Positions 1 to 64,000 of a stretch of 64,000 bases of DNA are shown piece by piece; positions within the stretch are counted from its first letter, which is position 1, and every line of letters starts with the position of its first letter. The notes below the pieces were generated by a model that made no database searches, was not told the DNA's origin, and worked only from the letters and a program-made list of their open reading frames with translations. The stretch is from a virus. The stretch covers positions 62,001-126,000 of IMG/VR virus record IMGVR_UViG_3300005747_000012; one strand, written 5' to 3'. The translations under genes were made by a program, and so were the position numbers.

Positions 1-231
1 TTCACGATTAAATCCACGTTTAGTTAAGTCCTCTTTTTCAAGACTATCTTGAATGTTAGACATTTTTTCGTATTGTTTTTGTTGAACTTTTAGTTTTTTA
101 TTATATATAAAAGCATTTATACGCTTATTTTCTTGAATAAGCTTTTCTGTTTCGACATTTTGCTCATACTCTTGACGTATAATTTTGTCGTACTCTTCAT
201 GCTCTTTTTTGTTTGTGTTATTGTCAGACAT
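1..231 (-). CDS. Hypothetical coiled-coil protein, N-terminal part
   Basis: Open reading frame running off the left edge of the window. It begins at an ATG at 229-231 and reads MSDNNTNKKEHEEYDK before continuing as a highly charged, Lys/Glu/Gln-rich helix. I do not recognise the family. The start codon is only 4 nt downstream of the phage promoter motif at 236-246 and has no Shine-Dalgarno sequence, so its message may be leaderless. The 3' end lies outside the window. Confidence 0.7.
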   Translation of the reverse strand, partial: MSDNNTNKKEHEEYDKIIRQEYEQNVETEKLIQENKRINAFIYNKKLKVQQKQYEKMSNIQDSLEKEDLTKRGFNRE

Positions 232-235
232 ACTT

Positions 236-246
236 TATAATATCAC
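236..246 (-). promoter_or_regulatory. Phage promoter motif GTGATATTATA
   Basis: Minus-strand GTGATATTATA, one copy of the recurrent intergenic element. It contains an extended -10 form (TG-A-TATTAT). The first base of the next gene lies 5 nt downstream, so +1 would coincide with the start codon. Confidence 0.6.
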
Positions 247-1028
247 GCTTTTTTATTGTAATCTTCTATTCCAATAAGAATGTCTTCAGGATTTGCATTG
301 TAAAGGCATTTTCTTGGGTCAACATCTGTTTCTTCAATATCTTTTTTTGTTAAAAAAGAACCTTTAATGTACACAACCCTAACTATTTGATTTTGTTTAT
401 TTAAAAAACTTAGTTTACCTTTTGCATTGTTTTCTTTTACTAACTTTTTAAAATTAGATTCTGTAATTTTTTTGTAACCATAAACTTCAGGATAACTATA
501 TAGCTCTCTATCAGTAGGGTTTCTTCGGGGATCACCAATGTAAAATTTTTTAATTGATTTTGTACCTCTAATGTTTGTATTTTTATTTTTGCAAAATTTA
601 GCTACTTCTTGAAGCCTTTGGTTTAAAAATTTAGATAGATTGTAACATTCTTTTAAAAACACATCTTTTTCTTTTGGCTCAGAATTTTCACTATATTTTT
701 TCTTGTGTTGTTTTCTGAACTTTTCCATTTTGTCAGGGTTTTCATAAAGGCCGTCCATGGAAATAAAAGATACGGTGTTTACACGCCCTACATTTCTAAG
801 GTCTTCCATTTCAAAACCTACTATTTTAAATACCTCAATATTTCTTAAATAAATTTTGTCTGAAATATTACAGATCATTTTTTCAAATTTAGCCAATCTT
901 TTAGGTTTTGGATTGGTTGACTTTCTAAAATATCTATGTCTCATATAGATAAGTTCAAAATGGTCACTTGTATTTAACTTGATTTCATCTAGTTCTGGAT
1001 TGTCTAGCTGTCTTATTAATTTAGTCAT
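243..1028 (-). CDS. Hypothetical protein, possibly sigma-region-2-like
   Basis: A 261-aa basic protein with no confident family. Residues about 45-95 contain an alpha-helical stretch followed by EMEDLRNVGRVNTVSFI. This faintly resembles the sigma-70 region 2.2 pattern (DLxxxGxxGLxxA), but that is inference only. The rest is Lys-rich with no catalytic motif I can name. The start ATG at 1026-1028 follows an AGGAAAAACTA leader just downstream of the tmRNA-like RNA, so the two may be co-transcribed. The stop overlaps the promoter motif of the next gene, showing how compact the region is. Confidence 0.75.
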   Translation of the reverse strand: MTKLIRQLDNPELDEIKLNTSDHFELIYMRHRYFRKSTNPKPKRLAKFEKMICNISDKIYLRNIEVFKIVGFEMEDLRNVGRVNTVSFISMDGLYENPDKMEKFRKQHKKKYSENSEPKEKDVFLKECYNLSKFLNQRLQEVAKFCKNKNTNIRGTKSIKKFYIGDPRRNPTDRELYSYPEVYGYKKITESNFKKLVKENNAKGKLSFLNKQNQIVRVVYIKGSFLTKKDIEETDVDPRKCLYNANPEDILIGIEDYNKKA

Positions 1029-1047
1029 TAGTTTTTCCTTTTTTTAA

Positions 1048-1281
1048 TGGTCGTTTATCAGGGATTCAAACCCTGTCTATAAGTCACCGGCCTATTCTGA
1101 CTACATGACCATGGTGCGGCTTCGGGTTTCTCACTACCCTCCAAGCTAGGCGAATTTAAAGAGTCTAAACCCACATCCTCTTTTGGTCTCTCCCTCAACA
1201 GCTTAGAGACTTTCCTAGTGTTCAAGTTGGCACACGCTCTAAAAGCCAAGTTGGTGTTTATATAGCGTCCCGTACATAACG
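1048..1281 (-). ncRNA. tmRNA-like RNA (ssrA candidate)
   Basis: Structured, apparently non-coding 234-nt segment. Its 3' end (minus strand) is a textbook T-arm, CAGGG-TTTGAAT-CCCTG, followed by ATAAACG, a discriminator A and an encoded CCA (1048-1050). The far 5' end CGTTAT (1276-1281) can pair with ATaAACG leaving one bulged A. Just inside, CTATA...CACC pairs with GGTG...TATAG, as the P2 helix does in tmRNA. A candidate PK1 uses TTGGC/GCCAA plus GTGT/ACAC. About 80 nt from the 5' end an alanine codon GCT (1202) opens an 18-codon frame ending at TAG (1146-1148). Against: no classical TTCGACGG D-loop, short for tmRNA, and the tag does not end in LAA. A 3'-half tRNA-like cloverleaf is the alternative. 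Confidence 0.42.
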
Positions 1282-1290
1282 CTTTATTGT

Positions 1291-1539
1291 TTAAGAATAT
1301 TTTATTTTTGAATATTCCAAATCAAATTCTTCAAATTTATCAAGCATACCTACAATATCATTTTTTGTATAACCTTCTTCAATAAGATTAAAAAGTGCTC
1401 TTATATGCAAATTTAAATCCATATGATCGTGAAAATCTACATTTTCTTCTTTAGTCAAAGGCTCATTTTTTTTAAGCTTTCCATCAATTTGTATTTGAGC
1501 TTTGGTTAATCTAACAAAATCATCTACAAGTTTTGACAT
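1291..1539 (-). CDS. Hypothetical protein (82 aa)
   Basis: Small acidic, probably all-helical protein with the pattern SKLVDDFVRLTKAQIQIDGKL at its start. No recognised domain. The start ATG (1537-1539) is preceded by AAGGAGAAAAAT, a good ribosome binding site, and it follows UvsX by 10 nt. It is therefore most likely the distal gene of the SSB-UvsY-UvsX recombination operon. It lies directly upstream of the tmRNA-like RNA. Confidence 0.75.
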   Translation of the reverse strand: MSKLVDDFVRLTKAQIQIDGKLKKNEPLTKEENVDFHDHMDLNLHIRALFNLIEEGYTKNDIVGMLDKFEEFDLEYSKIKYS

Positions 1540-1549
1540 ATTTTTCTCC

Positions 1550-2590
1550 TTATTGATCCATCATTTTAACTTGATCTAAAATGCGCTCACCCAAGTAGGG
1601 GTCTTCTTTAATGGCTTGAGCCATTGCATTTTTACCATTATATGTCTCGCCTTCGTATGTATAAGTTCTATTATTAGGCCTATCAATTACGCCGGTATTT
1701 ACACCCAGCTCAAAAATTTCCTCATGCTGATTTATAAAACCTCTTTTGTAATCTAAAGTAACCTTGGCAGTTCGACCAGCTTGACCAACTGAATTCTGTT
1801 CCATTTTAACATAAATTTTATGTCCTGTCACGGCTTTGTTCCCTCTAGCATCCTTAATATTTCCTTCAAAAGAATTGCCAGCTAGGTCTTTTTTGTCATC
1901 AGCAGAACCAGCACGTTTTACAGATAGAAAAAACTCATGATTGTGTTCACAAGCTTTTGGAACTGCGGCCTTAGTGTCTGGCCCATACATAGCTCCAATA
2001 TTCATTCTAATTTGTGCTACAGTAATATATGTAATGTTATGTTTTTTAAAAAATGGAATTACCCTGTCTAAACCTCTGGTAATAGTCAAAGCTTTGTCGC
2101 CAATTAGGTGATCGCCTACCGACTTACCTTCGGCTTTAATACCACCAATAGCAGTAAGTGAGTCAATAACAACCATTTTTAGCGGCATACCATCTTGAAC
2201 CATTGCCTGAACATCTTCGGCTAGATAATCAAAAATATCCCTTGGGTCACTGGTGTCGTACATGACAATTCTTTCAGGGTCAATGTTTCCAAAGAAACCT
2301 TTTTGGAATTTACCTTTGTATTCTGTGGAAAAATACATTACAATACCTTCACCATCATCCTCATGCAATTGACCTGCAATAGCCTGTGATAACAAAGACT
2401 TACCAGCTTTTGGTTCTGAGTAAAGTAGAACGCCAGAGCCTTTGGGAATACCATGGGATTTATTTGCAAAAATCCAGTTAATATAAGGGCTTGGTGTATA
2501 TACACAATTTTCAATAGCAAATGCATCGTAATCATTTTCTACGGCAGCATCGTGTTTTCTTAGCTGTTTAAGCCATTTATTTTCAGCCAT
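1550..2590 (-). CDS. uvsX: UvsX-like RecA-family recombinase
   Basis: A 346-aa RecA/Rad51-fold strand-exchange ATPase. Walker A is SEPKAGKS (about residues 58-65). Walker B is the hydrophobic strand MVVIDS with a following SLTAIGG (about 138-150), and AQIRMNIGAMYG matches the L1/L2 DNA-binding region of UvsX-type proteins. By family knowledge it forms filaments on single-stranded DNA and drives homologous pairing for recombination-dependent replication. Immediately upstream in the same operon lie a UvsY-like mediator and a gp32-like SSB, which is the T4 recombination trio. Its start ATG overlaps the end of the small upstream gene by 8 nt. Confidence 0.93.
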   Translation of the reverse strand: MAENKWLKQLRKHDAAVENDYDAFAIENCVYTPSPYINWIFANKSHGIPKGSGVLLYSEPKAGKSLLSQAIAGQLHEDDGEGIVMYFSTEYKGKFQKGFFGNIDPERIVMYDTSDPRDIFDYLAEDVQAMVQDGMPLKMVVIDSLTAIGGIKAEGKSVGDHLIGDKALTITRGLDRVIPFFKKHNITYITVAQIRMNIGAMYGPDTKAAVPKACEHNHEFFLSVKRAGSADDKKDLAGNSFEGNIKDARGNKAVTGHKIYVKMEQNSVGQAGRTAKVTLDYKRGFINQHEEIFELGVNTGVIDRPNNRTYTYEGETYNGKNAMAQAIKEDPYLGERILDQVKMMDQ

Positions 2591-2813
2591 TATGGAACCC
2601 CCTGCTAATTATTTTTTTTCGCATTCTGTAATAATGTAGATTTTTATTAACAATTTGAGATCGTACAGATTCTTGTGGAATCAAAACACCTCTACTGTTT
2701 GTAAAGTAAACAATTTTTCTAACGGGATTAATTCTTGAATATTCTTTTTGTCTTAGGTTTTCTTTTGTCATTAAAAGACTTTTTCTAAGCTCTCTAGCTT
2801 TTCTTGCGTTCAT
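2583..2813 (-). CDS. Hypothetical basic protein (76 aa)
   Basis: Very basic short protein (MNARKARELRKSLLMTKEN... with many Arg and Lys) lying between the UvsY-like and UvsX genes. Its last codons overlap the uvsX start. AGAGGTAAATT provides the ribosome binding site. It could be a small nucleic-acid-binding accessory of the recombination machinery, but this rests only on charge and position. Confidence 0.7.
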   Translation of the reverse strand: MNARKARELRKSLLMTKENLRQKEYSRINPVRKIVYFTNSRGVLIPQESVRSQIVNKNLHYYRMRKKIISRGFHNG

Positions 2814-2822
2814 AATTTACCT

Positions 2823-3314
2823 CTATTGTCCATAATTACCGTTCCTAATAATGTAATCCATTTGTTTTTTTAAAAACCTTGAAGTATTTTCCATTATTTT
2901 CATGTGACTTTCAAAATGCTCTAACATTGCTTCAAGTTTGTTAAGATGCTCATTTGCCGCTACATAATCGGAATTTTTTGTCATTACAGCTTTTCTAAAA
3001 TCAGCATTGTTAGCACTTTTTGGTAATTCCTCAAGTAATTTAGGAATTTCTTCTAGAATAATATCGGCCTTAACTTCTTCAATGTTTTGTCTTGCTTTTT
3101 TTATAGCATCACCAACAGCAATGGCATTTCTTTTAGATTCACGCCATGCTTCCTGAAAACAAAGTTCAAGATTTGAATATTGTGCTGGCACAATATTTTT
3201 AGCTTCATGAAATCTAGACATAGCTGTTTCCCATCCAGATGTGCTTAATTTAAGCTCTGGGCAATGTCTAAAAGCAGGGACGACAAGTGCCGCCCCACTA
3301 TTTTCTTGCGTCAT
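2823..3314 (-). CDS. uvsY: UvsY-like recombination mediator
   Basis: A 163-aa helical protein whose C-terminal half (KAVMTKNSDYVAANEHL... through FLKKQMD) resembles the conserved C-terminal pattern of T4 UvsY: a Lys-rich 'K..L..D.D' segment, a leucine-rich helix and an Arg/Lys-Q-D ending. UvsY-type proteins load the recombinase onto SSB-coated DNA. Its place between the SSB gene (1-nt overlap at 3314) and uvsX strongly supports the call. Sequence similarity alone would be weak. The length is close to T4 UvsY plus a short N-terminal extension. Confidence 0.6.
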   Translation of the reverse strand: MTQENSGAALVVPAFRHCPELKLSTSGWETAMSRFHEAKNIVPAQYSNLELCFQEAWRESKRNAIAVGDAIKKARQNIEEVKADIILEEIPKLLEELPKSANNADFRKAVMTKNSDYVAANEHLNKLEAMLEHFESHMKIMENTSRFLKKQMDYIIRNGNYGQ

Positions 3315-4315
3315 TAGTAGTCGCCTTGCTCAATCTTTTTGAAAAAGTCTTCTTCACTCATGCCGGAAACACTATTGGTTGGCGCAACAACTGTTTCTAC
3401 CTGAGCTGTTGTTTGAGGTGTAATTTCTCCAGTAGTGACGTTTACAACCTCATTGTTTACCTGCATTTGATTTGCATTTGTTACACTTGGAGTTGGAGCT
3501 ACTTCTGTTTGAGTAAAGGTGGAAACAGAATTTGTTTCTGTTTTATCTTGTGTTTTTCTGCCAAGAATTTCGTCTACAGCAACAGCACCTTCGTTTACAA
3601 TCCTTGCTTCTTGCTCCGCAGTTACCGTAGGGTACACTTTGTTTAGTTCAAATGCGTCAGTTTCAAGCTTGTTAAGAAGTTTTTCGTCAACACTATGGTT
3701 GAACGTAACATCGGCAACAATTTTATCGCCATTTGGCCCTATCATTTCTTGTTTTTGCTTATACTCTTGAACAGTATAAACAGTATCTCTACCTTTACCT
3801 GAGCGTGAAAAAACAAAAAACCTGCCATTTTCAATACCTACAGGCTCAACACCGTCAGTTTTTCTAATTCTATCAATTTCAGCTTTTAAAGCTTGATATC
3901 CTCTGTGACCAATTTTAAACAGCCCAACATTGCCTTGCAAATCAACTGCATTCATGTAATGTTTTGCATCTTGATTATATTTTCTAAGCAGTGTATTGCA
4001 TTCTTCTTGCGTTGCCAAATCCCCAGAAGCTTTAGCTGCTTCCATTTTTGTTTTTAGTTGCTCACGACGAATATGTGATTGAGATTCAACCTCTACCATC
4101 CCGTCATAGTTTACAACTCTAGGTGACAAAAATGGTTTCATTCTACCATCAGTTCCAGTGTGTCCAAATTCAACTCTGTGATAAACAGACCACTTACCAG
4201 ACTCAGCCAATTCCCCCATGGGCGGCAAAATTCTTAGGGTAAAAGTGTTTTGATCTTTTCTAAAAGCAAAATAATTTTTGGTATTTTGCTCATGTTTTGG
4301 TTTTCCAAGTTTCAT
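3314..4315 (-). CDS. gp32-like single-stranded DNA-binding protein
   Basis: A 333-aa SSB. The N-terminal part (KHEQNTKNYFAFRKDQN then TFTLRILPPMGELAESGKW) matches the phage gp32-type core, where RILPP and the aromatic residues line the DNA groove. The C-terminus is a low-complexity Thr/Val/Gln linker ending in an acidic tip, SEEDFFKKIEQGDY, the usual partner-docking tail. I placed the start at ATG 4313-4315 because AAAAGGAGA lies 7 nt upstream. Longer starts (up to 4345) would overlap this site. It is co-operonic with UvsY- and UvsX-like genes. Confidence 0.85.
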   Translation of the reverse strand: MKLGKPKHEQNTKNYFAFRKDQNTFTLRILPPMGELAESGKWSVYHRVEFGHTGTDGRMKPFLSPRVVNYDGMVEVESQSHIRREQLKTKMEAAKASGDLATQEECNTLLRKYNQDAKHYMNAVDLQGNVGLFKIGHRGYQALKAEIDRIRKTDGVEPVGIENGRFFVFSRSGKGRDTVYTVQEYKQKQEMIGPNGDKIVADVTFNHSVDEKLLNKLETDAFELNKVYPTVTAEQEARIVNEGAVAVDEILGRKTQDKTETNSVSTFTQTEVAPTPSVTNANQMQVNNEVVNVTTGEITPQTTAQVETVVAPTNSVSGMSEEDFFKKIEQGDY

Positions 4316-4328
4316 AGCCATTCTCCTT

Positions 4329-5090
4329 TTATGCATTAGCGGCAATTTCTTTTAGGGCATCCCCAACACTTGTTTCATTAACTTCTGATATAGAAGATAA
4401 AGGGTTAATATTATTATTATTTGTTTCTCCTGCTACAACCATGACAACTCTAGGGTTGATTGTTCTTATGCTTGTAGCAATATTTAGTAGAAAATTCTCA
4501 TCTTTACTTCTTAGCAAAATTGGTACAACTCTTGATTTATATTCTTTGTTAACAGCTTCTTTAGAAACTTTCTCCAAGGCATCAAGACCTACCACTTCAC
4601 CGCCAACCGAATCATTAATAGCATCTTTTAAAATATCAACCATTTCAGCTTTTGTTTTTACAAACTTAGAATATTTAGATGAAAACGTCAAAGAATTATA
4701 CGATACAACATCTAGATTTTTCATTTTATCTTCTAAAACATTGCCGGCAATGTCAAACACTGATGAATTTAAATTTTTATCTTTATAAAGCTCAGGGCTT
4801 AATTGGTCAACAATTTCTTGATAAAAAGACTTGGCATCAATATTAAAACACTCAAATTTATCTTGAGCAATATCGGCAAATTCATCAGAATGACTACCAG
4901 TTACCAAAATAAACACTGCATTTTTAAGCACTTGATTTTTGTAATCAACATATAACGATTCAAGATTTTCCTTAGCCCGATCAACCTGCCCTTTTTTATA
5001 AGGATAAGCTCTAGGGCTTATAGTGTTTAGATCGGTTTCTGCAATCTTTTTTTCTTCATTAATTTTTGTCAAAATTTCTTTAAAACTCAT
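4329..5090 (-). CDS. Hypothetical protein next to SSB (253 aa)
   Basis: Soluble, mixed alpha/beta protein with no family I recognise. A hydrophobic strand KNAVFILVTGSHSDEFAD sits around residues 57-74, and SRVVPILLRSKDENFLLNIATSIR is near 190-215, followed by VVMVVAGETNNNN. It starts at ATG 5088-5090 after AAAGGAGATGTG. Its TAA is followed at once by the SSB ribosome binding site, so it heads the SSB-UvsY-UvsX operon. In T4 the gene next to gp32 is the helicase loader gp59, but I see no similarity that would justify that name. Confidence 0.75.
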   Translation of the reverse strand: MSFKEILTKINEEKKIAETDLNTISPRAYPYKKGQVDRAKENLESLYVDYKNQVLKNAVFILVTGSHSDEFADIAQDKFECFNIDAKSFYQEIVDQLSPELYKDKNLNSSVFDIAGNVLEDKMKNLDVVSYNSLTFSSKYSKFVKTKAEMVDILKDAINDSVGGEVVGLDALEKVSKEAVNKEYKSRVVPILLRSKDENFLLNIATSIRTINPRVVMVVAGETNNNNINPLSSISEVNETSVGDALKEIAANA

Positions 5091-5194
5091 CACATCTCCT
5101 TTAAAGATATATTATACTAACATAAACAGCCAACATATAAAACAAAAAAATCACGCTACATAAAAGAAAAGCACTAAAAAAAAGAGCAATTTCT

Positions 5195-5428
5195 TTAAAT
5201 AAGCTTAAAATATTTTTGAAAATCTTCTTCATCTGTATATTTGTTTTTCATTTCTTCCATTTCAGCTACGCCTTTTTCACTGACTGGAAAATTTTTTTCA
5301 GCTATAAACCTGTCTTTCATGTAGTTAATTTCAAACACATAAGAACTCTCATCCATTTTTATGTAAATATTTAAATAACATTTATTTGGAACAACTTCAA
5401 TTTCTTCTAATTTATTTTTAAAGATCAA
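5195..5428 (-). CDS. Hypothetical protein (77 aa), TTG start
   Basis: Small acidic beta-type protein (CYLNIYIKMDESSYVFEINYM) of unknown function. The start is a TTG at 5426-5428. The choice is supported by AGGAGATTTAAA directly upstream and by the phage promoter motif 22 nt before the start. The roughly 100 nt after its stop (5094-5194) are AT-rich with no gene I can support. Confidence 0.65.
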   Translation of the reverse strand: MIFKNKLEEIEVVPNKCYLNIYIKMDESSYVFEINYMKDRFIAEKNFPVSEKGVAEMEEMKNKYTDEEDFQKYFKLI

Positions 5429-5449
5429 TTTAAATCTCCTGTTTAAAAC

Positions 5450-5460
5450 TATAATATCAT
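5450..5460 (-). promoter_or_regulatory. Phage promoter motif ATGATATTATA
   Basis: Copy of the recurrent element, 22 nt upstream of the TTG start of the 77-aa gene and just after the polymerase stop codon, so it separates the two transcription units. Confidence 0.6.
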
Positions 5461-5468
5461 AGTTTTTA

Positions 5469-8400
5469 TTAAACTAAAACCTCTTCCACAATTACACTGT
5501 CAATGTTGGTGTGATACCTTTCCCTTCCCATCTTTCGATGCATAAACAGAAAAATTACAGAATTCTTTTTTAAATTTTCTGGATATTCAAGTATTCCAGT
5601 GTCATAATCTGGCCAAATTACAAATTCTTCTAAATGACCGTCTACATCAACATTCATTTTTAAAGCTTTCTTCTCTCTATTTGGCCCGTAAGAAAACTCC
5701 TTGCTTTCAACAACATACCCAGCAACACAAAAGGTAATTACCTGTCTGCTATCTTGCTCAACTGGCAATTCTTTTATCTTCTGATAGGTCTTACCATTGA
5801 TCATACGTGTTTCTTTACCACATTCACTCATTGCATAAACTGAAGTTCCAGTATCAATAATTTTTACATTGTTTGAATTTTCTTTAATAATATCATGTAA
5901 TACCATAGGCATTGTTGGGAAAATTGATTTTTTTAATATGTAATCTTTCATTGGGTTCATGAAAGCATATTTCATATCAATAACACCTTTTCTAATTTCA
6001 TGTTTGCAACGTCTTGTTTTGGGATGTTTTTTAGCAGCTTCAATAAATTTCTCAAGTGGTTGATTTAGCACAATCTCACCCTCAGATTTTTCAAAAATCT
6101 TTTTTTTGTATTTCCAAACCTCTACAGCATCTTTATATGCCTGCATTTTTTCCATTAAATTCATTTTTGAATCAAATAAACTATCCAAAACCCCGATGTG
6201 GGTAAGTTTTTCAGCAAGAGCTGTGCCAAGAACTTCTTTTTCAACTAACTCATTTATATTAGCATATGGGCGATTTTCTGTAATTTTATTTGCCGCTTTT
6301 TCACCTAAACCTCTTAATACAGATAGTTTATTTCTAATCGTACCTGAATTATAATCAATAACCATTTCTTCTTTTGATAAATTGATGTCTGGTGGCGATA
6401 AAATATTTCTGACATAAGGCCATAAAATTTCAGTAATTTCTTTTTCCTCTGCATTAGAAAGAACAGCCGCCCACCATTCAAGGGGGTAATGATATTTTAA
6501 ATAAGCACATGCGTATGCAACCATAGAATAAGCAACAGCATGAGATTTGTTAAAGCCGTATCGACCAAACTTTTCAATCATAGCCCAAATAGTTTCGGCA
6601 GTATAAGTGTCAACCCTACCGGTTGCTGCTGATGCTTCGATAAACTGAGGTTTTAATTCCTCAATCATTCTCAGCTTTTTCTTACCAACGGCAATACGCA
6701 CATCTTCAGCTTTTTCGTCATCCCAGCCAGTAAGTTCTTTTGTAATTTTAGTAATTTGTTCCTGATAAACCATAACACCGTAAGTCTCAGGAAGAAGCTC
6801 GTCAAGAATAGGAATCTCACCTTTACTTCTACCATGCCTACGCTCAACATATTCTTGAGCCATGTTTCTACCAGTTCTTTCGTCAACAAATTCAAGAGGT
6901 CCCGGCCTGACAAGCGATGTAACAACAGCACAGTCTTCAACAGACCGTGGTTTCATGTCAATAACATAAGGTGTAACTGATGTGGTGTTAAGCTGGAATA
7001 CGGTTTCAGTTTTACCCTCGCCAAGCATGTCAAATACTTCTGGCTCTTCTGGCAAATCCCAAATGTAAACACTGTCGCCTTTATGAAAAAAATGTCCCGA
7101 TTCTAATTTTCCAACATTTCCATTTTTATAATAATTTTTTTTGTTAATATTTTCAATTGCAAGTTGAATGTCATTTAAAACTTTAATAATAAGAAAATCA
7201 TATTTTATAAGACCTGCTTCTTCTACTTCCTTTGCTTCATATTGGGTAATATTTTCATGTCCACTAACTTTCATAATTGGAATAATGTCAGTTAGCAATT
7301 TGTTTGAAATAACAAAAGCAGATGCATGTCTTCCATTTTGCCTAGAAATACCTAGTGTTCTTTTTACAATTTCCCATTCTTTAGGCCTTTCTTGGGTATA
7401 AGCTTTTAATTTTTCGTCTTTATCAAGCAATCCAGCTACGTGATTTCCTTCATTATCTTCATATCCAAAAACAAAATCGGCATCAGAAATACCTTGCGGT
7501 GTAGCTTCAAGGTTTTTGGCAAATCTTTCTATTTCTTCTTCTACCTTGCCAAATTTAAAACGGTTTACATCTCTGATAGATGATTTAAGTTTCATAATAG
7601 TTCTGGTAGAAACTTGCGCCCATCTTTCATTATAATGAGTGTTAAAAAAACCATTTTTTTCAATTAACAAATCTCTTGAGTTAAGGTCAACATCAACATC
7701 TGGAAGGCTTCCTGATAAAATACGCCCAAGAGTTAAGAATCTAGAAAAATAAAGACCATATTTAATCGGGTCAATTTGGGTAATTCCCATACAGTACATA
7801 AGAAAAGAGCCGCCAGCCGAACCACGGGCAGGCCCTACAACCCTACCTTTTTCTTTGTAATAATTAATAATCCCACTAATAGGAAAGAAATATGGGAGTA
7901 GATCAATCTTGCCATTCCCATGAATTACCTTGATCTCATGTTGTAGACGTTCACGATGAATAGGATTAGATTCGTCAAATCTACCAACTTTTTTAATTAA
8001 ATCAAGCGTAGCTTTTAGATGGTTGTCATGTTCTTTTACAAGCTGATAGTCATATTTAAGTTCAAAATTGTCAAACTTTGACGCAAAATTATAACTATTT
8101 TGCACCATTTTTTCAATTTCTAATGTGTCATATACGTTACTTAAAACCGGTAGAACATCATTAATATTACATATATGGTGATTTGTATAAAGCTTAATTT
8201 CTTCACCAAGTTTTAAATCTTGAACCAGCTTATCATCTTTCTTGGCTAGATATGAGTAGTCATTAATAAGCATTGGTACTTTATATCTTTCACAAAAAGC
8301 TTTCATAAACTTATTGTAAGTTTCATAAACATCAGTACCCATTGATTTAAAATCTTTGTGATTACAAGCCGAAACAATATCTCTATTCACCTTGTACCCA

Positions 8401-9107
8401 ATTCCGTTTACATAAAGCTTTTTAATTGATTTATGCTTACCATGTTTATCAGCTACTTCTTTAAGTGACACCCTAAATGTTTTAGCATAGTCAGTTTCAG
8501 CCATAATTGTAGAGTCAAGCGTAACCGTTTCCCCATTAACAAATGTAAAAATACTAGAAGTAACCCACTTCTTGTCAAATTTCATTGGAATAATTGAGCC
8601 ATAAAAATTATTAGCAAAAGCTCCAGCCAATCTTTTAAATGTATTTAATGCAAGCTCATGCTCACCAATCAATAAATTTTTAGACACGACACACTGAGGC
8701 CCACCTACAACGGCAACAAAACCTTTTTCCGCAAACGCCTCAAGGTCTTTTATGTTAAATAGTGGATATTCTTGTTCAAGAATTTCAATAGTAGTACGAG
8801 TTTTATCTGACAATTGTTTTACAAGATATTGATATTGCTCTTGATTTCGAGCATGAAGAGTAATTGTATAGTATTTAATTTTACTACTAAGCGAATCATC
8901 TTTAACGTAAATCTCACAACCAAGAATAGGTTTAAGCCCTTTCTTTTTAGCTAGATTATATGCTTTAAGTGCATTGGTTAAATAGCCGTTGTCTGTGCAA
9001 ACATAGTAGCCAGTGCCAAGTTCTTTAAACTTATCTACCATAGCCTCTACGGTAGAGCCAGTTAAAAAACTAGAAGGGTGTGAATTTGGTGTTACAAAGT
9101 TTTTCAT
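5469..9107 (-). CDS. dnaE: DNA polymerase III alpha subunit (C-family replicase)
   Basis: A 1212-aa bacterial-type (family C) replicative polymerase. The N-terminus is a PHP domain (residues 1-200) in which the usual HxH metal motif has become PNSHPSSF, so metal binding and proofreading are probably lost. GPARGSAGGSFLMYCMGI precedes the catalytic PDVDVD at 469-474. QYEAKEVEEAGLIKYDFL near 640-660 carries the third carboxylate. GFNKSHAVAYSMVAY is the finger motif, and helix-hairpin-helix and OB-like regions follow. Proofreading may come from the DnaQ-like exonuclease at 11761-12405. Most T4-like recombination phages use a family B polymerase, so pairing this enzyme with UvsX/UvsY/gp32 is unusual. 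Confidence 0.93.
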   Translation of the reverse strand: MKNFVTPNSHPSSFLTGSTVEAMVDKFKELGTGYYVCTDNGYLTNALKAYNLAKKKGLKPILGCEIYVKDDSLSSKIKYYTITLHARNQEQYQYLVKQLSDKTRTTIEILEQEYPLFNIKDLEAFAEKGFVAVVGGPQCVVSKNLLIGEHELALNTFKRLAGAFANNFYGSIIPMKFDKKWVTSSIFTFVNGETVTLDSTIMAETDYAKTFRVSLKEVADKHGKHKSIKKLYVNGIGYKVNRDIVSACNHKDFKSMGTDVYETYNKFMKAFCERYKVPMLINDYSYLAKKDDKLVQDLKLGEEIKLYTNHHICNINDVLPVLSNVYDTLEIEKMVQNSYNFASKFDNFELKYDYQLVKEHDNHLKATLDLIKKVGRFDESNPIHRERLQHEIKVIHGNGKIDLLPYFFPISGIINYYKEKGRVVGPARGSAGGSFLMYCMGITQIDPIKYGLYFSRFLTLGRILSGSLPDVDVDLNSRDLLIEKNGFFNTHYNERWAQVSTRTIMKLKSSIRDVNRFKFGKVEEEIERFAKNLEATPQGISDADFVFGYEDNEGNHVAGLLDKDEKLKAYTQERPKEWEIVKRTLGISRQNGRHASAFVISNKLLTDIIPIMKVSGHENITQYEAKEVEEAGLIKYDFLIIKVLNDIQLAIENINKKNYYKNGNVGKLESGHFFHKGDSVYIWDLPEEPEVFDMLGEGKTETVFQLNTTSVTPYVIDMKPRSVEDCAVVTSLVRPGPLEFVDERTGRNMAQEYVERRHGRSKGEIPILDELLPETYGVMVYQEQITKITKELTGWDDEKAEDVRIAVGKKKLRMIEELKPQFIEASAATGRVDTYTAETIWAMIEKFGRYGFNKSHAVAYSMVAYACAYLKYHYPLEWWAAVLSNAEEKEITEILWPYVRNILSPPDINLSKEEMVIDYNSGTIRNKLSVLRGLGEKAANKITENRPYANINELVEKEVLGTALAEKLTHIGVLDSLFDSKMNLMEKMQAYKDAVEVWKYKKKIFEKSEGEIVLNQPLEKFIEAAKKHPKTRRCKHEIRKGVIDMKYAFMNPMKDYILKKSIFPTMPMVLHDIIKENSNNVKIIDTGTSVYAMSECGKETRMINGKTYQKIKELPVEQDSRQVITFCVAGYVVESKEFSYGPNREKKALKMNVDVDGHLEEFVIWPDYDTGILEYPENLKKNSVIFLFMHRKMGRERYHTNIDSVIVEEVLV

Positions 9108-9406
9108 TTATTCCTTAATTTAACTCTAACTGATCTTATATATTTCCACAAAAATTGCCTAACCCTTTCTCTTGTACAAGTTCCATATACAGAATGTATT
9201 AGTTCTAATTTGTCTATAGTAACAGTAGAATCGTATGCATACATATGAGCAATTTTCATACATTTACCTTTTATTGCCCATCTTTGATCTTTTTCAAAAT
9301 AGTATCGAACTAAAAATTTTGAAGGGAAGTCAAAATGGCTTGTGTATAAGTATAAATTATACTCAATAAATACCCTGATTGATTTCCACATATTTTTCAT
9401 TTTCAT
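9104..9406 (-). CDS. Small protein with sigma-region-4-like helix-turn-helix
   Basis: A 100-aa basic protein overlapping the polymerase start by 4 nt. Its C-terminal half has TIDKLELIHSVYGTCTRER followed by VRQFLWKYIRSVRVKL. This matches the sigma-70 region 4.2 pattern (a first helix, a turn, then TRERVRQ...A..KLR). Region 4 normally reads the -35 box and contacts the RNA polymerase beta flap. There is no region 2 here, so it cannot be a full sigma. It might be a DNA-binding regulator or a detached region-4 partner of the region-2-only sigma at 28855-29886. Confidence 0.55.
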   Translation of the reverse strand: MKMKNMWKSIRVFIEYNLYLYTSHFDFPSKFLVRYYFEKDQRWAIKGKCMKIAHMYAYDSTVTIDKLELIHSVYGTCTRERVRQFLWKYIRSVRVKLRNK

Positions 9407-9413
9407 TTATTTC

Positions 9414-9488
9414 CTAAAAAATTAAATCTGCTATATAAATCATTGTTATTAAGATAATAGGAATTAATACTGGATACCATGCTTCCAT
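9414..9488 (-). CDS. 24-aa single-pass membrane peptide
   Basis: Starts MEAWYPVLIPIILITMIYI: a short polar head followed by about 17 hydrophobic residues. Its ATG overlaps the TAA of the upstream lipoprotein-like gene (TAATG), and a purine-rich GGTGAAATA precedes it. Such peptides are common among phage membrane or lysis accessories. The function is unknown. Confidence 0.45.
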   Translation of the reverse strand: MEAWYPVLIPIILITMIYIADLIF

Positions 9489-9709
9489 TATTTCACCTCT
9501 ACCTTTACAGCTCTCCAGTGTTTACAGTCATGCTCTCTTGTAGCTGCTCTTCTACAGTCTTCGTCAAGACATAAATGGCCTTTGCCAAAGTTATGTTCGC
9601 CTATGTTTTCTCTATGGTTGTCACACCACCAATGATATCTTTCAGTAATTACTGGATTACAGGCGACAATAAATAGCAAAAAAAACCCTATAAATTTACT
9701 CATCTTCAT
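9488..9709 (-). CDS. Small putative lipoprotein, Cys/His-rich
   Basis: About 73 aa. The N-terminus MSKFIGFFLLFIVAC is a signal peptide ending in a lipobox-like IVAC, so the protein probably becomes a lipid-anchored periplasmic protein. The mature part carries several Cys and His residues (WWCDNHRENIG, HLCLDEDCRRA, HDCKHW), suggesting disulfides or metal binding. It could be a small outer-membrane spanin-like or superinfection-exclusion protein, but neither is demonstrable. The start overlaps the preceding gene, with two in-frame ATGs possible. Confidence 0.55.
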   Translation of the reverse strand: MKMSKFIGFFLLFIVACNPVITERYHWWCDNHRENIGEHNFGKGHLCLDEDCRRAATREHDCKHWRAVKVEVK

Positions 9710-9956
9710 CAATATCCTTTAAGCATTTTTGCAATATATCTAGCATTTCTGTTTTATCTGGTTCTATTTCCCACAATTTATCTACACATTCACGCAGTTT
9801 TTTATTAATTGGCAATAGCTCCATATATCTAGTCTGAAACATTAGAATATCTTTTCTTAATTTTTTGTTTTCTACTTTAAGTTTTTCAATAATAGTTTTT
9901 TTGCGTTTATTATCCGTTTCAATTCTTTTAATATGTGCTTTTTGGAACTCATTCAT
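9696..9956 (-). CDS. Hypothetical coiled-coil protein (86 aa)
   Basis: Nearly all-helical, Lys/Glu-rich heptad-like sequence (ETDNKRKKTIIEKLKVENKK) followed by a short acidic tail IDEDE. It overlaps both neighbours, the upstream gene by 8 nt and the downstream lipoprotein-like gene. No known family. Confidence 0.65.
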   Translation of the reverse strand: MNEFQKAHIKRIETDNKRKKTIIEKLKVENKKLRKDILMFQTRYMELLPINKKLRECVDKLWEIEPDKTEMLDILQKCLKDIDEDE

Positions 9957-10242
9957 CTGTAAACTCCATCCTTGCTATTTCTTTTTTTAGATTTTTAACT
10001 CTACGTTTTAGCATAGCTAATAGCTTTTTTCTTTTCTTTCTGGGAAGTTTGATGCTGCGTATGTCATGGTAAGTTCCTATTTCATATCCCAAAAGATTCA
10101 TTTCAAAACTAAGCTTACTTCCAGACCTTGAACTTTCTACAAACTCTATTGTACTGCCTTTTTTAAACTCATACAGAGTTCCACTGTTTTTAAGAGTAGC
10201 TATTGATTTTAATATGCTTGAATATGTTAGTTCTTTACTCAT
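9949..10242 (-). CDS. Hypothetical protein (97 aa)
   Basis: Unknown basic protein starting MSKELTYSSILKSIATLK and ending in a Lys/Arg-rich helix (KLPRKKRKKLLAMLKRRVK). I prefer the ATG at 10240-10242, which has GGGAGTGGGAAG upstream. An ATG further out (10266) has no ribosome binding site. The start overlaps the stop of the 28-aa gene upstream in the ATGAGTAA arrangement. Confidence 0.65.
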   Translation of the reverse strand: MSKELTYSSILKSIATLKNSGTLYEFKKGSTIEFVESSRSGSKLSFEMNLLGYEIGTYHDIRSIKLPRKKRKKLLAMLKRRVKNLKKEIARMEFTDE

Positions 10243-10321
10243 CTTCCCACTCCCACTTATTTTCATAATCTAAATATCCCCAATCGTCTTTTTTGCCTAC
10301 GTTTGTAAATGGCGGTATCAT
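10235..10321 (-). CDS. 28-aa acidic micro-gene
   Basis: Short frame MIPPFTNVGKKDDWGYLDYE... rich in Trp, Asp and Glu. Support comes from its position and leader. The 25 nt before its ATG are almost identical to the leader of the 133-aa gene starting at 10971, including AAAGGATAAGATAGGT as ribosome binding site. Its stop overlaps the next start. No function can be assigned. Confidence 0.45.
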   Translation of the reverse strand: MIPPFTNVGKKDDWGYLDYENKWEWEDE

Positions 10322-10343
10322 ACCTATCTTATCCTTTTAACTA
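10315..10343 (-). repeat. Duplicated 5' leader, copy 1
   Basis: 29-bp segment containing a ribosome binding site and start codon (minus strand AGTTAAAAGGATAAGATAGG then TATGATAC). It is repeated at 10965-10993 with a single difference, and that difference is the first base of the start codon (ATG here, GTG there). Confidence 0.8.
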
Positions 10344-10348
10344 TTTTA

Positions 10349-10567
10349 TTATAACTTCTCACTCTTTGCAGTTTTTAAATCAGCTTTTAGCTTTGCTATT
10401 TTTTCCCCTGCTTTATAGGAGGTGTTTCGCCACATTTCTTTTTCAGCGTCAAGTTTTCTGATTTCTTTTTGAAGCTCTTTAACTTGCTTTTTTAAATCCT
10501 CAATTTGTTCTTCTAAAACAAATACTACAGGAGGTGTTGTAAATTTAGTATCGTCATCTTTAATCAT
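10349..10567 (-). CDS. Hypothetical coiled-coil protein (72 aa)
   Basis: A predicted coiled coil from about residue 15 to the end (LEEQIEDLKKQVKELQKEIR with Leu/Ile at heptad positions). It begins 2 nt downstream of the 133-aa gene, so translation is probably coupled. No family recognised. Confidence 0.65.
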   Translation of the reverse strand: MIKDDDTKFTTPPVVFVLEEQIEDLKKQVKELQKEIRKLDAEKEMWRNTSYKAGEKIAKLKADLKTAKSEKL

Positions 10568-10569
10568 TT

Positions 10570-10971
10570 TTACATCTTTTCTATCGCTAACTTAGCCAGT
10601 TTTATACCTAACTGAACGCCTGAATCGAATACACAAGATATTTCTCTATCCCATGTTAAGTCTTCGGGCCAACTAGTGTTTGCGTCATCAGGCCATTCAA
10701 ACACTATTTTTCCATTTAACACAATATATACCATATTCTCATTGCCTCTTAAGGCATGCAACTTGTTATCGTTTGGAAATACAACTTCTTCAATTTTGAA
10801 ACACTTAGGCATACGTTTTACATTTATATGTCTTTTAAAATATTTAATTGCGCTGTCTTTGGCTTCAGGTGCTACTTCTGTTATATAAGAGTCATATTCA
10901 GATATTGTTCTTACCCACTCTTTTCCATTCATTACTTTATAATCTTTGTCGGTTGTTATTTTGAGTATCAC
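10570..10971 (-). CDS. Hypothetical protein (133 aa), GTG start
   Basis: Soluble mixed alpha/beta protein (MILKITTDKDYKVMNGKEW at the start, FDSGVQLGIKLAKLAIEKM at the end) of unknown function. The GTG start at 10969-10971 lies in a duplicated leader whose other copy uses ATG. AAAGGATAAG supplies the ribosome binding site. Confidence 0.7.
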   Translation of the reverse strand: MILKITTDKDYKVMNGKEWVRTISEYDSYITEVAPEAKDSAIKYFKRHINVKRMPKCFKIEEVVFPNDNKLHALRGNENMVYIVLNGKIVFEWPDDANTSWPEDLTWDREISCVFDSGVQLGIKLAKLAIEKM

Positions 10972-10993
10972 ACCTATCTTATCCTTTTAACTA
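10965..10993 (-). repeat. Duplicated 5' leader, copy 2
   Basis: Second copy of the 29-bp leader and start region, here with a GTG start codon. It is 28/29 identical to 10315-10343. The two copies sit upstream of unrelated coding sequences, so only the control region was duplicated. Confidence 0.8.
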
Positions 10994-10995
10994 GT

Positions 10996-11064
10996 TTATG
11001 ATTGAAAAACCCTGTATAGTAAATATCCTATGATATAAAACAAAATAGTTAAAAATATAGTCAT
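10996..11064 (-). CDS. 22-aa hydrophobic peptide
   Basis: Starts MTIFLTILFYIIGYLLYRVF: one transmembrane helix and almost nothing else. It lies in an otherwise empty gap between two genes. The ribosome binding site is weak, so support is limited to an intact frame with a clear membrane segment. Confidence 0.35.
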   Translation of the reverse strand: MTIFLTILFYIIGYLLYRVFQS

Positions 11065-11075
11065 TTTAGAATATT

Positions 11076-11480
11076 TCATTTTAATTTTTCTAAAAATGCT
11101 CTGGTTATACACCCTAAAGAATCTGGGTCAAATTCATCATAGTGGTGTTTTGGGTCTTGTGTTTGCCATGATTCAAGTAGCTGCTTTGCATCATCTAGCC
11201 TACCATTAGATAGCTCTAACTTATTCTTTAAAGTTTTTTTAATTTCATTACTCGAATTTAACTCATCTTTAAAACATTGTATTTTAGTTTTAAGTTGTTC
11301 AATTTTAATAGCTTGTTGATCAATTAGATAATCTGCATTTTGCATAGACAAAGCTTTTAAACTATGCACATACTTCTCAACATCCTCCAGCCAATCCCTT
11401 TCCAATGAACCTTGGTGTAGAGTTCTTCTTAAGGCATACATGGTTGATTCGTATTTTTTCTTTAAGATGTTTTCACTCAT
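11076..11480 (-). CDS. Hypothetical helical protein (134 aa)
   Basis: Predominantly helical, with a coiled-coil stretch at about residues 50-100 (DQQAIKIEQLKTKIQCFKDE). The C-terminus has HHYDEFDPDSLGCITRAF. No known family. ATG at 11478-11480 is preceded by AAGGAATGA. It sits in a run of small minus-strand genes of the early type. Confidence 0.65.
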   Translation of the reverse strand: MSENILKKKYESTMYALRRTLHQGSLERDWLEDVEKYVHSLKALSMQNADYLIDQQAIKIEQLKTKIQCFKDELNSSNEIKKTLKNKLELSNGRLDDAKQLLESWQTQDPKHHYDEFDPDSLGCITRAFLEKLK

Positions 11481-11492
11481 TTCATTCCTTTT

Positions 11493-11702
11493 TTATGATT
11501 CCCATTTATAATGGTCTATTATATATTGAACATCTTCAAAAAGAATTTTTCCCTTACCGTCATGGGGAGGTAGCATGCCTTCTCCTACTAGCAAATCTAA
11601 AAGTTCAGAAAAATATTCTTTTTGAGACATACCCCTGCCTACTGAGGGGAATGTTTCTTCGTGAAAATCTATTAGTTTGGAAATCACTTCATTTTTTTTC
11701 AT
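11493..11702 (-). CDS. Hypothetical protein (69 aa)
   Basis: Small acidic protein (NEVISKLIDFHEETFPSVGR) with a conserved-looking C-terminus, HDGKGKILFEDVQYIIDHYK. I do not recognise it. It lies 12 nt upstream of the helical 134-aa gene in the same direction. Confidence 0.6.
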   Translation of the reverse strand: MKKNEVISKLIDFHEETFPSVGRGMSQKEYFSELLDLLVGEGMLPPHDGKGKILFEDVQYIIDHYKWES

Positions 11703-11760
11703 TTTTTTAAGCCTTCTTCTAATATAGAAAAAACTTTTCTCATTTTAAATTCAAAAGCCA

Positions 11761-12405
11761 TTAAAACTCCACAATTTTAAGTAAATCATTATCTTGACCT
11801 TGACTCAATAGATTGGCTTTACTGGCATCTTTTATTAGATTGCAAAGTCTAATATAAATCTCTTTTTGCATATGAACGTCATCTCTGGCTTGGTGAGCCT
11901 TACCTTTAGGTAATTCAAAATATTCAATCAAACTACTAATACTACCAACATTGCTAGGCAGCATTTCCATGTCCTTTAGCCATGTAACAATATTTGTAGT
12001 ATCTAATGGGTTGTGATTAATACCAGCTTTCTTGGCTTGGTCTTCGGTTAGGAAACCCTGAGCTTCCATGAATGGAATATCAAAGTATGTGATGTTTTGA
12101 CCAAGATAACGAAAATGAGTGCGTTTTTTAGGAATTTTATGTTTAGCCAGCATTTCTAATAACTTGGCTCTACCTTCTGTATAAGTGAGTGTGTTTGGGT
12201 CTAGAAGTTGAGATTCTGGATCAATACCAGTAACTTTAAAAGCTTGCTCTTCTCCGTGGATTTCACCATCATCATTTTTCATGTAAAGATGGAGTTCATC
12301 TAATAGATTCCACTCTTTATCCCAGATAGCAAAATAAGCTTCTGTAATTGTATGGTTGTATTTGTCAAAGCCACCTGTTTCTAAATCGAATCCTAAATAG
12401 TGCAT
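11761..12405 (-). CDS. DnaQ-like 3'-5' exonuclease
   Basis: A 214-aa RNase H-fold exonuclease of the DEDDh type. ExoI FDLETGG supplies D7 and E9, ExoII is the YFDIPFMEAQGF region, and ExoIII is HQARDDVH near residue 177. It is the right size for a stand-alone epsilon-type proofreading subunit or a DNA/RNA trimming enzyme. Because the polymerase III alpha encoded nearby has a degenerate PHP domain, this protein is a good candidate for trans proofreading. That link is inference. The start overlaps the stop of the 64-aa gene by 1 nt. Confidence 0.85.
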   Translation of the reverse strand: MHYLGFDLETGGFDKYNHTITEAYFAIWDKEWNLLDELHLYMKNDDGEIHGEEQAFKVTGIDPESQLLDPNTLTYTEGRAKLLEMLAKHKIPKKRTHFRYLGQNITYFDIPFMEAQGFLTEDQAKKAGINHNPLDTTNIVTWLKDMEMLPSNVGSISSLIEYFELPKGKAHQARDDVHMQKEIYIRLCNLIKDASKANLLSQGQDNDLLKIVEF

Positions 12406-12599
12406 TATTTTCTTTCCTTATAGTCATCATAGTAACTTAACTTAACTTCTGTCAGAATTTCGATACCTACAATTCTACCATCTTTATCAAAATCAATATA
12501 GATACCATTGCCCATATCCTGAGTTCTTAGTGGTTTGAATTCTTCTTTAAATTCTCTGACTTGCAAATAGCTTGCATAATTTCCGATTTTTAAATCCAT
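12405..12599 (-). CDS. Hypothetical protein (64 aa)
   Basis: Small beta-rich protein (GNGIYIDFDKDGRIVGIEIL). The 'DFDKDGRIVGIEIL' pattern is typical of DUF2283-type small proteins, but this is a weak resemblance. It starts 10 nt downstream of a phage promoter motif and overlaps the exonuclease start, so the two form a short operon. Confidence 0.65.
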   Translation of the reverse strand: MDLKIGNYASYLQVREFKEEFKPLRTQDMGNGIYIDFDKDGRIVGIEILTEVKLSYYDDYKERK

Positions 12600-12609
12600 A
12601 CTTATACCT

Positions 12610-12620
12610 TATAATATCAT
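12610..12620 (-). promoter_or_regulatory. Phage promoter motif ATGATATTATA
   Basis: Copy of the recurrent element, ending 10 nt before the ATG of the 64-aa gene, with AGGT in between. It should drive the 64-aa gene and the DnaQ-like exonuclease. Confidence 0.6.
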
Positions 12621-12673
12621 AGGAAGAGGTGGCTCACTGTATGACCACCCCTATGCTCTTTTTTAATAGTCCT

Positions 12674-12731
12674 TATGGGTTACAGTTGCGACCTGTGCTC
12701 TACTTCGGCCCCTATACGACTACAAGCCCAC
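12674..12731 (-). ncRNA. tRNA-like three-way-junction RNA candidate
   Basis: In a 220-nt gap without a supported gene (12600-12821). On the minus strand GTGGGCT pairs with AACCCAT (one mismatch). It encloses a small hairpin TCG/CGA and a T-arm-like hairpin ACAG-GTCGCAA-CTGT with a 7-nt loop. There is no room for an anticodon arm and no CCA. It shares TGTAGTC..ATAGG and GCCG with the 3' half of the tmRNA-like RNA at 1.05 kb. A variant promoter motif lies 22 nt upstream, so a separate transcript is plausible. A further hairpin (GGTGG/CCACC) lies at about 12627-12650. A decayed tRNA is the alternative. Confidence 0.35.
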
Positions 12732-12752
12732 AACAGGGAGGTAGCATGAACA

Positions 12753-12763
12753 CATAGTATCAT
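12753..12763 (-). promoter_or_regulatory. Variant phage promoter motif ATGATACTATG
   Basis: Nine of eleven bases match the common element (two changes). It sits just after a terminator and 22 nt before the structured RNA candidate, with no coding start nearby. This is the reason to suspect that an RNA is its product. Confidence 0.45.
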
Positions 12764-12765
12764 AG

Positions 12766-12791
12766 AAAAAAAAACCTTTCAAGAGAAAGGT
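12766..12791 (-). terminator. Rho-independent terminator
   Basis: Minus-strand ACCTTTC-TCTT-GAAAGGT, a perfect 7-bp stem with a 4-nt loop followed by eight or more T residues. It lies 30 nt after the stop of the 68-aa gene and closes that transcription unit. Confidence 0.85.
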
Positions 12792-12821
12792 CATTAAAAA
12801 ATAAAGAAATTTTAAGGTTAT

Positions 12822-13028
12822 TTAAACGCCTAGTTTGGCTTTGATTTTTTCGATTGCTGATTGGTATATTTCTTCAACTTCTTCTTCGCTAATATTTAAT
12901 GCTTTAGCAATTATTTCATCGCTTACACCATCGGGGTATTTTTCAAGAAGTTTGCTTATACTATTTTGAGCTTTAGGGTAATCAATGTAATCTTTTACAT
13001 TATAAATTTTATGCTTTTTTTCTGTCAC
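12822..13028 (-). CDS. Small sigma-region-4-like DNA-binding protein
   Basis: A 68-aa protein. The C-terminal half DEIIAKALNISEEEVEEIYQ followed by SAIEKIKAKL has the layout of a sigma-70 region 4 helix-turn-helix (E-I-A-x-x-L-x-I-S-x-x-x-V followed by A..K...KL). No other domain is present. GTG start at 13026-13028 with GGAG 7 nt upstream. With the protein at 9104-9406 it is the second detached region-4-like module in this window. It could act like T4 gp33, bridging polymerase and a region-2-only sigma, or as a simple repressor. Sequence alone does not decide. Confidence 0.55.
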   Translation of the reverse strand: MTEKKHKIYNVKDYIDYPKAQNSISKLLEKYPDGVSDEIIAKALNISEEEVEEIYQSAIEKIKAKLGV

Positions 13029-13395
13029 TAGAAAACTCCAATATATTGTTTTTAAACTGCATCCGGTAAATTTCGTAAAAACGCTCTATTTCTTTTTTGT
13101 GAAAATCTTCCTTATAACTTAAAATATTTTTTAAAGGCTGTATTTTTTTGTTGTAATATTTAATTCTCATTTCAACTAATTCTTTTTGGTGTTTAATTTT
13201 TTTATATTCCAAAAGAGAAACTGTAACCCTGTCTTTTTTTAAGAAAGCAATGTTTTCATCTATTTCTTTTTTTATTTTTAAATTATTAAAAAGTTGAATT
13301 TCAAATTTTTCAAGGTCTTTGGAAATAATATTTAACTCCATTTCCATCCCTAAAATTTTCCCTCTTAACTCTCTAACTTCTTCAGTCTCTTTCAT
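13009..13395 (-). CDS. Hypothetical coiled-coil protein (128 aa)
   Basis: Long, strongly charged helical protein (EVRELRGKILGMEMELNIIS and onward) with Leu/Ile heptads over most of its length. I place the start at the ATG of MKETEEV (13393-13395), which has AAGGAAAAATAGAG upstream. A GTG 9 codons earlier is possible. It overlaps both the zinc-finger gene upstream and the 68-aa gene downstream, so the three are probably co-translated. Confidence 0.6.
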   Translation of the reverse strand: MKETEEVRELRGKILGMEMELNIISKDLEKFEIQLFNNLKIKKEIDENIAFLKKDRVTVSLLEYKKIKHQKELVEMRIKYYNKKIQPLKNILSYKEDFHKKEIERFYEIYRMQFKNNILEFSSDRKKA

Positions 13396-13750
13396 CTCTA
13401 TTTTTCCTTGCTTTAAAACCACAAGTACATTCTAGAATTTTCACTTTAGGAAAAATTAAAACGCTAAATCCTTCCTTGTTATTTTTACCACATTTAGGGC
13501 ATATTTCTTCTTTATTTTTTTTCACATCTTGAATTATATCTTCTAAACTTTCATCTTTTGTTTTTCTGCTGATATATTCGCAACTTTCGTTGAACGATCT
13601 TCTTAAAGTTTTGTTACTTTCTTCAAGCTGTTTAATTTTTTTATTTAACTGTTTTATTATACTTTTTAATTTTTTATTTGCATCTTTAATATTACCCTGT
13701 TTTTCTTCTGGATATACTTGACTAGTATAGTTTCGATTTTTTTTACCCAC
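13382..13750 (-). CDS. Coiled-coil protein with C-terminal zinc ribbon
   Basis: N-terminal Lys-rich coiled coil (residues about 20-60) followed by CPKCGKNNKEGFSV and then ECTCGFKARK. That gives two Cys pairs (CxxC and CxC), the spacing of a small zinc ribbon. I place the start at GTG 13748-13750, where GGGAG lies 5 nt upstream. ATG or TTG codons up to 13774 are also in frame. Function unknown. Zinc ribbons with coiled coils are common in phage DNA- or polymerase-binding proteins. Confidence 0.6.
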   Translation of the reverse strand: MGKKNRNYTSQVYPEEKQGNIKDANKKLKSIIKQLNKKIKQLEESNKTLRRSFNESCEYISRKTKDESLEDIIQDVKKNKEEICPKCGKNNKEGFSVLIFPKVKILECTCGFKARKNRDERD

Positions 13751-13828
13751 ATCTACTCCCTCTATCAGCATCAATATAAAGATTAAGTCTTTTTCAGCAA
13801 AAAAGTGTAAGTATTTAAAATCTTTTAT

Positions 13829-15037
13829 TTATTCAAGCAAAATATTAAAGCTTTTATACATTTTATATCGCCTATTTGAATTTACAAAACTATTTAAGGT
13901 TTGCGAAGCCTCAGCGTTAAACCCCAAAACTGAGGCAAAACTATCTGTTCCTGTTAAAGAACCGTTAATTTGTATTCTTCCATTTCTAAAACTTGTGGGT
14001 TCATGAAAGTGACCTCCACGCATATAGTCTAAAGGCATACTAAGTTGATTACTTCTTTTAACCATAAGGGCCTCTAAACCCTTTCTATCAGCATTTTTAC
14101 AGTTGTCGTAATGTTCATACAAAACAGTATTTCCATATATTTTAATTACAGCCCAAGGCTCTTTAGGAATTACAAATTCAATATTTTTTAGACCACCAAT
14201 CTCGCAAAAATCTTTAATTGTATTATATATAATATGTGTAAAATTTTCTTCACCGGGATTGTGATAAGTTCTATTTACACCATCTCTATCATGATTGCCA
14301 GTTACAGCAACAACTCTAATAGGAATACCAAGTTGATTAAGTGGTACAATAACAATTTTAAAAATATTAACTAAAGCTTCATAAATTTGTTTGGCATTAC
14401 CAAACTCACAACCTTTTGCAGATTCCAATACGTGCATTGAATAATTTTCAATAATATCACCCATAAGGGCTATTACAATTTCGTCTATATTGTACTCTTT
14501 GCTATCACGCTCAATTTCACCAATAGTTTTTGCTACAATCTCTTGCAATCTTTGCTTACATATCTCAAGATTAAAAGGTTTTTTAAAAGAATCGACATCA
14601 CCAGCTTCAATAAGTTTTCCAAAATGAATGTCGGATAAAAGAAGCTCTTTAGTCATTCCTTTTTTCTTTTTGCTTTTAATACGTTTTAGCGTTGGAACTT
14701 TTAATTTACCAACTTCTTTAGCTGCTGCCCTTACCGCATCAAGTATGTCATCTCTATCATTCCAAAGTTGTAAAATTGTTTTGTTTTCTTTAGCTGTAAT
14801 AGAGTTGCTTTTTTTTACTCTGGCAACATCTTTAAGTTGTTTTAAACTATGCTCTTCGCCACCTTTAACATTTTGATTTTTATATCTTTCGTAAATTGTT
14901 TTGACATCAACTTCGTTTAAATCATCATCAAATTTTTTATTGTATTTCATTGCAATTTCGTCAAAACTTCTTCTTGAAACTACTTTTTGATGTACAATAA
15001 AGCCAATTTGTTCTTCGTTATAACTTTTTTTAGCCAT
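13829..15037 (-). CDS. Metallophosphoesterase with N-terminal helix-turn-helix
   Basis: A 402-aa calcineurin-like phosphoesterase. The metal motifs are in order: SDIHFGK (D-x-H), LMGDIIE (G-D), TGNHDRDG (G-N-H-D), and GGHFHE (G-H-x-H). The first about 130 residues are a separate basic helical region (SRRSFDEIAMKYNKKF resembles a helix-turn-helix), suggesting DNA binding. Family members are Mre11/SbcD-type nucleases or phosphatases. The fused putative DNA-binding segment favours a nuclease. It differs from the SbcD-like protein at 26835-28508. Confidence 0.8.
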   Translation of the reverse strand: MAKKSYNEEQIGFIVHQKVVSRRSFDEIAMKYNKKFDDDLNEVDVKTIYERYKNQNVKGGEEHSLKQLKDVARVKKSNSITAKENKTILQLWNDRDDILDAVRAAAKEVGKLKVPTLKRIKSKKKKGMTKELLLSDIHFGKLIEAGDVDSFKKPFNLEICKQRLQEIVAKTIGEIERDSKEYNIDEIVIALMGDIIENYSMHVLESAKGCEFGNAKQIYEALVNIFKIVIVPLNQLGIPIRVVAVTGNHDRDGVNRTYHNPGEENFTHIIYNTIKDFCEIGGLKNIEFVIPKEPWAVIKIYGNTVLYEHYDNCKNADRKGLEALMVKRSNQLSMPLDYMRGGHFHEPTSFRNGRIQINGSLTGTDSFASVLGFNAEASQTLNSFVNSNRRYKMYKSFNILLE

Positions 15038-15039
15038 AA

Positions 15040-15540
15040 TTACTCCGCAGTTTTTGTGGTAAAATCATAAATTTCTAAAATTTTAAATTTTACAGAGCCT
15101 TCTTTGTCTTTGTAATCTAAAGTGACTGTTCCATTTACTTTTTTGCCAACAAATTTTTTCCTAAATTCTTCGGTATAATTTAGCATTACAAATCTTTGTT
15201 TTACTTTATCTTCTAAATTATCGCAAATTAAAAAAGAATTTTCACTAACCTTTTCTGCTTTTGCCAAAATTCCTTCCTTTAAATATCCTTTAATTTTTTG
15301 CTCCAACTCTTTTTCTTTTAATTCATTATTTTTTTTGTCTATATTTTTTTGGTTGATAGCTTTTTTTTCTTTTAACAATTCTACCACACATTCCTGTTTA
15401 TCACCAACCATTTTTAATGCTGTTTTTAAGCTTTTGTTTTCTTGTAAAACATCATTTAATTTTTGATTAATAATAAAAAATTGTGATTCTATTAGTTTTA
15501 ATCTTTCGGCTGTAGTGGGTTTTTTTGATTTTTTAGTCAT
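15040..15540 (-). CDS. Hypothetical protein, paralogue of its neighbour (166 aa)
   Basis: N-terminal coiled coil with TTAERLKLIESQFFIINQKL and a C-terminal beta-rich domain ending VGKKVNGTVTLDY...KILEIYDF. The same architecture, phrases and order occur in the next gene upstream (15543-16199: EKLKALENQL, KFVGKKVGDLI, IEIIEIYNF), so the pair arose by tandem duplication. No known family. The 2-nt spacing on each side indicates one operon. Confidence 0.7.
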   Translation of the reverse strand: MTKKSKKPTTAERLKLIESQFFIINQKLNDVLQENKSLKTALKMVGDKQECVVELLKEKKAINQKNIDKKNNELKEKELEQKIKGYLKEGILAKAEKVSENSFLICDNLEDKVKQRFVMLNYTEEFRKKFVGKKVNGTVTLDYKDKEGSVKFKILEIYDFTTKTAE

Positions 15541-15542
15541 AA

Positions 15543-16199
15543 TTACCTCGCAGTTACTTCTTGTTCTGTTTCTTTATTTTGTATTGCGGCAACTTCTTTT
15601 TCACTAGAAGTTTCAGGCATATCCAAATCTTGCACTGCTGACGTTGCTTCTTGAACCTCTTCAGGTGTTGGGTCGCCTGCAAGTTTTTGCTCTGCAAAAT
15701 TATAAATTTCTATAATTTCAATATTGAGAGTTTCTCCATCGTTTTCAATTAAATCACCAACTTTTTTTCCGACAAACTTGGATTTAAGCTCTTCAACAAG
15801 TCTAGAGGTTAAAAATTGAAGCCTTGGATTTTCGACCTCACCTTTTTGGTTAAGTTCACGGGAAACAACTAGTGAATTATCGCCAACTTCTTCAACTGCA
15901 ACAGCTTGTCCATTTTCTACAAGCTCGTCTACTTTTTGTTTTAGAGCCGCCACTTTAAGATCAGTCACTTTATTGTTAATATTATCATCACTTAACCCCT
16001 GCCCTTCTCTAAGCAATGCAATTACAGACTCTTGTTTGTCGTGCAATAGCTGTAGTGCATCTTTAAGAATTTCATTTTCTCTTGAAAGGTTGTAGATAAT
16101 AAGCTCCATTTCTCCAGTTCTTCTGGCGGTGGCCATTAGTTGGTTTTCTAGAGCTTTTAGTTTTTCACTTGCTTTAGGTTTTTTAGTTTCTTGAGTCAT
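15543..16199 (-). CDS. Hypothetical protein, longer paralogue (218 aa)
   Basis: Paralogue of 15040-15540 with the same coiled-coil N-terminus and C-terminal VGKKVGD...EIIEIYNF domain. A roughly 45-residue acidic, Thr/Glu-rich tail is added (PTPEEVQEATSAVQDLD onward). No catalytic motif is visible. The ribosome binding site AAGGAGAATACT precedes the ATG at 16197-16199. Confidence 0.7.
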   Translation of the reverse strand: MTQETKKPKASEKLKALENQLMATARRTGEMELIIYNLSRENEILKDALQLLHDKQESVIALLREGQGLSDDNINNKVTDLKVAALKQKVDELVENGQAVAVEEVGDNSLVVSRELNQKGEVENPRLQFLTSRLVEELKSKFVGKKVGDLIENDGETLNIEIIEIYNFAEQKLAGDPTPEEVQEATSAVQDLDMPETSSEKEVAAIQNKETEQEVTAR

Positions 16200-16210
16200 A
16201 GTATTCTCCT

Positions 16211-17107
16211 TTAAATTTTACCAGCTTTTTTAAGCAAGGCCATCCAATGACTAGCCTCTTGATTTACAGATGTTTTTGTTTGATAATGTGAATTGATAAT
16301 ATCCTGAGCCTGCTGTTCTGAGCCTGCACCGGCAATAGCTGATTTTGTTTTGGGCTTTTTATGTCTTTCAGCCACAATTTCAGCTTTTTTTTCTAAAGGC
16401 ATGTTTTTTAGTGTTTCAAGATATTTAATATCTTTCATTGCAATTTCATCAACACTCATATCTTTAGTGCTTGTATCAACAATTTCTTTTTTTAATCTTT
16501 TTTTTGGCTGTTGTTTAACAACTTTTTTATTAATTTTTGGTTTTAAACTATGGCGAACCGGTTGTTTTACTATTTTTTTACCAAGTGTATTCAACCCTTT
16601 TGTTTTTTCCTGTTTTTGCACAGGAGACAAAGGGCTAGGCTCTTTTTTAGGCTCTGGAACTTTTGCGCTTTGACCTTGGGTAACTTTAGAAGCTACCATT
16701 TTAAGAGCTTGAACTTCCATTTCGTTAAAATCAGACTCTACTCTTTGTACTACATCTTGTTTTTCTGCCCTCATACCAAGAAGAATTTCAAGTCTTTCCA
16801 TGATAAAACTTTTAATTTCTTGCTGAACATTTGAAACAGCTTTAGGGTCTGCGTCAACACCATCAAACAAATCATGTTTAATAAGCATTTCATACAGACG
16901 ACCTTGTTCAAGTCGAATACGAGCGTTATCTATTATGTTTTTTTCTTCCTCAAAATCATCAAAAGCATCCAGAGAAAAACTATCTTCATCTATTTCTTCA
17001 TATTCCATTTCAACATAATCGTCGTCTTCTTCATACAAAGATTTCTCTTGCTCTAAAATTTCTTGTTCTGTTGGATATTCTCTATCCCATAATTTGTCAT
17101 TGTTCAT
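16211..17107 (-). CDS. Hypothetical acidic/basic bipolar protein (298 aa)
   Basis: The first 60 residues are extremely acidic (EEDDDYVEMEYEEIDEDSF), followed by a helical middle and a Lys/Pro-rich low-complexity stretch (KKIVKQPVRHSLKPKINK). The C-terminus has IINSHYQTKTSVNQEASHWM. No known family. It is the first gene after a phage promoter motif and heads the operon with the two paralogues downstream. Confidence 0.7.
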   Translation of the reverse strand: MNNDKLWDREYPTEQEILEQEKSLYEEDDDYVEMEYEEIDEDSFSLDAFDDFEEEKNIIDNARIRLEQGRLYEMLIKHDLFDGVDADPKAVSNVQQEIKSFIMERLEILLGMRAEKQDVVQRVESDFNEMEVQALKMVASKVTQGQSAKVPEPKKEPSPLSPVQKQEKTKGLNTLGKKIVKQPVRHSLKPKINKKVVKQQPKKRLKKEIVDTSTKDMSVDEIAMKDIKYLETLKNMPLEKKAEIVAERHKKPKTKSAIAGAGSEQQAQDIINSHYQTKTSVNQEASHWMALLKKAGKI

Positions 17108-17128
17108 AATATACCTCGTCTTACAAAT

Positions 17129-17139
17129 ATAATATCACA
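17129..17139 (-). promoter_or_regulatory. Phage promoter motif GTGATATTATA
   Basis: Copy of the recurrent element directly after the ribonucleotide reductase large-subunit stop and 21 nt before the ATG of the 298-aa gene. A GACGAGG ribosome binding site lies between. Confidence 0.6.
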
Positions 17140-17141
17140 AG

Positions 17142-18893
17142 TTATCCCTCGCAAGACAAACATTCATCATTTCTACTAGCTACATCTGCCTGAATACCGG
17201 CTTTAGAACGACAGTAATAAAGTGTTTTAACACCAAGTTTCCAAGCTTCTATGTGTACTTTATTAAAGTAGCTAGGTTTTACATCAACTGGAAAAAACAA
17301 GTTAAGACTTTGAGATTGGCATATAAATTTTTGCCGTTGAGCTGCCTGCTGAACTATTGCCATTTGATTAATTTCATAAGCTGTTAAAAATACTTTTTTT
17401 TCCTCGTCTGTTAGAAAATCTAAATGTTGAACAGAGCCGTGTTGCCTAGCAATATCTTTCCATACCTTGTCGGTATTTCTGCCATACTTTTCTAATATTA
17501 CCATAAAAAATGGGTTTTTTCTAGTAAAAGTTCCTTTTGCCGTTTTATCAACGTAAGCATTTGCAATCATTGGCTCAATACCCGGTGATACGTCACCTGA
17601 TATAATTGAGTTAGATCGTGTTGGCGCAACAGCAATCAAATGGCTATTGTACATTCCGGTATTAAAACACCACAATGGCTCACCAAATATTTTTGACAAA
17701 TATCTTGAAGCACCTACAGCTTGTTCATGTATAAATTTAAATATTTCACTATTTAACATCATTGTTTGAAACCCTTCAAACGCCATATTTTTTGACTGAA
17801 GAAGGGTGTGCCACCCAAGTACACCAATACCAATAGCACGACCTCTTCTGGCATGTTTTACAACTTTTTCAAGCCCTTGAATTTTCGACCCTTTATCAAT
17901 AAACTCATCAAGAACACCATTCAAAAATACAGTCATAATTTGTGGAAGCGTTAGTCCTTTAATAGAATTATTTTTCCACTCATCATATCTGGCTAAATTA
18001 GCTGATGCTAGACAGCAAATAAAACTATGGTCATCATCAGTAAACAACGTAATTTCTGAGCATATATTTGTCATGTCAACTTCAAGCCCACGTTTTTTAT
18101 AAGCTTCTGGGTTTGTTTTGTTTACATTATCTTTGTACATAATATAAGGTTCGCCAGTTTCCATACGAGCTTTCATAAGCTCTGCCCATTTTGCCCTAGC
18201 GTCATAATCACCATCCAACACTTTTTCCATAAAAATGTCGTTAATTACTGTGCAGTGATGTAAATTTCCACACTGGCGATTAATATCACCTTCTGGCCTC
18301 CTCATTCTAGCAAATTCATGCCAATCTCCATGGTCAATATTTAAATTTATAGAAGCTGCCCCACGCCTAGTGGACCCCTGTGAAATACCTATGACAGTAG
18401 AATCATAAATTTTCATAAAAGGAACAATACCTTCTGAAGTACCATTTTCTCCGTTTTTAATTAACGAGCCTCTAGGTCGAACCCTTTGAAGATTCATACC
18501 AACACCGCCACCGCCTTTAGTAAGCAATGCAAGTTCACTAGCGCATTCCATAATTCTTTGTATAGAATCTCCAGTGTCATTTCCATAGCATGAGATAGGA
18601 AGCCCTCTGTCCAAGCCTAGATTGGCCAATACAGGGCTTGCAGGGCACATCCAGTTACGCCACATGGCTTCAAAAAATACTTTAGCCATTTCTTCTTTAT
18701 CCAAATTAAAAATTTTTTTTATATTTCTAAACAAATAATTAGCCGCACTATTAGCTACACGCCAATACATATCTTTAGGAGTTTCTCCTTTAAGCCTGTA
18801 ACCCTTTGAAATTGTTGTGTAACCGGCAATAGTCATCCACTCTGGAGCAAACCTATTTTCTTTTAGTTCTTTTAATTCCTTTTCTAAACTCAT
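17142..18893 (-). CDS. nrdA: Class I ribonucleotide reductase, large subunit
   Basis: A 583-aa catalytic subunit that reduces ribonucleotides to deoxyribonucleotides for phage DNA synthesis. Key residues are present: LPISCYGND (first redox Cys), NICSE (radical-site N-x-C-x-E), ICCLASANLA (second redox Cys), TLYYCRS (the two radical-transfer tyrosines), and a C-terminal DECLSCEG Cys pair for thioredoxin-type re-reduction. It is shorter than host NrdA (about 750 aa) and lacks an N-terminal ATP-cone, so dATP feedback inhibition is probably absent, as in many phage enzymes. Its start follows the nrdB stop with no gap. Confidence 0.93.
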   Translation of the reverse strand: MSLEKELKELKENRFAPEWMTIAGYTTISKGYRLKGETPKDMYWRVANSAANYLFRNIKKIFNLDKEEMAKVFFEAMWRNWMCPASPVLANLGLDRGLPISCYGNDTGDSIQRIMECASELALLTKGGGGVGMNLQRVRPRGSLIKNGENGTSEGIVPFMKIYDSTVIGISQGSTRRGAASINLNIDHGDWHEFARMRRPEGDINRQCGNLHHCTVINDIFMEKVLDGDYDARAKWAELMKARMETGEPYIMYKDNVNKTNPEAYKKRGLEVDMTNICSEITLFTDDDHSFICCLASANLARYDEWKNNSIKGLTLPQIMTVFLNGVLDEFIDKGSKIQGLEKVVKHARRGRAIGIGVLGWHTLLQSKNMAFEGFQTMMLNSEIFKFIHEQAVGASRYLSKIFGEPLWCFNTGMYNSHLIAVAPTRSNSIISGDVSPGIEPMIANAYVDKTAKGTFTRKNPFFMVILEKYGRNTDKVWKDIARQHGSVQHLDFLTDEEKKVFLTAYEINQMAIVQQAAQRQKFICQSQSLNLFFPVDVKPSYFNKVHIEAWKLGVKTLYYCRSKAGIQADVASRNDECLSCEG

Positions 18894-19859
18894 TTACATT
18901 TCCTCAAATAAATTATCTACTGTAAAACCACACTTAGCATAATCGGTCACACGACTACTAAAAAAGTCCGTAAACTTTTGCCCACCACTTAACTCGTCAA
19001 ACCACGCCATTTTATCTAAACTTTTTTGATCAATGTTTTTCCAATTACTTTTTAAACCCAAATCATAAAGCTTGGCATTAGCTCTCATTCTAATAAAGTT
19101 TTTAAGGTCAACAGGGTCTAAACCTCTAATTTTACCTAAACTAAAAGCATGGTCAATAAATTCATCTTCAAGTTTAACAGAAACCCTTGCAGCTTCATAA
19201 ATATCTTTTTTAAGTTCATCATCCCAGATATCCGGGTTTTCTTCAATAAAAGTTTTAAACAACCAGCATCCAGCTTCAGAGTGTAATGACTCGTCACGTA
19301 CAGACCAGCTTACAATAGTCTCAACACCTTCCAGTAGGTTAAAGCGAGAAAAGTTCATAAGAATAGCAAATGAGCTAAATAGGTTTACACCTTCTGTAAA
19401 ACCACTAAAAATAGCCAAAGAACGTGCAATGTTACGCTTGCTCTTGCCTTTTACAGACTTTAAATTCTCTAGCTTGGCTAAAGCCGTAGGGTCTTGTAAA
19501 AAAGCTGAATAATCGTCTAATCCGAGACTGTCGTTAAGGTATGAGTAACCAACTGTATGAACACTTTCCATTGCTGCAAAAGCCGATGCCATCATGCAAA
19601 TCTCAGGTTTTGGAAACCAACGACTAACTTTTGTACTCCAATAGTCGTTAACACTAATTTCTGTTTGTGTAAATGATTTAAGAATTTGACCAACAACAAG
19701 TCTTTCTGATTCTGTTAACTTGTGTGTCCAATCGTTAATGTCTTTTGACATTGCAACTTCTGATGGTAGCCAATGTGCGTTTTGTTGTTTTTCAAAATAT
19801 TCAAATGCCTTGGGATATTCAAAGGGTTTATAAATTTCACGCAAGGTTGTTATTGGCAT
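18894..19859 (-). CDS. nrdB: Class I ribonucleotide reductase, small subunit
   Basis: A 321-aa ferritin-like radical-generating subunit. AAMESVHTVGYSYL carries an E-x-x-H pair and the tyrosine four residues after the His, as expected for the radical Tyr. RDESLHSEAGC carries the second E-x-x-H. The C-terminal TVDNLFEEM resembles the tail that docks on NrdA. The gene precedes nrdA in the operon, with AAAGGAG before its ATG and a phage promoter motif 21 nt upstream. Confidence 0.92.
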   Translation of the reverse strand: MPITTLREIYKPFEYPKAFEYFEKQQNAHWLPSEVAMSKDINDWTHKLTESERLVVGQILKSFTQTEISVNDYWSTKVSRWFPKPEICMMASAFAAMESVHTVGYSYLNDSLGLDDYSAFLQDPTALAKLENLKSVKGKSKRNIARSLAIFSGFTEGVNLFSSFAILMNFSRFNLLEGVETIVSWSVRDESLHSEAGCWLFKTFIEENPDIWDDELKKDIYEAARVSVKLEDEFIDHAFSLGKIRGLDPVDLKNFIRMRANAKLYDLGLKSNWKNIDQKSLDKMAWFDELSGGQKFTDFFSSRVTDYAKCGFTVDNLFEEM

Positions 19860-19880
19860 GAGTTTCTCCTTTTCTTTATC

Positions 19881-19891
19881 TATAATATCAT
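19881..19891 (-). promoter_or_regulatory. Phage promoter motif ATGATATTATA
   Basis: Copy of the recurrent element 21 nt upstream of the nrdB start, likely driving the nrdB-nrdA operon. Confidence 0.6.
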
Positions 19892-19904
19892 AATTTAGAT
19901 AAAA

Positions 19905-20705
19905 TTAAAAGTGAAAAATTCTACGAGTAATTAATACTGAGATAAACAAAAGCAGAACACGGAATGCGGCTTTTCCATAAGCTTTATAACGGATTAACTC
20001 AGAAACTTTTTCATTGGCACCTTTGGCTTGTTGTTCTTTAAGATTTATCAGTTTGCTTACAAGTTTTTCTTTTTCTAATCGAGTAGCAGAATAATTTTTT
20101 GGCCAATCTTTTTTAAGATAATATTCCATATCTTTTTCTTTTTGGGCAATCTGCTTTTCCACTATGACAATTTGTTGAGTAATAGCATTTGTATTCCCAA
20201 CATTTTTAGAACTGTCTATAAATGTTTTTGAAGTAATTACAAAAAGCATCAGGCAGAATATGGATGTTCTAAGTACACCAACTGCTGCTGCTTGCCATTT
20301 GTTATCAGAACGATAACCAGATAGAAATATAAAACAAACTTCTGTAAGTATTGCTTTTACATATGTTTTGGTATCAATTGCCCCATCAATTGCATAAAAT
20401 TCAAGGGCTTCACTTACAAGAAATCCGGTTATGGTAGCTAACAGTGCGAAATAAAAGACATTCATATAGTTGTTCAATACAACTTTCTTAAACCATCGAA
20501 CAAATCTTTTTTCCTTCCACTTATTAAGATTATCTTGGCTAAAGACATCGTAGACCGACATGGACGAATCATTGAAGATTGACCGGATTAAGTCATTGAT
20601 TTCATCAAGAAAGTTCAGAGATTCTTCTTCGGTGTCGGCTAATTCGACCTGATATCCATCTCTAAGCTTTTTTACTTTTTCTACTATTTCGTTGTCGTTT
20701 TTCAT
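19905..20705 (-). CDS. Polytopic membrane protein (266 aa)
   Basis: An N-terminal charged cytoplasmic region of about 80 residues is followed by hydrophobic segments near 87-107 (FYFALLATITGFLVSEAL), 116-134, 142-162 (VGVLRTSIFCLMLFVIT) and 245-263 (AAFRVLLLFISVLITRRIF). A long charged coiled-coil loop lies between the third and fourth. There are four predicted membrane helices and no enzyme motif. It starts inside the HNH gene (44-nt overlap). It could be a host-membrane modifying or exclusion protein. Confidence 0.7.
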   Translation of the reverse strand: MKNDNEIVEKVKKLRDGYQVELADTEEESLNFLDEINDLIRSIFNDSSMSVYDVFSQDNLNKWKEKRFVRWFKKVVLNNYMNVFYFALLATITGFLVSEALEFYAIDGAIDTKTYVKAILTEVCFIFLSGYRSDNKWQAAAVGVLRTSIFCLMLFVITSKTFIDSSKNVGNTNAITQQIVIVEKQIAQKEKDMEYYLKKDWPKNYSATRLEKEKLVSKLINLKEQQAKGANEKVSELIRYKAYGKAAFRVLLLFISVLITRRIFHF

Positions 20706-21327
20706 CTTCTTTAGCCTTGCGTTTGGCTTCTCGTTCAGCTTTACGTTTTTCTTTTTCTATTCTTTTTATTTCTTTTTCATCTATATACGCTTGGTATTTT
20801 ACTTTTAATAATTCAATTTCGTCTTCAATATCAATATTTTTTTCTTCTTTTAATTTTTCTACAAGTTCTCTTCTGATAAAATTCTCTTCATCAGATTTTA
20901 TCTTATGACAACTGGGTTCACCATTATTTTTTTTTAAAGGCGTACTACACACAACTTGTAAGTTATCTTTATCACAAAAAATACGATCTGCCATCTCATC
21001 ATATGTCATATCGGCTTCAACTTTATGCAAAGGTACTACCGGAATTAAATGATCTACTTGAATATACTTTTGCATAAACATATTACCGCAGATGGCACAT
21101 TTATATCTTACTTGAGGTCTTTTACCCGGAGTACCATCTTTTTTAAGTGCTGGTGGTAACTCATGTTTAGCACGTTGTAATGTCTCCCACATTTGCGGAG
21201 ACATCCTAAAAGATTGTCTAAGAGCACCTTTTACACGGTTACGCTCTTGTTTCCAGCGACCGTTTTCATCATACTCTTCATGAACATTTTCCAATGACCT
21301 TTTGGGTTTATTTTTTCTTTTTGGCAT
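20662..21327 (-). CDS. HNH nuclease with Lys-rich tail
   Basis: A 221-aa protein. RYKCAICGNMF gives a CxxC pair and is followed by QVDHLIPVVPL (the D-H of the ββα-metal fold). NLQVVCSTPL...CHKIKSDEE supplies the second Cys pair and the closing N/H/K residues, so it is a zinc-stabilised HNH endonuclease. The last 60 residues are a highly charged helix (ERKAEREAKRKAKEDEKR). Free-standing HNH genes in phages are usually homing enzymes or packaging nucleases. No intron or interrupted gene is evident beside it. Confidence 0.75.
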   Translation of the reverse strand: MPKRKNKPKRSLENVHEEYDENGRWKQERNRVKGALRQSFRMSPQMWETLQRAKHELPPALKKDGTPGKRPQVRYKCAICGNMFMQKYIQVDHLIPVVPLHKVEADMTYDEMADRIFCDKDNLQVVCSTPLKKNNGEPSCHKIKSDEENFIRRELVEKLKEEKNIDIEDEIELLKVKYQAYIDEKEIKRIEKEKRKAEREAKRKAKEDEKRQRNSRKSKKA

Positions 21328-21328
21328 A

Positions 21329-21829
21329 TCATATTTCTACTTTCGGGGCATTATCGTCAAACCTTTCTTTTAGATACCAAGATACATACTCACATTTTTG
21401 TTCTAATGTTTTAATTGTTGGATTGTAATCTTCATTAATGTCTGCAATAGCTTCTGAAACAGCTTTAAGTGATTTATCGGCCTCTTTTTCAGCTTTGATT
21501 TGGGCAAGCTGTTTGGCATAAGCTACAAGATTTTTTTCAAATTCAGATTTTAATTCAGCCTCAAATTTATGACCAAACTTATATATGCAATCCATCATCT
21601 TTTTTAAAGCATTAATTGTTTGATTATAAGGCTTTGCTAACTCAGCTTTTTTAGCCATCAGTGCAATAAGCTCTTCATCCCTAGCTTTTTGAACAATTAA
21701 ATCTTGTTTTTGCCTAAGATAAATAATAAGAGCCTTATCAAGCTCTTCTTTGTTTTTAATTTCTTTTATTGCATTTGCAAAAGTAGGGTGTTTTTCTTCT
21801 ACAATTTCGTCAATAGTTTTTTTAGCCAT
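21329..21829 (-). CDS. Hypothetical helical protein (166 aa)
   Basis: All-helical, charged protein with possible coiled coils (KEELDKALIIYLRQKQDLIV; AYAKQLAQIKAEKEADKSL). No recognised family. It ends 1 nt before the HNH gene and overlaps the stop of the 119-aa gene upstream by 1 nt. It therefore belongs to the operon that begins with the SbcC-like gene. Confidence 0.65.
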   Translation of the reverse strand: MAKKTIDEIVEEKHPTFANAIKEIKNKEELDKALIIYLRQKQDLIVQKARDEELIALMAKKAELAKPYNQTINALKKMMDCIYKFGHKFEAELKSEFEKNLVAYAKQLAQIKAEKEADKSLKAVSEAIADINEDYNPTIKTLEQKCEYVSWYLKERFDDNAPKVEI

Positions 21830-22188
21830 TACAATTTATCCTCACGTTTATCAAATTTAGGTATTTTTTTTAAACAATTATTTTTATTTAACCATCTAAT
21901 AGTAGCCTCTACCATCATCATATGCGGCAACTCTTCTTGAGTTACCTTTTTTCTTTTTTGCCCAAGAAAAATTGGCATTGAATCAATTGAAAATTTTGTT
22001 TTGGCAGAACCAATGATAGATCGTAAATCAAAATGATCCATTATGTAATCGCAAGTATTTAAATGTACATATTTATTCATAAGGTTACTAAGGCTTTCAA
22101 GCTGGTCTTTAAAACATTGGCTGTCAATATCTTCAAGAAATTGCCTCATATCTTTTTCCATTCTATATTTTAATTCGTCCTTACTCAT
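21829..22188 (-). CDS. Hypothetical protein (119 aa)
   Basis: Unknown protein starting MSKDELKYRMEKDMRQFLED, mostly helical. HMMMVEATIRWLNKNNCLKK lies near the C-terminus. The ATG at 22186-22188 overlaps the TGA of the SbcC-like gene (GCATGA), a coupling arrangement. A TTG three codons upstream is possible. A phage promoter motif lies 35 nt upstream, inside the SbcC-like coding sequence. Confidence 0.6.
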   Translation of the reverse strand: MSKDELKYRMEKDMRQFLEDIDSQCFKDQLESLSNLMNKYVHLNTCDYIMDHFDLRSIIGSAKTKFSIDSMPIFLGQKRKKVTQEELPHMMMVEATIRWLNKNNCLKKIPKFDKREDKL

Positions 22189-24218
22189 GCCACACAACTC
22201 TCTTCGTTAATTCTTTTTACTTTTATAATATCACAAACCATTTCTTTAACTTCTGAAGAATGATCAACCATTAATATTTTTTTATCAGTATTTAAATTTT
22301 TTAAAATCTCTAAGCATTCAATTTTAGATATAGAATCAAGGCCGTCAAAACCTTCGTCAATAATTAATAAATTAACACCTTTTTGAGTCATGCTTTCAAT
22401 CATTTCACCTATAGCTAAGTCCACAGCAAAATCAGCCGATGTACGCTCTCCACCAGACAAAGTTTTTATAGGCACTTTAGAATCGCCCTCAAGATTAATA
22501 ACAGCATTTATTTCGTTCTTAATAGACCCCGTTTTGGTTTGTTTAGCGTTTTCAAAAGAAATTACAGCATTGACCATATTAGGAATCATGTTGATGATTT
22601 CAGTAGCTCTGTTGCCAATATAACCAAGCGTATCTTGAAATTTTTGTAAAGTATAATTTTTAATTAGTCGAATTGATTCTTCTGATAAAATTACTTTTTG
22701 ATCAATATCATTAAGCTCATTTTGCCTAGATTCTAGGTCAGTTTTAAAATTTTGAATCTTAATATTGATATTTTCAAGGTCTCTTTCGTAGTTTTTAAGA
22801 GCATCTTGGTAAGCGTCTTTGATAGTCTTCATTTGTTGAATATCATTTTTACGCTTAACAATTTCAGCCATCATATCAGATTCTTTCTCTTTATATAGAG
22901 ATGTTGTTGTAGCATATCTCTGGTTGTAATCGTTTATAGCTTTTAAATATTCTTTATCAAGGTCATTAGTTTGCTGAATAAGTTCAGATTTTTTATTTTC
23001 AAGAGTTTCTAGTTGTTTAGTTTCTTCTTGATTTACTTTAATGTTTCTTTTAGCTTCCAAAAGTTGTTCAGCTTTTGTCTTCATTTCTATATAATGTGGA
23101 ATTTGACCTACTGCGTCTTTACAAGCATTTATTTCCATTCCCACTTCTGCAATAGCATATCTAAGCTCTACAAGTTTTTCTTCTGAAGTCCAGTTTTGCA
23201 TACAAGTAGGACAAGTGCCAGCTTCAATATGTTGATATTGCTCTTGAAGCTTTTTTATTTCAGTTTCTTTTTCAATAGCTTTATGTTTTAAATTATTTGC
23301 ATCGTCAATCTTTTTTTGTATTTTATACATTGCTGAAGTCATTTGTTGTATGTCTTGCTCTTTTTGGGTAAGATTGGTGTGCATTTTTTGTTTTAATTGT
23401 GAAATTTCTGTTTCAATATTTTTAACTTGGCCAAGTAATAGGGCTTTACCTTCAGTTTCTATCATTTCTGGTTTTTTACCTAAACTAGCAACATTATTTT
23501 CATATTGCCTATGTTCATTGCGAATAGCCTGCTCTAGTACATCAATACTTAGATTAATATCATCTTCAGTTGTAAAAAATGTAGGCTCTTGAGGTTTTTC
23601 TTTTTGTGCTAAGTAATCATTAAGTTGATTAATTGTATGTTTAATTTCAGTAATACTGCTTTCAAGCTTAATCTTTCTTGGTTTATATTGTTCTTTAAGT
23701 AGCTCATTCATTTTCTCAATTTTTTCTTGATATTTACCTAAGTCCAAACACTGGACAAGAAATTCATGGGATTGTTTTGGTGTTAAATTGAGAAAAAAGC
23801 CACCTTGTTTTTGGCGTTTATAACACATTGTTTTCAATAGATTTCGGTCTACGCCGATAATTTCATCTAATTTTTCTTCAGCAAGCTTGCTGTTTCCAGA
23901 TACGGTTCCTTCTGGTGTTTCAATGGTAAGTCCATCTTTTTTGGAACGGGTAATTGTAATCCCTCCCTCAAATTCACCCTGAACCCAGATAGGCGACTTA
24001 GTAATCCTACTCTGCAATTGTGTCGAAGGGATATCCGATATTCCAAGAAGGAAAGCGAGTGCTTCCACTGTTGTTGATTTCCCTGCTCCACTAGAGCCTC
24101 CTGTATTTGTATTCTCACCATCAATTTGAATTAGGTGACTTCGACTTTCGAGGTCAACTGTTTGTTTTTCAACAAACCTACCAATTCCTGAAAATGAGTA
24201 ATTTTTTAGTTTGAGCAT
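22185..24218 (-). CDS. SbcC/gp46-like recombination nuclease ATPase
   Basis: A 677-aa SMC/Rad50-family ATPase. Walker A GSSGAGKST is at 41-49. Long coiled-coil arms run from about 170 to 550, interrupted by a zinc hook CPTC at 336-339. The signature LSGGERTSADFAVDL and Walker B LLIIDEGFDGLD are near the C-terminus. It should pair with the SbcD-like nuclease at 26835-28508 to resect DNA ends or process branched replication products, as gp46/gp47 do in T4. The two subunits are separated here by about 2.6 kb with five genes between. Confidence 0.92.
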   Translation of the reverse strand: MLKLKNYSFSGIGRFVEKQTVDLESRSHLIQIDGENTNTGGSSGAGKSTTVEALAFLLGISDIPSTQLQSRITKSPIWVQGEFEGGITITRSKKDGLTIETPEGTVSGNSKLAEEKLDEIIGVDRNLLKTMCYKRQKQGGFFLNLTPKQSHEFLVQCLDLGKYQEKIEKMNELLKEQYKPRKIKLESSITEIKHTINQLNDYLAQKEKPQEPTFFTTEDDINLSIDVLEQAIRNEHRQYENNVASLGKKPEMIETEGKALLLGQVKNIETEISQLKQKMHTNLTQKEQDIQQMTSAMYKIQKKIDDANNLKHKAIEKETEIKKLQEQYQHIEAGTCPTCMQNWTSEEKLVELRYAIAEVGMEINACKDAVGQIPHYIEMKTKAEQLLEAKRNIKVNQEETKQLETLENKKSELIQQTNDLDKEYLKAINDYNQRYATTTSLYKEKESDMMAEIVKRKNDIQQMKTIKDAYQDALKNYERDLENINIKIQNFKTDLESRQNELNDIDQKVILSEESIRLIKNYTLQKFQDTLGYIGNRATEIINMIPNMVNAVISFENAKQTKTGSIKNEINAVINLEGDSKVPIKTLSGGERTSADFAVDLAIGEMIESMTQKGVNLLIIDEGFDGLDSISKIECLEILKNLNTDKKILMVDHSSEVKEMVCDIIKVKRINEESCVA
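22224..22234 (-). promoter_or_regulatory. Phage promoter motif GTGATATTATA inside coding sequence
   Basis: Full match to the recurrent element within the last codons of the SbcC-like gene (it encodes part of CDIIKV). It lies 35 nt upstream of the next start, in the same position relative to a gene as the intergenic copies. Confidence 0.5.
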
Positions 24219-24442
24219 TGTTTAATCATTTCCTCTGTTGAAACTTCTTCAATTTCAATTTCTGTTAAATTTGGAGTGTAATGACATCTTTTATACATAG
24301 CATCGGTTTCATTTACATATTTGTATAAACCATTAAATGTAACAACCTCTTCATTTTTAAGTATTTTTTCTCCAACACTTTCGCCAACAAATACTGTTTC
24401 ATTATTATGTTTAAATTTTATTTTATATGTTTTTTCACTCAC
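24206..24442 (-). CDS. Hypothetical small beta-rich protein (78 aa)
   Basis: Short protein (KTYKIKFKHNNETVFVGESV) of mainly beta-strand character, with no family assigned. It overlaps the SbcC-like gene start by 13 nt and the zinc-ribbon gene stop by 4 nt, so translation is probably coupled along this operon. Confidence 0.65.
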   Translation of the reverse strand: MSEKTYKIKFKHNNETVFVGESVGEKILKNEEVVTFNGLYKYVNETDAMYKRCHYTPNLTEIEIEEVSTEEMIKQCSN

Positions 24443-24714
24443 TTTAAATTTTCCAGTACAGAATCACCTCTTCTTTTTAATTGAGATTCTTCTCTATCTT
24501 CAATAATTTCTACAATGTTTCTGTCTAACTCTGTTGCTTTTGCTTGCACTCCATTGTCAACAACTATTTTGCTTTTTTGAGATGGGGAAGAGAGATGGCG
24601 AACCATCCTCTCTCCACATACACATTCTATATTATCTTTTATATCACTAGAAGATTTATAAAACTTTTTTGTTATTGCAGCACAATGTCCACAAGCATAG
24701 ACTATTCTTGGCAT
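24439..24714 (-). CDS. Small zinc-ribbon protein (91 aa)
   Basis: MPRIVYACGHCAAITKKF carries a CxxC pair and IECVCGERM a CxC pair about 20 residues later. This layout resembles the FmdB-type regulatory zinc ribbon found in many small phage and bacterial proteins. The C-terminal half is hydrophilic. The function is unknown. It overlaps the stop of the ClpP-like gene by 1 nt. Confidence 0.6.
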   Translation of the reverse strand: MPRIVYACGHCAAITKKFYKSSSDIKDNIECVCGERMVRHLSSPSQKSKIVVDNGVQAKATELDRNIVEIIEDREESQLKRRGDSVLENLK

Positions 24715-25706
24715 TACATTTCCGAAATAAAGTTGCTAAAACTCATTTTGACAATATTTCTTTTGCTATTTGCAATTTTGGCTTTTTGCTCTTTAATTGT
24801 TTGCTCAATTTTTTCAAGAGTAAGCCCTTTGTCCATCAAACAAAGCTCTGCTTTTTTAGGCCCCTGAACAATTTCGTTATTCCAACCTCTTTTGGCTTCA
24901 GAATCGTTTTCCTTGCATTTTTTACCAAACTTACCGCTTTTTGCCATAAAGTCATCAAGCAATACATATCCTTTATTAGTTCTCATAGAAGCCGTGACAC
25001 TTACAGGGTATGTTCTAATTGGGCAATTGTCAAAGCTTAATTTTAGATTAAAGCCAAAGTATCTAATGTTTTTACTGTTAACCCCTACCAAACTTTGACC
25101 GCATTTAACAGAAACCACTTCGTCTGCATACCCATTTCTTACAGCTTCATCTCCATTTAGCCATAGTTCATTATCATATTCTGACTGATATTGCTTAAGG
25201 GTTTTTTTGCCGTTAGTTCTATCGACTGTTTGTTGATCCATCATCCCAAGTCTTCTTAACCATAGACCGTATCTAGAATCAATCTGGCTGTTTCCACCAC
25301 CAAATTCTCCTCTAAACCCACCAGATGCTTTGTGACTCATGAGAACGCCATATTTTAAAATATATCTTTTTCCAAGGTGTTGTACAAGCTGAAATCCCAT
25401 AGAAGCTGAAAAAAGAGTTACAGTATGAATAGGTCTATTAAGGCCTTGTAAAAATTCAACAAGCTCAAGCCCAGCCTGAATGCTTCCACCCGGAGTGTCC
25501 AAAAACAAATAGATAGGATATCCACTTTTAAGGTCTGCATTCATTTTTTTAGCCTGACCAATCAGTTTAGAAACAGAACTTCCGGTAAAAGCATTGTTCA
25601 ATACAAGAGTGTTATCTTTGGTTAAGGTAATTTCTTTTTTTGAAATTTCTGCTGAATTAACTGTTAACGAAATAGCAAGCATTAGCATTGCAATAAATAG
25701 CCTCAT
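24714..25706 (-). CDS. Secreted ClpP/SppA-like serine protease
   Basis: A 330-aa protein with a clear signal peptide (MRLFIAMLMLAISLTVNSA). The following domain is crotonase-fold ClpP-like: FLDTPGGSIQAGLELVEFL, catalytic Ser in FSASMGFQL (S102), and His in MSHKASGG (H125), with an acidic residue later. The C-terminal 100 residues (CPIRTYPVSV onward) are an unrecognised extension. ClpP normally works in the cytoplasm and phage ClpP-like proteins are usually head proteases. The signal peptide points instead to the envelope, more like SppA. Strong AAAGGAG and its own promoter motif precede it. Confidence 0.78.
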   Translation of the reverse strand: MRLFIAMLMLAISLTVNSAEISKKEITLTKDNTLVLNNAFTGSSVSKLIGQAKKMNADLKSGYPIYLFLDTPGGSIQAGLELVEFLQGLNRPIHTVTLFSASMGFQLVQHLGKRYILKYGVLMSHKASGGFRGEFGGGNSQIDSRYGLWLRRLGMMDQQTVDRTNGKKTLKQYQSEYDNELWLNGDEAVRNGYADEVVSVKCGQSLVGVNSKNIRYFGFNLKLSFDNCPIRTYPVSVTASMRTNKGYVLLDDFMAKSGKFGKKCKENDSEAKRGWNNEIVQGPKKAELCLMDKGLTLEKIEQTIKEQKAKIANSKRNIVKMSFSNFISEM

Positions 25707-25739
25707 AAAATCTCCTTTGTGTGAGGTACGTTCATAATG

Positions 25740-25750
25740 TATAATATCAC
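25740..25750 (-). promoter_or_regulatory. Phage promoter motif GTGATATTATA
   Basis: Copy of the recurrent element 33 nt upstream of the secreted protease start, immediately following a terminator. This is a clean transcription-unit boundary. Confidence 0.65.
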
Positions 25751-25779
25751 AAAAAAACTTCTTTTACAAACAAAAAGTT
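25751..25779 (-). terminator. Rho-independent terminator
   Basis: Minus-strand AACTTTTT-loop-AAAAGAAGTT (8 bp including one T-G) followed by seven T residues. It overlaps the stop of the 212-aa gene and ends one base before the next promoter motif. Confidence 0.65.
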
Positions 25780-26416
25780 AATTTTCCTTTCCTTTTTCTT
25801 CTTTGTGCTTAACTAATGCTTCCAAAATACTTCCTGTATTTCCCGGTTTAATTTCTAACGTATTTTCATTTACTTGCGTTAGCGTAGCACCATCTGAAGC
25901 GTTTACATTAACACTCATGCTTGAACCGCCACCAGTTTTTACATTAGTAGGATTAAGGATTTTTTCCAATAATTCAATACTTTTAAAATACTGACTAAGT
26001 TGTTTAAGGTCTAAGTTCTCGATAATTGTTCTGTCACCAGTTCTTAGATATTCATTCATTTCTTCGCCGTAGTATTTGTGGTGAACACTAATAAGATTGG
26101 CAATAAAATTGAGGCTTTCTACTCTAGTGTCGGTCAGTTTTTTTACCATATTTTTTTGAATATCGCTAAGATACTCCATGCGTTTCTCATACCATTTTTG
26201 CTTGGCCGACATATATAGAACTAGGTCTTTTTTTACTCTGGAGATTTTACTTATTTCTACATAAGTCTTTCCAGCCATATAAAGGCCAAATAGCCCATTT
26301 ACCTTATGCTCGTCTTTAACCAGACTTTCAAGTCCAACACAACCGTTGTCAACAAATGTATTAATTTTTTTAACTTCTTCATCTGTAAAGTCATTGTCAA
26401 TTTTACTTAAATCCAT
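25778..26416 (-). CDS. Possible terminase small subunit (212 aa)
   Basis: The N-terminal part contains GLFGLYMAGKTYVEISKISR followed by VKKDLVLYMSAKQKWYEKR. That is the layout of a small-terminase helix-turn-helix (gain/target phrase, then a W-x-E-R helix). The middle is helical (oligomerisation-like). The C-terminus is a flexible Gly/Ser/Asn/Thr-rich tail. By family knowledge such proteins recognise packaging sites. The large terminase is 12 kb away, so position gives no support. A general DNA-binding regulator is the alternative. Confidence 0.4.
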   Translation of the reverse strand: MDLSKIDNDFTDEEVKKINTFVDNGCVGLESLVKDEHKVNGLFGLYMAGKTYVEISKISRVKKDLVLYMSAKQKWYEKRMEYLSDIQKNMVKKLTDTRVESLNFIANLISVHHKYYGEEMNEYLRTGDRTIIENLDLKQLSQYFKSIELLEKILNPTNVKTGGGSSMSVNVNASDGATLTQVNENTLEIKPGNTGSILEALVKHKEEKGKEN

Positions 26417-26838
26417 TATTCCTCCGATAACTGTCCATTTGGCCCAATTTGAGGGGGTTGTGCTTTTAGCTTATCTTGACTTGGTTTGAACATAGAATAA
26501 CGCCTTACACCATTAACAAATACTTTGACTTCAATATCTACCCAAAACATTTGCCACACCCATGAAACTAAATTTCTACATCTAGCGTCAAAATTTTCGA
26601 TGACACCTTTTTTCTCATATCCTTTAGGCATCGTAACAAAAAACTCAACTAAATTTTGTTTTGTTGATTGCATTGTGGCTTTTGTTAAATCATATTTAAC
26701 CTCAACACCTTCAACATCATCAAAAACAATATACGGCCATTTTTGCAGGCTTTCCTGATGTACACTAGAGATTTCACCAGTTAGCATGGTAATTTTTCTC
26801 ATATCCTCTAGCATAGCTTTTACGGTTTCTGTTTTCAT
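26416..26838 (-). CDS. Hypothetical protein (140 aa)
   Basis: Mixed alpha/beta protein with several aromatic residues (LVSWVWQMFWVDIEVKVFVN) and a Pro/Gln-rich C-terminus. Its size and fold impression recall head-tail completion or virion proteins, but I cannot assign it. It overlaps both neighbours by 1-4 nt. Confidence 0.6.
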   Translation of the reverse strand: MKTETVKAMLEDMRKITMLTGEISSVHQESLQKWPYIVFDDVEGVEVKYDLTKATMQSTKQNLVEFFVTMPKGYEKKGVIENFDARCRNLVSWVWQMFWVDIEVKVFVNGVRRYSMFKPSQDKLKAQPPQIGPNGQLSEE

Positions 26839-28508
26839 ACTTCCCTCAAAAACTCTTTTATACTTTCTTTTTTAACACCCTCAATTGGCTGGAACTCTGT
26901 CTCAAGATATTTTTCAAGTGTTATAGAAGTATCTTTAATATCTTTGGCAACTTTAACATCAGTTGGCTTTACCTTAATACTAGCTTTATCTTTTAATTCT
27001 TTTTTAACTTTATTAATCCAAGCGGTTTTACCCTCAAGCACCACATAGTTTCTAGCATCTGGGTTAAGTATTGGCAATTCTTCACCTTCTTTAACTTCAT
27101 ATGAAGTAATTGGTGTAACTACATTTTCAGTTGAAAAAAATTTTTTTGATTTAACAGCACCAGTGTCTTCATGTTCAAATATCCAAATTCCTTTGGGTTG
27201 ATTAGCGTCTGCCATTGTATCCCATTTAGGAGTACCCGGATAAAAGCATTTTCCTACTTGCTGGCTTTTGTGAATGTGACCTGATATAATTTCTTGTTGC
27301 GGAACTAACGCAGGGTCAATTCCTTCCTCACTAAAAAACCCATTCTCATATTGAGCACCAGTAAACGTCTGGTGAGCAATAAGGCAACCTGTAACACCTT
27401 GTTCGTAAAGATATTTACAATCCTCTAAAAAACTTTTGTAATCTTCATAGTATGGCATATAGCCTATATTATCTATTTCTGTAGGTACGTCAATAATGTT
27501 TATGTTATATTTGTATTGCTCATCTAAAAGAGATACAGAATTTAAACCAGCATTTTTTGATTGCCCTAAAATCATGTCGTGATTTCCTACTAAGGCTATT
27601 ATGTCATATTGTTTTTGTATTCTTTTAAAAGTTTTTTTCCAAAAATCAAATACTTCTATTCTAATTACGCCGTGGGTATGGAACAAATCTCCTAAAAAAA
27701 CTATTGTAGATACGTTATTTTCTTTTGCTATTTTTACTATAAAATCTATTAATTTTTCACAATCTTTTAAATTATTTATTTGTAAATGTGGATCACCTAC
27801 ATATAAATATTTATTAAATTTTATTTTGTTTTCTATATAACTTTTTTTGTCTTTTATATAAAATGGTATCCTAATTAATTTTATGCCATTCTTTTTACAA
27901 ATGTCGTTTTTTATTTCATCTCTATTGTTTATTGTAAAAAAATCTTCTTTAAAAAAATCAGTATTTTGAAAATGTTGTTTTCCATCGTATTCAAAAGCTA
28001 ACTTTAATTCTTTACAATAGCCATCCAATTCTAATTTTTTTCCTGTCTTATCATTTACAAGCCAATCAGGTCTTTCTTTTGGAAATTTTTTACCAGTGAT
28101 ATCCTCAAATATTTCTCTACAATATTCTTCGTTTTTGTATATTTTATTTTTTAAATGAGGTATTATCCCATTTACTTTAAAAGAAAACAGTGTAGTTTCA
28201 TATTCTTTGTTGTTTGGGCCTAAAACTTTTAATTTTTCTTTATTGCCATTGTATTTTGTAGATAGTAGTTTGTAACCTTTTTCTTCAAAAAAACCCCTGA
28301 CTTCTTCTATGTTATATTGTCTTTTTCCTGCACAATAAGAACACCTGTGACCTTCTTTAAAAACCTTAAAAGACATCGGAAAAACATGTCCCTTATTACA
28401 TTCTATATCTAATTTTTGTAGTTGACCTTCGTATTCATTGGAAAGTAATTTATACCCTTCTTTTTCTATAGTATTTTTGACATACTTTAAAGTGTGTTTA
28501 TTTGGCAT
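26835..28508 (-). CDS. SbcD/gp47-like nuclease fused to homing-endonuclease module
   Basis: A 557-aa two-part protein. Residues 1-228 look like a Vsr/EDxHD-type homing endonuclease: two zinc-ribbon-like repeats (GYKLLSNEYEGQLQKLDIEC with GHRCSYCAG), then ELDGYCKELKLAFEYDGKQH (nuclease core) and GIKLIRIPFY. From about 231 it is a Mre11/SbcD metallophosphoesterase: YVGDPHL, FLGDLFH, LVGNHDM, GHIHKS. No in-frame ATG, GTG or TTG precedes the phosphoesterase start, so the fusion seems to be translated as one chain. The SbcD part should partner the SbcC-like ATPase. Related endonuclease modules interrupt the terminase. Confidence 0.82.
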   Translation of the reverse strand: MPNKHTLKYVKNTIEKEGYKLLSNEYEGQLQKLDIECNKGHVFPMSFKVFKEGHRCSYCAGKRQYNIEEVRGFFEEKGYKLLSTKYNGNKEKLKVLGPNNKEYETTLFSFKVNGIIPHLKNKIYKNEEYCREIFEDITGKKFPKERPDWLVNDKTGKKLELDGYCKELKLAFEYDGKQHFQNTDFFKEDFFTINNRDEIKNDICKKNGIKLIRIPFYIKDKKSYIENKIKFNKYLYVGDPHLQINNLKDCEKLIDFIVKIAKENNVSTIVFLGDLFHTHGVIRIEVFDFWKKTFKRIQKQYDIIALVGNHDMILGQSKNAGLNSVSLLDEQYKYNINIIDVPTEIDNIGYMPYYEDYKSFLEDCKYLYEQGVTGCLIAHQTFTGAQYENGFFSEEGIDPALVPQQEIISGHIHKSQQVGKCFYPGTPKWDTMADANQPKGIWIFEHEDTGAVKSKKFFSTENVVTPITSYEVKEGEELPILNPDARNYVVLEGKTAWINKVKKELKDKASIKVKPTDVKVAKDIKDTSITLEKYLETEFQPIEGVKKESIKEFLREV

Positions 28509-28531
28509 TTATTTCAATCCTTTTTTTATAC

Positions 28532-28858
28532 TTAGTCATTTTTATCCTTAATAAAAATTACATCTTTCATTTCACCAACAATAAAGCCGTCAGGAAATTC
28601 TTCGCTTTCTAAAATTTGTTTGGCCCAAGCCTTAGTGTATAAAGTTTCTTCTTTAAAATAAATTTTTGTACCTTTATTAATCCACTTAATATTATTGCCT
28701 ATTTCAATAGCTGCGTCAACTAAAAGTTCAAGCCCTTCAACTCCAACCTTTTGTTTTGTTATGGCAAAACCTGTGACCGCCTGATGTTCTTCAAGTTGCC
28801 TGATTTTTTTGTGAGGTTTCAAAATTAAATTACCATTAAAAGATGATTTTTCATTCAT
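28532..28858 (-). CDS. Hypothetical protein (108 aa)
   Basis: Beta-rich small protein (GNLILKPHKKIRQLEEHQAV; GTKIYFKEETLYTKAW; DGFIVGEMKDVIFI). The pattern resembles GroES/co-chaperonin-like folds: a lysine-rich start, a G-x-x-I-x-F turn and a closing strand EMKDVIFIKD where bacterial GroES has a similar ending. Because a GroEL-like protein is encoded at 42.2 kb this is a tempting but unproven match. It overlaps the sigma gene stop by 4 nt. Confidence 0.55.
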   Translation of the reverse strand: MNEKSSFNGNLILKPHKKIRQLEEHQAVTGFAITKQKVGVEGLELLVDAAIEIGNNIKWINKGTKIYFKEETLYTKAWAKQILESEEFPDGFIVGEMKDVIFIKDKND

Positions 28859-29886
28859 AAGTCAACTCCTTTAAGCTTTATTACTTTTTGTTCAATTAAT
28901 TTTAATTTTTGACAAGCATATAAAACCGTTTGTAATGCGTCTTTTTTAGCTACTTTTGTTTCTACATTACTTGATTTGTCTATATAAGTATCATATACCG
29001 TAAACCCTTCATTATCGACTTCAGTTTCAATACTACAAATATTTGAACCATTAAGTATATCGTTAAGTTCATAATCTTGAAGAACTCTTTTATCACCAGA
29101 TTCTTTTAGATAATGATTAATGGCTTCTAATAGTAATTCAGGGTCTTCAATCTTTTCACGACTTTTTAATAAGTTAGCTTTATAAATAATTTTCTTGTCA
29201 GATGGAAAATAGTGAAGAGAAGTTTGATTGTATAAGTCCATGATATTACTTTTCATTCTAGCAATACATACACTTCTAAAAACTGTTCTAAATGGCCCTA
29301 CCCATTTATCTACACCTGTACAAAGCCCGGCTACTGATGAAGAAATCATATCCATAAGACCTAAATGATTTTTAGGTGTAGCTTTAAAAAATTTCATAGC
29401 CATATTGATTGCTAATGGCATACTATTTTCAATAATTTTTTGCCTTACTTTTTGATGTTCTTTCCAAGCATTGGCGGCTTTTTTTGGCAAGTTACCTCGC
29501 CAATTTTCAATTACAAACATCATAAATTTATAATTAATATGAAATCTTTTAATTTCCTGAACATCATTTTCTTTAAATGCTGGCGAAATAAATTCGCCAA
29601 ATGTTTTTGAATCTTCTCTAAAATATGGCCTAGCTGTAAGAATATTTCCTTTTTCAATTTTAATAAACATTAAAAATTTTTGATATATTTTGTCGCTTTG
29701 TTTATAAGAATTAATGGTTTCTCTGAAAATTTCTTCCAGCTCCATTATTCTTTCAACTTGAGCTTTTTGTTGGGCAGTAAACTCTTTTTTATTTAATTTT
29801 TTGCCCTTATTATTTTTTTCTAGTATTTTGGCAATACTGTTTGCTAAATTGTAGAAAACCGGGTCGTTGACCTTCTTTCTGTTCAT
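28855..29886 (-). CDS. Sigma-70-family factor lacking region 4
   Basis: A 343-aa protein. Residues about 147-230 are sigma region 2: RQKIIENSMPLAINMAMKFF (2.1), GLMDMISSSVAGLCTGVDKW (2.2) and FRTVFRSVCIARMKSNIMD (2.3-2.4), which bind the polymerase clamp and melt the -10. A region 3-like stretch follows. The chain stops at LQTVLYACQKLKLIEQKVIK, exactly where a region 4 helix-turn-helix would begin. It should therefore recognise -10-only promoters, like T4 gp55. This fits the promoter element found throughout the window. The N-terminal 140 residues are of unknown function. Confidence 0.75.
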   Translation of the reverse strand: MNRKKVNDPVFYNLANSIAKILEKNNKGKKLNKKEFTAQQKAQVERIMELEEIFRETINSYKQSDKIYQKFLMFIKIEKGNILTARPYFREDSKTFGEFISPAFKENDVQEIKRFHINYKFMMFVIENWRGNLPKKAANAWKEHQKVRQKIIENSMPLAINMAMKFFKATPKNHLGLMDMISSSVAGLCTGVDKWVGPFRTVFRSVCIARMKSNIMDLYNQTSLHYFPSDKKIIYKANLLKSREKIEDPELLLEAINHYLKESGDKRVLQDYELNDILNGSNICSIETEVDNEGFTVYDTYIDKSSNVETKVAKKDALQTVLYACQKLKLIEQKVIKLKGVDL

Positions 29887-29887
29887 G

Positions 29888-32440
29888 TTACACCTTTATA
29901 AATTTTATTTCATTTGTTGTTTCTTTATACATAGAAAGTCTTTTTTGCAAATGATTTTCTAAAAGACTTATGTTGCTTACTCTAAAATCATAAATTTTTG
30001 AATAAGGCTTGGGCCTGTGATAGCCCTTGTATTTACTGTTTTCAAGAATACGGACACTTCTACCAACAGCCCCCTGCTTAGTTCTGGTTTCAGAGCCACC
30101 GCCTACCCAATTTATAGTATTGTGTGTGCAGTACATGTTGGTTCCTGTTGCAATGCAAGAAGTTCCAATAAGAACTTTCACTTGTCCAAGATTAAAAGTT
30201 TCAACTGCCTCATCGACTTTCCGAGTTTCCAGACCAAATCTAGCAGCATCAGCTTTTGATGCAGAATGTACATATTCAAACGGAACATTTAGTCTGTCTA
30301 CTAACATTCTAATTTGCTCCAATTCCTCCACCAAAATTAAAGTGCTTTCTTGAGCTTGATTCCAAGCTGAATTTGCAATCTTGGCCGCTATATCGGCGAT
30401 GTTTGAATTGTATAAAAATTGTTTTCTTTTAGCTTTTAGTGGGTCTCTGTAATTTTTAACATCTTTACTTGTAGTTTCAAAAACAAAAAATTTTACAGGA
30501 CAAATATAACCACCGTCTACGGCTTCCTTTGTTGGTAGTTCATATACTTTTTTTCCAATAATTGATTCTAGCAACTTGTCTTTTCCGTCACCCCTAACCT
30601 GAGTACCTGATAAAAAAAATCGGTATGGAACACTGTTTAGCACACCATGAAATACTGTTTCAAGAGTTTCAGCCGCCAGTGTGTGGGATTCATCGCCAAT
30701 TACTACATCAGCATTAGCAAAGAAATCATAGGCTTCAGTACCCGGTTTAAGCATTGTTAGTGACTTTGACACGCACACTGTAAACAATTTACCTAATCTT
30801 TTTTTACCGCCACCATAAGCTCCGACATTAGATTTGCCAAAATGGTGCTCAAATTTCTCCAAAATTTCTAGAAATATAGACTTACTAGGTGTAACTATTA
30901 CGGTCTTAAGACCTAGCTCACGGGCTAGTGTCAAAATAATAGCTGTCTTACCTGAGTTATGGGTAACGGTAAAATCATCCATAACATATAAATTATCGTT
31001 GTCAACTTCAAAGCCAAAATATTCATTTTCTGGCAATTGCTTTACTTTAAAACCTGTTCTTAATACATTTTTTACTTGCTTTCTGGGTTTTGCTTTTTTT
31101 CTTTCTAATATAACTGGTATTCTATTAATATCACCAGAAATTGTAATTCTATAATATGTTCCTTCGATTCCATTTTGACTTTTCTTTTTTTCTTTTTTTT
31201 GGTAAGCTGCAAAACCAAGTGATCTTGCTATAAAAAGTATATCATCGGATAATTCTTTGTTTTTCTGAGAAATTTCATAATAATTATTTCCTAAGTATCC
31301 ATCGGAATCTATTACACCAGCCAATAATTTAAGTCTTGTTTCTTCTGAATTTATTTTAAAATCTTTTGGAATATGTTTGTTTTTTATTAAGTCGTAATGT
31401 TTTAGATTGTTTCTTAGTGCATTTAACCCTTTTCCTCTAAGTGGATTATACATGCAATAAGTTTTAGACAAATTGTTTTCTGATATAACTTCTTCTCTTA
31501 TCATTAAACCAAGTTGCCTTGCGTATTCCATCCATTTTTCTTTAATTTCGCAATCCATTGTAGTTAAAGCTGGACCATCTGAATTCCCATCGCCAAGCCA
31601 AATACCTAATATATAGGGGTCGATAGCGGTTAATTTGCTTTTAAAATCAATACCTGTTCTATATAGTTTATATCTATGTTTAAATGATTTTGTTTGTTTT
31701 AAATAATCTTTTACTGATATATTTACAATTGGATTTGTACCTTTAAAATCACTTCTTCTTTTTTTGTTTTTTATACGATATTGAGATTGATTATTAGTTC
31801 TTTGCAAGGATAATATATGCCCCATATTAACTATAAAAGACTCCCCTTTAACTGGAATAATTTTTGCCATTTTTTCTTTGCCTCTATGTAGTTTTAATAC
31901 TTTACGAGGTTTAGAATCTGGCCCCATTAACAAATCACCAACAACAATATCTTCCACTTTTTTTAAAGAACCATCATACATTAATATTTCTTGTCCCTTA
32001 ACGTGACATCCCGTGCAAAGCTCTACACAGCCATGTTTTGCCTGAATAAGACGTTCTACAGATTTTTTCTGGTATGGATATAGCTCAAATGGCAAAGTCT
32101 TTCTCCACGGCATTTTGCGTGGCTCTGGGTAGCTAATACGGTTGTGTATATCAAAACTATACCCAGACAAATATGGTAAAGAACCCGGATGAAAAGCCAA
32201 TTTTTGGTTAGAATCTAGTGTTAGCATACAAGTTTTTAATTTAGATTCTAGTTCTTTCTTTCTCAAATCATAAGTATGAGGCTTGTTTTGCTGTAACCAT
32301 CTGTTTTTTTTAAGTTTTTGCAAAGCAAATTGGGCTGACGTATCACTATAAGTCAGGCTTTTTTTCAAATCATCGACAACTTCCCTATTGGGAGTTTCGA
32401 GGTAACATTTGGTTGGATTTTCTATTGTAATCTTTATCAT
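29888..32440 (-). CDS. uvsW: UvsW-like SF2 helicase interrupted by an intein
   Basis: An 850-aa precursor. The host protein is an SF2 DNA helicase: an N-terminal UvsW-type region, ELYPYQKKSVERLI before motif I, Walker A split as CTG / SGKTAIILTLARE, DESH box in VVIGDESHTLA, FFLSGT (motif III), and GTSCIATGTN plus RTKQGAVGRSVR (motifs V and VI). Residues 145-495 are an intein in the P-loop. The start ATG is at 32438-32440, only 7 nt from a promoter motif with no ribosome binding site, so the message is probably leaderless. UvsW-type helicases unwind R-loops and drive branch migration late in infection. Confidence 0.9.
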   Translation of the reverse strand: MIKITIENPTKCYLETPNREVVDDLKKSLTYSDTSAQFALQKLKKNRWLQQNKPHTYDLRKKELESKLKTCMLTLDSNQKLAFHPGSLPYLSGYSFDIHNRISYPEPRKMPWRKTLPFELYPYQKKSVERLIQAKHGCVELCTGCHVKGQEILMYDGSLKKVEDIVVGDLLMGPDSKPRKVLKLHRGKEKMAKIIPVKGESFIVNMGHILSLQRTNNQSQYRIKNKKRRSDFKGTNPIVNISVKDYLKQTKSFKHRYKLYRTGIDFKSKLTAIDPYILGIWLGDGNSDGPALTTMDCEIKEKWMEYARQLGLMIREEVISENNLSKTYCMYNPLRGKGLNALRNNLKHYDLIKNKHIPKDFKINSEETRLKLLAGVIDSDGYLGNNYYEISQKNKELSDDILFIARSLGFAAYQKKEKKKSQNGIEGTYYRITISGDINRIPVILERKKAKPRKQVKNVLRTGFKVKQLPENEYFGFEVDNDNLYVMDDFTVTHNSGKTAIILTLARELGLKTVIVTPSKSIFLEILEKFEHHFGKSNVGAYGGGKKRLGKLFTVCVSKSLTMLKPGTEAYDFFANADVVIGDESHTLAAETLETVFHGVLNSVPYRFFLSGTQVRGDGKDKLLESIIGKKVYELPTKEAVDGGYICPVKFFVFETTSKDVKNYRDPLKAKRKQFLYNSNIADIAAKIANSAWNQAQESTLILVEELEQIRMLVDRLNVPFEYVHSASKADAARFGLETRKVDEAVETFNLGQVKVLIGTSCIATGTNMYCTHNTINWVGGGSETRTKQGAVGRSVRILENSKYKGYHRPKPYSKIYDFRVSNISLLENHLQKRLSMYKETTNEIKFIKV
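30956..32008 (-). mobile_element. LAGLIDADG intein in the helicase P-loop
   Basis: 351-aa protein-splicing element. It begins at Cys (CHVKGQEILMYDGSLKK) and ends with the penultimate His-Asn (DDFTVTHN), with Ser as the first C-extein residue, so all three splicing residues are intact. It contains two LAGLIDADG helices, LGIWLGDGNSD and LAGVIDSDGYL, so the homing nuclease looks complete. It inserts between Gly and Ser of the Walker A motif. It is homologous to the intein at 46302-47297 (shared YDGS-KK, VGDLLMGPDSKPRKVL). Confidence 0.95.
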
Positions 32441-32453
32441 ATAACTATATAAT
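32425..32453 (+). promoter_or_regulatory. Sigma-70-type promoter for the endolysin
   Basis: Plus-strand TTGTAA, a 17-bp spacer and TATAAT (32448-32453) 22 nt upstream of the endolysin start. The -10 box is the complement of the minus-strand phage motif, so one sequence serves both directions. Confidence 0.55.
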
Positions 32454-32458
32454 ATCAC
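32448..32458 (-). promoter_or_regulatory. Phage promoter motif GTGATATTATA (helicase)
   Basis: Copy of the recurrent element ending 7 nt before the helicase ATG. It overlaps a plus-strand TATAAT for the divergent endolysin gene. Confidence 0.6.
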
Positions 32459-32474
32459 AAAAAAAGGAGAGATT

Positions 32475-32894
32475 ATGTCTTTTAAATATAGCGCCAAATC
32501 TCTAGCAAAATTAAATACTTGCCACCCAGATTTGCAAAAAATACTTAAAAAAGCAATAAAACACTATGATATCACTATCTTAGAAGGTATTCGTACCAAA
32601 GAATGCCAAGAAGAGCTAGTTCGTACCGGTATGTCAAAAACTATGGACTCTAAACATTTAAAACAAGCTGATGGCTATTCTCATGCCGTTGACTGTGCTC
32701 TTTGGCCGGTTGATTGGAATGACCGTGAGAGATTTGTATTTCTACAAGGTTATCTCAAGGGTTTAGCTGACCAAATGAAAGAAGCTGGTGAAATTAGCCA
32801 CTCTCTTCGCCTTGGTGTAGATTGGGACGGTGATGGTAATATCAAGGAACATTCTTTCTTTGATGGGCCTCACATTGAACTTTCCCTAAAGTAA
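32475..32894 (+). CDS. M15 (VanY/T5-type) endolysin peptidase
   Basis: The only plus-strand gene supported here. A 139-aa peptidoglycan L,D- or D,D-endopeptidase of family M15. KTMDSKHLKQADGYSHAVD has the S-x-H...A-x-D zinc motif, and FFDGPHIELS the closing H with the general-base Asp/Glu nearby (GVDWDGDG). AAAAAAGGAGAGATT is a strong ribosome binding site. No signal peptide or wall-binding domain, so release probably depends on a holin. The 3' end overlaps the convergent COQ7-like gene by 53 nt, so lysis expression may be restrained by antisense transcription. Confidence 0.88.
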   Translation: MSFKYSAKSLAKLNTCHPDLQKILKKAIKHYDITILEGIRTKECQEELVRTGMSKTMDSKHLKQADGYSHAVDCALWPVDWNDRERFVFLQGYLKGLADQMKEAGEISHSLRLGVDWDGDGNIKEHSFFDGPHIELSLK

Positions 32895-33273
32895 AATAAT
32901 CTATGTGGGCTTGCTCAGTATCCTCCATTTCATTTAATAAATCTTTATATTCTGGAAATTTTTTTGCCAATTCTGTATAGGAAAACACGGCAAATTTTTC
33001 CAGAATGGTAGCTACTTTATTTAATAGAAAAACTGGAGAGATTAAGCATAATACACCCACTATTATTCCGATAGTACAAAACATAAAATCTATCAAATAG
33101 TTTGGTTTAGTATTGTAGCTTTTTAAAATACGTTTTATTTCTTTTTGATGTTTAGATTCATCAACAGCAATATTTAGTACATTTAAGTCTTTTGTTCTTT
33201 CATAATGTCCAAGATAAGCCATTTCAGCACCTACCTCAACACCATGAGTAAATTTAAGCATAAATAGTTTCAT
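32842..33273 (-). CDS. COQ7-like di-iron membrane protein
   Basis: A 143-aa ferritin-like protein. THGVEVGAEMAYLGHYERT resembles the HAGExGAxxIYxGQ signature of demethoxyubiquinone hydroxylases. ESKH (39-42) and EQAH (120-123) are two E-x-x-H iron motifs. A hydrophobic segment (residues 60-90, FMFCTIGIIVGVLCLISPVF) would insert in the membrane. COQ7 proteins hydroxylate a ubiquinone precursor. Whether this one does so is inference, and a rubrerythrin-like redox protein is the alternative. It lies three genes downstream of a cytochrome c in the same transcription direction. Confidence 0.55.
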   Translation of the reverse strand: MKLFMLKFTHGVEVGAEMAYLGHYERTKDLNVLNIAVDESKHQKEIKRILKSYNTKPNYLIDFMFCTIGIIVGVLCLISPVFLLNKVATILEKFAVFSYTELAKKFPEYKDLLNEMEDTEQAHIDYFTLGKVQCEAHQRKNVP

Positions 33274-33404
33274 TTACAGTTATGTCCTGCCCAATTTATT
33301 TTTTCTGCAATTGAACCTTTTTTATTACAGGCTTGTTCTTCAATATAATTTGCACCTAAAATAACAAGTAATATAAGTACAAATACAACTATAGCACTTT
33401 TCAT
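33270..33404 (-). CDS. Small secreted or membrane protein (44 aa)
   Basis: Starts MKSAIVVFVLILLVILGANY: a signal peptide or N-terminal anchor. The short exported tail carries two Cys. Its ATG overlaps the TAA of the upstream gene (TAATG) and its TGA overlaps the ATG of the COQ7-like gene (ATGA). This tight packing argues that it is translated. No function can be assigned. Confidence 0.6.
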   Translation of the reverse strand: MKSAIVVFVLILLVILGANYIEEQACNKKGSIAEKINWAGHNCK

Positions 33405-33730
33405 TAATAAACTCCAACTTTAGCTTTTGGATGCTTGGTACAGTCTTTTCTAATTCTTTTTAGAAAATTTAAAGCACCTTCATAGTCACCCCACCCATTT
33501 TCGGGGTTCATTGCTCTATATTTTTCTGGGTCAGATTCCATTTTATTAATTGCAATGTTTAAATGTTTAATAGCATCTTCACAACCCATTTGGTGAAGCC
33601 CTCTAAGACCCTCTTCTAAATTGAAAGAATTGTAATACATTGGCGATACATTATAAGTGTAATTTCCACACTCTTCTACAGAAGAATCTTCAATTCCAGT
33701 ATTGATTATAATATCTACATCCCAACTCAT
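33404..33730 (-). CDS. Conserved-type phage hypothetical protein (108 aa)
   Basis: MSWDVDIIINTG, NVSPMYYNSF, AINKMESDPEKYRAMNPENG and WGDYEGALNFL form a pattern I associate with a widespread uncharacterised phage protein (N-terminal SWD strand, YN-PMY-turn, NP-NGWG motif). Function unknown. It overlaps the cytochrome c start region by 4 nt and the 44-aa gene by 1 nt. Confidence 0.65.
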   Translation of the reverse strand: MSWDVDIIINTGIEDSSVEECGNYTYNVSPMYYNSFNLEEGLRGLHQMGCEDAIKHLNIAINKMESDPEKYRAMNPENGWGDYEGALNFLKRIRKDCTKHPKAKVGVY

Positions 33731-34017
33731 TTTAGTTTCTCCAAGTAATCTGCAAGTTCTTTAATTTCAGCATTTGTAAGTTTTTTTACAAATGGATACA
33801 TTCTTTTTGAATGACCACTTGTACGTTTTTTATCTCGAATCAATTTAACCTGATCTTCAATGTACCATGCGTGTTGTCCGGCAAGTCTGGGGGCTTTTTG
33901 TGATTTTTTCCCTTCGGCTTTTTTTCCGTGACACGACATACATTTTCTTTTATAAAGTGAATTAGTATTTGCTGCCAAAGAAATACTCATTAAAAATAGA
34001 AATAGACATTTAATCAT
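33727..34017 (-). CDS. Periplasmic class I cytochrome c
   Basis: A 96-aa protein with an N-terminal signal peptide (MIKCLFLFLMSISLAANT). It has a single covalent-heme motif CMSCH (26-30), then PRLAGQHAWYIEDQVKLIR and a candidate distal Met (SKRMYPF, M73). The end is LTNAEIKELADYLEKLK, the standard C-terminal helix of c553/c4-type cytochromes. The length fits a complete small soluble domain. It would carry electrons in the host periplasm after heme attachment by the host Ccm system. Cytochromes c are rarely reported in phages, so this is a likely auxiliary metabolic gene. It is embedded among overlapping phage genes, so contamination is unlikely. Confidence 0.88.
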   Translation of the reverse strand: MIKCLFLFLMSISLAANTNSLYKRKCMSCHGKKAEGKKSQKAPRLAGQHAWYIEDQVKLIRDKKRTSGHSKRMYPFVKKLTNAEIKELADYLEKLK

Positions 34018-34189
34018 TATGCCTCCAATGATCTTTAATTTTTACCAATCTATATCCTCTTTGTTCTTTTAAATGTTCTTTAATTTTTTCTAAACCAATA
34101 ATTTCTAATAAATTACCAACATTCATATCATATAAAACTGAATTTTCAAATCTTTTTTTAAATTCTTTTAAAATCTCTACATCTGTCAT
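34010..34189 (-). CDS. Hypothetical protein (59 aa)
   Basis: Small charged helical protein starting MTDVEILKEFKKRFENSVLY. Its ATG overlaps the TGA of the SF2 helicase (GCATGA), and its TAA overlaps the cytochrome c start. GGAGGCATA near its end serves as ribosome binding site for the cytochrome gene. Unknown function. Confidence 0.65.
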   Translation of the reverse strand: MTDVEILKEFKKRFENSVLYDMNVGNLLEIIGLEKIKEHLKEQRGYRLVKIKDHWRHND

Positions 34190-35253
34190 GCAATCCTCAC
34201 TTCCATATTTGTACCATCATATCTTTTAAGCATATCAGTACGCATCATAGCTTTGATTTTGTGAAGCATAATTACTTCTTTATTGAATACTTTTGGACTT
34301 CCTTCAGCACATCTAAAATAAAATTTACGGATATTTTTTGGGTGCTTTCTTAGTACTCTAGCATATAATTGGTTAGAAATATCAACATCGCTACTGCATC
34401 TCATGTCAAAAAGGCCCGTAATATTGCCATCTGAAAACCCTAGAATGCCACGTTGAATTACAATTAAAGTATCATAATCACCATTTTTGAAATCTTTAAC
34501 CATTTCGCTTTTCCGATCATTTTTACAATTAGAAACGGCTACTTTTCTACCAATTGATTTTAAGTAATCGGCTATGACATTGGCTTCAGAAATTCTTTTG
34601 CAAGCTATCATAAGTTTTGACAAATCAAAACCTTTTCTTTTAGCTTGTTTATACATTTGATCAATTACATTTTTAATTTGTTTTTTGGATTTTACCTCTA
34701 CCACATCCATATCAACTGTAGCAAAAACATTTTTTTCAATAAGTTGTTCGCCAGAAATATATGTAAACTCATATTTTTTACCAAAATTTTTAAGCCTATT
34801 GAATTCAGATGGAGAGCCGGTCATCAACAGTTGATGTTTAGGCTTTAATTTTTTAACAATATTTTGAACCATTTTTTTTAAGTAAAACTCATGGCATTCA
34901 TCAACAACAAGTAAATCAACAAAATTATATGGGTACTTTTTGATAGCTTGCGGTAGACCAATCTGCACCTGAACATCTTGGCCAAACTCACCAAAAGTAT
35001 AGCCGACCTCAACATGGGGGTTTTGTAAACTTTCAATATATTGATTTTTAAGTAGGTTTTGCCCGTGAGTTAGGACTAAAACTTTAGCGTTTGGATGTTG
35101 TTTAAGATATTTTGATATCACAATATGTGATATCGTGGTTTTACCAGAACCCGGCGAGGCAGCTAGAACTGCTGCTTCGACACCGGTTTTTTGGCAATCT
35201 GCCAGAAGTTTGTTTGCTGAATATGTTTGATAGCCATAATCACTCATGTACAT
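34186..35253 (-). CDS. SF2 DEAD/DEAH-type helicase (355 aa)
   Basis: Compact two-domain SF2 helicase. Motif I SPGSGKTT, motif Ia LVLTHGQNLL, motif II VVDECHEFY (DECH), motif III LLMTGSPSEF, motif IV-like KLMIACKRISEAN, motif V VIQRGILGFSDG, and motif VI SNQLYARVLRKH. It is distinct from the larger intein-bearing UvsW-like helicase at 29888-32440 and uninterrupted. Probably acts on replication or recombination intermediates. The two in-frame ATGs at its start (35253, 35247) lie almost on top of a variant promoter motif, with no ribosome binding site. Confidence 0.85.
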   Translation of the reverse strand: MYMSDYGYQTYSANKLLADCQKTGVEAAVLAASPGSGKTTISHIVISKYLKQHPNAKVLVLTHGQNLLKNQYIESLQNPHVEVGYTFGEFGQDVQVQIGLPQAIKKYPYNFVDLLVVDECHEFYLKKMVQNIVKKLKPKHQLLMTGSPSEFNRLKNFGKKYEFTYISGEQLIEKNVFATVDMDVVEVKSKKQIKNVIDQMYKQAKRKGFDLSKLMIACKRISEANVIADYLKSIGRKVAVSNCKNDRKSEMVKDFKNGDYDTLIVIQRGILGFSDGNITGLFDMRCSSDVDISNQLYARVLRKHPKNIRKFYFRCAEGSPKVFNKEVIMLHKIKAMMRTDMLKRYDGTNMEVRIA

Positions 35254-35263
35254 ATGGTATCAT
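35253..35263 (-). promoter_or_regulatory. Weak variant of the phage promoter motif (ATGATACCATA)
   Basis: Two changes from the common element. It directly abuts the first helicase ATG. Position fits the leaderless arrangement seen at other copies, but sequence support is weaker. Confidence 0.35.
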
Positions 35264-35289
35264 GCATTGCACATTAAGTCAAGAAAAAG

Positions 35290-35826
35290 TTATGCTTGCC
35301 CAATCACATCTTCTTCATCGGTTTCTTCAGAACCATCTTCATCAATTTCTTGATCTTCATCATCCCATTTTTTAAGAATTTTATTTATTTTCTTGCTTTT
35401 TTTATCTTTTTCTTCATCTTTTTGTAGAGAATTGTTTGCGCTATATTGGTGCAATTTTTTAAGTATGCTAGTAAAATCAAATTCTTTTTCATTTTTAGCA
35501 ACTAAACCTTCAAGCTCACCAATGCTTTCACCAAGAGCATCGCCTTCAGCCATTTCCTCTGGCGGCATCTCTTCTGGTGGAAGCTCTTCTTCCATCGTAG
35601 CCTCTTCAGGTGGCATTTCTTCTGGTGGAAGTTCTTCACCCGGCATACCACCCATAGCTGCTTGTTCTGCTGCCATTTGAGCTTCTTGAAGTTGCTGTTG
35701 TAACATTTGCATTTCGGACTCTCTTTGTCCTTCTTGCATTCCAAGTCTAAAAGCAACATCTACAGCGTTCATATATTTAGAACGTAATTCAAAATATTTT
35801 TGTTTCCAATCGGTTTTTGCGGCCAT
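35290..35826 (-). CDS. Acidic scaffold-like protein (178 aa)
   Basis: Follows the portal gene by 12 nt. It has an N-terminal helical region rich in Gln/Met (MQMLQQQLQEAQMAAEQA), a repeated Pro-Glu segment (LPPEEMPPEE twice) and an acidic tail (DDEDQEIDEDGSEETDEED). Size, charge and position beside the portal fit a prohead core or scaffold component. That is inference, since no family signature is visible. Confidence 0.65.
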   Translation of the reverse strand: MAAKTDWKQKYFELRSKYMNAVDVAFRLGMQEGQRESEMQMLQQQLQEAQMAAEQAAMGGMPGEELPPEEMPPEEATMEEELPPEEMPPEEMAEGDALGESIGELEGLVAKNEKEFDFTSILKKLHQYSANNSLQKDEEKDKKSKKINKILKKWDDEDQEIDEDGSEETDEEDVIGQA

Positions 35827-35838
35827 TTTTTATATCTC

Positions 35839-37677
35839 CTATTCCATATCTTCATCTAACATATCTTGTTGAAGCATTTTTAACATCTCAACAGCATCAG
35901 GCCTGTACGCAAAATATGCCTGAACAGCTTGAGGGTTTAATTGCATCATCATTTCAATTTGCTGAAACCAAAAACCATCTCTTCTATATTTAAGTATTGG
36001 ATCGACCATATAAGCAGGGTCAATTTTATGTCCCATATAATTAGAAGTTTCAAGATATTTATCTACAACTACCTGATATCTTTCATTAAAATCAACTTTA
36101 CCAGCTAAATGTTTTCCAACACTTTTTTTGTCAACATACTCAAGAATTTCATCCATATTCATGTGAATAGGCGCATCTTGCTGCAATCTCAATGCCTCAT
36201 CCTGCCTAGTGTCAGCGTCAAGGCCAGAAAGAGTTATAGTGCAAATTTGAGCTAGTTCTGGATCAATAAGTGGGAATAGTTTTTCATTAATAAAGTCTTG
36301 AAACTTTAAAATTAATGGTCTAATACCAGTATCACGGGCCGCAGTAAGTTTATATTCATTATTTGCTTCTGATAGAGATTGTTGATTAGTACCTTTTGAA
36401 AGATGACCATAACCCGGTAGTTCATCAGGAGACATACCAAAAGCAGATAAGATATTTCTAGCAACAGAATCGTAAAGAAATTGAAATTCGCCATCTTTCT
36501 TTTGTTGATTCATTGGAACCCATTGCACATTATCTTCAGAAGATACACCAAAAATAGGTGTTCTAAACGAATTACCAACACTGTTAATTGACGCATTAAA
36601 CTGTTGTTTAATACCTTCAATAGTGGCGTGGTCAATTTCATCGGATTGAACCACAAGAATACCTTTTGTAGCTCTACCATTTGCAAAATAAAGCCTGTTA
36701 TAGGTTTCAATTGAAATATGTGTTGTAACAGCTTGCATGATAGTATCAAGCGGTGTTACCGGATATCCGTTATGCTCAATATCGGTTGAAGGATACAGGT
36801 TGCAAACAAACATTTCTTCTTGAGTAAAAGCTTGCCTTGGAGTACCTTCTAAAACCTGTATCCAAGAATAACTTCCAGCAAGAGCTGATTCAGGGTCAAT
36901 TTTGTGACCGGTCATTTCCTCAAGAAGTTTAATAGATGAACGCCTTACATCATCAGCATACTCACCTTGCTTAACTGCTTTATAAATTGTACCAGCATCA
37001 ACCGGCCTAAATCTATGAAAAAATTTATTTCCAAAATCATCTTCTTCATATATTGCTTCTGTACAAAACCTGCCAAAAGATAATCCATTTATAGTTTGAA
37101 CATAAAACCATTCTGAAATTGACATTTTATCTTCTGAAGAAACACCTTCATTACTTCCACAGTTCATTAAAATATTTAATACACGATTAATTCTTTCGTG
37201 AATTTTAATTCTTTGATCTGGTTTTAGAATTTGTTCGTAATCTTGTTTTATATTACACTCAACACCAATGTCAAACCTATCTTTCCTTACACGCCCAAAC
37301 ATGGACATTGTATTACCTCTAGCTCTTAAAATAGAAGCTATAAGATGGTCTTCTTGTCTAATTCTTTTAATAGTCCAATCTGGAAGTAGGCGTTTTTTAT
37401 TTTTAAAAAGACCAAAATAATTGTCTTTAGTTACCGGGTCTTCGGTAAACGCAATTCTAGGCACACTAGTTTTATTTACTTTTTTTAGCGAGCCTGATGA
37501 GAACCCAACTAAATCAGAAAGTGATTTTTCTGAGCTAAAATTTGTATCATAAGATTTTTGAAGTTGTTCATTAATTTCATTTGATAAAGCAAATAAAGTT
37601 TTCTTTTTGGGTGTAGAATCCCGATTTTTTGCGATACGTTTTGCAAGTTTTTCTAAATCTTCTTTGTTATCAAACAT
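35839..37677 (-). CDS. Portal protein
   Basis: A 612-aa portal of the myovirus type. Features are an RIRQEDHLIASILRARGN stretch near residue 110, the conserved WFYVQTINGLSFGRFCTEAI and HRFRPVDAGTIYK region, RLYFANGRATKGILVV in the stem, VPMNQQKKDGEFQFLYDSVA in the wing, and NEYKLTAARDTGIRPLI near the crown. Twelve copies would form the head vertex channel to which the terminase docks. It lies downstream of the terminase, in the usual packaging cluster. Confidence 0.88.
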   Translation of the reverse strand: MFDNKEDLEKLAKRIAKNRDSTPKKKTLFALSNEINEQLQKSYDTNFSSEKSLSDLVGFSSGSLKKVNKTSVPRIAFTEDPVTKDNYFGLFKNKKRLLPDWTIKRIRQEDHLIASILRARGNTMSMFGRVRKDRFDIGVECNIKQDYEQILKPDQRIKIHERINRVLNILMNCGSNEGVSSEDKMSISEWFYVQTINGLSFGRFCTEAIYEEDDFGNKFFHRFRPVDAGTIYKAVKQGEYADDVRRSSIKLLEEMTGHKIDPESALAGSYSWIQVLEGTPRQAFTQEEMFVCNLYPSTDIEHNGYPVTPLDTIMQAVTTHISIETYNRLYFANGRATKGILVVQSDEIDHATIEGIKQQFNASINSVGNSFRTPIFGVSSEDNVQWVPMNQQKKDGEFQFLYDSVARNILSAFGMSPDELPGYGHLSKGTNQQSLSEANNEYKLTAARDTGIRPLILKFQDFINEKLFPLIDPELAQICTITLSGLDADTRQDEALRLQQDAPIHMNMDEILEYVDKKSVGKHLAGKVDFNERYQVVVDKYLETSNYMGHKIDPAYMVDPILKYRRDGFWFQQIEMMMQLNPQAVQAYFAYRPDAVEMLKMLQQDMLDEDME

Positions 37678-37688
37678 AATTTACTCTA

Positions 37689-38429
37689 CTATTTCCCTGC
37701 AATAAAATAAACATTTACAGGATCATCATTTTTATTTATAATTATAACATCGTTTATTTGGGTGGTTTTTAGAAAAAAACCATTTTTCATTACTCCATTA
37801 ATTAAAAATGGATTAATTGTAGTTTGCACAATACCATTAATTGCAACATCGCATTTTTTATCTGCTTCAATATAAACAAATTTAAAAAAATCTATATTGC
37901 TTTCTTCTGATGGAATAAAAAGCCCTGAGTTTAAAAAATCTACAGAATCAGAAGAAGCTGAATTTATGTAATTATAAGAAAAATTTATAATATCACCGTG
38001 CTCAAGGCTTTCAACACCGCCTTGAGCCAAAGAGTTTTTCCAAGTAATTTTTGTTCTATTATCTTCTACTTGAACATCAAAATCTTGCCCTGCAAAAGCC
38101 ATTAATCTTCCAATGGACAACATTAAAGTATTTGGCACTATTTTTTTTGGTATATAAATATAATCAAGATCATCGTTAGTGGTTAAAGTCAGCGTTTCTT
38201 GAGCAGGGATTGGGGTCGCAGGATATTCGGCACTGTTTTGAAATCCGCTAACCAAAGAAGAGGACAACAAAAGTCTTCTAGAGTTAGCTTTTATTGTTGC
38301 TTCTTGTATTAATTCATCATCTAAATTTACCCCAATATATTGAAGGTTTCTATTGAAAGTTGTGTTGGCGGTGTTTGTATTTTCACCATCATAACCTCTT
38401 AAATCTAGCAATAAATTCATTCTGGACAT
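37689..38429 (-). CDS. Hypothetical virion-type protein (246 aa)
   Basis: Beta-rich protein with NLLLDLRGYDGENTNTANTT near the start and many short polar strands (TLTTNDDLDYIYIPKK; IIIINKNDDPVNVYFIAGK at the end). Its position between large terminase and portal suggests a head or connector protein, but I cannot name the family. The preceding AT-rich 36 nt contain a second promoter-like motif (AATAATCTTTA). Confidence 0.65.
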   Translation of the reverse strand: MSRMNLLLDLRGYDGENTNTANTTFNRNLQYIGVNLDDELIQEATIKANSRRLLLSSSLVSGFQNSAEYPATPIPAQETLTLTTNDDLDYIYIPKKIVPNTLMLSIGRLMAFAGQDFDVQVEDNRTKITWKNSLAQGGVESLEHGDIINFSYNYINSASSDSVDFLNSGLFIPSEESNIDFFKFVYIEADKKCDVAINGIVQTTINPFLINGVMKNGFFLKTTQINDVIIINKNDDPVNVYFIAGK

Positions 38430-38465
38430 TATTAATCTACCTTTATATATTATTAAAGATTATTA

Positions 38466-39929
38466 TTATACATCAAAAAAAATACTCTTTTTTTCCTGTG
38501 ATTTCCTTGACTTATGTTTTTGACCGCCTGTTAAGTCATTGATTTTGTTTTGCAAATCTCTAGGTCTTCCTTTAATATTTTCAAGATCATAGCTGAACAA
38601 AACTTTAGAGCCTTTACCAAACATACTATAAAAAAAGTATCTAATCATATCCATAATATCAGCAGTTCCATCTTTACCATGCTCTGGCTTACCATCAATA
38701 GGATTTCCCTTACCATCAAGTTTCCATTTATAAGTCTCAAAAGCATCAAAAACACGTTCATTATTACGTGTTTTTAGTACCTTAAAATGTCTATTATTGT
38801 TTGCATCTACAATTTTAGATTGAACAGCAGTAATACCATCCACAACAGATTCCACACCTTTTTTAACACCTATAGCTGGAATACGACCTACCGAAGTGTT
38901 TGTTTTCCTTAACATCTTAATATAAGCTGGATAGTTCGAGTCACAAAACCATTTGTTAACCCTATATATTTCCGTAAGCTCTTTTACTTTTTGAACAATT
39001 TCAGGTATTTCCATGTCTGGAGCTGAAGTAATATCAACAAGCCATGATTTTCCACCAGCTATTTTGGCAAATACACCCAAAGCAGTTTCGTCAGTATTTC
39101 CCCAATCGGCAGCACCATAAAATTCAATTCCAAGATTGTGCATAAATTGAACTAATTCATCTAGGGTCTTGCCCTCAACTTCTTCACCTGACAAATACTC
39201 CCAAGATTCATCAATACTGATAGCATTATCAACAATATCAAATCTAGGGTAAACAAGACCGCTAGAGCTTGGCTTGTTACACAATAGCTGTGCCTCACCC
39301 ATTTCAGGCGAGGTTTGTTTAAAGTTATTGTGAACCGCATAGATAGGTTTATAAAGATCACCTACATCATTTTGCGGTCGGTCTACAAGAGAGTTTTTCA
39401 TAACCGATAACATCGGATGGTCAGCAATCCCTGAATAAACTTTTACCGCTTCATATTTATGTCTTGATTCTTCATTAAGTTCTTCAAACTCTTCAGGAGA
39501 TAAATTTCTTAATGGAAGCTCCCTACCAACATATCTTGTTACTTTTTCTTCATTTTTTTTGGCCTCTGATTCTGGAATACGTTCAGTCACATCAATAATG
39601 TTCCAACGTAAAATTTCTCCACCAGATCGCTCTGTATCTTTAAGTGTTTTCTCCATTAATCCACCGGCATACTTACGAGTGGAAAGATAGACGGTTAGCG
39701 GAAAATACCCTTTATAAACACACGGAATCATTTTTGCTTCTTCCAATGCTCTTGGGTCTTGAACAACATCTATCTCATCCATAAACAGCATTGGAACATG
39801 TTCCGAATTGTGGGTTAATATACCATTAGCAAAATAATTGTGATTTCCTTCAACTTCAAAGTCATAAGTAGTAAAAGACTGAGAAGTTTCTATTTCTTCT
39901 ATTTTTAAAATCTCTATTTCTTCTAACAT
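38466..39929 (-). CDS. Large terminase C-terminal half with C-intein
   Basis: A 487-aa protein. The first 41 residues are the C-terminal part of an intein: YDFEVEGNHNYFANGILTHN, with the His-Asn pair intact and Ser following. The remainder is the C-extein of the large terminase. Walker B is VPMLFMDEID, the coupling region is VYLSTRKYAG, and an RNase H-like nuclease carries GIEFYGAADWGNTDE, WFCDSNYPAYI and a late D-x-x-D (GTADIMDMIR). ATG at 39927-39929 overlaps the stop of the upstream gene (ATGTTAG) with GGAG 7 nt before. Trans-splicing with 39923-42172 would restore the packaging motor. Confidence 0.9.
   Translation of the reverse strand: MLEEIEILKIEEIETSQSFTTYDFEVEGNHNYFANGILTHNSEHVPMLFMDEIDVVQDPRALEEAKMIPCVYKGYFPLTVYLSTRKYAGGLMEKTLKDTERSGGEILRWNIIDVTERIPESEAKKNEEKVTRYVGRELPLRNLSPEEFEELNEESRHKYEAVKVYSGIADHPMLSVMKNSLVDRPQNDVGDLYKPIYAVHNNFKQTSPEMGEAQLLCNKPSSSGLVYPRFDIVDNAISIDESWEYLSGEEVEGKTLDELVQFMHNLGIEFYGAADWGNTDETALGVFAKIAGGKSWLVDITSAPDMEIPEIVQKVKELTEIYRVNKWFCDSNYPAYIKMLRKTNTSVGRIPAIGVKKGVESVVDGITAVQSKIVDANNNRHFKVLKTRNNERVFDAFETYKWKLDGKGNPIDGKPEHGKDGTADIMDMIRYFFYSMFGKGSKVLFSYDLENIKGRPRDLQNKINDLTGGQKHKSRKSQEKKSIFFDV
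39807..39929 (-). other. C-terminal intein segment (41 aa)
   Basis: Contains splicing blocks F and G (YDFEVEGNHNYFANG, ILTHN) and starts its own open reading frame. First extein residue is Ser. Partner block A/B segment begins at 41677. Confidence 0.88.
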
Positions 39930-41677
39930 TCCAAACTCCACTTCCGGTGTCCGTAATCATATATTTTATACAAAGCTCTTGAATGCCCCAGAAACTTTCT
40001 ACTAAACACGCCTCCTTCTGCTTGTGCTTTTTCTGTAGGATATTTGTTTAGTATATCCGGGTCATTTATTTTTCTACACTTAAATCGCCACAATCTTTTT
40101 TGGAAATCGGTATAATAATAGCTAGGCTCTGTTGTTTGAGTAATTTCTTTAAACCCTAATTTTTGATAAGTATTTCCAAGGCTCAATCTGTTATTGCTGT
40201 ATGTGATCAATTTTTTATTATATTCTTTTATAAAACACTTGATTATTTTACTAGCATTTCCATATATTTTAAGGCCTGATTTAGTCGCAAACCGGGCTAT
40301 TTCCCAGTAGTTTTTGTTATTGAAGGGAACCCTAAAAGACATACATGAAACAAGTTCATCCCCATCAAATAGGCCATATGCGAAACTTGCTTGTACATGG
40401 CCGTCTAGATGGTATTTATCAAAAAAAGATTTAAACCCTATATTCTTGTTAATTTTTTTTATTTCTAACTTTGATGCCCTCATTTTTTTATCATAAATAC
40501 CCAGTCTACTTTTGATCATAGATTTGACCAGTTCTTGTTTTAAAGGATCACTCCACTCATCTTCAAATATAGCTAGTATATTTATGTTTTTTTGATTTAT
40601 TTTACAAGCCTTTTCTATATTTATTTTTTTAGCATTTTTCTTTACTTTTTCACTGTGCCAATAAAGACCGTCGAATTCTACTCCAAATTTAAACTCTGGA
40701 ATATAAATATCAATCTCTAATGGATGAATAATATCTCTATTGTTAATTTCTATTTTTCCCTTATAAATAGTTTTTATATACCCAACAATTTCTTGGTGTG
40801 CTTTTGAATAAGGTCTATAACAATGTTTGCATCTTTTTCCATGGTTGTAAAAATTACTAAACATAATCATTGTTTTGTGGTCATTTGGACATATTACGCT
40901 TATTGGCTCATATTGGTTTTTGTATTGTTTTAAATCTGTTTTATAACCTTGTTCTTGAATATATTTTACAACAAAATTTGTATCATGTCTTTTTTTGTGG
41001 CAATCACCTTGGCTACACCTAGCATTTTTATGTTTAAAATCATGATAGCTAACACTATACTCATGACCGTTATCGCATATTGTTTGTATTTTTTGCTTGG
41101 TATTTTTATAGCTCTCTTTTTCGATATTAACCCTATATTTCTTAGACTCAAAAAAAGCCTTGATTTTTTCAAAAGAGATAGACTTACAGGCTAAACACCC
41201 TCTTCTTTTTTTGTTTTTAAACTCGTTAAACGAACACTTTTTTAAATGACCATCCTTGCAGGTCATCTCTAGTATAGTATTAGTGTTTTTATACTTGTCT
41301 TTTGTTGTTTTTAGTTTATACCCTTTTTTTTCTATAAACTCTTTGGCTTTTTCAAAACCAAGCGCACTACTAGCATCTCTATTTTTACGAAAAGCTTTTT
41401 CTCCAACTTTTATGTCTTTAGCTTTTACATATCCCCTGCCTTTAATATATATTTTGTGATCAAGAGAACACTCCAATATACCGTTAGATGTAGTAATTTT
41501 TATAATTTTTTTATGTTTATTTTTTTGCGTACAGATAACAGGTTTATATTCTTCATATTTTTTATTGTGATTATGGGACCAGAACAGAAAATCTTCACCA
41601 TTTTTTAGTCTTTTATATATTGTACTAGCAGATAAATTACCTTTGTTAGTTTTTATACTTGTATTGCCTTTTACACA
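39923..41677 (-). mobile_element. Intein with EDxHD/Vsr-like homing endonuclease (N part)
   Basis: From the first intein Cys (TGT at 41675-41677) to the stop that breaks the chain. The endonuclease occupies the place where cis-inteins usually carry LAGLIDADG. The related fragment at 48564-48719 and the module in 26835-28508 belong to the same family. Confidence 0.85.
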
Positions 41678-42172
41678 GTTCATCCCGGCTACCGTAGCAA
41701 CAACAATTCTTAAATAAATAGCATCACCTTTACTAGTGAGCCATTCAATTTTGGCTTTGCTATCAGACAGCTTTCGCCAACCATTTGCTTCAAGATATGG
41801 CGATAGTTTTCTAAAAAACGAGTTAACGTATTGGATTGCTTTTTCTGATTGTGATTTAATCGCTGCACCGTGAGCAACGGATATTTCAAAATGAAGCATA
41901 CATAATACTTCAATAGCCGCAGCAGACAGAGTTTTATAGGAGTCACGGGAAGCAAGCATACAAACTTGTGGAACATCCCGACTATTACCCGTTTTCATCA
42001 ACTCATAGATACGCCACATGGCATCAACCGGGCCATGTGTAGAACCGGGATATACGACACCCATTGGAAACTTAATATCTAAAAAGATATGCATCCAATT
42101 TCTAAGTTCCTCTGGCCCATTCAAAGGCTTTAAAACTAGTTCGTTTTTTAGCTTTTCTATTTCTTCTGACAT
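39923..42172 (-). CDS. Large terminase N-terminal half + N-intein + Vsr-like homing endonuclease
   Basis: A 749-aa chain. Residues 1-165 are terminase N-extein, with CMLASRDSYKTLSAAAIEVL as the P-loop-like ATPase motif, ending VVATVAGMN. Residues 166 to about 265 are intein blocks A and B (CVKGNTSIKT; GILECSLDHKIYI). About 272-455 are three zinc-ribbon-like repeats (GYKLKTTKDKYKN, CKDGH, CLACKS). HPLEIDIYIPEFKFGVEFDG (around 483-502) is the Vsr/EDxHD nuclease core. A GNAT-like C-terminal region follows. The terminase reading frame is not resumed. The C-half is a separate overlapping gene. Confidence 0.88.
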   Translation of the reverse strand: MSEEIEKLKNELVLKPLNGPEELRNWMHIFLDIKFPMGVVYPGSTHGPVDAMWRIYELMKTGNSRDVPQVCMLASRDSYKTLSAAAIEVLCMLHFEISVAHGAAIKSQSEKAIQYVNSFFRKLSPYLEANGWRKLSDSKAKIEWLTSKGDAIYLRIVVATVAGMNCVKGNTSIKTNKGNLSASTIYKRLKNGEDFLFWSHNHNKKYEEYKPVICTQKNKHKKIIKITTSNGILECSLDHKIYIKGRGYVKAKDIKVGEKAFRKNRDASSALGFEKAKEFIEKKGYKLKTTKDKYKNTNTILEMTCKDGHLKKCSFNEFKNKKRRGCLACKSISFEKIKAFFESKKYRVNIEKESYKNTKQKIQTICDNGHEYSVSYHDFKHKNARCSQGDCHKKRHDTNFVVKYIQEQGYKTDLKQYKNQYEPISVICPNDHKTMIMFSNFYNHGKRCKHCYRPYSKAHQEIVGYIKTIYKGKIEINNRDIIHPLEIDIYIPEFKFGVEFDGLYWHSEKVKKNAKKINIEKACKINQKNINILAIFEDEWSDPLKQELVKSMIKSRLGIYDKKMRASKLEIKKINKNIGFKSFFDKYHLDGHVQASFAYGLFDGDELVSCMSFRVPFNNKNYWEIARFATKSGLKIYGNASKIIKCFIKEYNKKLITYSNNRLSLGNTYQKLGFKEITQTTEPSYYYTDFQKRLWRFKCRKINDPDILNKYPTEKAQAEGGVFSRKFLGHSRALYKIYDYGHRKWSLEC

Positions 42173-43956
42173 TACGCTCTCAAATTAGCTTCATTAATAA
42201 ATTCATCAGCATGATCAGTTGCCCTTCTAAAATCTTGTTCCTCTTTCCATGCCTGAAGTTCAAGCTGACTATCTCTTGGGCTGGCAACAATACCACCAAG
42301 ATTACCCATAACACTAGCAATAGATACGCTGTTTTCAAGTGCTTGCACTACTGCCATAGTAGCATCAAAAATTCCTAGTTTTTCAGGGTCGCCAAACTCC
42401 ATGTTTTCAATATCATATACATATTTTTGATTTTGAAAATAATCAATGATAGTTTTTTCAATTTCTTCATTATTGTACCCAGCATTTTCAAGAAGTTTTC
42501 TTAGTGGTTCCATAAGACTTGGAATTAAGACCTGTTGAACAAGATTGTAGTCTCTATCATCTTCAGAGTAACTAGTTTCCAAAAACAATACTAAATTTGT
42601 TAATACTCTACAACCACCCGGCAACGCACCGTGAGCAATTGCACTTCTTACCGCACACACAGCGTCTTCACATCTATCATGTCTTTCTTTAAGCTCACCG
42701 TTAGATGCACCGTATATTTTAAGTTTGGCAATACCATTAGTTAGCTTACCAAGTCTTTCTTCAAGATCAAGCTTTTCAGCAATACTTGCAGCATTTTTAA
42801 GTTGAGTTTCAAGCTCATCTGCTCTTTCTTCGATATCCAGTTCGCTTGGCTCACCAACTACAGTACTTCTAAATCTATAATACTCAAACGTATCCATTCC
42901 GTTACCAAGGTCGTCAATAGTAGCTTTAGCTACTTGATTAGTCATGTCAAATATTTTAGCTCCGGTAAAGGCAGATAGGTCGTATAAAAATTCTAATCTA
43001 GAGTTTTTAATATTAGTCATTGGCGTAGCCATTGGTACAACATTTAATGTTGTAGGATTACTAAAATTAAACGCAAGATTTGTCAAAACATTTTCTGAAA
43101 AGCCGTGTGAAACAAGAACAAGATTGCTAAACTCAGAGTTTCCTTCATTTACAAACTTATGTCCAAGTTCTTCAATAATTGGCAGGAAAGAAACAAGATC
43201 GTTTACAATACCATCAAACAAAAGAAACAACGGTCTATCTAGTTTACAGCGTTGATTGGCCTTGTCGTTAATAAATGCTGTATGAAATTTGCCAATTGAC
43301 TCTTCAAAGCCAATAGCAATTGGTAGTCCTTCAATAAGCTCTACTTCATAACCGCTTGGCCCTGAAAGTTCTTGAATAGTAACGTGAGAAGACTCTCCAA
43401 AACCTACTTTGTCAAAAGCTTCCATTACAGCGTCAGCCATTTCTTCATCACCATTAGCAGATACTTGAGCTACTTTTTTTAGCAAGCCTTGATTGTCTAT
43501 ACTAATTTCAATTGACTGATCTTTTACCTTGGGAATAAGTTGATTTTTAACAATTTTATTCATAACCCTAGTGGCACGCTGAGGTGACTCTTTGGGATTA
43601 GCCTCACAATATCTAAATAGAGACTTTACCATAGTGGCAGAGATAATTGTAGTCGCAGTTGTACCGTCACCAGCTTCGTTGGCGGTCCTTTTAGCAGCAT
43701 CTCTAGTTTGTTCAATAATCAAGTGCTTATAAGGATCAGCACTACCTAAAGAACTGAAAATAGTAACGCCATCCTTGGTATTCTTGTTTGGAATACCGGG
43801 ATATTCGCTTTCAATAAGTGTTGTTTTACCACCCGGCCCATAGCTAGACCCTACAATTTCGGCAATTTCATCCATAGTTTGAGAGGTAATTTGTTTAAGC
43901 CTATTTGGGCTTGAGCAATACATTTTAGCTGGGGTTTTTACTTTTTTAACAGTCAT
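42172..43956 (-). CDS. groEL: GroEL-like chaperonin
   Basis: A 594-aa group I chaperonin-type protein (host GroEL is about 548). Equatorial motifs are SSYGPGGKTTLI, AGDGTTATTI, and LEERLGKLTNGIAKLKIYGA followed by CAVRSAIAHGALPGG. KTPAKMYCSSPNRL replaces the usual N-terminus. The apical domain is divergent. Some jumbo phages encode such single-ring chaperonins to fold their own proteins. A GroES-like partner is not certain, though the 108-aa gene at 28532 has a faintly similar pattern. Strong AAAGGAG and a phage promoter motif precede it. The stop overlaps the terminase start by 1 nt. Confidence 0.92.
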   Translation of the reverse strand: MTVKKVKTPAKMYCSSPNRLKQITSQTMDEIAEIVGSSYGPGGKTTLIESEYPGIPNKNTKDGVTIFSSLGSADPYKHLIIEQTRDAAKRTANEAGDGTTATTIISATMVKSLFRYCEANPKESPQRATRVMNKIVKNQLIPKVKDQSIEISIDNQGLLKKVAQVSANGDEEMADAVMEAFDKVGFGESSHVTIQELSGPSGYEVELIEGLPIAIGFEESIGKFHTAFINDKANQRCKLDRPLFLLFDGIVNDLVSFLPIIEELGHKFVNEGNSEFSNLVLVSHGFSENVLTNLAFNFSNPTTLNVVPMATPMTNIKNSRLEFLYDLSAFTGAKIFDMTNQVAKATIDDLGNGMDTFEYYRFRSTVVGEPSELDIEERADELETQLKNAASIAEKLDLEERLGKLTNGIAKLKIYGASNGELKERHDRCEDAVCAVRSAIAHGALPGGCRVLTNLVLFLETSYSEDDRDYNLVQQVLIPSLMEPLRKLLENAGYNNEEIEKTIIDYFQNQKYVYDIENMEFGDPEKLGIFDATMAVVQALENSVSIASVMGNLGGIVASPRDSQLELQAWKEEQDFRRATDHADEFINEANLRA

Positions 43957-43974
43957 TAAAGTCTCCTTTAACTA

Positions 43975-43985
43975 TATAATATCAT
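43975..43985 (-). promoter_or_regulatory. Phage promoter motif ATGATATTATA
   Basis: Copy of the recurrent element 18 nt upstream of the chaperonin ATG, with AAAGGAG between. It probably drives the chaperonin-terminase-portal unit. Confidence 0.65.
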
Positions 43986-43991
43986 AACTTT

Positions 43992-44783
43992 TTACAGCAA
44001 TTTCCAATTTACATTTTTTTTAGCTTCTTGAATTAAATTTAATATTTTTTGATTTTTGATTTTTTTAGCTTCTTCTTCTATAGAAATTAAAGTTTTCATT
44101 TCTACATATATATTATTTTTAAGTTTAACCTCAATTTTTTCCTTTAACTTAAATGTTTTTTTATTGCTTTTTGATATATTATCAAAAGCGTATAAATATT
44201 GCAAATTGGTATAGTGATTTAACTTTAAAATTTCACCCATTGTTTTCGCTGAAGATATAGGCTTTATGTGGTCTATATGTATTTTTTCAATTGCATCTTT
44301 AATATCTATATTGTAATTTTTTTTAAATGTTTTATTTAGGTAATTTTGTAAAAAGTCATAATTACAACCTAATATATCAGACTCTATTTTATCCCATTTT
44401 AAATTTGATGGAAAACCTTTTCTATATAAACTTTGCTTAATAAGATTTATAATTCTTGATTTAAAAGAGTGTTTTTCATTCCATTTTTTTACACCTTTTC
44501 TATTTTTTTCTTTAACTTTTTCAGGGTTATTTTTGTGCCATCTTGCAGCATTTTCTTTCATTTTTTCTTTATTTTTTTCATAATATTTTTTATGATATGA
44601 TTTTATTTTTTCTTTATTTTTTTTATGATATGATTTTATTTTTTCTTTATTTTTTTTAACCCATTTATCTTGACCTTTTTTTCTACACTCTTTACACCAA
44701 TATGAAAGGCCATCCTTTGATTTTTTTAATTTTGTAAAAAAAGATAAATCTTTTTTTTCTTTACACTTACTACACTCTTTCAT
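43992..44783 (-). CDS. HNH homing-type endonuclease (263 aa)
   Basis: N-terminal double zinc-knuckle (MKECSKCKEKKDLSFF, CKECRKKG). Then comes a long Lys-rich linker with an 11-residue repeat (NKEKIKSYHKK), and a C-terminal HNH core KIHIDHIKPISSAKTMGEI followed by NLQYLYAFDNISKSNK. This arrangement is typical of free-standing phage homing endonucleases. It sits between the chaperonin and a small zinc-finger gene and is more AT-rich than both, consistent with recent arrival. No intron or interrupted gene is visible next to it. Confidence 0.8.
   Translation of the reverse strand: MKECSKCKEKKDLSFFTKLKKSKDGLSYWCKECRKKGQDKWVKKNKEKIKSYHKKNKEKIKSYHKKYYEKNKEKMKENAARWHKNNPEKVKEKNRKGVKKWNEKHSFKSRIINLIKQSLYRKGFPSNLKWDKIESDILGCNYDFLQNYLNKTFKKNYNIDIKDAIEKIHIDHIKPISSAKTMGEILKLNHYTNLQYLYAFDNISKSNKKTFKLKEKIEVKLKNNIYVEMKTLISIEEEAKKIKNQKILNLIQEAKKNVNWKLL
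44591..44656 (-). repeat. Two tandem 33-bp repeats in the HNH gene
   Basis: Exact-looking tandem copies with a period of 33 bp. They encode the NKEKIKSYHKK repeat in the linker between zinc knuckle and nuclease. Confidence 0.8.
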
Positions 44784-44971
44784 TTTTCTAACTTGGCTTC
44801 CAGTTCCCTAAAATGCTTTTCGCAAAATGGAAGTTCTTCTAAATCTTCCATTACTGCTGTTTTATGATAAGATAAAAACATAAAGATTTCTTCATGTACA
44901 TCATTACACCCTCGTTTGGAACAGGTCATTTGTTCATCTTCTTCTATTTGTGCTTTGGTCCGTCTTCCCAT
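44780..44971 (-). CDS. Small Cys-containing protein (63 aa)
   Basis: MGRRTKAQIEEDEQMTCSKR followed by GCNDVHEEIF and a later PFCEKHFRELE gives a C-x4-C...C-x2-H set that could hold a zinc ion. Unknown function. Overlaps the phosphoesterase gene by 28 nt and the HNH gene by 4 nt. Confidence 0.6.
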   Translation of the reverse strand: MGRRTKAQIEEDEQMTCSKRGCNDVHEEIFMFLSYHKTAVMEDLEELPFCEKHFRELEAKLEK

Positions 44972-45687
44972 ATAATCTCCACTGGTTTGTGACTGTAAAT
45001 ATATCTATCATCTAACGATGATGCGTTTACAAACATAGTATTTTTTTTATAAGAAACCCCATATTCTTCATGAATATGTCCAAAAACGTGCATCATTGGT
45101 TTAACTCTATTTTCAATGGTATCCATCAAATGTGGACATCCAACGTGCTCAACATCACCACTAATACCATGCCAACGTGGAACTGTATCTCTAATTCCAT
45201 ATGGTGGGCCATGAGTAATTAAAATATCAGTATCATTAGGTATCATATCCCAATGTGGCTTAATTAATGGATGTTTTTTAAACCCATGATATGGGTCGCC
45301 ATTTGGTAAATGTTCAATATCTCTATTAAAAGCCCAATTACAGAAAGTTGGTTGTACTGGACTTCCCCAAATTTTAATTTCTTCTTTGGTCCACGGACAT
45401 TTAATTGTAACACCAGAATCATTAAGATAAATTACACCATATTTACGGCACATTTCTTCAAATCTTTCAGGTTCTTTTTCAAAGCCCCAATCATGATTTC
45501 CGGCAATCATGATTTTCCAATTAAAATCAAGTGAACCATACCATTTCAAAAACGGCTTAATTTCACCAGATTGACCACGGCCAGTAGCGTCACCAGCATG
45601 AAGGATAATATCACCCTTTCCACAGTCAATTTCTTTATGACGATTGTGTGTGTCTGATATGCAAACTATTTTCATTTTTTTTTCCAT
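44944..45687 (-). CDS. Metallophosphoesterase (calcineurin-like, 247 aa)
   Basis: Complete set of phosphoesterase motifs: ISDTHNRHKE (D-x-H), ILHAGDATGRG (G-D), MIAGNHDWGF (G-N-H-D), ILITHGPPYGIRD (H), VFGHIHEEYG (G-H-x-H). The spacing and the HGPPYG motif match the MPPED-type subfamily found in many phages and bacteria, of uncertain substrate. It starts at ATG 45685-45687 in a TAATG overlap with the AAA+ gene. Confidence 0.85.
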   Translation of the reverse strand: MEKKMKIVCISDTHNRHKEIDCGKGDIILHAGDATGRGQSGEIKPFLKWYGSLDFNWKIMIAGNHDWGFEKEPERFEEMCRKYGVIYLNDSGVTIKCPWTKEEIKIWGSPVQPTFCNWAFNRDIEHLPNGDPYHGFKKHPLIKPHWDMIPNDTDILITHGPPYGIRDTVPRWHGISGDVEHVGCPHLMDTIENRVKPMMHVFGHIHEEYGVSYKKNTMFVNASSLDDRYIYSHKPVEIIWEDGPKHK

Positions 45688-47678
45688 TATCCCATCAGTC
45701 CTACTTGTTTCTTTTTAGCTTTTTCAAATGCCCTTTCAATTCTTGCTTTATGCTCTTTCATTTCAGTAATAACTTCAGCAAATGTTTTATCATGCAGTTC
45801 GGCTCTAATCACAATCTCAGAAATATGAGCGATACTTAGGCCATCAGCATCTTTACTTTTAAGTGCCATTGCTTCGTCACCAGACAACTCTCTTTTAGCA
45901 ATATAAGTACCAAGCTTAAATCTTTCTTCGGCATTTGGCCCTTCAAGCTCAAACATTTGGTCAAAACGTCCGGGTCTATCAGCTAATGATTTTAATAGGT
46001 TTTCTGGTGTATTGGTTGTTGCAATAATAAAAGTTGGTAGCCTAAAACTTACCGATGCACCATCAAGAAGCTCTAACAAGCTGGCATCCGCTCCTTTTGG
46101 GCCGTGATAACCTTCGGTATTTCCACCGCCAATATCTTCCATTACAAACAACATTCTTGTGCAATCTTTTGAAAATTTTGAACCAGTTGAAAGAAACTTA
46201 GAAACTGTACTACTTCGTATATCAGATGTATCCCAAAATAGAACAACTGTTCCCTTGTCTTCTTCGGTAAATTCTTGGCTAATTTTAGCAATTGTTGAGC
46301 TGTTATGGGTTACAACAAAATTATCTAGCACAAATAAATTATCTGAATCAACTGTAAACCCATTGTAATCACCAAACCCTATTGGCTCTATTTTTATAGC
46401 GTTTACAAGAGCATCTTTTATTTGCTTCCTTGGCTCGGCTTTTTTTCTTTTCAATAAAACTGGTATTTTATCTATATCCCCAAAAATTCTTACTCTTTTA
46501 TATGTTGATTCGTCAATTTTTTTATCCGTAACTGTGCAAGCTAAACCAAGTGATCTTGCTACAAAAACAATATCATTTGCAAGCGTTTCATTTTTTTGTA
46601 CTATTTCATAAGTATTGGATGTTAAATAGCCGTCAGAATCAATTAACCCTGCCAATATTTTAAGTCTATTTTCTTGAGAAGATGTTTTATATTCTTGTGG
46701 TATTTTTTTGTTATTAATTACACCTAATTCTTGAAAAAAATTTAACAAAATATTTCTATCTTTTTTGCCGTGTTTTTTACCGCTAGACAAATTGTAAGTA
46801 GAGGCTTTGTTTAATGGTTTTGTCCATTTGTTAGTTTTTAAACCAAATTTTTCCCCATAATCAGACCATTTTTTTGCCAATTCATCATCCATGGTTGTTA
46901 AAGATATAGAGTGGGAGCTTCCATCTCCAAGCCAAAGGCCTAAAATATAAGGGTCTACAATCAGCTCTTTATGATTATGCTTAAAATCTACAGCTTTTGT
47001 TTTATATCCTTTGTTTCTTATTTTAAAACTTTCAGATTTTTTTAAGTATTCTTTTACTGAAATATTTACTATTTCTTTTGTATCTGTATTTTTTAAAGAA
47101 ATTACATGGTTACTGTTGACCGTATAGCAATCTCCTTTTGTATTAACTACTCTATACATTTCATCCTTACCAGAATGTAACATTAAAACCTTGCGAGGTT
47201 TTGAATCTGGCCCCATTAACAAATCACCAACTTTTACATTTTTAGCTTTTTTAACTGAGCCATCGTACATTAATACACCTTGATTTGGACCTAGACATTT
47301 ACCCATGCCCGGTTGTGAGTAGAGTAAAATTGACCGTTTAGGGTCTTTATTGTATTTTTTGTAAATATCTAATTTATCAAAGAAAAGTTTAGACTCTTTT
47401 TTAATAAGTTGAGTATTACTGGCCGACTCAAGAAGGTCATGGGTTTTAAGTTCAAATTTTTTAGTTCTTAAACCAACTGAAGTATTTACCAAAGTCCAAA
47501 TACCCGGTTTAATAGTAAATTTTTCTTTATCTTGCTCTTCTTCAGCATATTCAAATTGAACAATATGAGTTTCTGTTTGAATACAAAGGTCAGACTCAGG
47601 AAGTTCTTTGACAGTACCGTCATTTAGGTCTTCAAGCTTCGTTCTTTGTAATAATTTAAACTTTCCTTCTTCTGACAT
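45687..47678 (-). CDS. AAA+ ATPase interrupted by an intein
   Basis: A 663-aa precursor. Extein: N-terminal 126 residues, Walker A split as SQPGMGK / SSTIAK, Walker B LFVMEDIGGGN, sensor 1 FIIATTN, arginine finger LADRPGRFDQMFELEGP, so it is a classic AAA+ module of the FtsH/BCS1/proteasome-ATPase type. Residues 128-459 are the intein. The function of the spliced protein (about 331 aa) is unknown. Candidates are a clamp-loader-like, protein-remodelling or virion-assembly ATPase near the chaperonin. Without splicing the P-loop is destroyed, so activity depends on the intein. Confidence 0.88.
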   Translation of the reverse strand: MSEEGKFKLLQRTKLEDLNDGTVKELPESDLCIQTETHIVQFEYAEEEQDKEKFTIKPGIWTLVNTSVGLRTKKFELKTHDLLESASNTQLIKKESKLFFDKLDIYKKYNKDPKRSILLYSQPGMGKCLGPNQGVLMYDGSVKKAKNVKVGDLLMGPDSKPRKVLMLHSGKDEMYRVVNTKGDCYTVNSNHVISLKNTDTKEIVNISVKEYLKKSESFKIRNKGYKTKAVDFKHNHKELIVDPYILGLWLGDGSSHSISLTTMDDELAKKWSDYGEKFGLKTNKWTKPLNKASTYNLSSGKKHGKKDRNILLNFFQELGVINNKKIPQEYKTSSQENRLKILAGLIDSDGYLTSNTYEIVQKNETLANDIVFVARSLGLACTVTDKKIDESTYKRVRIFGDIDKIPVLLKRKKAEPRKQIKDALVNAIKIEPIGFGDYNGFTVDSDNLFVLDNFVVTHNSSTIAKISQEFTEEDKGTVVLFWDTSDIRSSTVSKFLSTGSKFSKDCTRMLFVMEDIGGGNTEGYHGPKGADASLLELLDGASVSFRLPTFIIATTNTPENLLKSLADRPGRFDQMFELEGPNAEERFKLGTYIAKRELSGDEAMALKSKDADGLSIAHISEIVIRAELHDKTFAEVITEMKEHKARIERAFEKAKKKQVGLMG
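46302..47297 (-). mobile_element. LAGLIDADG intein in the AAA+ P-loop
   Basis: 332-aa intein starting with Cys (CLGPNQGVLMYDGSVKK) and ending NFVVTHN followed by Ser. Both LAGLIDADG helices are present (LGLWLGDGSSH, LAGLIDSDGYL). It is inserted after the Lys of Walker A. It is clearly related to the helicase intein at 30956-32008, although the exact site within the P-loop is different. Confidence 0.95.
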
Positions 47679-47687
47679 TAATTTCTC

Positions 47688-47918
47688 CTAATATTCTTCA
47701 AATTTGTATTTTCTTTTATGTATGCCTTTTCTTTTAGAAAACATCTTTTTATCACAATATTCTCCGTCAATTTCGGCATTTTTCCAAGAAAAAGACTGTC
47801 TTTCTTTAGAAATTCTAAAAGATTGCTCACCCTCAAATTCAAAGTCAGCATCTTCGCCAAAGGCATAGTAAACCTCGACATCTTCTCTTTTTTCTTGTTT
47901 TTTAAGATAGCTTGCCAT
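47688..47918 (-). CDS. Hypothetical protein (76 aa)
   Basis: Charged small protein (MASYLKKQEKREDVEVYYAF; DADFEFEGEQSFRI). I prefer this frame over an overlapping one at 47678-47929 because it has balanced, soluble composition and a GGGGCTAAT ribosome binding site. Unknown function. Confidence 0.6.
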   Translation of the reverse strand: MASYLKKQEKREDVEVYYAFGEDADFEFEGEQSFRISKERQSFSWKNAEIDGEYCDKKMFSKRKGIHKRKYKFEEY

Positions 47919-47919
47919 A

Positions 47920-48528
47920 TTAGCCCCATAGGTTGTTAGTTTTTTTCTTCACCACTTTCTTCTCTACTTTAACAGGCCTTTCTTCTTTTGTCAATTCTTT
48001 AGCTCTCCAAACATCAGGACCATCACTTACATCACATTCTTTGTTAGGGCAAAACGGCCCAATTCCGGGTGCATTTTGCAACATTGAAGGGCAGTCAGGA
48101 TTTGGACATTCTTCTGGTTCATACTTTGTTTCGGGTTCTTTTATGTAGCTTTCACCTTTTTCTTCAATTGGCCCCATTGGAGCGTTTAACCATTCTTTGT
48201 CTTCTTCTGTAAGCTCTACCGGTCCAATATCTTCCCAATTTGGCTTTTGTTCATTTATCTTCCTTCTTTCTTTTTTGGGTAATTTATTACTCATTATAGA
48301 CCTAATTTCATCCATTTGAGCATCGTACTCATCAATACGAAGGCGACATAGCTCCTGCTCATAAAACAGCTCTACAAGTCTAATTTCAAGCTCTGTGGGC
48401 GGTTTATCACCCCTATCTGCCAGATATTCTTTAGTGCAAGGCACTGATTTTGCCCAGTTTTGCTTATCTGAACCTATGGTGAATTTTGAATTTGCTGGTT
48501 TGTTTGTGAATATACAGTTTCTTTTCAT
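47920..48528 (-). CDS. Hypothetical protein with C-terminal zinc pairs (202 aa)
   Basis: Helical N-terminus (LEIRLVELFYEQELCRLRID), an acidic middle and EECPNPDCPSM plus FCPNKECDVS near the C-terminus, giving two CxxxxC pairs suited to zinc. The last 20 residues are Lys-rich. The ATG at 48526-48528 lies 5 nt from a promoter motif with no ribosome binding site, so this is another candidate leaderless gene. No family recognised. Confidence 0.65.
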   Translation of the reverse strand: MKRNCIFTNKPANSKFTIGSDKQNWAKSVPCTKEYLADRGDKPPTELEIRLVELFYEQELCRLRIDEYDAQMDEIRSIMSNKLPKKERRKINEQKPNWEDIGPVELTEEDKEWLNAPMGPIEEKGESYIKEPETKYEPEECPNPDCPSMLQNAPGIGPFCPNKECDVSDGPDVWRAKELTKEERPVKVEKKVVKKKTNNLWG

Positions 48529-48533
48529 GTGTA

Positions 48534-48544
48534 CATAATATCAT
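48534..48544 (-). promoter_or_regulatory. Phage promoter motif ATGATATTATG
   Basis: One change from the common element. It ends 5 nt before the ATG of the 202-aa gene, a leaderless configuration. Confidence 0.55.
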
Positions 48545-48563
48545 ATGTGTAAAAAAAAACAAG

Positions 48564-48719
48564 TTAAAGTTCCCACTTTCTATGTCCATAATCATATATT
48601 TTATATAAAGGCCTAGAATGCCCCAAGAATTTTTCGCTAAATACACCGCCTTCTGCTTGCGCTTTTTCCGTTGGATATTTTACAATCACTTCCGGGCTAT
48701 TTATTCTGCGACATTTAAA
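48564..48719 (-). pseudogene. 3' fragment of a Vsr-like homing endonuclease
   Basis: 51 codons without a start, ending in TAA. They match the extreme C-terminus of the terminase homing endonuclease: KYPTEKAQAEGGVFS, KFLGHSR and LYKIYDYGHRKW are identical, about 42 of 51 residues overall. The rest of the gene is missing, cut off at a terminator hairpin. This looks like the scar of a deleted homing endonuclease or an aborted copy event. Confidence 0.85.
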
Positions 48720-48721
48720 AC

Positions 48722-48752
48722 AAAAAAAGGGAACAAAAAGTTCCCTTTTTTT
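48722..48752 (-). terminator. Bidirectional rho-independent terminator
   Basis: GGGAAC-5 nt-GTTCCC, a perfect 6-bp stem flanked by A7 on one side and T7 on the other, so it can act in both directions. It closes the tail sheath-tail tube unit. Confidence 0.85.
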
Positions 48753-48776
48753 AAAAAAATATGTAAAGTATTGAAA

Positions 48777-49226
48777 TTATGGAAGTGAAGTTGCCCCATC
48801 ACTTTCATCTTGCTGTCCAGACTCATCACTCAAAACAGTTCCAATATACGATATGTTGAATCTTGTAGTGCCTTTTGCCTGTTGAGCTTCACCCCAATTT
48901 GAAGGCACACAGTTTTTAACAATCATAATGTTAGCACCAGTTTGCCTATCTTCAACTTCAAGCTGAACATTTTCAAAATTTAAAAGGTCTTGAAGTTTTG
49001 GAGCTGCTGGAAGAACATGAACACCTTGGTCAATAATTCTAAACCCAGAACAAGACACTTGAACAGCTTCATAACTAGTGATTGAAATTTCATCTGGTGA
49101 ATATCTACCTAACAAATGGATAGGCTCAGTTCCAATATTAGCACCATACTGGCAAGAATCAAAAAGACCAACGATCTGACCGCCAACTCTAACTTTTGCT
49201 CTTGCTCCGTTCATTGTTCTACTCAT
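48777..49226 (-). CDS. Tail tube protein
   Basis: A 149-aa beta-rich structural protein. It starts MSRTMNGARAKVRVGGQIVG with SCQYGANIGTEPIHLLGRYS, as typical myovirus tube subunits, and ends with a flexible acidic tail. FNISYIGTVLSDE resembles the closing strand of the fold. It follows the sheath gene by 23 nt, the canonical sheath-tube order. Hexamers stack to form the inner tube of the contractile tail. AAGGAGAAAATAAT is the ribosome binding site. Confidence 0.85.
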   Translation of the reverse strand: MSRTMNGARAKVRVGGQIVGLFDSCQYGANIGTEPIHLLGRYSPDEISITSYEAVQVSCSGFRIIDQGVHVLPAAPKLQDLLNFENVQLEVEDRQTGANIMIVKNCVPSNWGEAQQAKGTTRFNISYIGTVLSDESGQQDESDGATSLP

Positions 49227-49249
49227 ATTATTTTCTCCTTATTTTTTAA

Positions 49250-51406
49250 TTATGCACTTGCACTTGATTGAATCTGGCTAAGTTCAAGTTGAATTGGGAT
49301 AAACAAGATTGCAGTAGCAAGTTTAGCCTCAAGTTTAACCTCAGCAATTGGGCCATTAATATTAATTTTAAGATTTTTAAATCCAAGTGGGGCATCGTCA
49401 GAAGCACCAGTAATTTTAAGCCTTTTATACACTTCCATTACTTTAGAAATATGCCCAGCCATACTAGCAGCAGTAATATCAGCAAGTGATTTACCAACTG
49501 CAAATCTTTCAAGAGATTCAGCAAGTTGAATGGCAAGAACATCAGACATATAAACCGCTTGAAGTGAATTATAAACAAAATTAGTATCAAATCCATAAGT
49601 GGTTTGATCTACAACAAATTTGTTACCAGCAGTTTCAGCTTGTAAAAACATTAAACCAGCATCAATCGCATCCTCAACAGAACCCGGATTACCAGAATCA
49701 AACCCAGCAGGGTCTTTAAAACTAATTACATTAGCAAACTTATTAGTTAAAGACTTGTAAAAACCAGCCGATTGCATACCTGTTGCAATAGCCGCAGTAT
49801 GCCATGGTTGAAATTCTACAACATTTCCAAGCGCATCAACTTGACTTGTTTTTTGAAAACAAACAATTGATCTAAAAGAAGACAGGCTTTGCGAGTGAGC
49901 TTTAACATCAGCATAACTAGCATCTTTACTAAGCATTGCAATTCTGTTTCTTTTTAGTTTAACTGTTGACATAGCAAGTACATGAGATTTAACAGCAAAG
50001 TTAACAGCGTCAATTGTATATGTTGAACCACTATCAGTAAGACCATCAGCAATATCATCGGCAGCATCTCTTGAAAAAAGAGGTAGTACAAAATTTACTT
50101 TAATACCTTCAAGAGCTGGTATTGCATTTACAATGTCAGCAGCAGTAGTAGCACCCTTAGTACCGTCTGCGAGATACTTAGCTTGAGCTGTTTCAACAGG
50201 AAGCCCAGCACCTACAGCAAATTCAAAGTCAACCACAGAACTTTCGGAAAGTTTAAGGGCAAAATTGTAAGCAGCTTTTTTAACTCTTCCCGGCTCACTT
50301 CCTTCTGAAGAAGCAATTCCTATGGCAGAAACTTCATCAAGCCTAAGTGGGCTTAGATTGTTAGAAGCTGCAATAGAACTTGCAGAATATCCAGCTTGCG
50401 AACTAATAAAAGAAGCAAGGTCAGACATTGTAGTGTATTCACTAAGATTAATTGATAAATTAGAACCAGAGCCACCAACTACAGTAGTAGAAAGAACGCC
50501 ACTAGAAATATCAAGTGTTGCACTTGTCCCATCATAACCAACAGTAATAGCAACCTCAGCTTCTACTGCAAAAGATTCGTTGGTATTTGTATCTTGTCTT
50601 TTTACACTTAATTCAATTTCTGGCTCTTGAGATGAAACAACTAGCCCAGCCGCATGTCCAAGAACAGCTAAATCACCCGGAGTAGAGTCAATTAATTCAA
50701 AAGATTTTCCCCAGCCTTTTTCGTTAGCGTCAGCGTCAACATCAGATTGAAAAATAACGGCATCAGTAGCAGCTTCTACACAACTAAAACCAGCAGGTAA
50801 TTGAGCGTCAATTTCAGCCGCTAACTTAGTTTTATCATCATGATCTGTCATGACACCACTTAAAGTAATAACTGTTGTAGCACCACCGTTTCCAATAAAG
50901 CTAAAAGAAAGACCGTCAAAAATTGAACCATCTCCAATTACAAGATCAGCACCTTGTTTAAAAGGGCCAGCTTCGTCTTCAACCTGAGTTACCTGATAGT
51001 AATATTTTTTACCATCAATACCATAGTTTTTGTCTTTAAGAGTGCCATAATCGCCAGAAACACCATCTACGGTCGCTTCAGCTTTAGTACCACTATTAGT
51101 TTTAACAACATAAACTTTCCCTACCGAACCGGTAATTTCTGTATCGTTACTAGGAGAAACCAAAGCTCTCATAGCGTCAACAATTGGTCCTCTAAGATAC
51201 TTAGCAGAAACCCTGTCAAGCTGAGTGGGTGTAAAAAAGTTGTCCTTTAGTGTTTCTTGAGTGTAGTCTGCACCACCCTCTGCTTCGCCAATAATAACAA
51301 TATCTCCAGTACTGGTAATTCCAACTGGTGTAGACTTAACTGTTACTTCTGGATAGGCACCGGGAATGTTTGTATTGACAAAACTCGTCGAAAGTCTTTG
51401 AGCCAT
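49250..51406 (-). CDS. Contractile tail sheath protein
   Basis: A 718-aa sheath. The N-terminus NIPGAYPEVTVKSTPVGITS and TGDIVIIGEAEGG, and the C-terminal core with AVGKSLADITAASMAGHISK and KININGPIAEVKLEAKLATAI, match the conserved sheath domains that wrap the tube. The middle (about 130-400) is an expanded variable insertion, making it longer than compact sheaths of about 500 aa. Strong AAAGGAGAAAAA before the ATG. Its presence identifies the phage as a myovirus. Confidence 0.9.
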   Translation of the reverse strand: MAQRLSTSFVNTNIPGAYPEVTVKSTPVGITSTGDIVIIGEAEGGADYTQETLKDNFFTPTQLDRVSAKYLRGPIVDAMRALVSPSNDTEITGSVGKVYVVKTNSGTKAEATVDGVSGDYGTLKDKNYGIDGKKYYYQVTQVEDEAGPFKQGADLVIGDGSIFDGLSFSFIGNGGATTVITLSGVMTDHDDKTKLAAEIDAQLPAGFSCVEAATDAVIFQSDVDADANEKGWGKSFELIDSTPGDLAVLGHAAGLVVSSQEPEIELSVKRQDTNTNESFAVEAEVAITVGYDGTSATLDISSGVLSTTVVGGSGSNLSINLSEYTTMSDLASFISSQAGYSASSIAASNNLSPLRLDEVSAIGIASSEGSEPGRVKKAAYNFALKLSESSVVDFEFAVGAGLPVETAQAKYLADGTKGATTAADIVNAIPALEGIKVNFVLPLFSRDAADDIADGLTDSGSTYTIDAVNFAVKSHVLAMSTVKLKRNRIAMLSKDASYADVKAHSQSLSSFRSIVCFQKTSQVDALGNVVEFQPWHTAAIATGMQSAGFYKSLTNKFANVISFKDPAGFDSGNPGSVEDAIDAGLMFLQAETAGNKFVVDQTTYGFDTNFVYNSLQAVYMSDVLAIQLAESLERFAVGKSLADITAASMAGHISKVMEVYKRLKITGASDDAPLGFKNLKININGPIAEVKLEAKLATAILFIPIQLELSQIQSSASA

Positions 51407-51423
51407 TTTTTTCTCCTTTATAA

Positions 51424-51699
51424 TTAAATCTTATATCCAAAATGTTTAATGCCTTTATCAAATAATTCTTTTTTATCGTGTTTAATTGTTTTCAAATGAA
51501 TCCAAACCACTTCTTCTAAAGATTTATTTAGGTTTAATTTTTTACTAAGTTTTAGAAAATATTTTCTAAAATTTTCTCTTTCATCAGTTTTTTCTTCAGC
51601 TTTTTTTATTTCTTTAGCCAGAGCAATTCTTTTTTTTCTAGCTTTTTCAATTCTTTCAGCTTCAGTTTCGTTTTTTTTACTTTTTTTTCTTTCTGCCAT
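51424..51699 (-). CDS. Hypothetical Lys-rich protein (91 aa)
   Basis: Very basic N-terminal half (ERKKSKKNETEAERIEKARK) and a helical C-terminus (KKLNLNKSLEEVVWIHLKTI). Located between sheath and a large low-complexity virion-type gene. Unknown function. Starts 1 nt after the upstream stop. Confidence 0.65.
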   Translation of the reverse strand: MAERKKSKKNETEAERIEKARKKRIALAKEIKKAEEKTDERENFRKYFLKLSKKLNLNKSLEEVVWIHLKTIKHDKKELFDKGIKHFGYKI

Positions 51700-51700
51700 T

Positions 51701-54088
51701 TTACACCCCTTCTTTTTTTGAGGTTTTTTGTTTTTCCATATGTTTTTTTAGTTTTTCAACACTACTTTCTTCACTTCTTGTCATAGCTTCCATTTCTTTT
51801 CTTGAAGGTCTATAGTCTGTAAATCTATTACCCTGAAATCTATTGTCTTCTATCCTAGATTTCATTTTATTATAAGCTTTATCATTTGGCTTATTGCTTT
51901 CAAACATAGCTTTAGCATTTTTCATAGCTTTGACGTTGTTTGCTTCTTTAGCAGCTTGATAATCCCTAGAAGCTTTAACTCGATTATTCATCCTGTTATA
52001 AGCTTCATCTTTTAACCCTCGAATCTCTTTTGTGGATGGTCGAGATGCTGGCATTTCACCTCTAGCAGCCTTCATTTTTTCGACATCGGTTATATCTTTT
52101 TTGTAGTTAGTTCTACCAAAATCTTTCATGTTCATAGGCTCTTGAGCTGTTGTCGGTGCCGCAGTAGCTTGTCTTTCTGCCGGAGCAGCTTGTTTCTGAG
52201 CTGATGGTCTTTGTTTATTAGCATAATAGGCTCTTTCTGATGCCGGAGCACTTTGGCTACCTGTAAAATCTTTTCTTCTATCGTAGTCTTCAAAAAATTT
52301 ATTGCCTTTACCAGTTCCTTTTGCGGCCATATCTTTCATTTCATCTTGTGTATAAGTATTGTATTTCTTACCACCATATTGAAAAACACCACCAGCTCCA
52401 ATCTCTTTTCTAGCTTGCTTAAAAGCTTGTCCAAATGATTTTGCGTTACTAATAGCATCACTGGAATATGGGTTTTTAATTCCATATTTATTTCCAGCTT
52501 TCTTTTGCTCAGCCGCCATATCCTTTGGAGCCGCAGGCTTTTGCTGTCCACCTCCACTCATTTCATTTAGCGTATTACCAAATTGCTTAAAAGCATCTAC
52601 AGTTCTAGCTGCATCAGCAGGCTTATTATAATCAGCATTAAACTGTTCTTGAGCCTGATTATTTTTTTGTTTCATTTGTGGTGCTACAAATGGTGTAGTA
52701 CCTTGGCCAGATTGACTTGGAACTCTCATGGAAGTTTGATTATACCCAGAAGGTCCGTAGTTAAAATCTGGAACTCCAGCTTGTTGTCTAGCCGCCTGTG
52801 CTTTAGGTGTATTCATTGACATTGGTGAAAACCCTCTAGCACTCATTCCATCAGCTTGTTTTTTAAGCTCAGTCATTTCTTTTTTTTTTAGAAAGTTAGA
52901 AAGTTTTTCAGACTTCATAACTTTCATTTTGCCACATTTTTCCATTTCAGATTTTGGTGAATTTTTCTTTTCATCATCAAAATCAATGCCTTCAATTTCT
53001 TTTACTTTGTTGTCAGAATCTTTTAGTTTTTTTTCTTTAATTTCACCTTTGCCAACAGTTGGTGTTGGTGTCGGTGTTGGAGTTGGGGTTGGAGGTGTTC
53101 CTAAAATAGAACCAAATCCTTTAGCCTGTTGAGCACCTGATCCTGAAAAAAGTGGTCGTGTTTCTTCTTTTGCCAATCTTTTATATTCTACTGAGAACAT
53201 GCCGGACTCAGATTTTGTAACACTCATCTCACCACATTTATCCATTGAGCCTTCACTTTTTGGAAGATTTGACACATCTGAAATAGGTGGTTTGTTCTTT
53301 TTACTATCAGCCTGAGATTCTCTGTAAAAAGAGGCATTTTGACCTTTTTCATCTCTAACATCTTTTCCAGTAGCCGCTTTAACACCTTTTCTTTGGTCTC
53401 TTTCACTAGCTGGAGCACCTGTTTTTACACTACTAGCCATAGTAGCTGCTTGTGCATCAGTCATTTTTCTTGACTTGTCACCATAATATTTTTGTCTACC
53501 TTTTTCTTTTTGGCCTGCAATATCTTTTCTTTCTTTTTTTCTTTGTTCAAATTTTTTCTTAGACTTTCTTTTGCCTTCTTCTGCACTATCTCTTTTATTT
53601 TTTAGGTAATCGCCTTCTTTTAAATGAACACCTTTTTGCTTGGAGTCTTTTTCCCTTTTAGCCCTAATAGTCTTTTTAGCGGCATCAGACTTTCCCTCAT
53701 CAACTCTAGCTTTAGCTAATCTTTTATATTGTACTGAAAACATACCATCTTCAGACTTTGCAAATTCATACTCGTCTTCTTCGTCTTCTTCGTCTTCTTC
53801 GTCTTCTTCTTCATAGTCTGAATCATCTTCACCCTGTAGAGGTGTATCTTCCATTTCATGGTCTTCAGACATTTCAGATTTTTCTGAATAAGAACCTTCA
53901 GCACATAGCGATTCAGGACATTCAGCCTCATCGTTATTAGGTTCACCACCAGCCTCAATTTCATGAGCTGTATTTTTAGCTTTTTCAAGAATTTCATATA
54001 CTTCTTGATTATTCTCAATATTCTTTTTTAGTCTTTCGAGAAGAATTTGCGCTACTTCTACCGGTGAATATTCATTTTTATCAGACAT
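51701..54088 (-). CDS. Large low-complexity virion-type protein (795 aa)
   Basis: Highly hydrophilic. There is an acidic tract of EED repeats near residue 95-108, a Thr-Pro repeat (TPTPTPTPTPT), and long Lys/Gln/Ala/Gly-rich disordered stretches. A short motif of the form S-E-x-G-M-F-S-V-x-Y-K-R-L-A-K occurs twice (about residues 112 and 295). This suggests two copies of a docking or cleavage segment. It lies in the tail/virion block and may be an internal virion protein that is cleaved or unfolded for ejection. No family recognised. Confidence 0.6.
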   Translation of the reverse strand: MSDKNEYSPVEVAQILLERLKKNIENNQEVYEILEKAKNTAHEIEAGGEPNNDEAECPESLCAEGSYSEKSEMSEDHEMEDTPLQGEDDSDYEEEDEEDEEDEEDEYEFAKSEDGMFSVQYKRLAKARVDEGKSDAAKKTIRAKREKDSKQKGVHLKEGDYLKNKRDSAEEGKRKSKKKFEQRKKERKDIAGQKEKGRQKYYGDKSRKMTDAQAATMASSVKTGAPASERDQRKGVKAATGKDVRDEKGQNASFYRESQADSKKNKPPISDVSNLPKSEGSMDKCGEMSVTKSESGMFSVEYKRLAKEETRPLFSGSGAQQAKGFGSILGTPPTPTPTPTPTPTVGKGEIKEKKLKDSDNKVKEIEGIDFDDEKKNSPKSEMEKCGKMKVMKSEKLSNFLKKKEMTELKKQADGMSARGFSPMSMNTPKAQAARQQAGVPDFNYGPSGYNQTSMRVPSQSGQGTTPFVAPQMKQKNNQAQEQFNADYNKPADAARTVDAFKQFGNTLNEMSGGGQQKPAAPKDMAAEQKKAGNKYGIKNPYSSDAISNAKSFGQAFKQARKEIGAGGVFQYGGKKYNTYTQDEMKDMAAKGTGKGNKFFEDYDRRKDFTGSQSAPASERAYYANKQRPSAQKQAAPAERQATAAPTTAQEPMNMKDFGRTNYKKDITDVEKMKAARGEMPASRPSTKEIRGLKDEAYNRMNNRVKASRDYQAAKEANNVKAMKNAKAMFESNKPNDKAYNKMKSRIEDNRFQGNRFTDYRPSRKEMEAMTRSEESSVEKLKKHMEKQKTSKKEGV
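53058..53095 (-). repeat. Thr-Pro codon repeat
   Basis: Imperfect 6-bp repeats encoding alternating Thr-Pro, a likely length-variable linker. Confidence 0.75.
53772..53808 (-). repeat. Glu-Glu-Asp codon repeat (9-bp unit)
   Basis: Four tandem 9-bp units giving EED EED EED EED. Near-perfect at DNA level, hence recent or slippage-prone. Confidence 0.8.
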
Positions 54089-54169
54089 TCTAATCCCCTA
54101 ATTTTATACTATAAAGATTAATACAATTACAATATTTTAAAAGCAAAAATTAATAAAACCAATAACTTA

Positions 54170-55279
54170 TTAGCAATCCCATCGTTTAAGGGCAGCACCC
54201 TTTGGTGTTAGCTTGCCATCTTTACTGGTAGGCCCTTTATTCCCTGACATTCTAGCACAAAAAGATTTTCTTCTTGCCGCTTTTTTAGGTGATTTCTTAG
54301 CCTCTTTAGAAGAAACAGGAGCTTTTAAATTTGAACCAGTTTCTCTGTTAATTTTATTTCTTTCTTTTTCACTCAAACCACCTTTTTTTGAGTGTTTTTC
54401 TTTGTTATATCCGTGAAATGGTTTTTCTGAGCCTTCACTTTTTTTCTGGCAAGACCCCTCTGAATAAGGTTTTTTACCGGGCGTAGGTTCATATCCTTCC
54501 CAACATCTACCTTCTTTTTTATCCATTCCAGCATCAGCTTCATTACAAATAGCATATGCCGATGATTTATCATGTCCTTTTTTCTTAACTTTTTTTACAC
54601 ATCTTTCATGTGTTTTTGGGTCAGCTCCTTTTGGAACCCCTTGTTTTTTGGCCATTTCAGAAGCCGCCATTTTTTCTTCTCTGAACGGATGTTCTAAATC
54701 TTTTTTAGATGGATATTTAGGGTTTTTTACATCGGTAGGATGTTTATGGCTATCATCGTTCCTACGAGTCTTTTTACGTTGTTCAGGACCTTTTTTTGTT
54801 TTTGGAACTTTTTGTTTTTTGGCTCTTTCAACATCTTCTGATGTTGGATGTTCCAAATCTTTTTTAGATGGATATTTAGGGTTTTTTTCTTTTCTAGAAT
54901 CTTTCATTGCTTTTTTGGCTTTTGAAGCTGCCATAGCCCTATCTCTGGCTTCTTTATACGGAAATTCCTCCATTTTTTTAAGATAAGCATCTGAAATTAT
55001 TTTAAAATTATTCAATACTGATTTTACAAATTTTTCAGCTTTTTCAATTTCATCATCGCAAGGAGCTATTTCATCACATTCGCAATTGTCTTTATCTTTG
55101 CAATCGCACTCTTTATCTTTTTTTTTCATTGCAGAAGTTTTATCTGTAGCAATTAAATCTAAACTCATTTCCGCAGTGCTATTAGAATCTAAAACATCTT
55201 TAACAGCATTTTCATGCTGAATTTTAGATTTCATAGATTTAATCAATTTATCAACTCTATTTTTTAAAAAATCGTCCAT
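54170..55279 (-). CDS. Virion-type Lys-rich protein with Cys motifs (369 aa)
   Basis: An N-terminal helix (DDFLKNRVDKLIKSMKSKIQ), a Cys/Asp cluster (KECDCKDKDNCECDE), then a duplicated KNPKYPSKKDLEHP segment. These are followed by DKSSAYAICNEADAGM and a C-terminal RRKSFCARMSGNKGP ending in KRWDC. The last two patterns recur in phage virion proteins of unknown role, and a similar SFCAR... block is in the gene at 57150-59309. Probably a structural or packaged protein. The 80 nt after its stop are empty except for a promoter-like AT-rich stretch. Confidence 0.6.
   Translation of the reverse strand: MDDFLKNRVDKLIKSMKSKIQHENAVKDVLDSNSTAEMSLDLIATDKTSAMKKKDKECDCKDKDNCECDEIAPCDDEIEKAEKFVKSVLNNFKIISDAYLKKMEEFPYKEARDRAMAASKAKKAMKDSRKEKNPKYPSKKDLEHPTSEDVERAKKQKVPKTKKGPEQRKKTRRNDDSHKHPTDVKNPKYPSKKDLEHPFREEKMAASEMAKKQGVPKGADPKTHERCVKKVKKKGHDKSSAYAICNEADAGMDKKEGRCWEGYEPTPGKKPYSEGSCQKKSEGSEKPFHGYNKEKHSKKGGLSEKERNKINRETGSNLKAPVSSKEAKKSPKKAARRKSFCARMSGNKGPTSKDGKLTPKGAALKRWDC
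54690..54729 (-). repeat. 40-bp direct repeat, copy 1
   Basis: Encodes the second copy of the KYPSKKDLEHP segment. One mismatch to 54847-54886. Confidence 0.8.
54847..54886 (-). repeat. 40-bp direct repeat, copy 2
   Basis: Encodes the first copy of KYPSKKDLEHP in the protein, 157 bp away from its twin. Confidence 0.8.
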
Positions 55280-55300
55280 AACATACCTCTATTTAAAGAT

Positions 55301-56302
55301 TTAGTCTTCATTTTTTATAGGTGTAGTTGAGGCCCAAAACTCACATTCCGTATCAATAATTTCAGGAACTTGGCCGCCCTCTTCATCAGAAATAACTAGT
55401 CCAACCCCTTCTATGTTTTCAAAATCAACAATATTAATCACTTCTATAATTTCTTTAGGTGCTTTTACCCATGTATTCTCAACTTGACCTGTCATAGTAA
55501 TAAATCTACTATATACATTTTCACCAATATTTTGAAAAGCATCGTTTCTAACCATATCACTAGTTTCAATATTGGATAATTGAAAATTTCTACTTTCCAA
55601 GCCGCCCTCTCTATACCTTAAGAAGCCGTACATCATAATTGAATATAACCACAACAAGGCATTTGGATCGCCATGCACATGACATCCTATCGTAATCCTT
55701 TCCTGAAAAGTAGCAACCTCTCTTCTTGCTCTAAAAATTCTATAGTTTGGAAGTATGCCAATTTGAGATGCAGAAATTTCAGTTCCTTCAGCAATAAAAA
55801 AACCATCATTTGATTTTTTGGTTATAGCCCACCCTTGCGCTGTACCCTCATCAAAAGCTACCATTCCCGGCTGAATAATTGTTAAATCAACTTCGGGAGG
55901 AGTTTGAAAAAAACCTGTGGCTTGATTGTAAGATGTAAAAGTAAATGGGGGAATTATATATTGAACAACATCACCAACTTCATTTGGTTGATATTCTTGA
56001 ACAAAAGGTGTTTGGTCTGATAAACGTGACAAACTTTTATCCTCAGCATTGGAGCCTATTGAAATTGTTATACATGGCATTTTTTCCATGTCCATTCTGT
56101 GAGGTAAAAATATAGATATTTCGTTTTCTTGTATCCATTTTCTGGCATTTTCAATTTCTTTTTGACCGTAGATACCCGATAGCATAGGGTCATTTACAAA
56201 ATCAGACAAAATATCATCAAGTAACCAAGACTCTTCTCTAATATCGTTTAATATAAGTTCAATGATTCTTCTAAAGAAAACATCACCTTGCCATATAGAA
56301 AT
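55301..56302 (-). CDS. Virion-type protein, probable ATT start (333 aa)
   Basis: Beta-rich structural-looking protein (IIPPFTFTSYNQATGFFQTP; GCHVHGDPNALLWLYSIMMYG). The first conventional start in frame is a TTG at 56209 with no ribosome binding site. The frame is open 31 codons further with protein-like sequence (SIWQGDVFFRRIIELILNDI, then REESWLLDDILSD). It reaches an ATT at 56300-56302, which has AGGGGG exactly 6 nt upstream. I therefore propose ATT initiation. Promoter motif lies 35 nt further up. The family is unknown. Confidence 0.65.
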   Translation of the reverse strand: MSIWQGDVFFRRIIELILNDIREESWLLDDILSDFVNDPMLSGIYGQKEIENARKWIQENEISIFLPHRMDMEKMPCITISIGSNAEDKSLSRLSDQTPFVQEYQPNEVGDVVQYIIPPFTFTSYNQATGFFQTPPEVDLTIIQPGMVAFDEGTAQGWAITKKSNDGFFIAEGTEISASQIGILPNYRIFRARREVATFQERITIGCHVHGDPNALLWLYSIMMYGFLRYREGGLESRNFQLSNIETSDMVRNDAFQNIGENVYSRFITMTGQVENTWVKAPKEIIEVINIVDFENIEGVGLVISDEEGGQVPEIIDTECEFWASTTPIKNED

Positions 56303-56337
56303 AAATTACCCCCTGCAATCTAATTATGTCTATCTTA

Positions 56338-56348
56338 TATAATATCAT
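56338..56348 (-). promoter_or_regulatory. Phage promoter motif ATGATATTATA
   Basis: Copy of the recurrent element touching the stop codon of the 266-aa gene and 35 nt upstream of the proposed ATT start. Confidence 0.6.
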
Positions 56349-57148
56349 TATTTTTTTTCATATTTTGCTTTTAGTTCTGGCAAAATTTTTGATTGCCAAG
56401 TTTGCTCAACCCACCTAAACACATCTTTCATGACTTCTTTTTTGGGTTTATTAGCTGGGTACTGCCATTTACCAGAATTTCTATGTTTTTCTGATATTAC
56501 TCTAAAAGTCATAATATTTCTTTCAACTCTTTTAGTTTGTGGGTTAAAATTTTGATAAATACTTAACCCCTGAAGATTACGAGAAAGTCCTTCAACACTT
56601 TTTTTACCATTTTCTCTCATTTTTTTTATGTCAAAACTATGTATTCTACCAATTCTGGGGCTTCCTTTCTCATCTAAAGCCAAAGCTCTTGTTTTGCTAT
56701 ACCTTATGTTTTCTTTTCTTAAAAAAGTTTTAAGCTCATTTATTGCAGCTTCACCAGAACTTGAGGTACTTTTTTTAGTGGTTGATTTTTCAAACGGAAT
56801 AACTCTATATTTATGGCCTTCCTTACTAACTTTTGGAGGTGAGCCGCTTTTATGATTAAGCAGTTCTTCCATAAAACCACCTTTTTTTCCGTTTTCAATC
56901 CAAAAAGCTTCTTCTTTTATACCAATTTCAACCGCATTCTCTGATAATTTTTTTATATACAAATTTTTCTTATAAATACTACTTAATTCAGTAGACATTT
57001 TTTGGTCGGCAATATTGTGAGCTTGCTGGTAAGCCCCTTGGCCAATTGCTTGTGTTGCTGCTTGAAGGTCTTTTTTAATATTTTCAATAACCTTTTTAGC
57101 TTGATTACTTATATCTCCCTCTGTCTTTATTTCAATTTCAAGTTTCAC
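56348..57148 (-). CDS. Virion-type protein, possible neck/tail-completion (266 aa)
   Basis: Basic protein with an N-terminal helical part (DISNQAKKVIENIKKDLQAA). VEIGIKEEAFWIENGKKGGF and FRVISEKHRNSGKWQYPANK resemble the strand-loop features of HK97 gp10-like tail-completion proteins. The similarity is only by pattern, so the call is tentative. Starts 1 nt before the stop of the palm-domain gene's neighbour and ends inside a promoter motif. Confidence 0.55.
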   Translation of the reverse strand: MKLEIEIKTEGDISNQAKKVIENIKKDLQAATQAIGQGAYQQAHNIADQKMSTELSSIYKKNLYIKKLSENAVEIGIKEEAFWIENGKKGGFMEELLNHKSGSPPKVSKEGHKYRVIPFEKSTTKKSTSSSGEAAINELKTFLRKENIRYSKTRALALDEKGSPRIGRIHSFDIKKMRENGKKSVEGLSRNLQGLSIYQNFNPQTKRVERNIMTFRVISEKHRNSGKWQYPANKPKKEVMKDVFRWVEQTWQSKILPELKAKYEKK

Positions 57149-57149
57149 A

Positions 57150-59309
57150 CTAAACCTTCTGAGGTTTTACATCTTTTCTAACTCTAAGGCCGGGACCTCC
57201 TGCCCCCTCCATTTCTCCTGTAATTTGATTTTTAACCTTTCCAGAAGAAGCGTTTGTCCATTTAGTATTTCCATTTTCATCAGTGCCTTTTATATAACCA
57301 TTTTTTACAGTTCCCGGCAAATGACGATGTGTGCGTATTTTTTTAGTTGTTTCTTTTGTTGCAGTACCTAATCTGCTTTTTTCCAGTTCTTCATTTTGAT
57401 ATTTTTTTTTTAAAAACTCTTTGAGTTTTTCGGCTTTTTCAATTTTTTTACTTTTTTCTTCATTTTTACCTCTGCAATTAAACTTTTTTCTAGCTGAACA
57501 TAACGGAGAGTGTTTGTCCTCATTGGAACGACAGTCTTTTCCAGAAGCCCTCATTTTTTGATGTGATCTAGCACAAAAAGAGCCGTCATTACTTGTTTTT
57601 TTAGGTTTTTTCTTTTCTTTTTTGCCGGGAGCTGTTGGTTTTTTTACAGAAATTTTTATTTTTTTAGAACTTTTTCCTTTTGTTTTAGCTTTAAGTTTTT
57701 TTTTAGCCTCTTCTTTCATTTCTTCAATGTCTTTTTCTTCATCAGCTTTTTTTAACCCATTAAGCATTTCTGAAACTCTGTGCATTTTATACATAAGCCT
57801 TAAAAAGCTTTCATTTTTTTCAATACCCTCTTCTTCCTCTTCTTCTACTGCAAACTCATCAGGATTAAGTTCTTCTTCACCCTCACCTTCTTCCATTACT
57901 GCAAAATCATCAGGATTAAGCTCTTCTTCACCTTCGCCTTCAACCATCATAGCTTCTTCATCAGCTCCAGCCATATCTTCTTCGACTTCACCATACCCAA
58001 ATTCTTTGGCCATTTCAATCATAGCCTGAAGTGTAAAAATAAGCGATTGATATAGCTCTGGATTTTCTTGGGCAATTCCCTCAAGATATTCTCTATTTTG
58101 TTTAAAGTTTTGGAGGCTTTCAAAAATTACATCTTTAATAGCTTCATGGTCAAGATTTTCTTCGCCTTCAATATCAGCAAGGTCATCACCTTCCATCTCT
58201 TCTTCAATGGCCATAGCTTCATCTATAACTTCTTCAGGTTCACCCATTTGTTCTTCTATAGCATTAGAAAGCTCTTCATCTTCTTGAGCTTCATCACCAA
58301 AATCACCGGTATCACTATACTCTTCTGTTTCGCCAGACTCAGCCGCCATAGCCTCTTCATGTTCAACATCACCATCATCGTCCAAATCTTCGTCAGGTGT
58401 TATTTCCCCATGTTCTTCTTCTTTATCTGGTTGCCCATCAAGGTCAATGTCTTCTTCAGCCGGATTATCAGAATCAGCCATATCTTCCATGGCTTCATCT
58501 TCAAACACACTTTCTTCATCAGCTTCAATTATATCTTCATCAGCTTCATCTTCTCTATTTTCTTGAGCATCATGAATAAATTCTTCATCTTCTTCCATTT
58601 CTTGTTCATGCTCCGGTTGACCTTCGGCCATTTCTTCAGAACCATAGTCACCATCAACTTCTTCGGCTGGAACTTCAATTTCTTCAGTTTCTTGACCAGC
58701 TTCTTCGGCAGCATCTTTTTCTTCCATTTCTTCTAAATCTGAATAGTAGTCATCAGACTCTTCTAAATGGTCAGTAGCAATTTCTTCTGCAATTTCTTCA
58801 TCATCAGTATGTTCTAACTCATGTTCAGTGCCTTCTTCAAGCTCATCTTGAGGCAAATCTTCTGGTTCAGTTTCGTCACCAACACCACCTTCTAGTCTTT
58901 GAACATCTCCGGTAAGAGATTCTTTCATGGCTCTTTCCATTTCTGGTGAGTAATCCATGATCTGGTCTTTACCGTTCATTTTGGCGTAAATAAGAGCTTT
59001 TGCAGCGTCAGATACATTTTCACCAATACCAATAGAAATAGTAAAACCAGTTTGTTTGGTGTAGGTATTTTTAAGCTCTTCTAAATCTTTAATGCTTGAT
59101 TGTGGGACTTGAAAAATTGCCTCATCGGAGCCACTACTAATAACTTCACCACCATTATACTCAGCCCATTGAGAAAATACTTTAACACCGGAGTTGATAT
59201 TTTCTGAAATTGATGATAAAGAATTAACGTCATTAGAAAGCACGGCATTACCAATACTTTCACCTACGTCATCTGTATCTACAGCTACATAAGTCATAAG
59301 CTCTTTCAT
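57150..59309 (-). CDS. Protein with GGDEF/mCpol-like palm domain and acidic core (719 aa)
   Basis: Three parts. Residues 1-118 have the order of a nucleotidyl-cyclase palm: MTYVAVDTDDVGESIGN (D11, D13 as metal ligands), NGGEVISSGSDEAIF (SDE at 61-63 where GGDEF sits), and TGFTISIGIGENVSDAAKAL followed by IYAKMNGKDQI (the S-I-G-I strand and AK-x-x-GK helix). About 135-520 is extremely acidic (Glu/Asp over half). The C-terminus is basic with SFCARSHQKMRASGKDCRSN and FNCRGK. The palm could make a cyclic or linear nucleotide signal, or be a structural relic. It sits within virion genes. Confidence 0.65.
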   Translation of the reverse strand: MKELMTYVAVDTDDVGESIGNAVLSNDVNSLSSISENINSGVKVFSQWAEYNGGEVISSGSDEAIFQVPQSSIKDLEELKNTYTKQTGFTISIGIGENVSDAAKALIYAKMNGKDQIMDYSPEMERAMKESLTGDVQRLEGGVGDETEPEDLPQDELEEGTEHELEHTDDEEIAEEIATDHLEESDDYYSDLEEMEEKDAAEEAGQETEEIEVPAEEVDGDYGSEEMAEGQPEHEQEMEEDEEFIHDAQENREDEADEDIIEADEESVFEDEAMEDMADSDNPAEEDIDLDGQPDKEEEHGEITPDEDLDDDGDVEHEEAMAAESGETEEYSDTGDFGDEAQEDEELSNAIEEQMGEPEEVIDEAMAIEEEMEGDDLADIEGEENLDHEAIKDVIFESLQNFKQNREYLEGIAQENPELYQSLIFTLQAMIEMAKEFGYGEVEEDMAGADEEAMMVEGEGEEELNPDDFAVMEEGEGEEELNPDEFAVEEEEEEGIEKNESFLRLMYKMHRVSEMLNGLKKADEEKDIEEMKEEAKKKLKAKTKGKSSKKIKISVKKPTAPGKKEKKKPKKTSNDGSFCARSHQKMRASGKDCRSNEDKHSPLCSARKKFNCRGKNEEKSKKIEKAEKLKEFLKKKYQNEELEKSRLGTATKETTKKIRTHRHLPGTVKNGYIKGTDENGNTKWTNASSGKVKNQITGEMEGAGGPGLRVRKDVKPQKV
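57847..57947 (-). repeat. Two tandem 51-bp repeats in the acidic core
   Basis: Encode two copies of a 17-residue acidic unit containing GEGEEELNPDEFAV. Confidence 0.75.
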
Positions 59310-59311
59310 AT

Positions 59312-60196
59312 TTATTCCTTATTAATATATTTCAATGTATTTAATAGCATTTCAACATTTTCTTTATCTATATTTTTTGGAAACCTCATTTTCATATTAG
59401 ATTCAGTTTTTTTAATCTTAATATTTTTATTCCAATCTTCGCCATAACATATACAAAGCGTTAAATTTTTGCCGCCATCGTATAAACTAGTTCCACAATC
59501 AGGACACCCAATTGTTTCTCTTTTTTCAATCTCAGTTTCTCTTTGTACTTCTTTGGCTTTTTGTTTGTCTAGAAAATTTTTAAGTTTTTCTGATTTTGTC
59601 TCTTTTTTTAAATATTTTTCTTCAGTTTCTTCTGTTTTAGCCGTAGCAAGAGCTTGAGCAATTTTTTCTTTAACCAAAATTTCAACAGCATCTCTGTGGC
59701 TAAGTTTTTGGTCAACAACTTTTGAAATTAAAGAGTGTAACATTAATCTATCATCAATAATTTGTTGCAATTTACTTACGTCAAATGTTTTTTCTTCTTC
59801 TTTTTTTGTATTTTTTAAATCTTCAACATCATATAATTCAAATGTTGTCATTAACACAAGGCCAATACCCGGTATTGATCTGTTTTTAAATTCATTTATT
59901 TTTTGACCTTTTGAATAAATATATCCTTGAAATGTATCTTGATCTTTTTTTGTTACCTGCATATAGCAATCAGGAGCAAAAGGTAATTCTAAATTTTTAT
60001 TTTCATCAACCATTAAATTTGTTAAATTTTGAATTAAAAATGACATTACTGTTCTTGGAACTATTTTTAATCCAGTAGAAAATTCGTTTATGCTAGTAGC
60101 ATTTCTGTTGTACATTTTGTACACATCAGATTTCTGAAGAACTTCAAAAAAATCTTTTCCTAACATAGTTTTAACTAATTCATCTGGTTTATTCAT
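59312..60196 (-). CDS. Hypothetical virion-region protein with zinc pair (294 aa)
   Basis: Helical protein (DVSKLQQIIDDRLMLHSLIS). IGCPDCGTSLYDGGKNL then TLCICYGED form CxxC and CxC pairs near residue 240, a small zinc ribbon. The middle contains KSEKLKNFLDKQKAKEVQRE, a phrase similar to KSEKLSNFLKKKEM in the 795-aa gene, so a shared docking helix may recur. Unknown function. Starts 9 nt after the next gene upstream. Confidence 0.6.
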   Translation of the reverse strand: MNKPDELVKTMLGKDFFEVLQKSDVYKMYNRNATSINEFSTGLKIVPRTVMSFLIQNLTNLMVDENKNLELPFAPDCYMQVTKKDQDTFQGYIYSKGQKINEFKNRSIPGIGLVLMTTFELYDVEDLKNTKKEEEKTFDVSKLQQIIDDRLMLHSLISKVVDQKLSHRDAVEILVKEKIAQALATAKTEETEEKYLKKETKSEKLKNFLDKQKAKEVQRETEIEKRETIGCPDCGTSLYDGGKNLTLCICYGEDWNKNIKIKKTESNMKMRFPKNIDKENVEMLLNTLKYINKE

Positions 60197-60205
60197 TTCT
60201 TATCT

Positions 60206-60598
60206 CTATGGATTTGCTCTTTTTTGTGTGTCATCTCTAAGAACATAAAGATGAATATCAGCAGTTCCAATAATATATTTATAATCTGCTGCCGAAATTT
60301 TTGTGTAAACCTGCCCAAAAACTGGAAAAGTATTTGCTGATGGCGCAATACCTGTAGTGATGGTGTTGTCATCGCCAAGAGTTGCATACCCAAGACCTGT
60401 GGTTGCTTTAAAAAGAAAAAGCTGATCGCCGGGGCATATTTTTGTGGCTACAGTAGTTGCGCTAACATATTCTAAAGCAGGACCAACTTCAAAGTTTTTT
60501 TGGGCACCAGCAAATTCGTTATATTCAATGTTATCAATAGTATGGCTATCTTCAACATTTCTTCCGTCTAATCTTCTTCTAAAAATTTTATTAAGCAT
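60206..60598 (-). CDS. Small beta-rich virion-type protein (130 aa)
   Basis: Polar beta-strand protein (ATTVATKICPGDQLFLFKAT, GIAPSANTFPVFGQVYTKIS). Composition and size resemble head-decoration or tail-fibre-associated proteins, but no family can be named. Basic N-terminus MLNKIFRRRLDGR. Confidence 0.6.
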   Translation of the reverse strand: MLNKIFRRRLDGRNVEDSHTIDNIEYNEFAGAQKNFEVGPALEYVSATTVATKICPGDQLFLFKATTGLGYATLGDDNTITTGIAPSANTFPVFGQVYTKISAADYKYIIGTADIHLYVLRDDTQKRANP

Positions 60599-60611
60599 AA
60601 AAACCTCTATA

Positions 60612-61481
60612 TTAACTATCTTTATCTATTTTAATTTTATATTCATTTGGCACAGGTATTGCTTGTTTTGGTTCTTCAATATCCCTAACTCTTTTTCTTG
60701 ACCCCTGATCTTCGGCAACATCATTGTTTTGATTATAATAAACATACTCTCTTTGAATAATTGCACTGTACTGCATACGCTCAGGAAATGTTTTGCCATT
60801 TTCATCAACTCCCTGAGTAACCCTTACTTCATTTGGTATTTCTGTAATGTACCAATGTGCATTGTATTTATATCTCATAGAATAAATTCTTCCCTTGCCA
60901 GTTTCAACATCTATGCCCGGATTATCTTTTCCATCAATCCATTTTATATGGCCATCTTGAATTTTAAAATGATACCCAAATTTATATTCTTTTTTTTGGC
61001 TATCAATTAAATGCTGCACTGATTCAACAGGAAATTGTGCTCTGTCTAATCCACCGGGGTTATACTGCATTCTTTGGTAGTTTGAAACAAGAGTTTTTTT
61101 TCCTTTTATAAAAACCCTATCTCCCGGTGCCAAATGAATTTCTTCTTTATCATCAATATTTTTTTTAGTATAAAATCTTGGTATTAACAGTCTAGCAGTA
61201 GAATAATCTACAACACCTCCAGCACTTGGTCTTTTACTTTTAGAATTTGATACTATTGCAGCAGTAAAACACCCAGCCAGTTTGTAAATCATACCGTTTG
61301 AAGTAATTATATCGTAATCATCACTTCTTCTGTAGTCACCTCTATCTTTTAAACCAACTGGTGAAGGTATTGCTACCCAATGTTCAAACTCAACACCATG
61401 GCTTTTAATAAACTGATCTTGAGAATCTAAGTTTATCCCAACTTCTTGTAATGGAAATGGTATTTTTGTTTTTTTAACCAT
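60612..61481 (-). CDS. Hypothetical virion-region protein (289 aa)
   Basis: Beta-rich with VGINLDSQDQFIKSHGVEFE near the start and a hydrophobic YKLAGCFTAAIVSNSKSKRP. Acidic and aromatic patches (AHWYITEIPNEVRVTQ) suggest a baseplate or connector-type fold. No recognised motif. The gene lies 7 nt downstream of the 178-aa gene. Confidence 0.6.
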   Translation of the reverse strand: MVKKTKIPFPLQEVGINLDSQDQFIKSHGVEFEHWVAIPSPVGLKDRGDYRRSDDYDIITSNGMIYKLAGCFTAAIVSNSKSKRPSAGGVVDYSTARLLIPRFYTKKNIDDKEEIHLAPGDRVFIKGKKTLVSNYQRMQYNPGGLDRAQFPVESVQHLIDSQKKEYKFGYHFKIQDGHIKWIDGKDNPGIDVETGKGRIYSMRYKYNAHWYITEIPNEVRVTQGVDENGKTFPERMQYSAIIQREYVYYNQNNDVAEDQGSRKRVRDIEEPKQAIPVPNEYKIKIDKDS

Positions 61482-61488
61482 TTTAAAC

Positions 61489-62025
61489 CTAAAAATTTTC
61501 TTTAATTATCAAGCTATTTTCTTTGGCATATTCTTTAATTGTTTTTTCAAGACTTTTACTAATTTCTTTTTTGTTTAAGTTTTTAAGTCTAGCGGCATTT
61601 TTCTCAGTTTTTTTAAGAGTAATTTCACCACCATTTTCACTTGCTTGAATTGAAAAAATTTCAAAATTATGTTTGGTAATTTTAAACTCAATTTCTTCAT
61701 TTTTTTTAATTGCAAAAATATTAAGCCCTAGAACAACTTTGTCAGCCGAGCTTAGGTTGTGAGAGTATTCTTTAACAAAAGGAATTGGTTCACCTTCATT
61801 TTTACTCATGGTTTGCTCAAATTTGTCATTAAATTTTTTAGAAATTTGATGGGAAACTAAGGCTGGATGTGATCCGACAGCTAAAATATCTGAATTTTTG
61901 CTATTTTTAGCTTTTTTACCCAAACCAATGTGAAAACCGCCCTTTAGGGTGACAAGTTTGACCTCAGAACCATTCAAAGTACCAAGTTTTTTAACTTCTT
62001 TGATTTCGTCTTTTTTAATTTCCAC
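61489..62025 (-). CDS. Hypothetical protein (178 aa)
   Basis: Mixed alpha/beta, Lys-rich (EVKKLGTLNGSEVKLVTLKG, KNSKNSDILAVGSHPALVSH). Unknown family. The 60 nt upstream contain AAAGGAGAA and an AATAATCTTTATA motif that also occurs before other genes here, a possible second promoter class. Confidence 0.6.
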   Translation of the reverse strand: MEIKKDEIKEVKKLGTLNGSEVKLVTLKGGFHIGLGKKAKNSKNSDILAVGSHPALVSHQISKKFNDKFEQTMSKNEGEPIPFVKEYSHNLSSADKVVLGLNIFAIKKNEEIEFKITKHNFEIFSIQASENGGEITLKKTEKNAARLKNLNKKEISKSLEKTIKEYAKENSLIIKENF

Positions 62026-62086
62026 AGCGTTCTCCTTTACAATATAAAGATTATTTCAGATATTTTCTAAATAAACATTTGATTAT

Positions 62087-62344
62087 TCAAATATAAAACT
62101 CGTCAACATCTTGAAATTGTTTGTTTATAAAACGCTGCATGTCAAAAGCCTCAAAAACTCTAGATGATTTTTCTGCTTCAAATATTTTTAATTTTAACTT
62201 TAATATTTTCAAACATTTAGAGTTTTTTTCTGATCTCATTGAGTTTTCCAAAACCATAATAGAAAAAGCTAAATCACACCATTCACTATCTTTAGCTTTT
62301 TTGGTGTATTCTTTTAATAATAGTTTTTTATCTTTACTGTCCAT
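62087..62344 (-). CDS. Hypothetical protein (85 aa)
   Basis: Small helical protein (KDKKLLLKEYTKKAKDSEWC and FAFSI-like middle). Overlaps the pyrophosphohydrolase stop by 11 nt, suggesting translational coupling. Function unknown. Confidence 0.6.
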   Translation of the reverse strand: MDSKDKKLLLKEYTKKAKDSEWCDLAFSIMVLENSMRSEKNSKCLKILKLKLKIFEAEKSSRVFEAFDMQRFINKQFQDVDEFYI

Positions 62345-62765
62345 TTTCTAGGATTTTTCTCTCCCTAACCAAATTTCTATTTTCGGCTTTTTCTTCTGTA
62401 AATTTTTCAGGATATCGGGCTTTTAGTTTATCTATGTTTGTTTGCATAACTGCTTCAAAATCCGTACCTAAAGCCTCAAGAGCAATAGCACAATACCAGA
62501 GCAAGTCTCCAATCTCTTCTTTAAGATTGGTCGTATCTAACTCTCTGCCATAGAAAATATGTTTTTTGAGTGCATCTTGGAATTCGCCGGATTCAGTAAC
62601 AAGACCCATAGAGGCGTGAAGAAGGTCTTGCATTTTATCTCTTGATGGATTTTCGTTAAATGTTACAATTTCTTTTGGATGATGGCCATTGACTCTTGCA
62701 AAAACACCTTTTCGGTCTGGGCCATTAGTTCTAAGTGCTGATTTTTGATAAGTTTTGTTGTCCAT
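62334..62765 (-). CDS. MazG-like nucleotide pyrophosphohydrolase
   Basis: A 143-aa all-alpha NTP-PPase. GLVTESGEFQDALKK provides the E-x-x-E pair and LKEEIGDLLWY the E-x-x-D pair that hold Mg2+. The family hydrolyses nucleoside triphosphates or related alarmones to monophosphates and is common in phages. The ATG at 62763-62765 has AGGAG 5 nt upstream. A longer frame from a GTG at 62792 would simply translate the promoter motif. Confidence 0.82.
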   Translation of the reverse strand: MDNKTYQKSALRTNGPDRKGVFARVNGHHPKEIVTFNENPSRDKMQDLLHASMGLVTESGEFQDALKKHIFYGRELDTTNLKEEIGDLLWYCAIALEALGTDFEAVMQTNIDKLKARYPEKFTEEKAENRNLVRERKILENGQ

Positions 62766-62781
62766 AGAATCTCCTTTTATA

Positions 62782-62792
62782 TATAATATCAC
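62782..62792 (-). promoter_or_regulatory. Phage promoter motif GTGATATTATA
   Basis: Copy of the recurrent element 16 nt upstream of the MazG-like start, overlapping the stop of the transglycosylase-like gene by 1 nt. Confidence 0.65.
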
Positions 62793-63799
62793 TATTCTGG
62801 AGATTGAGCAACATAAGGAGTTTTTTCAAGATTTTTACGGTTTTTAATAAATTTTTGAGTATAATCGTGGTTTTTGTAATTTTTATGAGTTGTTTCAAAA
62901 TGTTTATTAGTCAAATTATGTCCTTGATTCCAAGAATATGCCATTCGTGTTTCATTTCCACCGTGCTTATCGTAAAGATGATTTGCCATATAATTTGCAA
63001 TTTGTTCTTCGTGTTTTGGATTTTTATTTATTTTTTCTGCAATTTCATTATTTTTCATTTTTGAATAACGATAATAAGGGCTGTCTTTACCCATTCTACC
63101 AGCCATTTCCTTAATTGTATTTGGCATTAAACCATATTTTCCAATAGCTGCATCGCCAGCATGGATACCGTGTTTTATTGTCTCATGGTCAGTATTAATG
63201 CCACCAGAACTTTCATTCATAGAAATAGCTTTTAAAAAATCTCTAATTTGATTTGCACGAAAACTTGTGTTTGAAGAAGATTGTATTTTAGGCTTTTCTA
63301 TTTGCTTAGAAGCAATTGACCGTTCTTGAGTTGGAGGGTTAAGTTGCTCTTGAGTTGGCTCTTGTGGACTCATGTAATGGGAGCCGGTAATTAGGCTTAA
63401 GAGACTAATTCCATTTTTAAATGCTCTAGTAATGTTTTTTTCAAGAAGTTCAGGATTAACATTTTGAAATTCTTGACATTTTTTTATAACTAATTCTTTA
63501 AGCATATCTTTTGCCTCTTTATGTGAAATTTGTTTTTCTGAAGCTGCGAGTTTGGGTATAGAACTAACTGGTGGTAAACCTAAGTGGTCTGTAACATTAG
63601 GTTTTTTTTTAGCATCTGCCGGAAGTGCTGGAGGTAAGTTTGCTGCTCTAAGATTGATTTTTTCATTTGGGCTATACATATCACCTTCTACTTTTTGCCT
63701 TTCTTGAGCTGGAACATTAGTTTCAGGATTAAACTTTATCCTTCTCTGACGAGAACCTTTTTCTAATCTCTCAATTTGTTCCAGAAGTGACTTGTACAT
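62792..63799 (-). CDS. Lytic-transglycosylase-like protein (335 aa)
   Basis: The C-terminal half has the layout of a soluble lytic transglycosylase/lysozyme fold: AISMNESSGGINTDH (catalytic Glu in ESSGG), GDAAIGKYGLMPNTIKEM (the GxxGLMQ-type motif), then AYSWNQGHN. The N-terminal half is hydrophilic and unrecognised. In virion gene clusters such proteins locally cut peptidoglycan during entry. The ATG at 63797-63799 has no ribosome binding site and lies 5 nt from a promoter motif, another leaderless candidate. Confidence 0.75.
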   Translation of the reverse strand: MYKSLLEQIERLEKGSRQRRIKFNPETNVPAQERQKVEGDMYSPNEKINLRAANLPPALPADAKKKPNVTDHLGLPPVSSIPKLAASEKQISHKEAKDMLKELVIKKCQEFQNVNPELLEKNITRAFKNGISLLSLITGSHYMSPQEPTQEQLNPPTQERSIASKQIEKPKIQSSSNTSFRANQIRDFLKAISMNESSGGINTDHETIKHGIHAGDAAIGKYGLMPNTIKEMAGRMGKDSPYYRYSKMKNNEIAEKINKNPKHEEQIANYMANHLYDKHGGNETRMAYSWNQGHNLTNKHFETTHKNYKNHDYTQKFIKNRKNLEKTPYVAQSPE

Positions 63800-63804
63800 A
63801 ATAG

Positions 63805-63815
63805 TATAGTATCAC
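63805..63815 (-). promoter_or_regulatory. Phage promoter motif GTGATACTATA
   Basis: One change from the common element. It ends 5 nt before the transglycosylase-like ATG and overlaps the stop of the upstream gene. Confidence 0.55.
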
Positions 63816-64000
63816 TAAATATTGCTTACAAAATATTTGTTATAAAATATTTTTTTGATTTTTTTTACATGCTCTTCTTTTTTAGCCGTAAGTTCCCCAA
63901 TTCTAGTTTGGTAGACAGCCGGACCCGGATTTGAACTAGATTGAGAAATACCATCGTGTGATACTGATACACTCGTATTAATATTTTGAGCACCTAAATT
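63815..64000 (-). CDS. C-terminal end of an unidentified protein
   Basis: 61 codons running in from the right edge to a TAG at 63815-63817. Ser/Asn-rich polar part (NTSVSVSHDGISQSSSNPGP) followed by a basic helix (GELTAKKEEHVKKIKKIFYN). Probably a virion protein given the neighbours. The bulk lies outside the window. Confidence 0.6.
   Translation of the reverse strand, partial: NLGAQNINTSVSVSHDGISQSSSNPGPAVYQTRIGELTAKKEEHVKKIKKIFYNKYFVSNI

Follow-up and report, generated by a model that had tools for sequence, protein, structure and literature searches.

The locus lies on the minus strand of the window, the 64,000-nt stretch of viral DNA that was analysed. A single open reading frame (26835-28508, 557 aa) begins there with an ATG at 28508 and ends with a stop at 26835, spanning 557 codons that encode a Vsr-like endonuclease followed by the nuclease SbcD. 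A Shine-Dalgarno-like AAGGA, read from the sequence, precedes it at 28518-28522 (minus strand). The endonuclease part corresponds to residues 1-228 (27825-28508, minus strand), and the SbcD/gp47 part to residues 233-557 plus the stop (26835-27812, minus strand). The partner subunit SbcC/gp46 is an ordinary separate gene (22185-24218, minus strand; PHROG 77, E 2.1e-47), and a search of the 129,267-bp contig, which may be incomplete, gave no second SbcD.

The downstream part was identified as SbcD/gp47 by independent searches, in agreement with the original prediction. It matched Pfam Metallophos over residues 235-414 of the fusion (E 1.7e-9), the PHROG 100 family "SbcD-like subunit" (E 6.7e-37) and, by profile search, SbcD/Mre11 chains in the PDB (E 1.7e-15); the best Foldseek matches were all SbcD/Mre11, with E. 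coli SbcCD at E 1.1e-14. The calcineurin-like phosphoesterase motifs (GDxH, GDxxH, GNHD, H, and GHxH) are all present, and the invariant SbcD residues are, in A1 numbering, D12, H14, G46, D47, H50, N82, H83, D84, H184, and H186. The predicted model of this part contains the SbcD/Mre11 fold, including the capping domain, mostly with pLDDT > 88 and with lower values in the blocks ~311-340 and 511-557. In the AlphaFold model, the last helix of the endonuclease (221-229) is followed by a three-residue link and then by the first SbcD strand (233-237).

The upstream part combines a single intact zinc ribbon with one degenerate repeat and a Vsr-like core. Residues 1-228 matched PHROG 559, labelled HNH endonuclease, with an E of 5.5e-33, as well as further phage families labelled homing endonuclease. 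On the basis of a 30-member alignment, 11/11 invariant positions are kept in the window endonuclease (C56, C59, D162, E173, D175, G176, H179, D197, K200, C204, and R213). The second zinc-ribbon repeat lacks its cysteines both in the window and in the viral contig L033, described below, and neither of the two enzymes has the C-terminal extension found in those of the phages BvP and Bobb. The endonuclease half was poorly modelled in the full-length AlphaFold model, and reached a mean pLDDT of 89 when modelled alone. The name "Vsr-like" is based on motifs and family resemblance, the fold match of the model to Vsr 1cw0 being weak (E 0.41, prob 0.60); no PDB relatives of the endonuclease, including the solved EDxHD structures, were found by sequence, and no PADLOC defence family was matched. 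Judging from the conserved residues, both active sites of the fusion look intact.

As originally predicted, the first ~228 residues belong to the same family as the endonuclease found in the terminase ORF of the same window, to which they are homologous with an E of 7e-10. The terminase large subunit (38466-42172, minus strand) is broken into two ORFs in a split-intein "fractured gene" arrangement. One ORF (39923-42172, minus strand) contains the N-terminal part of the terminase, an intein-like N part, and the Vsr-like endonuclease, and the other (38466-39941, minus strand) an intein-like C part and the C-terminal part of the terminase. The parallel drawn with the terminase stands as far as the related endonuclease is concerned, but not as a comparable fusion.

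The same open frame was found in four other viral contigs (L002-L005), of which L002-L004 are close to the window and L005 is diverged. A further, long-diverged viral contig (L033) carries the same endonuclease-SbcD architecture, with a GTG start, a length of 554 aa and the frame open across the join; compared with the window, its endonuclease is 58% identical and its SbcD about 39%. The fusion is not confined to this phage. The contigs are all metagenomic, and a fused frame could in principle be produced by an assembly or sequencing artefact. We regard this as scarcely credible: the same frame is present in the window and in four other contigs, the diverged L005 among them, and L033 is an independent, diverged fusion. 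Since the frame is open in L002-L005 and across the same join in L033, an error in a single assembly is excluded.

In the endonuclease tree, the sequences from the window, L005, and L033 form one clade (support 100/99); because they unite with such high support, a single origin of the fused type, followed by its spread, is probable. Using the window, L010, and L033 fusions as queries, no fusion was found in sequenced phages, where the only record covered over more than 80% was BvP, in which the two parts are separate ORFs. In bacterial genomes, 220 pattern matches included 0 relatives. No description of a homing endonuclease-SbcD fusion turned up in the literature searched, a collection with few of the subscription journals.

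We then considered from which codon SbcD could be translated. Between codon 150 and 60 codons past GDPH, the only in-frame ATG, GTG, or TTG codons of the window are TTG 161, which lies within the endonuclease core, and TTG 275, which comes after the first SbcD motif (GDPH); in L005, the sole in-frame standard start in that span is codon 275. The earlier claim that SbcD has no ATG, GTG, or TTG of its own was thus upheld, none being present between codons 161 and 275. At the SbcD junction, the window and L005 have ATA/ATT codons only, and the window has nothing like a Shine-Dalgarno sequence ahead of the SbcD part. The junction of L033 also lacks a standard SbcD start, and an in-frame CTG preceded by AGGA could start SbcD there. 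Read in this way, the phage is apparently unable to make SbcD without making the endonuclease.

SbcD homologues both with the extension (L002-L005 and L033) and without it (L006-L009) were obtained, as had been proposed for checking the fusion. The uninserted proteins start with MYKVLVVGDPH (L006), MNKVLRVGDPH (L007), MYKTLVIGDPH (L008), and MNRILRVGDPH (L009), and in L006-L008 sbcD begins before the end of its upstream neighbour, which is the gene also found in the window. By sequence comparison, ATG ACT AAG TAT (MTKY) at 28528-28539 (minus strand) of the window was recognized as what is left of the original sbcD start. This relict opens a short frame, read from the sequence as MTKYKKRIEINAK* (28498-28539, minus strand), whose stop lies just inside the start of the endonuclease. 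The order in the window is therefore the MTKY relict, the endonuclease, and then TTA TAT GTA GGT GAT (LYVGD) from position 27806. When the relict ATGACTAAGTAT and the downstream TTATATGTAGGT are joined, they give MTKYLYVGDPH, equal in length to the start of the uninserted relatives. Because the two pieces rebuild a start of this length, the insert must lie about four codons into sbcD, separating the gene from its own start. In L005, the relict ATG has decayed to ATA and the fusion frame is intact, which indicates that the relict start is dispensable.

The conserved upstream neighbour (28532-28858, minus strand), the end of which overlaps the relict sbcD start, has no family match; by eye it looks like a small co-chaperonin gene, with no Pfam, PHROG, or NCBIfam match. 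In many relatives, the start of sbcD either overlaps the upstream stop or comes shortly after it, which suggests that the upstream gene and sbcD are translationally coupled. An insert at the sbcD start must either restore this coupling through an overlap or supply translation through a fusion.

Known ways in which a homing endonuclease is accommodated were also evaluated. An intein was rejected, as the family scan found no Hint splicing domain in the fusion ORF, and the same scan returned Hom_end_hint for the helicase ORF of the window. An intron-encoded homing endonuclease was rejected too: no self-splicing intron was found around the endonuclease, with no credible Rfam match at either gathering or permissive thresholds, and the relict start is lost in L005. 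A free-standing homing endonuclease does not fit a frame that runs on into SbcD with no stop of its own. These results agree with the original prediction that there is no obvious splicing route. Removal of the insert, by an intron or by translational bypassing, would yield a normal SbcD starting with MTKYLYVGDPH, and in its favour the relict and the downstream sequence, once joined, make up a start whose length fits exactly. We nevertheless consider removal very improbable. The loss of the relict in L005, where it reads ATA, together with the absence of a credible Rfam match even at a permissive E, argues against splicing; furthermore, the endonuclease frame occupies nearly the whole insert, in frame with SbcD, and known translational bypassing covers tens of bases.

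The comparison of the window with L005 points to a recent exchange. From likelihood breakpoints, the mismatch between the two is 3.2% within 28531-27281 and 24.5% in the flanks. Coherently with these values and with those of dS, the block recently common to both (27281-28531, minus strand) includes the endonuclease and the first ~530 nt of sbcD. On Nei-Gojobori counts, dS is 1.28 in the upstream gene and 0.096 in the endonuclease, and along SbcD it rises from 0.16 in the first part through 0.56 in the middle to 0.79 in the last part. A block of low divergence within diverged flanks is what homing would leave behind when a break within the gene is repaired with co-conversion, and it suggests, although indirectly and by sequence comparison, that the element is mobile. 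Two other stretches of high identity between the window and L005 lie within otherwise diverged DNA, at the 3' end of sbcD (26830-26927, 97% identical) and at the 5' end of sbcC (23927-24127, 92-94% identical), and are perhaps separate exchanges.

Within the endonuclease, 11 synonymous and 6 nonsynonymous changes separate the window from L005 (dN/dS 0.11, p 2.5e-5), which indicates purifying selection on this part. An active enzyme, a frame on which SbcD depends, or the two together would all lead to such selection, which taken alone cannot separate these cases.

The phylogeny of SbcD was consistent with a mosaic gene. For the last part (window SbcD residues 196-325), the window and L005 are sister to the uninserted L006-L008 (91/84), and placing them with L033 is rejected (p-AU 0.015). 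For the first part (residues 1-145), a group of the window, L005, and L033 is obtained (79/98), with L033 on a long branch; the alternative to this grouping is not rejected (p-AU 0.097). The window SbcD is 41-48% identical to those of L006-L008 in the first part and 56-63% in the last. A natural interpretation is that the endonuclease moves jointly with the first half of SbcD, which is well supported for the window and L005 and moderately for L033.

Other endonucleases were found at the start of sbcD. Genes of the Endonuclease VII type overlap the SbcD start in L044, L057, and L073, and free-standing Vsr-like genes lie directly upstream of sbcD in the Bacillus phages BvP and Bobb and in the Klebsiella phage KP13-7. 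The genes of these three phages belong to the same endonuclease superfamily as that of the window and occupy the same spot at the 5' end of sbcD, but they are separate ORFs with their own stops and with the SbcD ATG kept, whereas in the window the two are fused. One origin for the Vsr-like endonucleases located at sbcD in the window, L033, BvP, and Bobb was rejected (p-AU 0.002), and because BvP and Bobb fall outside the fused-type clade, the site at the sbcD start was occupied more than once. On this comparison, the 5' end of sbcD/gp47 is a place repeatedly hit by unrelated endonucleases, mostly free-standing. In L010 (5305-6714), a GIY-YIG endonuclease at this site shares the frame of SbcD, with the SbcD ATG retained; the SbcD of this contig has diverged from those of L006-L008 in its first part (46-50%), the last part being 75-88% identical.

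We consider it probable that a mobile endonuclease has captured the start of sbcD, so that the fusion would be the only form of SbcD. A Vsr-like homing endonuclease gene would have entered sbcD (gp47) about four codons in, displacing its start and leaving the old ATG upstream. The endonuclease would cut uninserted sbcD alleles, and the repair of the break would copy the endonuclease together with the first half of sbcD, a co-conversion supported by the block shared with L005. As read in the sequence, the endonuclease provides the ribosome-binding site, the start codon, and the frame and, having no stop, continues into SbcD. Given the missing starts, we infer that the SbcD protein would exist solely as an endonuclease-SbcD chain. 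A stop or a frameshift in the endonuclease would then also destroy SbcD, and the selfish gene may gain from this lock-in by being shielded from decay. Among the three readings offered originally, "tolerated cargo" is the nearest to this scenario, but it understates a mobile element that is under purifying selection, stands in place of the sbcD start, and would be locked in.

A fusion selected as a cut-and-resect homing enzyme would add to this explanation and not exclude it; we hold such selection to be possible, though rather unlikely. The chimera would then be, with the same reserve, a self-contained homing machine in which one chain, dimerised through SbcD, cuts DNA at a specific site and, together with SbcC, initiates resection of the break. 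SbcD/Mre11 is a dimer, and its dimerisation would present two endonuclease domains, both types of active site being apparently preserved. The EDxHD enzyme I-Bth0305I dimerises on a DNA target almost 60 bp long (PMC3943268), and T4 Gp46/Gp47 appears critical in break resection (PMC3016280) and is possibly used in homing (PMC2988022). The fusion also persists in two diverged lineages, but the missing start codon explains this persistence equally well, and the other endonucleases at the same site manage without a fusion.

The endonuclease part could also have been domesticated, no longer homing and serving SbcCD as a DNA-binding or nuclease accessory. The cysteines missing from the second zinc-ribbon repeat in the window and L033, the absence of the BvP/Bobb C-terminal extension, and the purifying selection on this part would agree with it. 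The domesticated DNA-binding extension of the original prediction is not favoured, however, and we find this reading doubtful: the invariant nuclease residues are all intact, exactly this block was recently transferred between diverged phages, and the uninserted relatives have an SbcD without the extension. About equally doubtful, in our opinion, is that SbcD is also, or mainly, made separately from a non-standard codon near the junction. The CTG of L033 with its upstream AGGA speaks for it, as does the ATG retained at the SbcD start of L010 behind the in-frame GIY-YIG endonuclease; against it are the ATA/ATT codons and the lack of a Shine-Dalgarno-like sequence at the junction in the window and L005.

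Homing endonucleases are usually thought to spare the host gene, through splicing out or an intergenic location. The proposed capture of sbcD suggests a third route, in which the element lands within a needed gene and becomes its start. Tying a selfish frame to an essential-type function would explain how it escapes decay after its targets fill. Uninserted, free-standing, and fused alleles of one site all exist, and the locus offers a natural fusion for asking whether the coupling of break and resection raises homing. If the cut-and-resect reading were true, a selfish element would have been joined to the repair enzyme on which it depends.

Split-intein fractured genes with Vsr-like endonucleases were reportedly described by Dassa in 2009. 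Like these genes, including the terminase of the window, the sbcD fusion has a related endonuclease inside a conserved phage gene and reading in frame with one part of that gene; in the former, however, the split intein restores the host protein, whereas no intein domain was found in the sbcD fusion. The literature on T4-type phages describes endonucleases that are intron-borne or free-standing, as well as insertions that divide a gene into separate polypeptides (PMC2988022). MobE in nrdA of the Aeromonas phage Aeh1 and MobA in T4 gene 60 lie, as in the window, inside the coding region of a key gene, the function of which survives without a self-splicing element (PMC2988022), but in both cases the gene is divided over separate polypeptides, whereas the window keeps the larger part of sbcD fused to the endonuclease. 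Like the endonuclease of the window, I-Bth0305I is a phage homing endonuclease in which multi-domain DNA-binding regions accompany a Vsr-type core (PMC3943268), but it is intron-encoded and is not fused to a host protein, and sequence searches with the window endonuclease matched none of the solved EDxHD structures. In HEG-islands and in the HK97-type HNH upstream of the terminase, endonucleases are likewise tied to essential cargo and co-opted (PMC10448857), although the cargo is not translationally fused. Mimivirus R555, an Mre11/Rad50 fusion, is another virus-borne fusion involving Mre11/SbcD (PMC3175470), but its partner is Rad50 at the C-terminus, whereas that of the window is a homing endonuclease at the N-terminus.

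The window contains further candidate mobile elements, all on the minus strand. A helicase gene (29888-32497) includes a full intein with Hint/LAGLIDADG by family match, and an AAA+ ATPase gene (45687-47678) a full intein with Hint/LAGLIDADG by eye; the two ORFs share DNA that is ~80% identical across 93 bases. An HNH-like ORF, recognized by eye, is located at 43992-44783, directly upstream of a chaperonin-like gene (42172-43956), and is possibly another free-standing homing endonuclease.

What the first reader, a model, noticed from the sequence alone, without database searches (positions are those of the whole stretch)
38466..42172. Large terminase fractured by an intein carrying a Vsr-like homing endonuclease
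The terminase ATPase is encoded in two overlapping genes. The first ends with N-intein blocks A/B fused in frame to a zinc-ribbon plus EDxHD/Vsr-type nuclease and then stops. The second starts with only the C-intein (41 aa, His-Asn intact, Ser +1) and carries the Walker B and nuclease halves. The stop and start overlap (ATGTTAG) with a ribosome binding site. This is the fractured-gene layout previously described for phage split inteins with this endonuclease family, but here the endonuclease is fused to the N-intein rather than free. It could be a split intein in the making, needing trans-splicing or frameshifting for DNA packaging.
Basis: partly seen in the sequence, partly recalled or inferred. 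Interest (0 to 1): 0.9.

Follow-up and report, generated by a model that had tools for sequence, protein, structure and literature searches.

The report
Split intein fused to homing nuclease
In this phage the gene for the DNA-packaging motor is broken in two by a self-splicing protein element that carries its own DNA-cutting enzyme on one half, so the motor almost certainly has to be stitched together after translation; the same break is preserved in a distant relative, so it is a lasting arrangement and not a sequencing error.

Summary
terL is two overlapping genes: ORF1 (42172..39923) = TerL-N + N-intein + CapR-like Zn repeats + EDxHD (Vsr-like) homing endonuclease; ORF2 (39929..38466) = 41-aa C-intein + TerL-C. 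It is not an assembly error: four contigs share it, and a diverged relative (L154; 56-62% protein identity) keeps the same site, the same N-intein-nuclease fusion, the stop at the nuclease's natural end and a C-intein ORF in the same -1 frame. A ~98%-identical phage (L003) has the uninterrupted 611-aa terL, so the insert is exactly 1871 bp between Asn165 and Ser166, just before Walker B. Homing is supported: intein-plus alleles share seven differences in the 21 bp beside the insertion, and the intein is six-fold less diverged than its flanks. No frameshift heptamer and no second terL were found. Best explanation: a mobile split intein that trans-splices TerL, with the endonuclease riding on the N-intein. 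Fractured genes with free endonucleases are known; four appeared among 80 relatives searched here, while the fused form occurred only in this lineage. It is a new variant of a known kind. Trans-splicing and cleavage remain untested.

The parts
41678..42172 (-). TerL N-half (165 aa; Walker-A-like motif SRDSYKT at 41950), N-extein
   Evidence: aligns with residues 1-165 of intact TerL L003
39807..41677 (-). Complete inserted element, 1871 bp, between Asn165 and Ser166 of TerL
   Evidence: exact comparison with empty allele L003
41357..41677 (-). N-intein (about 107 aa; Cys1, block A CVKGNTSI, block B ECSLDHK)
   Evidence: (TIGR01445)
40817..41356 (-). Zinc-ribbon / CapR-like repeats, putative DNA-binding arm of the endonuclease
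   Evidence: Pfam CapR and Zn-ribbon matches below cut-off; same repeats in free Hef-like endonucleases
40493..40816 (-). EDxHD/Vsr-like nuclease core (E486/D488, E499, H506, FEDEW 536-540)
   Evidence: alignments A1, A2; profile match to I-Bth0305I structure 3r3p, E=3.9e-8 and 7.9e-7
39926..40492 (-). C-terminal GNAT / phage-Mu-Mom-like domain of the endonuclease, ending at the natural family C-terminus ..YKIYDYGHRKW
   Evidence: AF2 model pLDDT 93, Foldseek best PDB hit Mom 8bv8 E=2.4e-5; GNAT profile match 2.8e-4
39936..39939 (-). SD-like GGAG for ORF2, inside the last codons of ORF1
39923..39929 (-). ATGTTAG overlap: start of ORF2 / stop of ORF1 (-1 frame relation)
39807..39929 (-). C-intein, 41 aa, blocks F and G, terminal His-Asn
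   Evidence: TIGR01443 E=8.2e-9
38466..39806 (-). TerL C-half (Ser+1, Walker B MLFMDEID, RNaseH-like nuclease), C-extein
39786..39806 (-). 21-bp co-conversion tract: 7 differences shared by intein-plus alleles versus empty allele
   Evidence: P=7e-11
48567..48728 (-). Decayed tail (54 aa) of a sibling free-standing endonuclease after the tail-tube gene, 78% identical to ORF1's C-terminus

Best explanation
The phage terL gene is fractured by a mobile split intein. ORF1 makes TerL-N/N-intein/endonuclease; ribosomes then start ORF2 at the overlapping ATG and make C-intein/TerL-C. The two intein halves associate and trans-splice (Cys1 nucleophile, Asn cyclisation, Ser+1), giving the intact 611-aa packaging ATPase-nuclease, as encoded uninterrupted in sister phages, and releasing the N-intein with the endonuclease still attached. 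The endonuclease cuts terL alleles that lack the insert at or near the N165/S166 site during co-infection, and repair copies the whole 1871-bp element plus flanking DNA. The layout most likely arose when an EDxHD endonuclease gene, stop codon included, entered the intein between blocks B and F and fused in frame on the N side only. Shown: layout, exact boundaries, conservation in a diverged relative, intact catalytic motifs, empty allele, co-conversion signature. Inferred: coupled re-initiation, trans-splicing, cleavage of the empty site, direction of the fusion event.
For: Same two-gene layout in L001, L002, L009 and the window. Diverged L154: N-extein 62%, N-intein 61%, endonuclease 56% identical, dN about 0.32-0.34 with synonymous sites saturated (dS 2.2 for the extein, not computable for the intein parts), same site, stop at the same endonuclease C-terminus, C-intein ORF in the same -1 frame with a 19-nt overlap. 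Empty allele L003 encodes continuous TerL; L004 carries a different, continuous LAGLIDADG intein at the same site. Homing: seven clustered differences in 21 bp (P=7e-11), 5/1871 SNPs in the intein versus 73/4530 in flanks (P=9.5e-7), SNP density 29/500 bp next to the insertion versus 1/1000 further upstream (window vs L001). Endonuclease family and active-site residues. No second terL in the 129-kb record. TerL fold confirmed by Foldseek. An intein artificially split with its endonuclease domain retained (PfuRIR1-1) works in trans (statement in PMC7090010).
Against: No splicing, expression or cleavage data. The NCBIfam N-intein score is below the curated cut-off. Only one diverged relative was found and its contig ends inside the C-intein, so its C-extein is unseen. 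The SD-like site of ORF2 is only 4 nt and in L154 it is weak. A long nuclease tail on the N-intein could slow association. The near-identical contigs may be one phage species sampled several times.
Confidence: 0.85

Rival explanations
1. Sequencing or assembly frameshift in an ordinary continuous, cis-splicing intein.
For: Only metagenome assemblies are visible; reads were not checked (window seen).
Against: Identical break in four separately assembled contigs and, with different bases, in diverged L154; the stop coincides with the natural end of the endonuclease family, and a decayed sibling copy also ends there.
Confidence: 0.02
2. Programmed -1 ribosomal frameshifting joins ORF1 and ORF2 into a single cis-splicing precursor.
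For: ORF2 is in the -1 frame in both lineages and the frames overlap.
Against: No X XXY YYZ heptamer in the overlap of the window or L154; ORF2 has an ATG and GGAG at spacing 6; the endonuclease C-terminus is the natural one.
Confidence: 0.06
3. The halves do not splice; TerL works as two non-covalent chains (genes in pieces), with the intein remnants inert, as known for a phage ribonucleotide reductase split by a homing endonuclease (cited in PMC10448857).
For: Gene-in-pieces enzymes exist (PMC10448857); no splicing assay here.
Against: All splicing residues are intact in the window, and Cys1 and the N-intein blocks stay under constraint in L154; the break separates Walker A from Walker B inside one ATPase domain; ORF1 carries a 584-aa C-terminal tail.
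Confidence: 0.07

Closest known systems
Fractured genes with split inteins and EDxHD/Vsr-type endonucleases (Dassa et al. 2009, doi 10.1093/nar/gkp095; paper not held, known here from citing papers and recall)
   Same: Conserved phage gene broken in two by a split intein, with an endonuclease of this family at the break
   Different: There the endonuclease is a free-standing gene between the halves; here it is covalently fused to the N-intein and only the C side is split
Atypically split TerL inteins (AceL-TerL, GOS-TerL, Cat-TerL; PMC11766414)
   Same: Terminase large subunit as host; natural split intein
   Different: Those split early (N-intein 25-37 aa, C-intein 104-115 aa); here the canonical position is used (about 107 + 41 aa) and a nuclease is attached to the N-half
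L053 and L073 (TerL), L069 (DnaB-type helicase), L083 (RecA), found here
   Same: Related EDxHD endonuclease beside split inteins in phages, two of them in TerL
   Different: Free-standing endonuclease ORFs and early split
Full-length endonuclease-containing inteins, e.g. the L004 LAGLIDADG intein at the same TerL site
   Same: Same insertion point, endonuclease between splicing blocks
   Different: Continuous single ORF, unrelated endonuclease family
Hef-like / EDxHD homing endonucleases (I-Bth0305I 3r3p; Bacillus phage AR9, Campylobacter phage NCTC12673 and others)
   Same: Nuclease core, Zn repeats and the same C-terminal end
   Different: Free-standing or in group I introns, not fused to an intein

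Membership tests
Split intein | Splicing blocks A/B and F/G on two separate polypeptides with catalytic residues intact | tested here: met
   conserved layout in L154
Split intein | Protein trans-splicing activity | not testable with these tools
   needs co-expression and mass spectrometry
Fractured gene (Dassa type) | Host enzyme gene broken into two ORFs at the intein site, uninterrupted in relatives | tested here: met
   L003, L005-L008, L010 uninterrupted
Fractured gene (Dassa type) | Endonuclease gene located between the two halves | tested here: met
Fractured gene (Dassa type) | Endonuclease is free-standing (own start codon) | tested here: not met
   in frame with the N-intein; near the junction only a TTG (aa 233) and an ATG (aa 303), neither with a usable SD
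EDxHD/Vsr (Hef-like) homing endonuclease | Conserved nuclease motif and homology to I-Bth0305I | tested here: met
   D488, E499, H506 invariant in 29 sequences; 3r3p E=7.9e-7
EDxHD/Vsr (Hef-like) homing endonuclease | Site-specific cleavage of the empty allele | not testable with these tools
   only indirect: co-conversion pattern
Full-length (cis) intein with endonuclease | One continuous reading frame through both splicing halves | tested here: not met
   stop at 39923 in all four contigs and its equivalent in L154

The most novel reading that the evidence does not exclude
A fourth natural intein configuration beside full-length, mini- and plain split inteins: a homing split intein whose endonuclease stays covalently on the N-intein while the C-intein is a separate, overlapping gene. 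It captures, as an evolutionarily stable state, the half-step by which endonuclease invasion converts inteins into split inteins; the endonuclease also carries a Mom-like DNA-modification fold, so one protein may cut and mark DNA.
Probability: 0.5. Interest if true: 0.75.

Novelty: new variant of a known kind. Interest (0 to 1): 0.66.

Why it matters
How split inteins arise is usually explained by an endonuclease gene breaking a continuous intein. This locus shows the intermediate predicted by that idea (fused on one side, broken on the other) together with an empty allele, a rival intein allele at the same site, a likely sibling of the endonuclease elsewhere in the genome, and a diverged relative proving persistence. 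That makes the origin testable. It also puts an essential packaging motor under apparently obligatory trans-splicing, supplies a new 107+41-aa split intein with a Ser+1 junction, and favours a homing role for a nuclease/Mom-domain architecture that has been read elsewhere as restriction-modification (PMC7824862).

Tried and rejected
Assembly frameshift: rejected through L154 and four matching contigs. Programmed frameshift: no slippery heptamer. Second intact terL elsewhere: none in the 129-kb record. Independent internal start for the endonuclease: none with an SD. Relatives in cultured phages: only Myxococcus phage Mx1 TerL, 27%. Prokaryote genomes: no relative of the N-intein-endonuclease. 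Searching for a continuation of the L154 contig by its last bases found only itself. The Dassa 2009 paper is not in the library, so whether any of its loci already had a fused endonuclease could not be checked.

Full report
What is there. On the minus strand the terminase large-subunit gene is encoded by two overlapping ORFs. ORF1 (42172..39923, 749 aa) holds TerL residues 1-165, an N-intein beginning at Cys1 (41677), a series of zinc-ribbon/CapR-like repeats and a nuclease. ORF2 (ATG 39929..38466, 487 aa) begins with a 41-aa C-intein ending His-Asn, followed by Ser+1 and the Walker B half of TerL with the RNaseH-like nuclease. intein_Cterm scores above its curated cut-off, intein_Nterm just below it; the nuclease belongs to PHROG families annotated as (homing) endonucleases.

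Exact boundaries. A sister phage contig, L003, about 98-99% identical in the flanks, has one continuous terL reading ...TVAGMNSEHVPM.... The insert is therefore exactly 1871 bp (41677..39807), which is not a multiple of three. Six related phages (L003, L005-L008, L010) have the empty site. L004 has a different, continuous LAGLIDADG intein at the very same position. The site lies between N165 and S166, directly before the Walker B strand (predicted strand 171-175, D175/E176, mean pLDDT 73). Foldseek places the intact protein with large terminases of D6E, HK97 and T4. The record has no other terL.

Not an artefact. L001, L002 and L009, from other metagenome datasets, carry the same two-gene layout. 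More decisively, L154 is a diverged relative: 62% identical in the N-extein, 61% in the N-intein, 56% in the endonuclease, with dN about 0.32-0.34 and saturated synonymous sites. It has the intein at the same site, the same in-frame N-intein-endonuclease fusion, a stop at the same endonuclease C-terminus (..YRIYDYGHRKWKLKV*), and then a C-intein ORF (METESLEEIEVLEIEEI..) starting at an overlapping ATG in the same -1 frame (19-nt overlap). Its contig ends within the C-intein, so its TerL-C is unseen.

Why two genes and not a frameshift. Free-standing members of the endonuclease family end at the same place (..YRIWDCGxxxW). The decayed sibling copy at 48567-48728 ends ..YKIYDYGHRKWEL*, and the DNA similarity to ORF1 stops right after that Trp codon. 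The ORF1 stop is thus the natural end of an endonuclease gene, not a lesion in a longer protein. Neither lineage has a canonical -1 heptamer in the overlap. ORF2 has an ATG with GGAG at spacing 6; 7.5% of ATGs on this strand have an SD-like match at spacing 5-8, so this alone is weak support. Re-initiation or coupled initiation is inferred, not shown.

Evidence for homing. Against L003, all intein-plus alleles share seven differences in the first 21 bp after the insertion, including the Ser+1 codon (TCG versus AGC), then none until 177 bp or more (P=7e-11). Between the window and L001 the intein has 5 SNPs in 1871 bp and encodes an identical N-intein-endonuclease, while the flanks have 73 in 4530 bp (P=9.5e-7). 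SNPs pile up beside the insertion (29 in the first 500 bp upstream, 1 in the next 1000). This is the pattern of gene conversion around a cut site, though a terL recombination hotspot alone could produce part of it.

The endonuclease. Alignments with phage Hef-like proteins and 28 viral-contig relatives keep D488, E499, H506 and other core residues. The profile matches I-Bth0305I (3r3p), which places it in the EDxHD family. An AlphaFold2 model (pLDDT 93) shows a second, C-terminal domain whose best PDB match is phage Mu Mom, followed by GNAT acetyltransferases. Jumbo-phage Mom domains fused to restriction-fold nucleases were read as restriction-modification in PMC7824862; here such a protein sits in a mobile intein, which favours a homing role for at least this member. 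The window, L154 and L031 have YSNNR where most relatives have YADR, so the modification activity, if any, may be altered.

Likely origin. The closest free-standing relative outside L154, L031 (45-47%), lies just after the tail-tube gene of a related phage. In the window and its sisters the same spot holds the decayed 54-aa tail, 76-78% identical to the terL endonuclease. A free-standing copy at the tail locus is therefore a plausible source or sibling of the terL endonuclease. The direction is inferred.

Comparison with what is known. Fractured genes with split inteins and free-standing EDxHD endonucleases were described in 2009 (cited in papers read; the paper itself was not available; its content is partly from recall). 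Split TerL inteins with an early break are also known. Among the 80 best endonuclease loci in viral contigs, four (L053, L069, L073, L083) are fractured genes with free-standing endonucleases and early splits, and none outside this lineage has the endonuclease fused to the N-intein. My search for intein blocks used a small home-made profile, so divergent cases may be missed. A review lists three natural configurations (full-length, mini, split); this one combines split and endonuclease-bearing. I rate it a new variant of a known kind.

Mechanism and confidence. Best explanation (0.85): a mobile split intein that restores TerL by trans-splicing and homes through the endonuclease left on the N-intein. 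Rivals: frameshift-made cis precursor (0.06), two-chain TerL without splicing (0.07), artefact (0.02). Splicing and cutting were not and cannot be shown here.

Noticed in passing
window 39926-40492 (-) and relatives L031-L109: Hef-like EDxHD homing endonucleases carry a C-terminal GNAT domain closest to the phage Mu DNA-modification enzyme Mom; published elsewhere as Mom fused to a restriction-fold nuclease (PMC7824862). Homing or restriction-modification is open.
   Followed up: partly
window 26835-28508 (-): A calcineurin-like phosphoesterase has a ~228-aa Zn-repeat/nuclease-like (DUF2726-like) domain fused directly to its N-terminus with no intein; present in the L003, L004, L009 relatives, absent in four others.
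   Followed up: partly
L009:1002-3758 and L004:1693-4446 versus window 42172-43956: The phage-encoded GroEL-like chaperonin has an intein in some phages (L009, L004) and none in the window, L001-L003.
   Followed up: no
window 29888-32497 and 45687-47678 (-): Two further continuous inteins, in a helicase and an AAA ATPase.
   Followed up: no
L019 (Campylobacter phage F379) and L021 (Klebsiella phage KP13-7): nrdA genes fractured by split inteins with free ORFs between the halves; annotated only as separate nrdA pieces or hypothetical proteins.
   Followed up: partly
L053, L069, L073, L083: Fractured loci in TerL, DnaB-type helicase and RecA genes with early (AceL-TerL-like) splits and free-standing endonucleases; L053 has two endonuclease-like ORFs.
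   Followed up: partly
L156, L157: Other TerL relatives carry continuous inteins at the Walker A motif (..SRDSxK^C), L156 with a second intein near Walker B.
   Followed up: no
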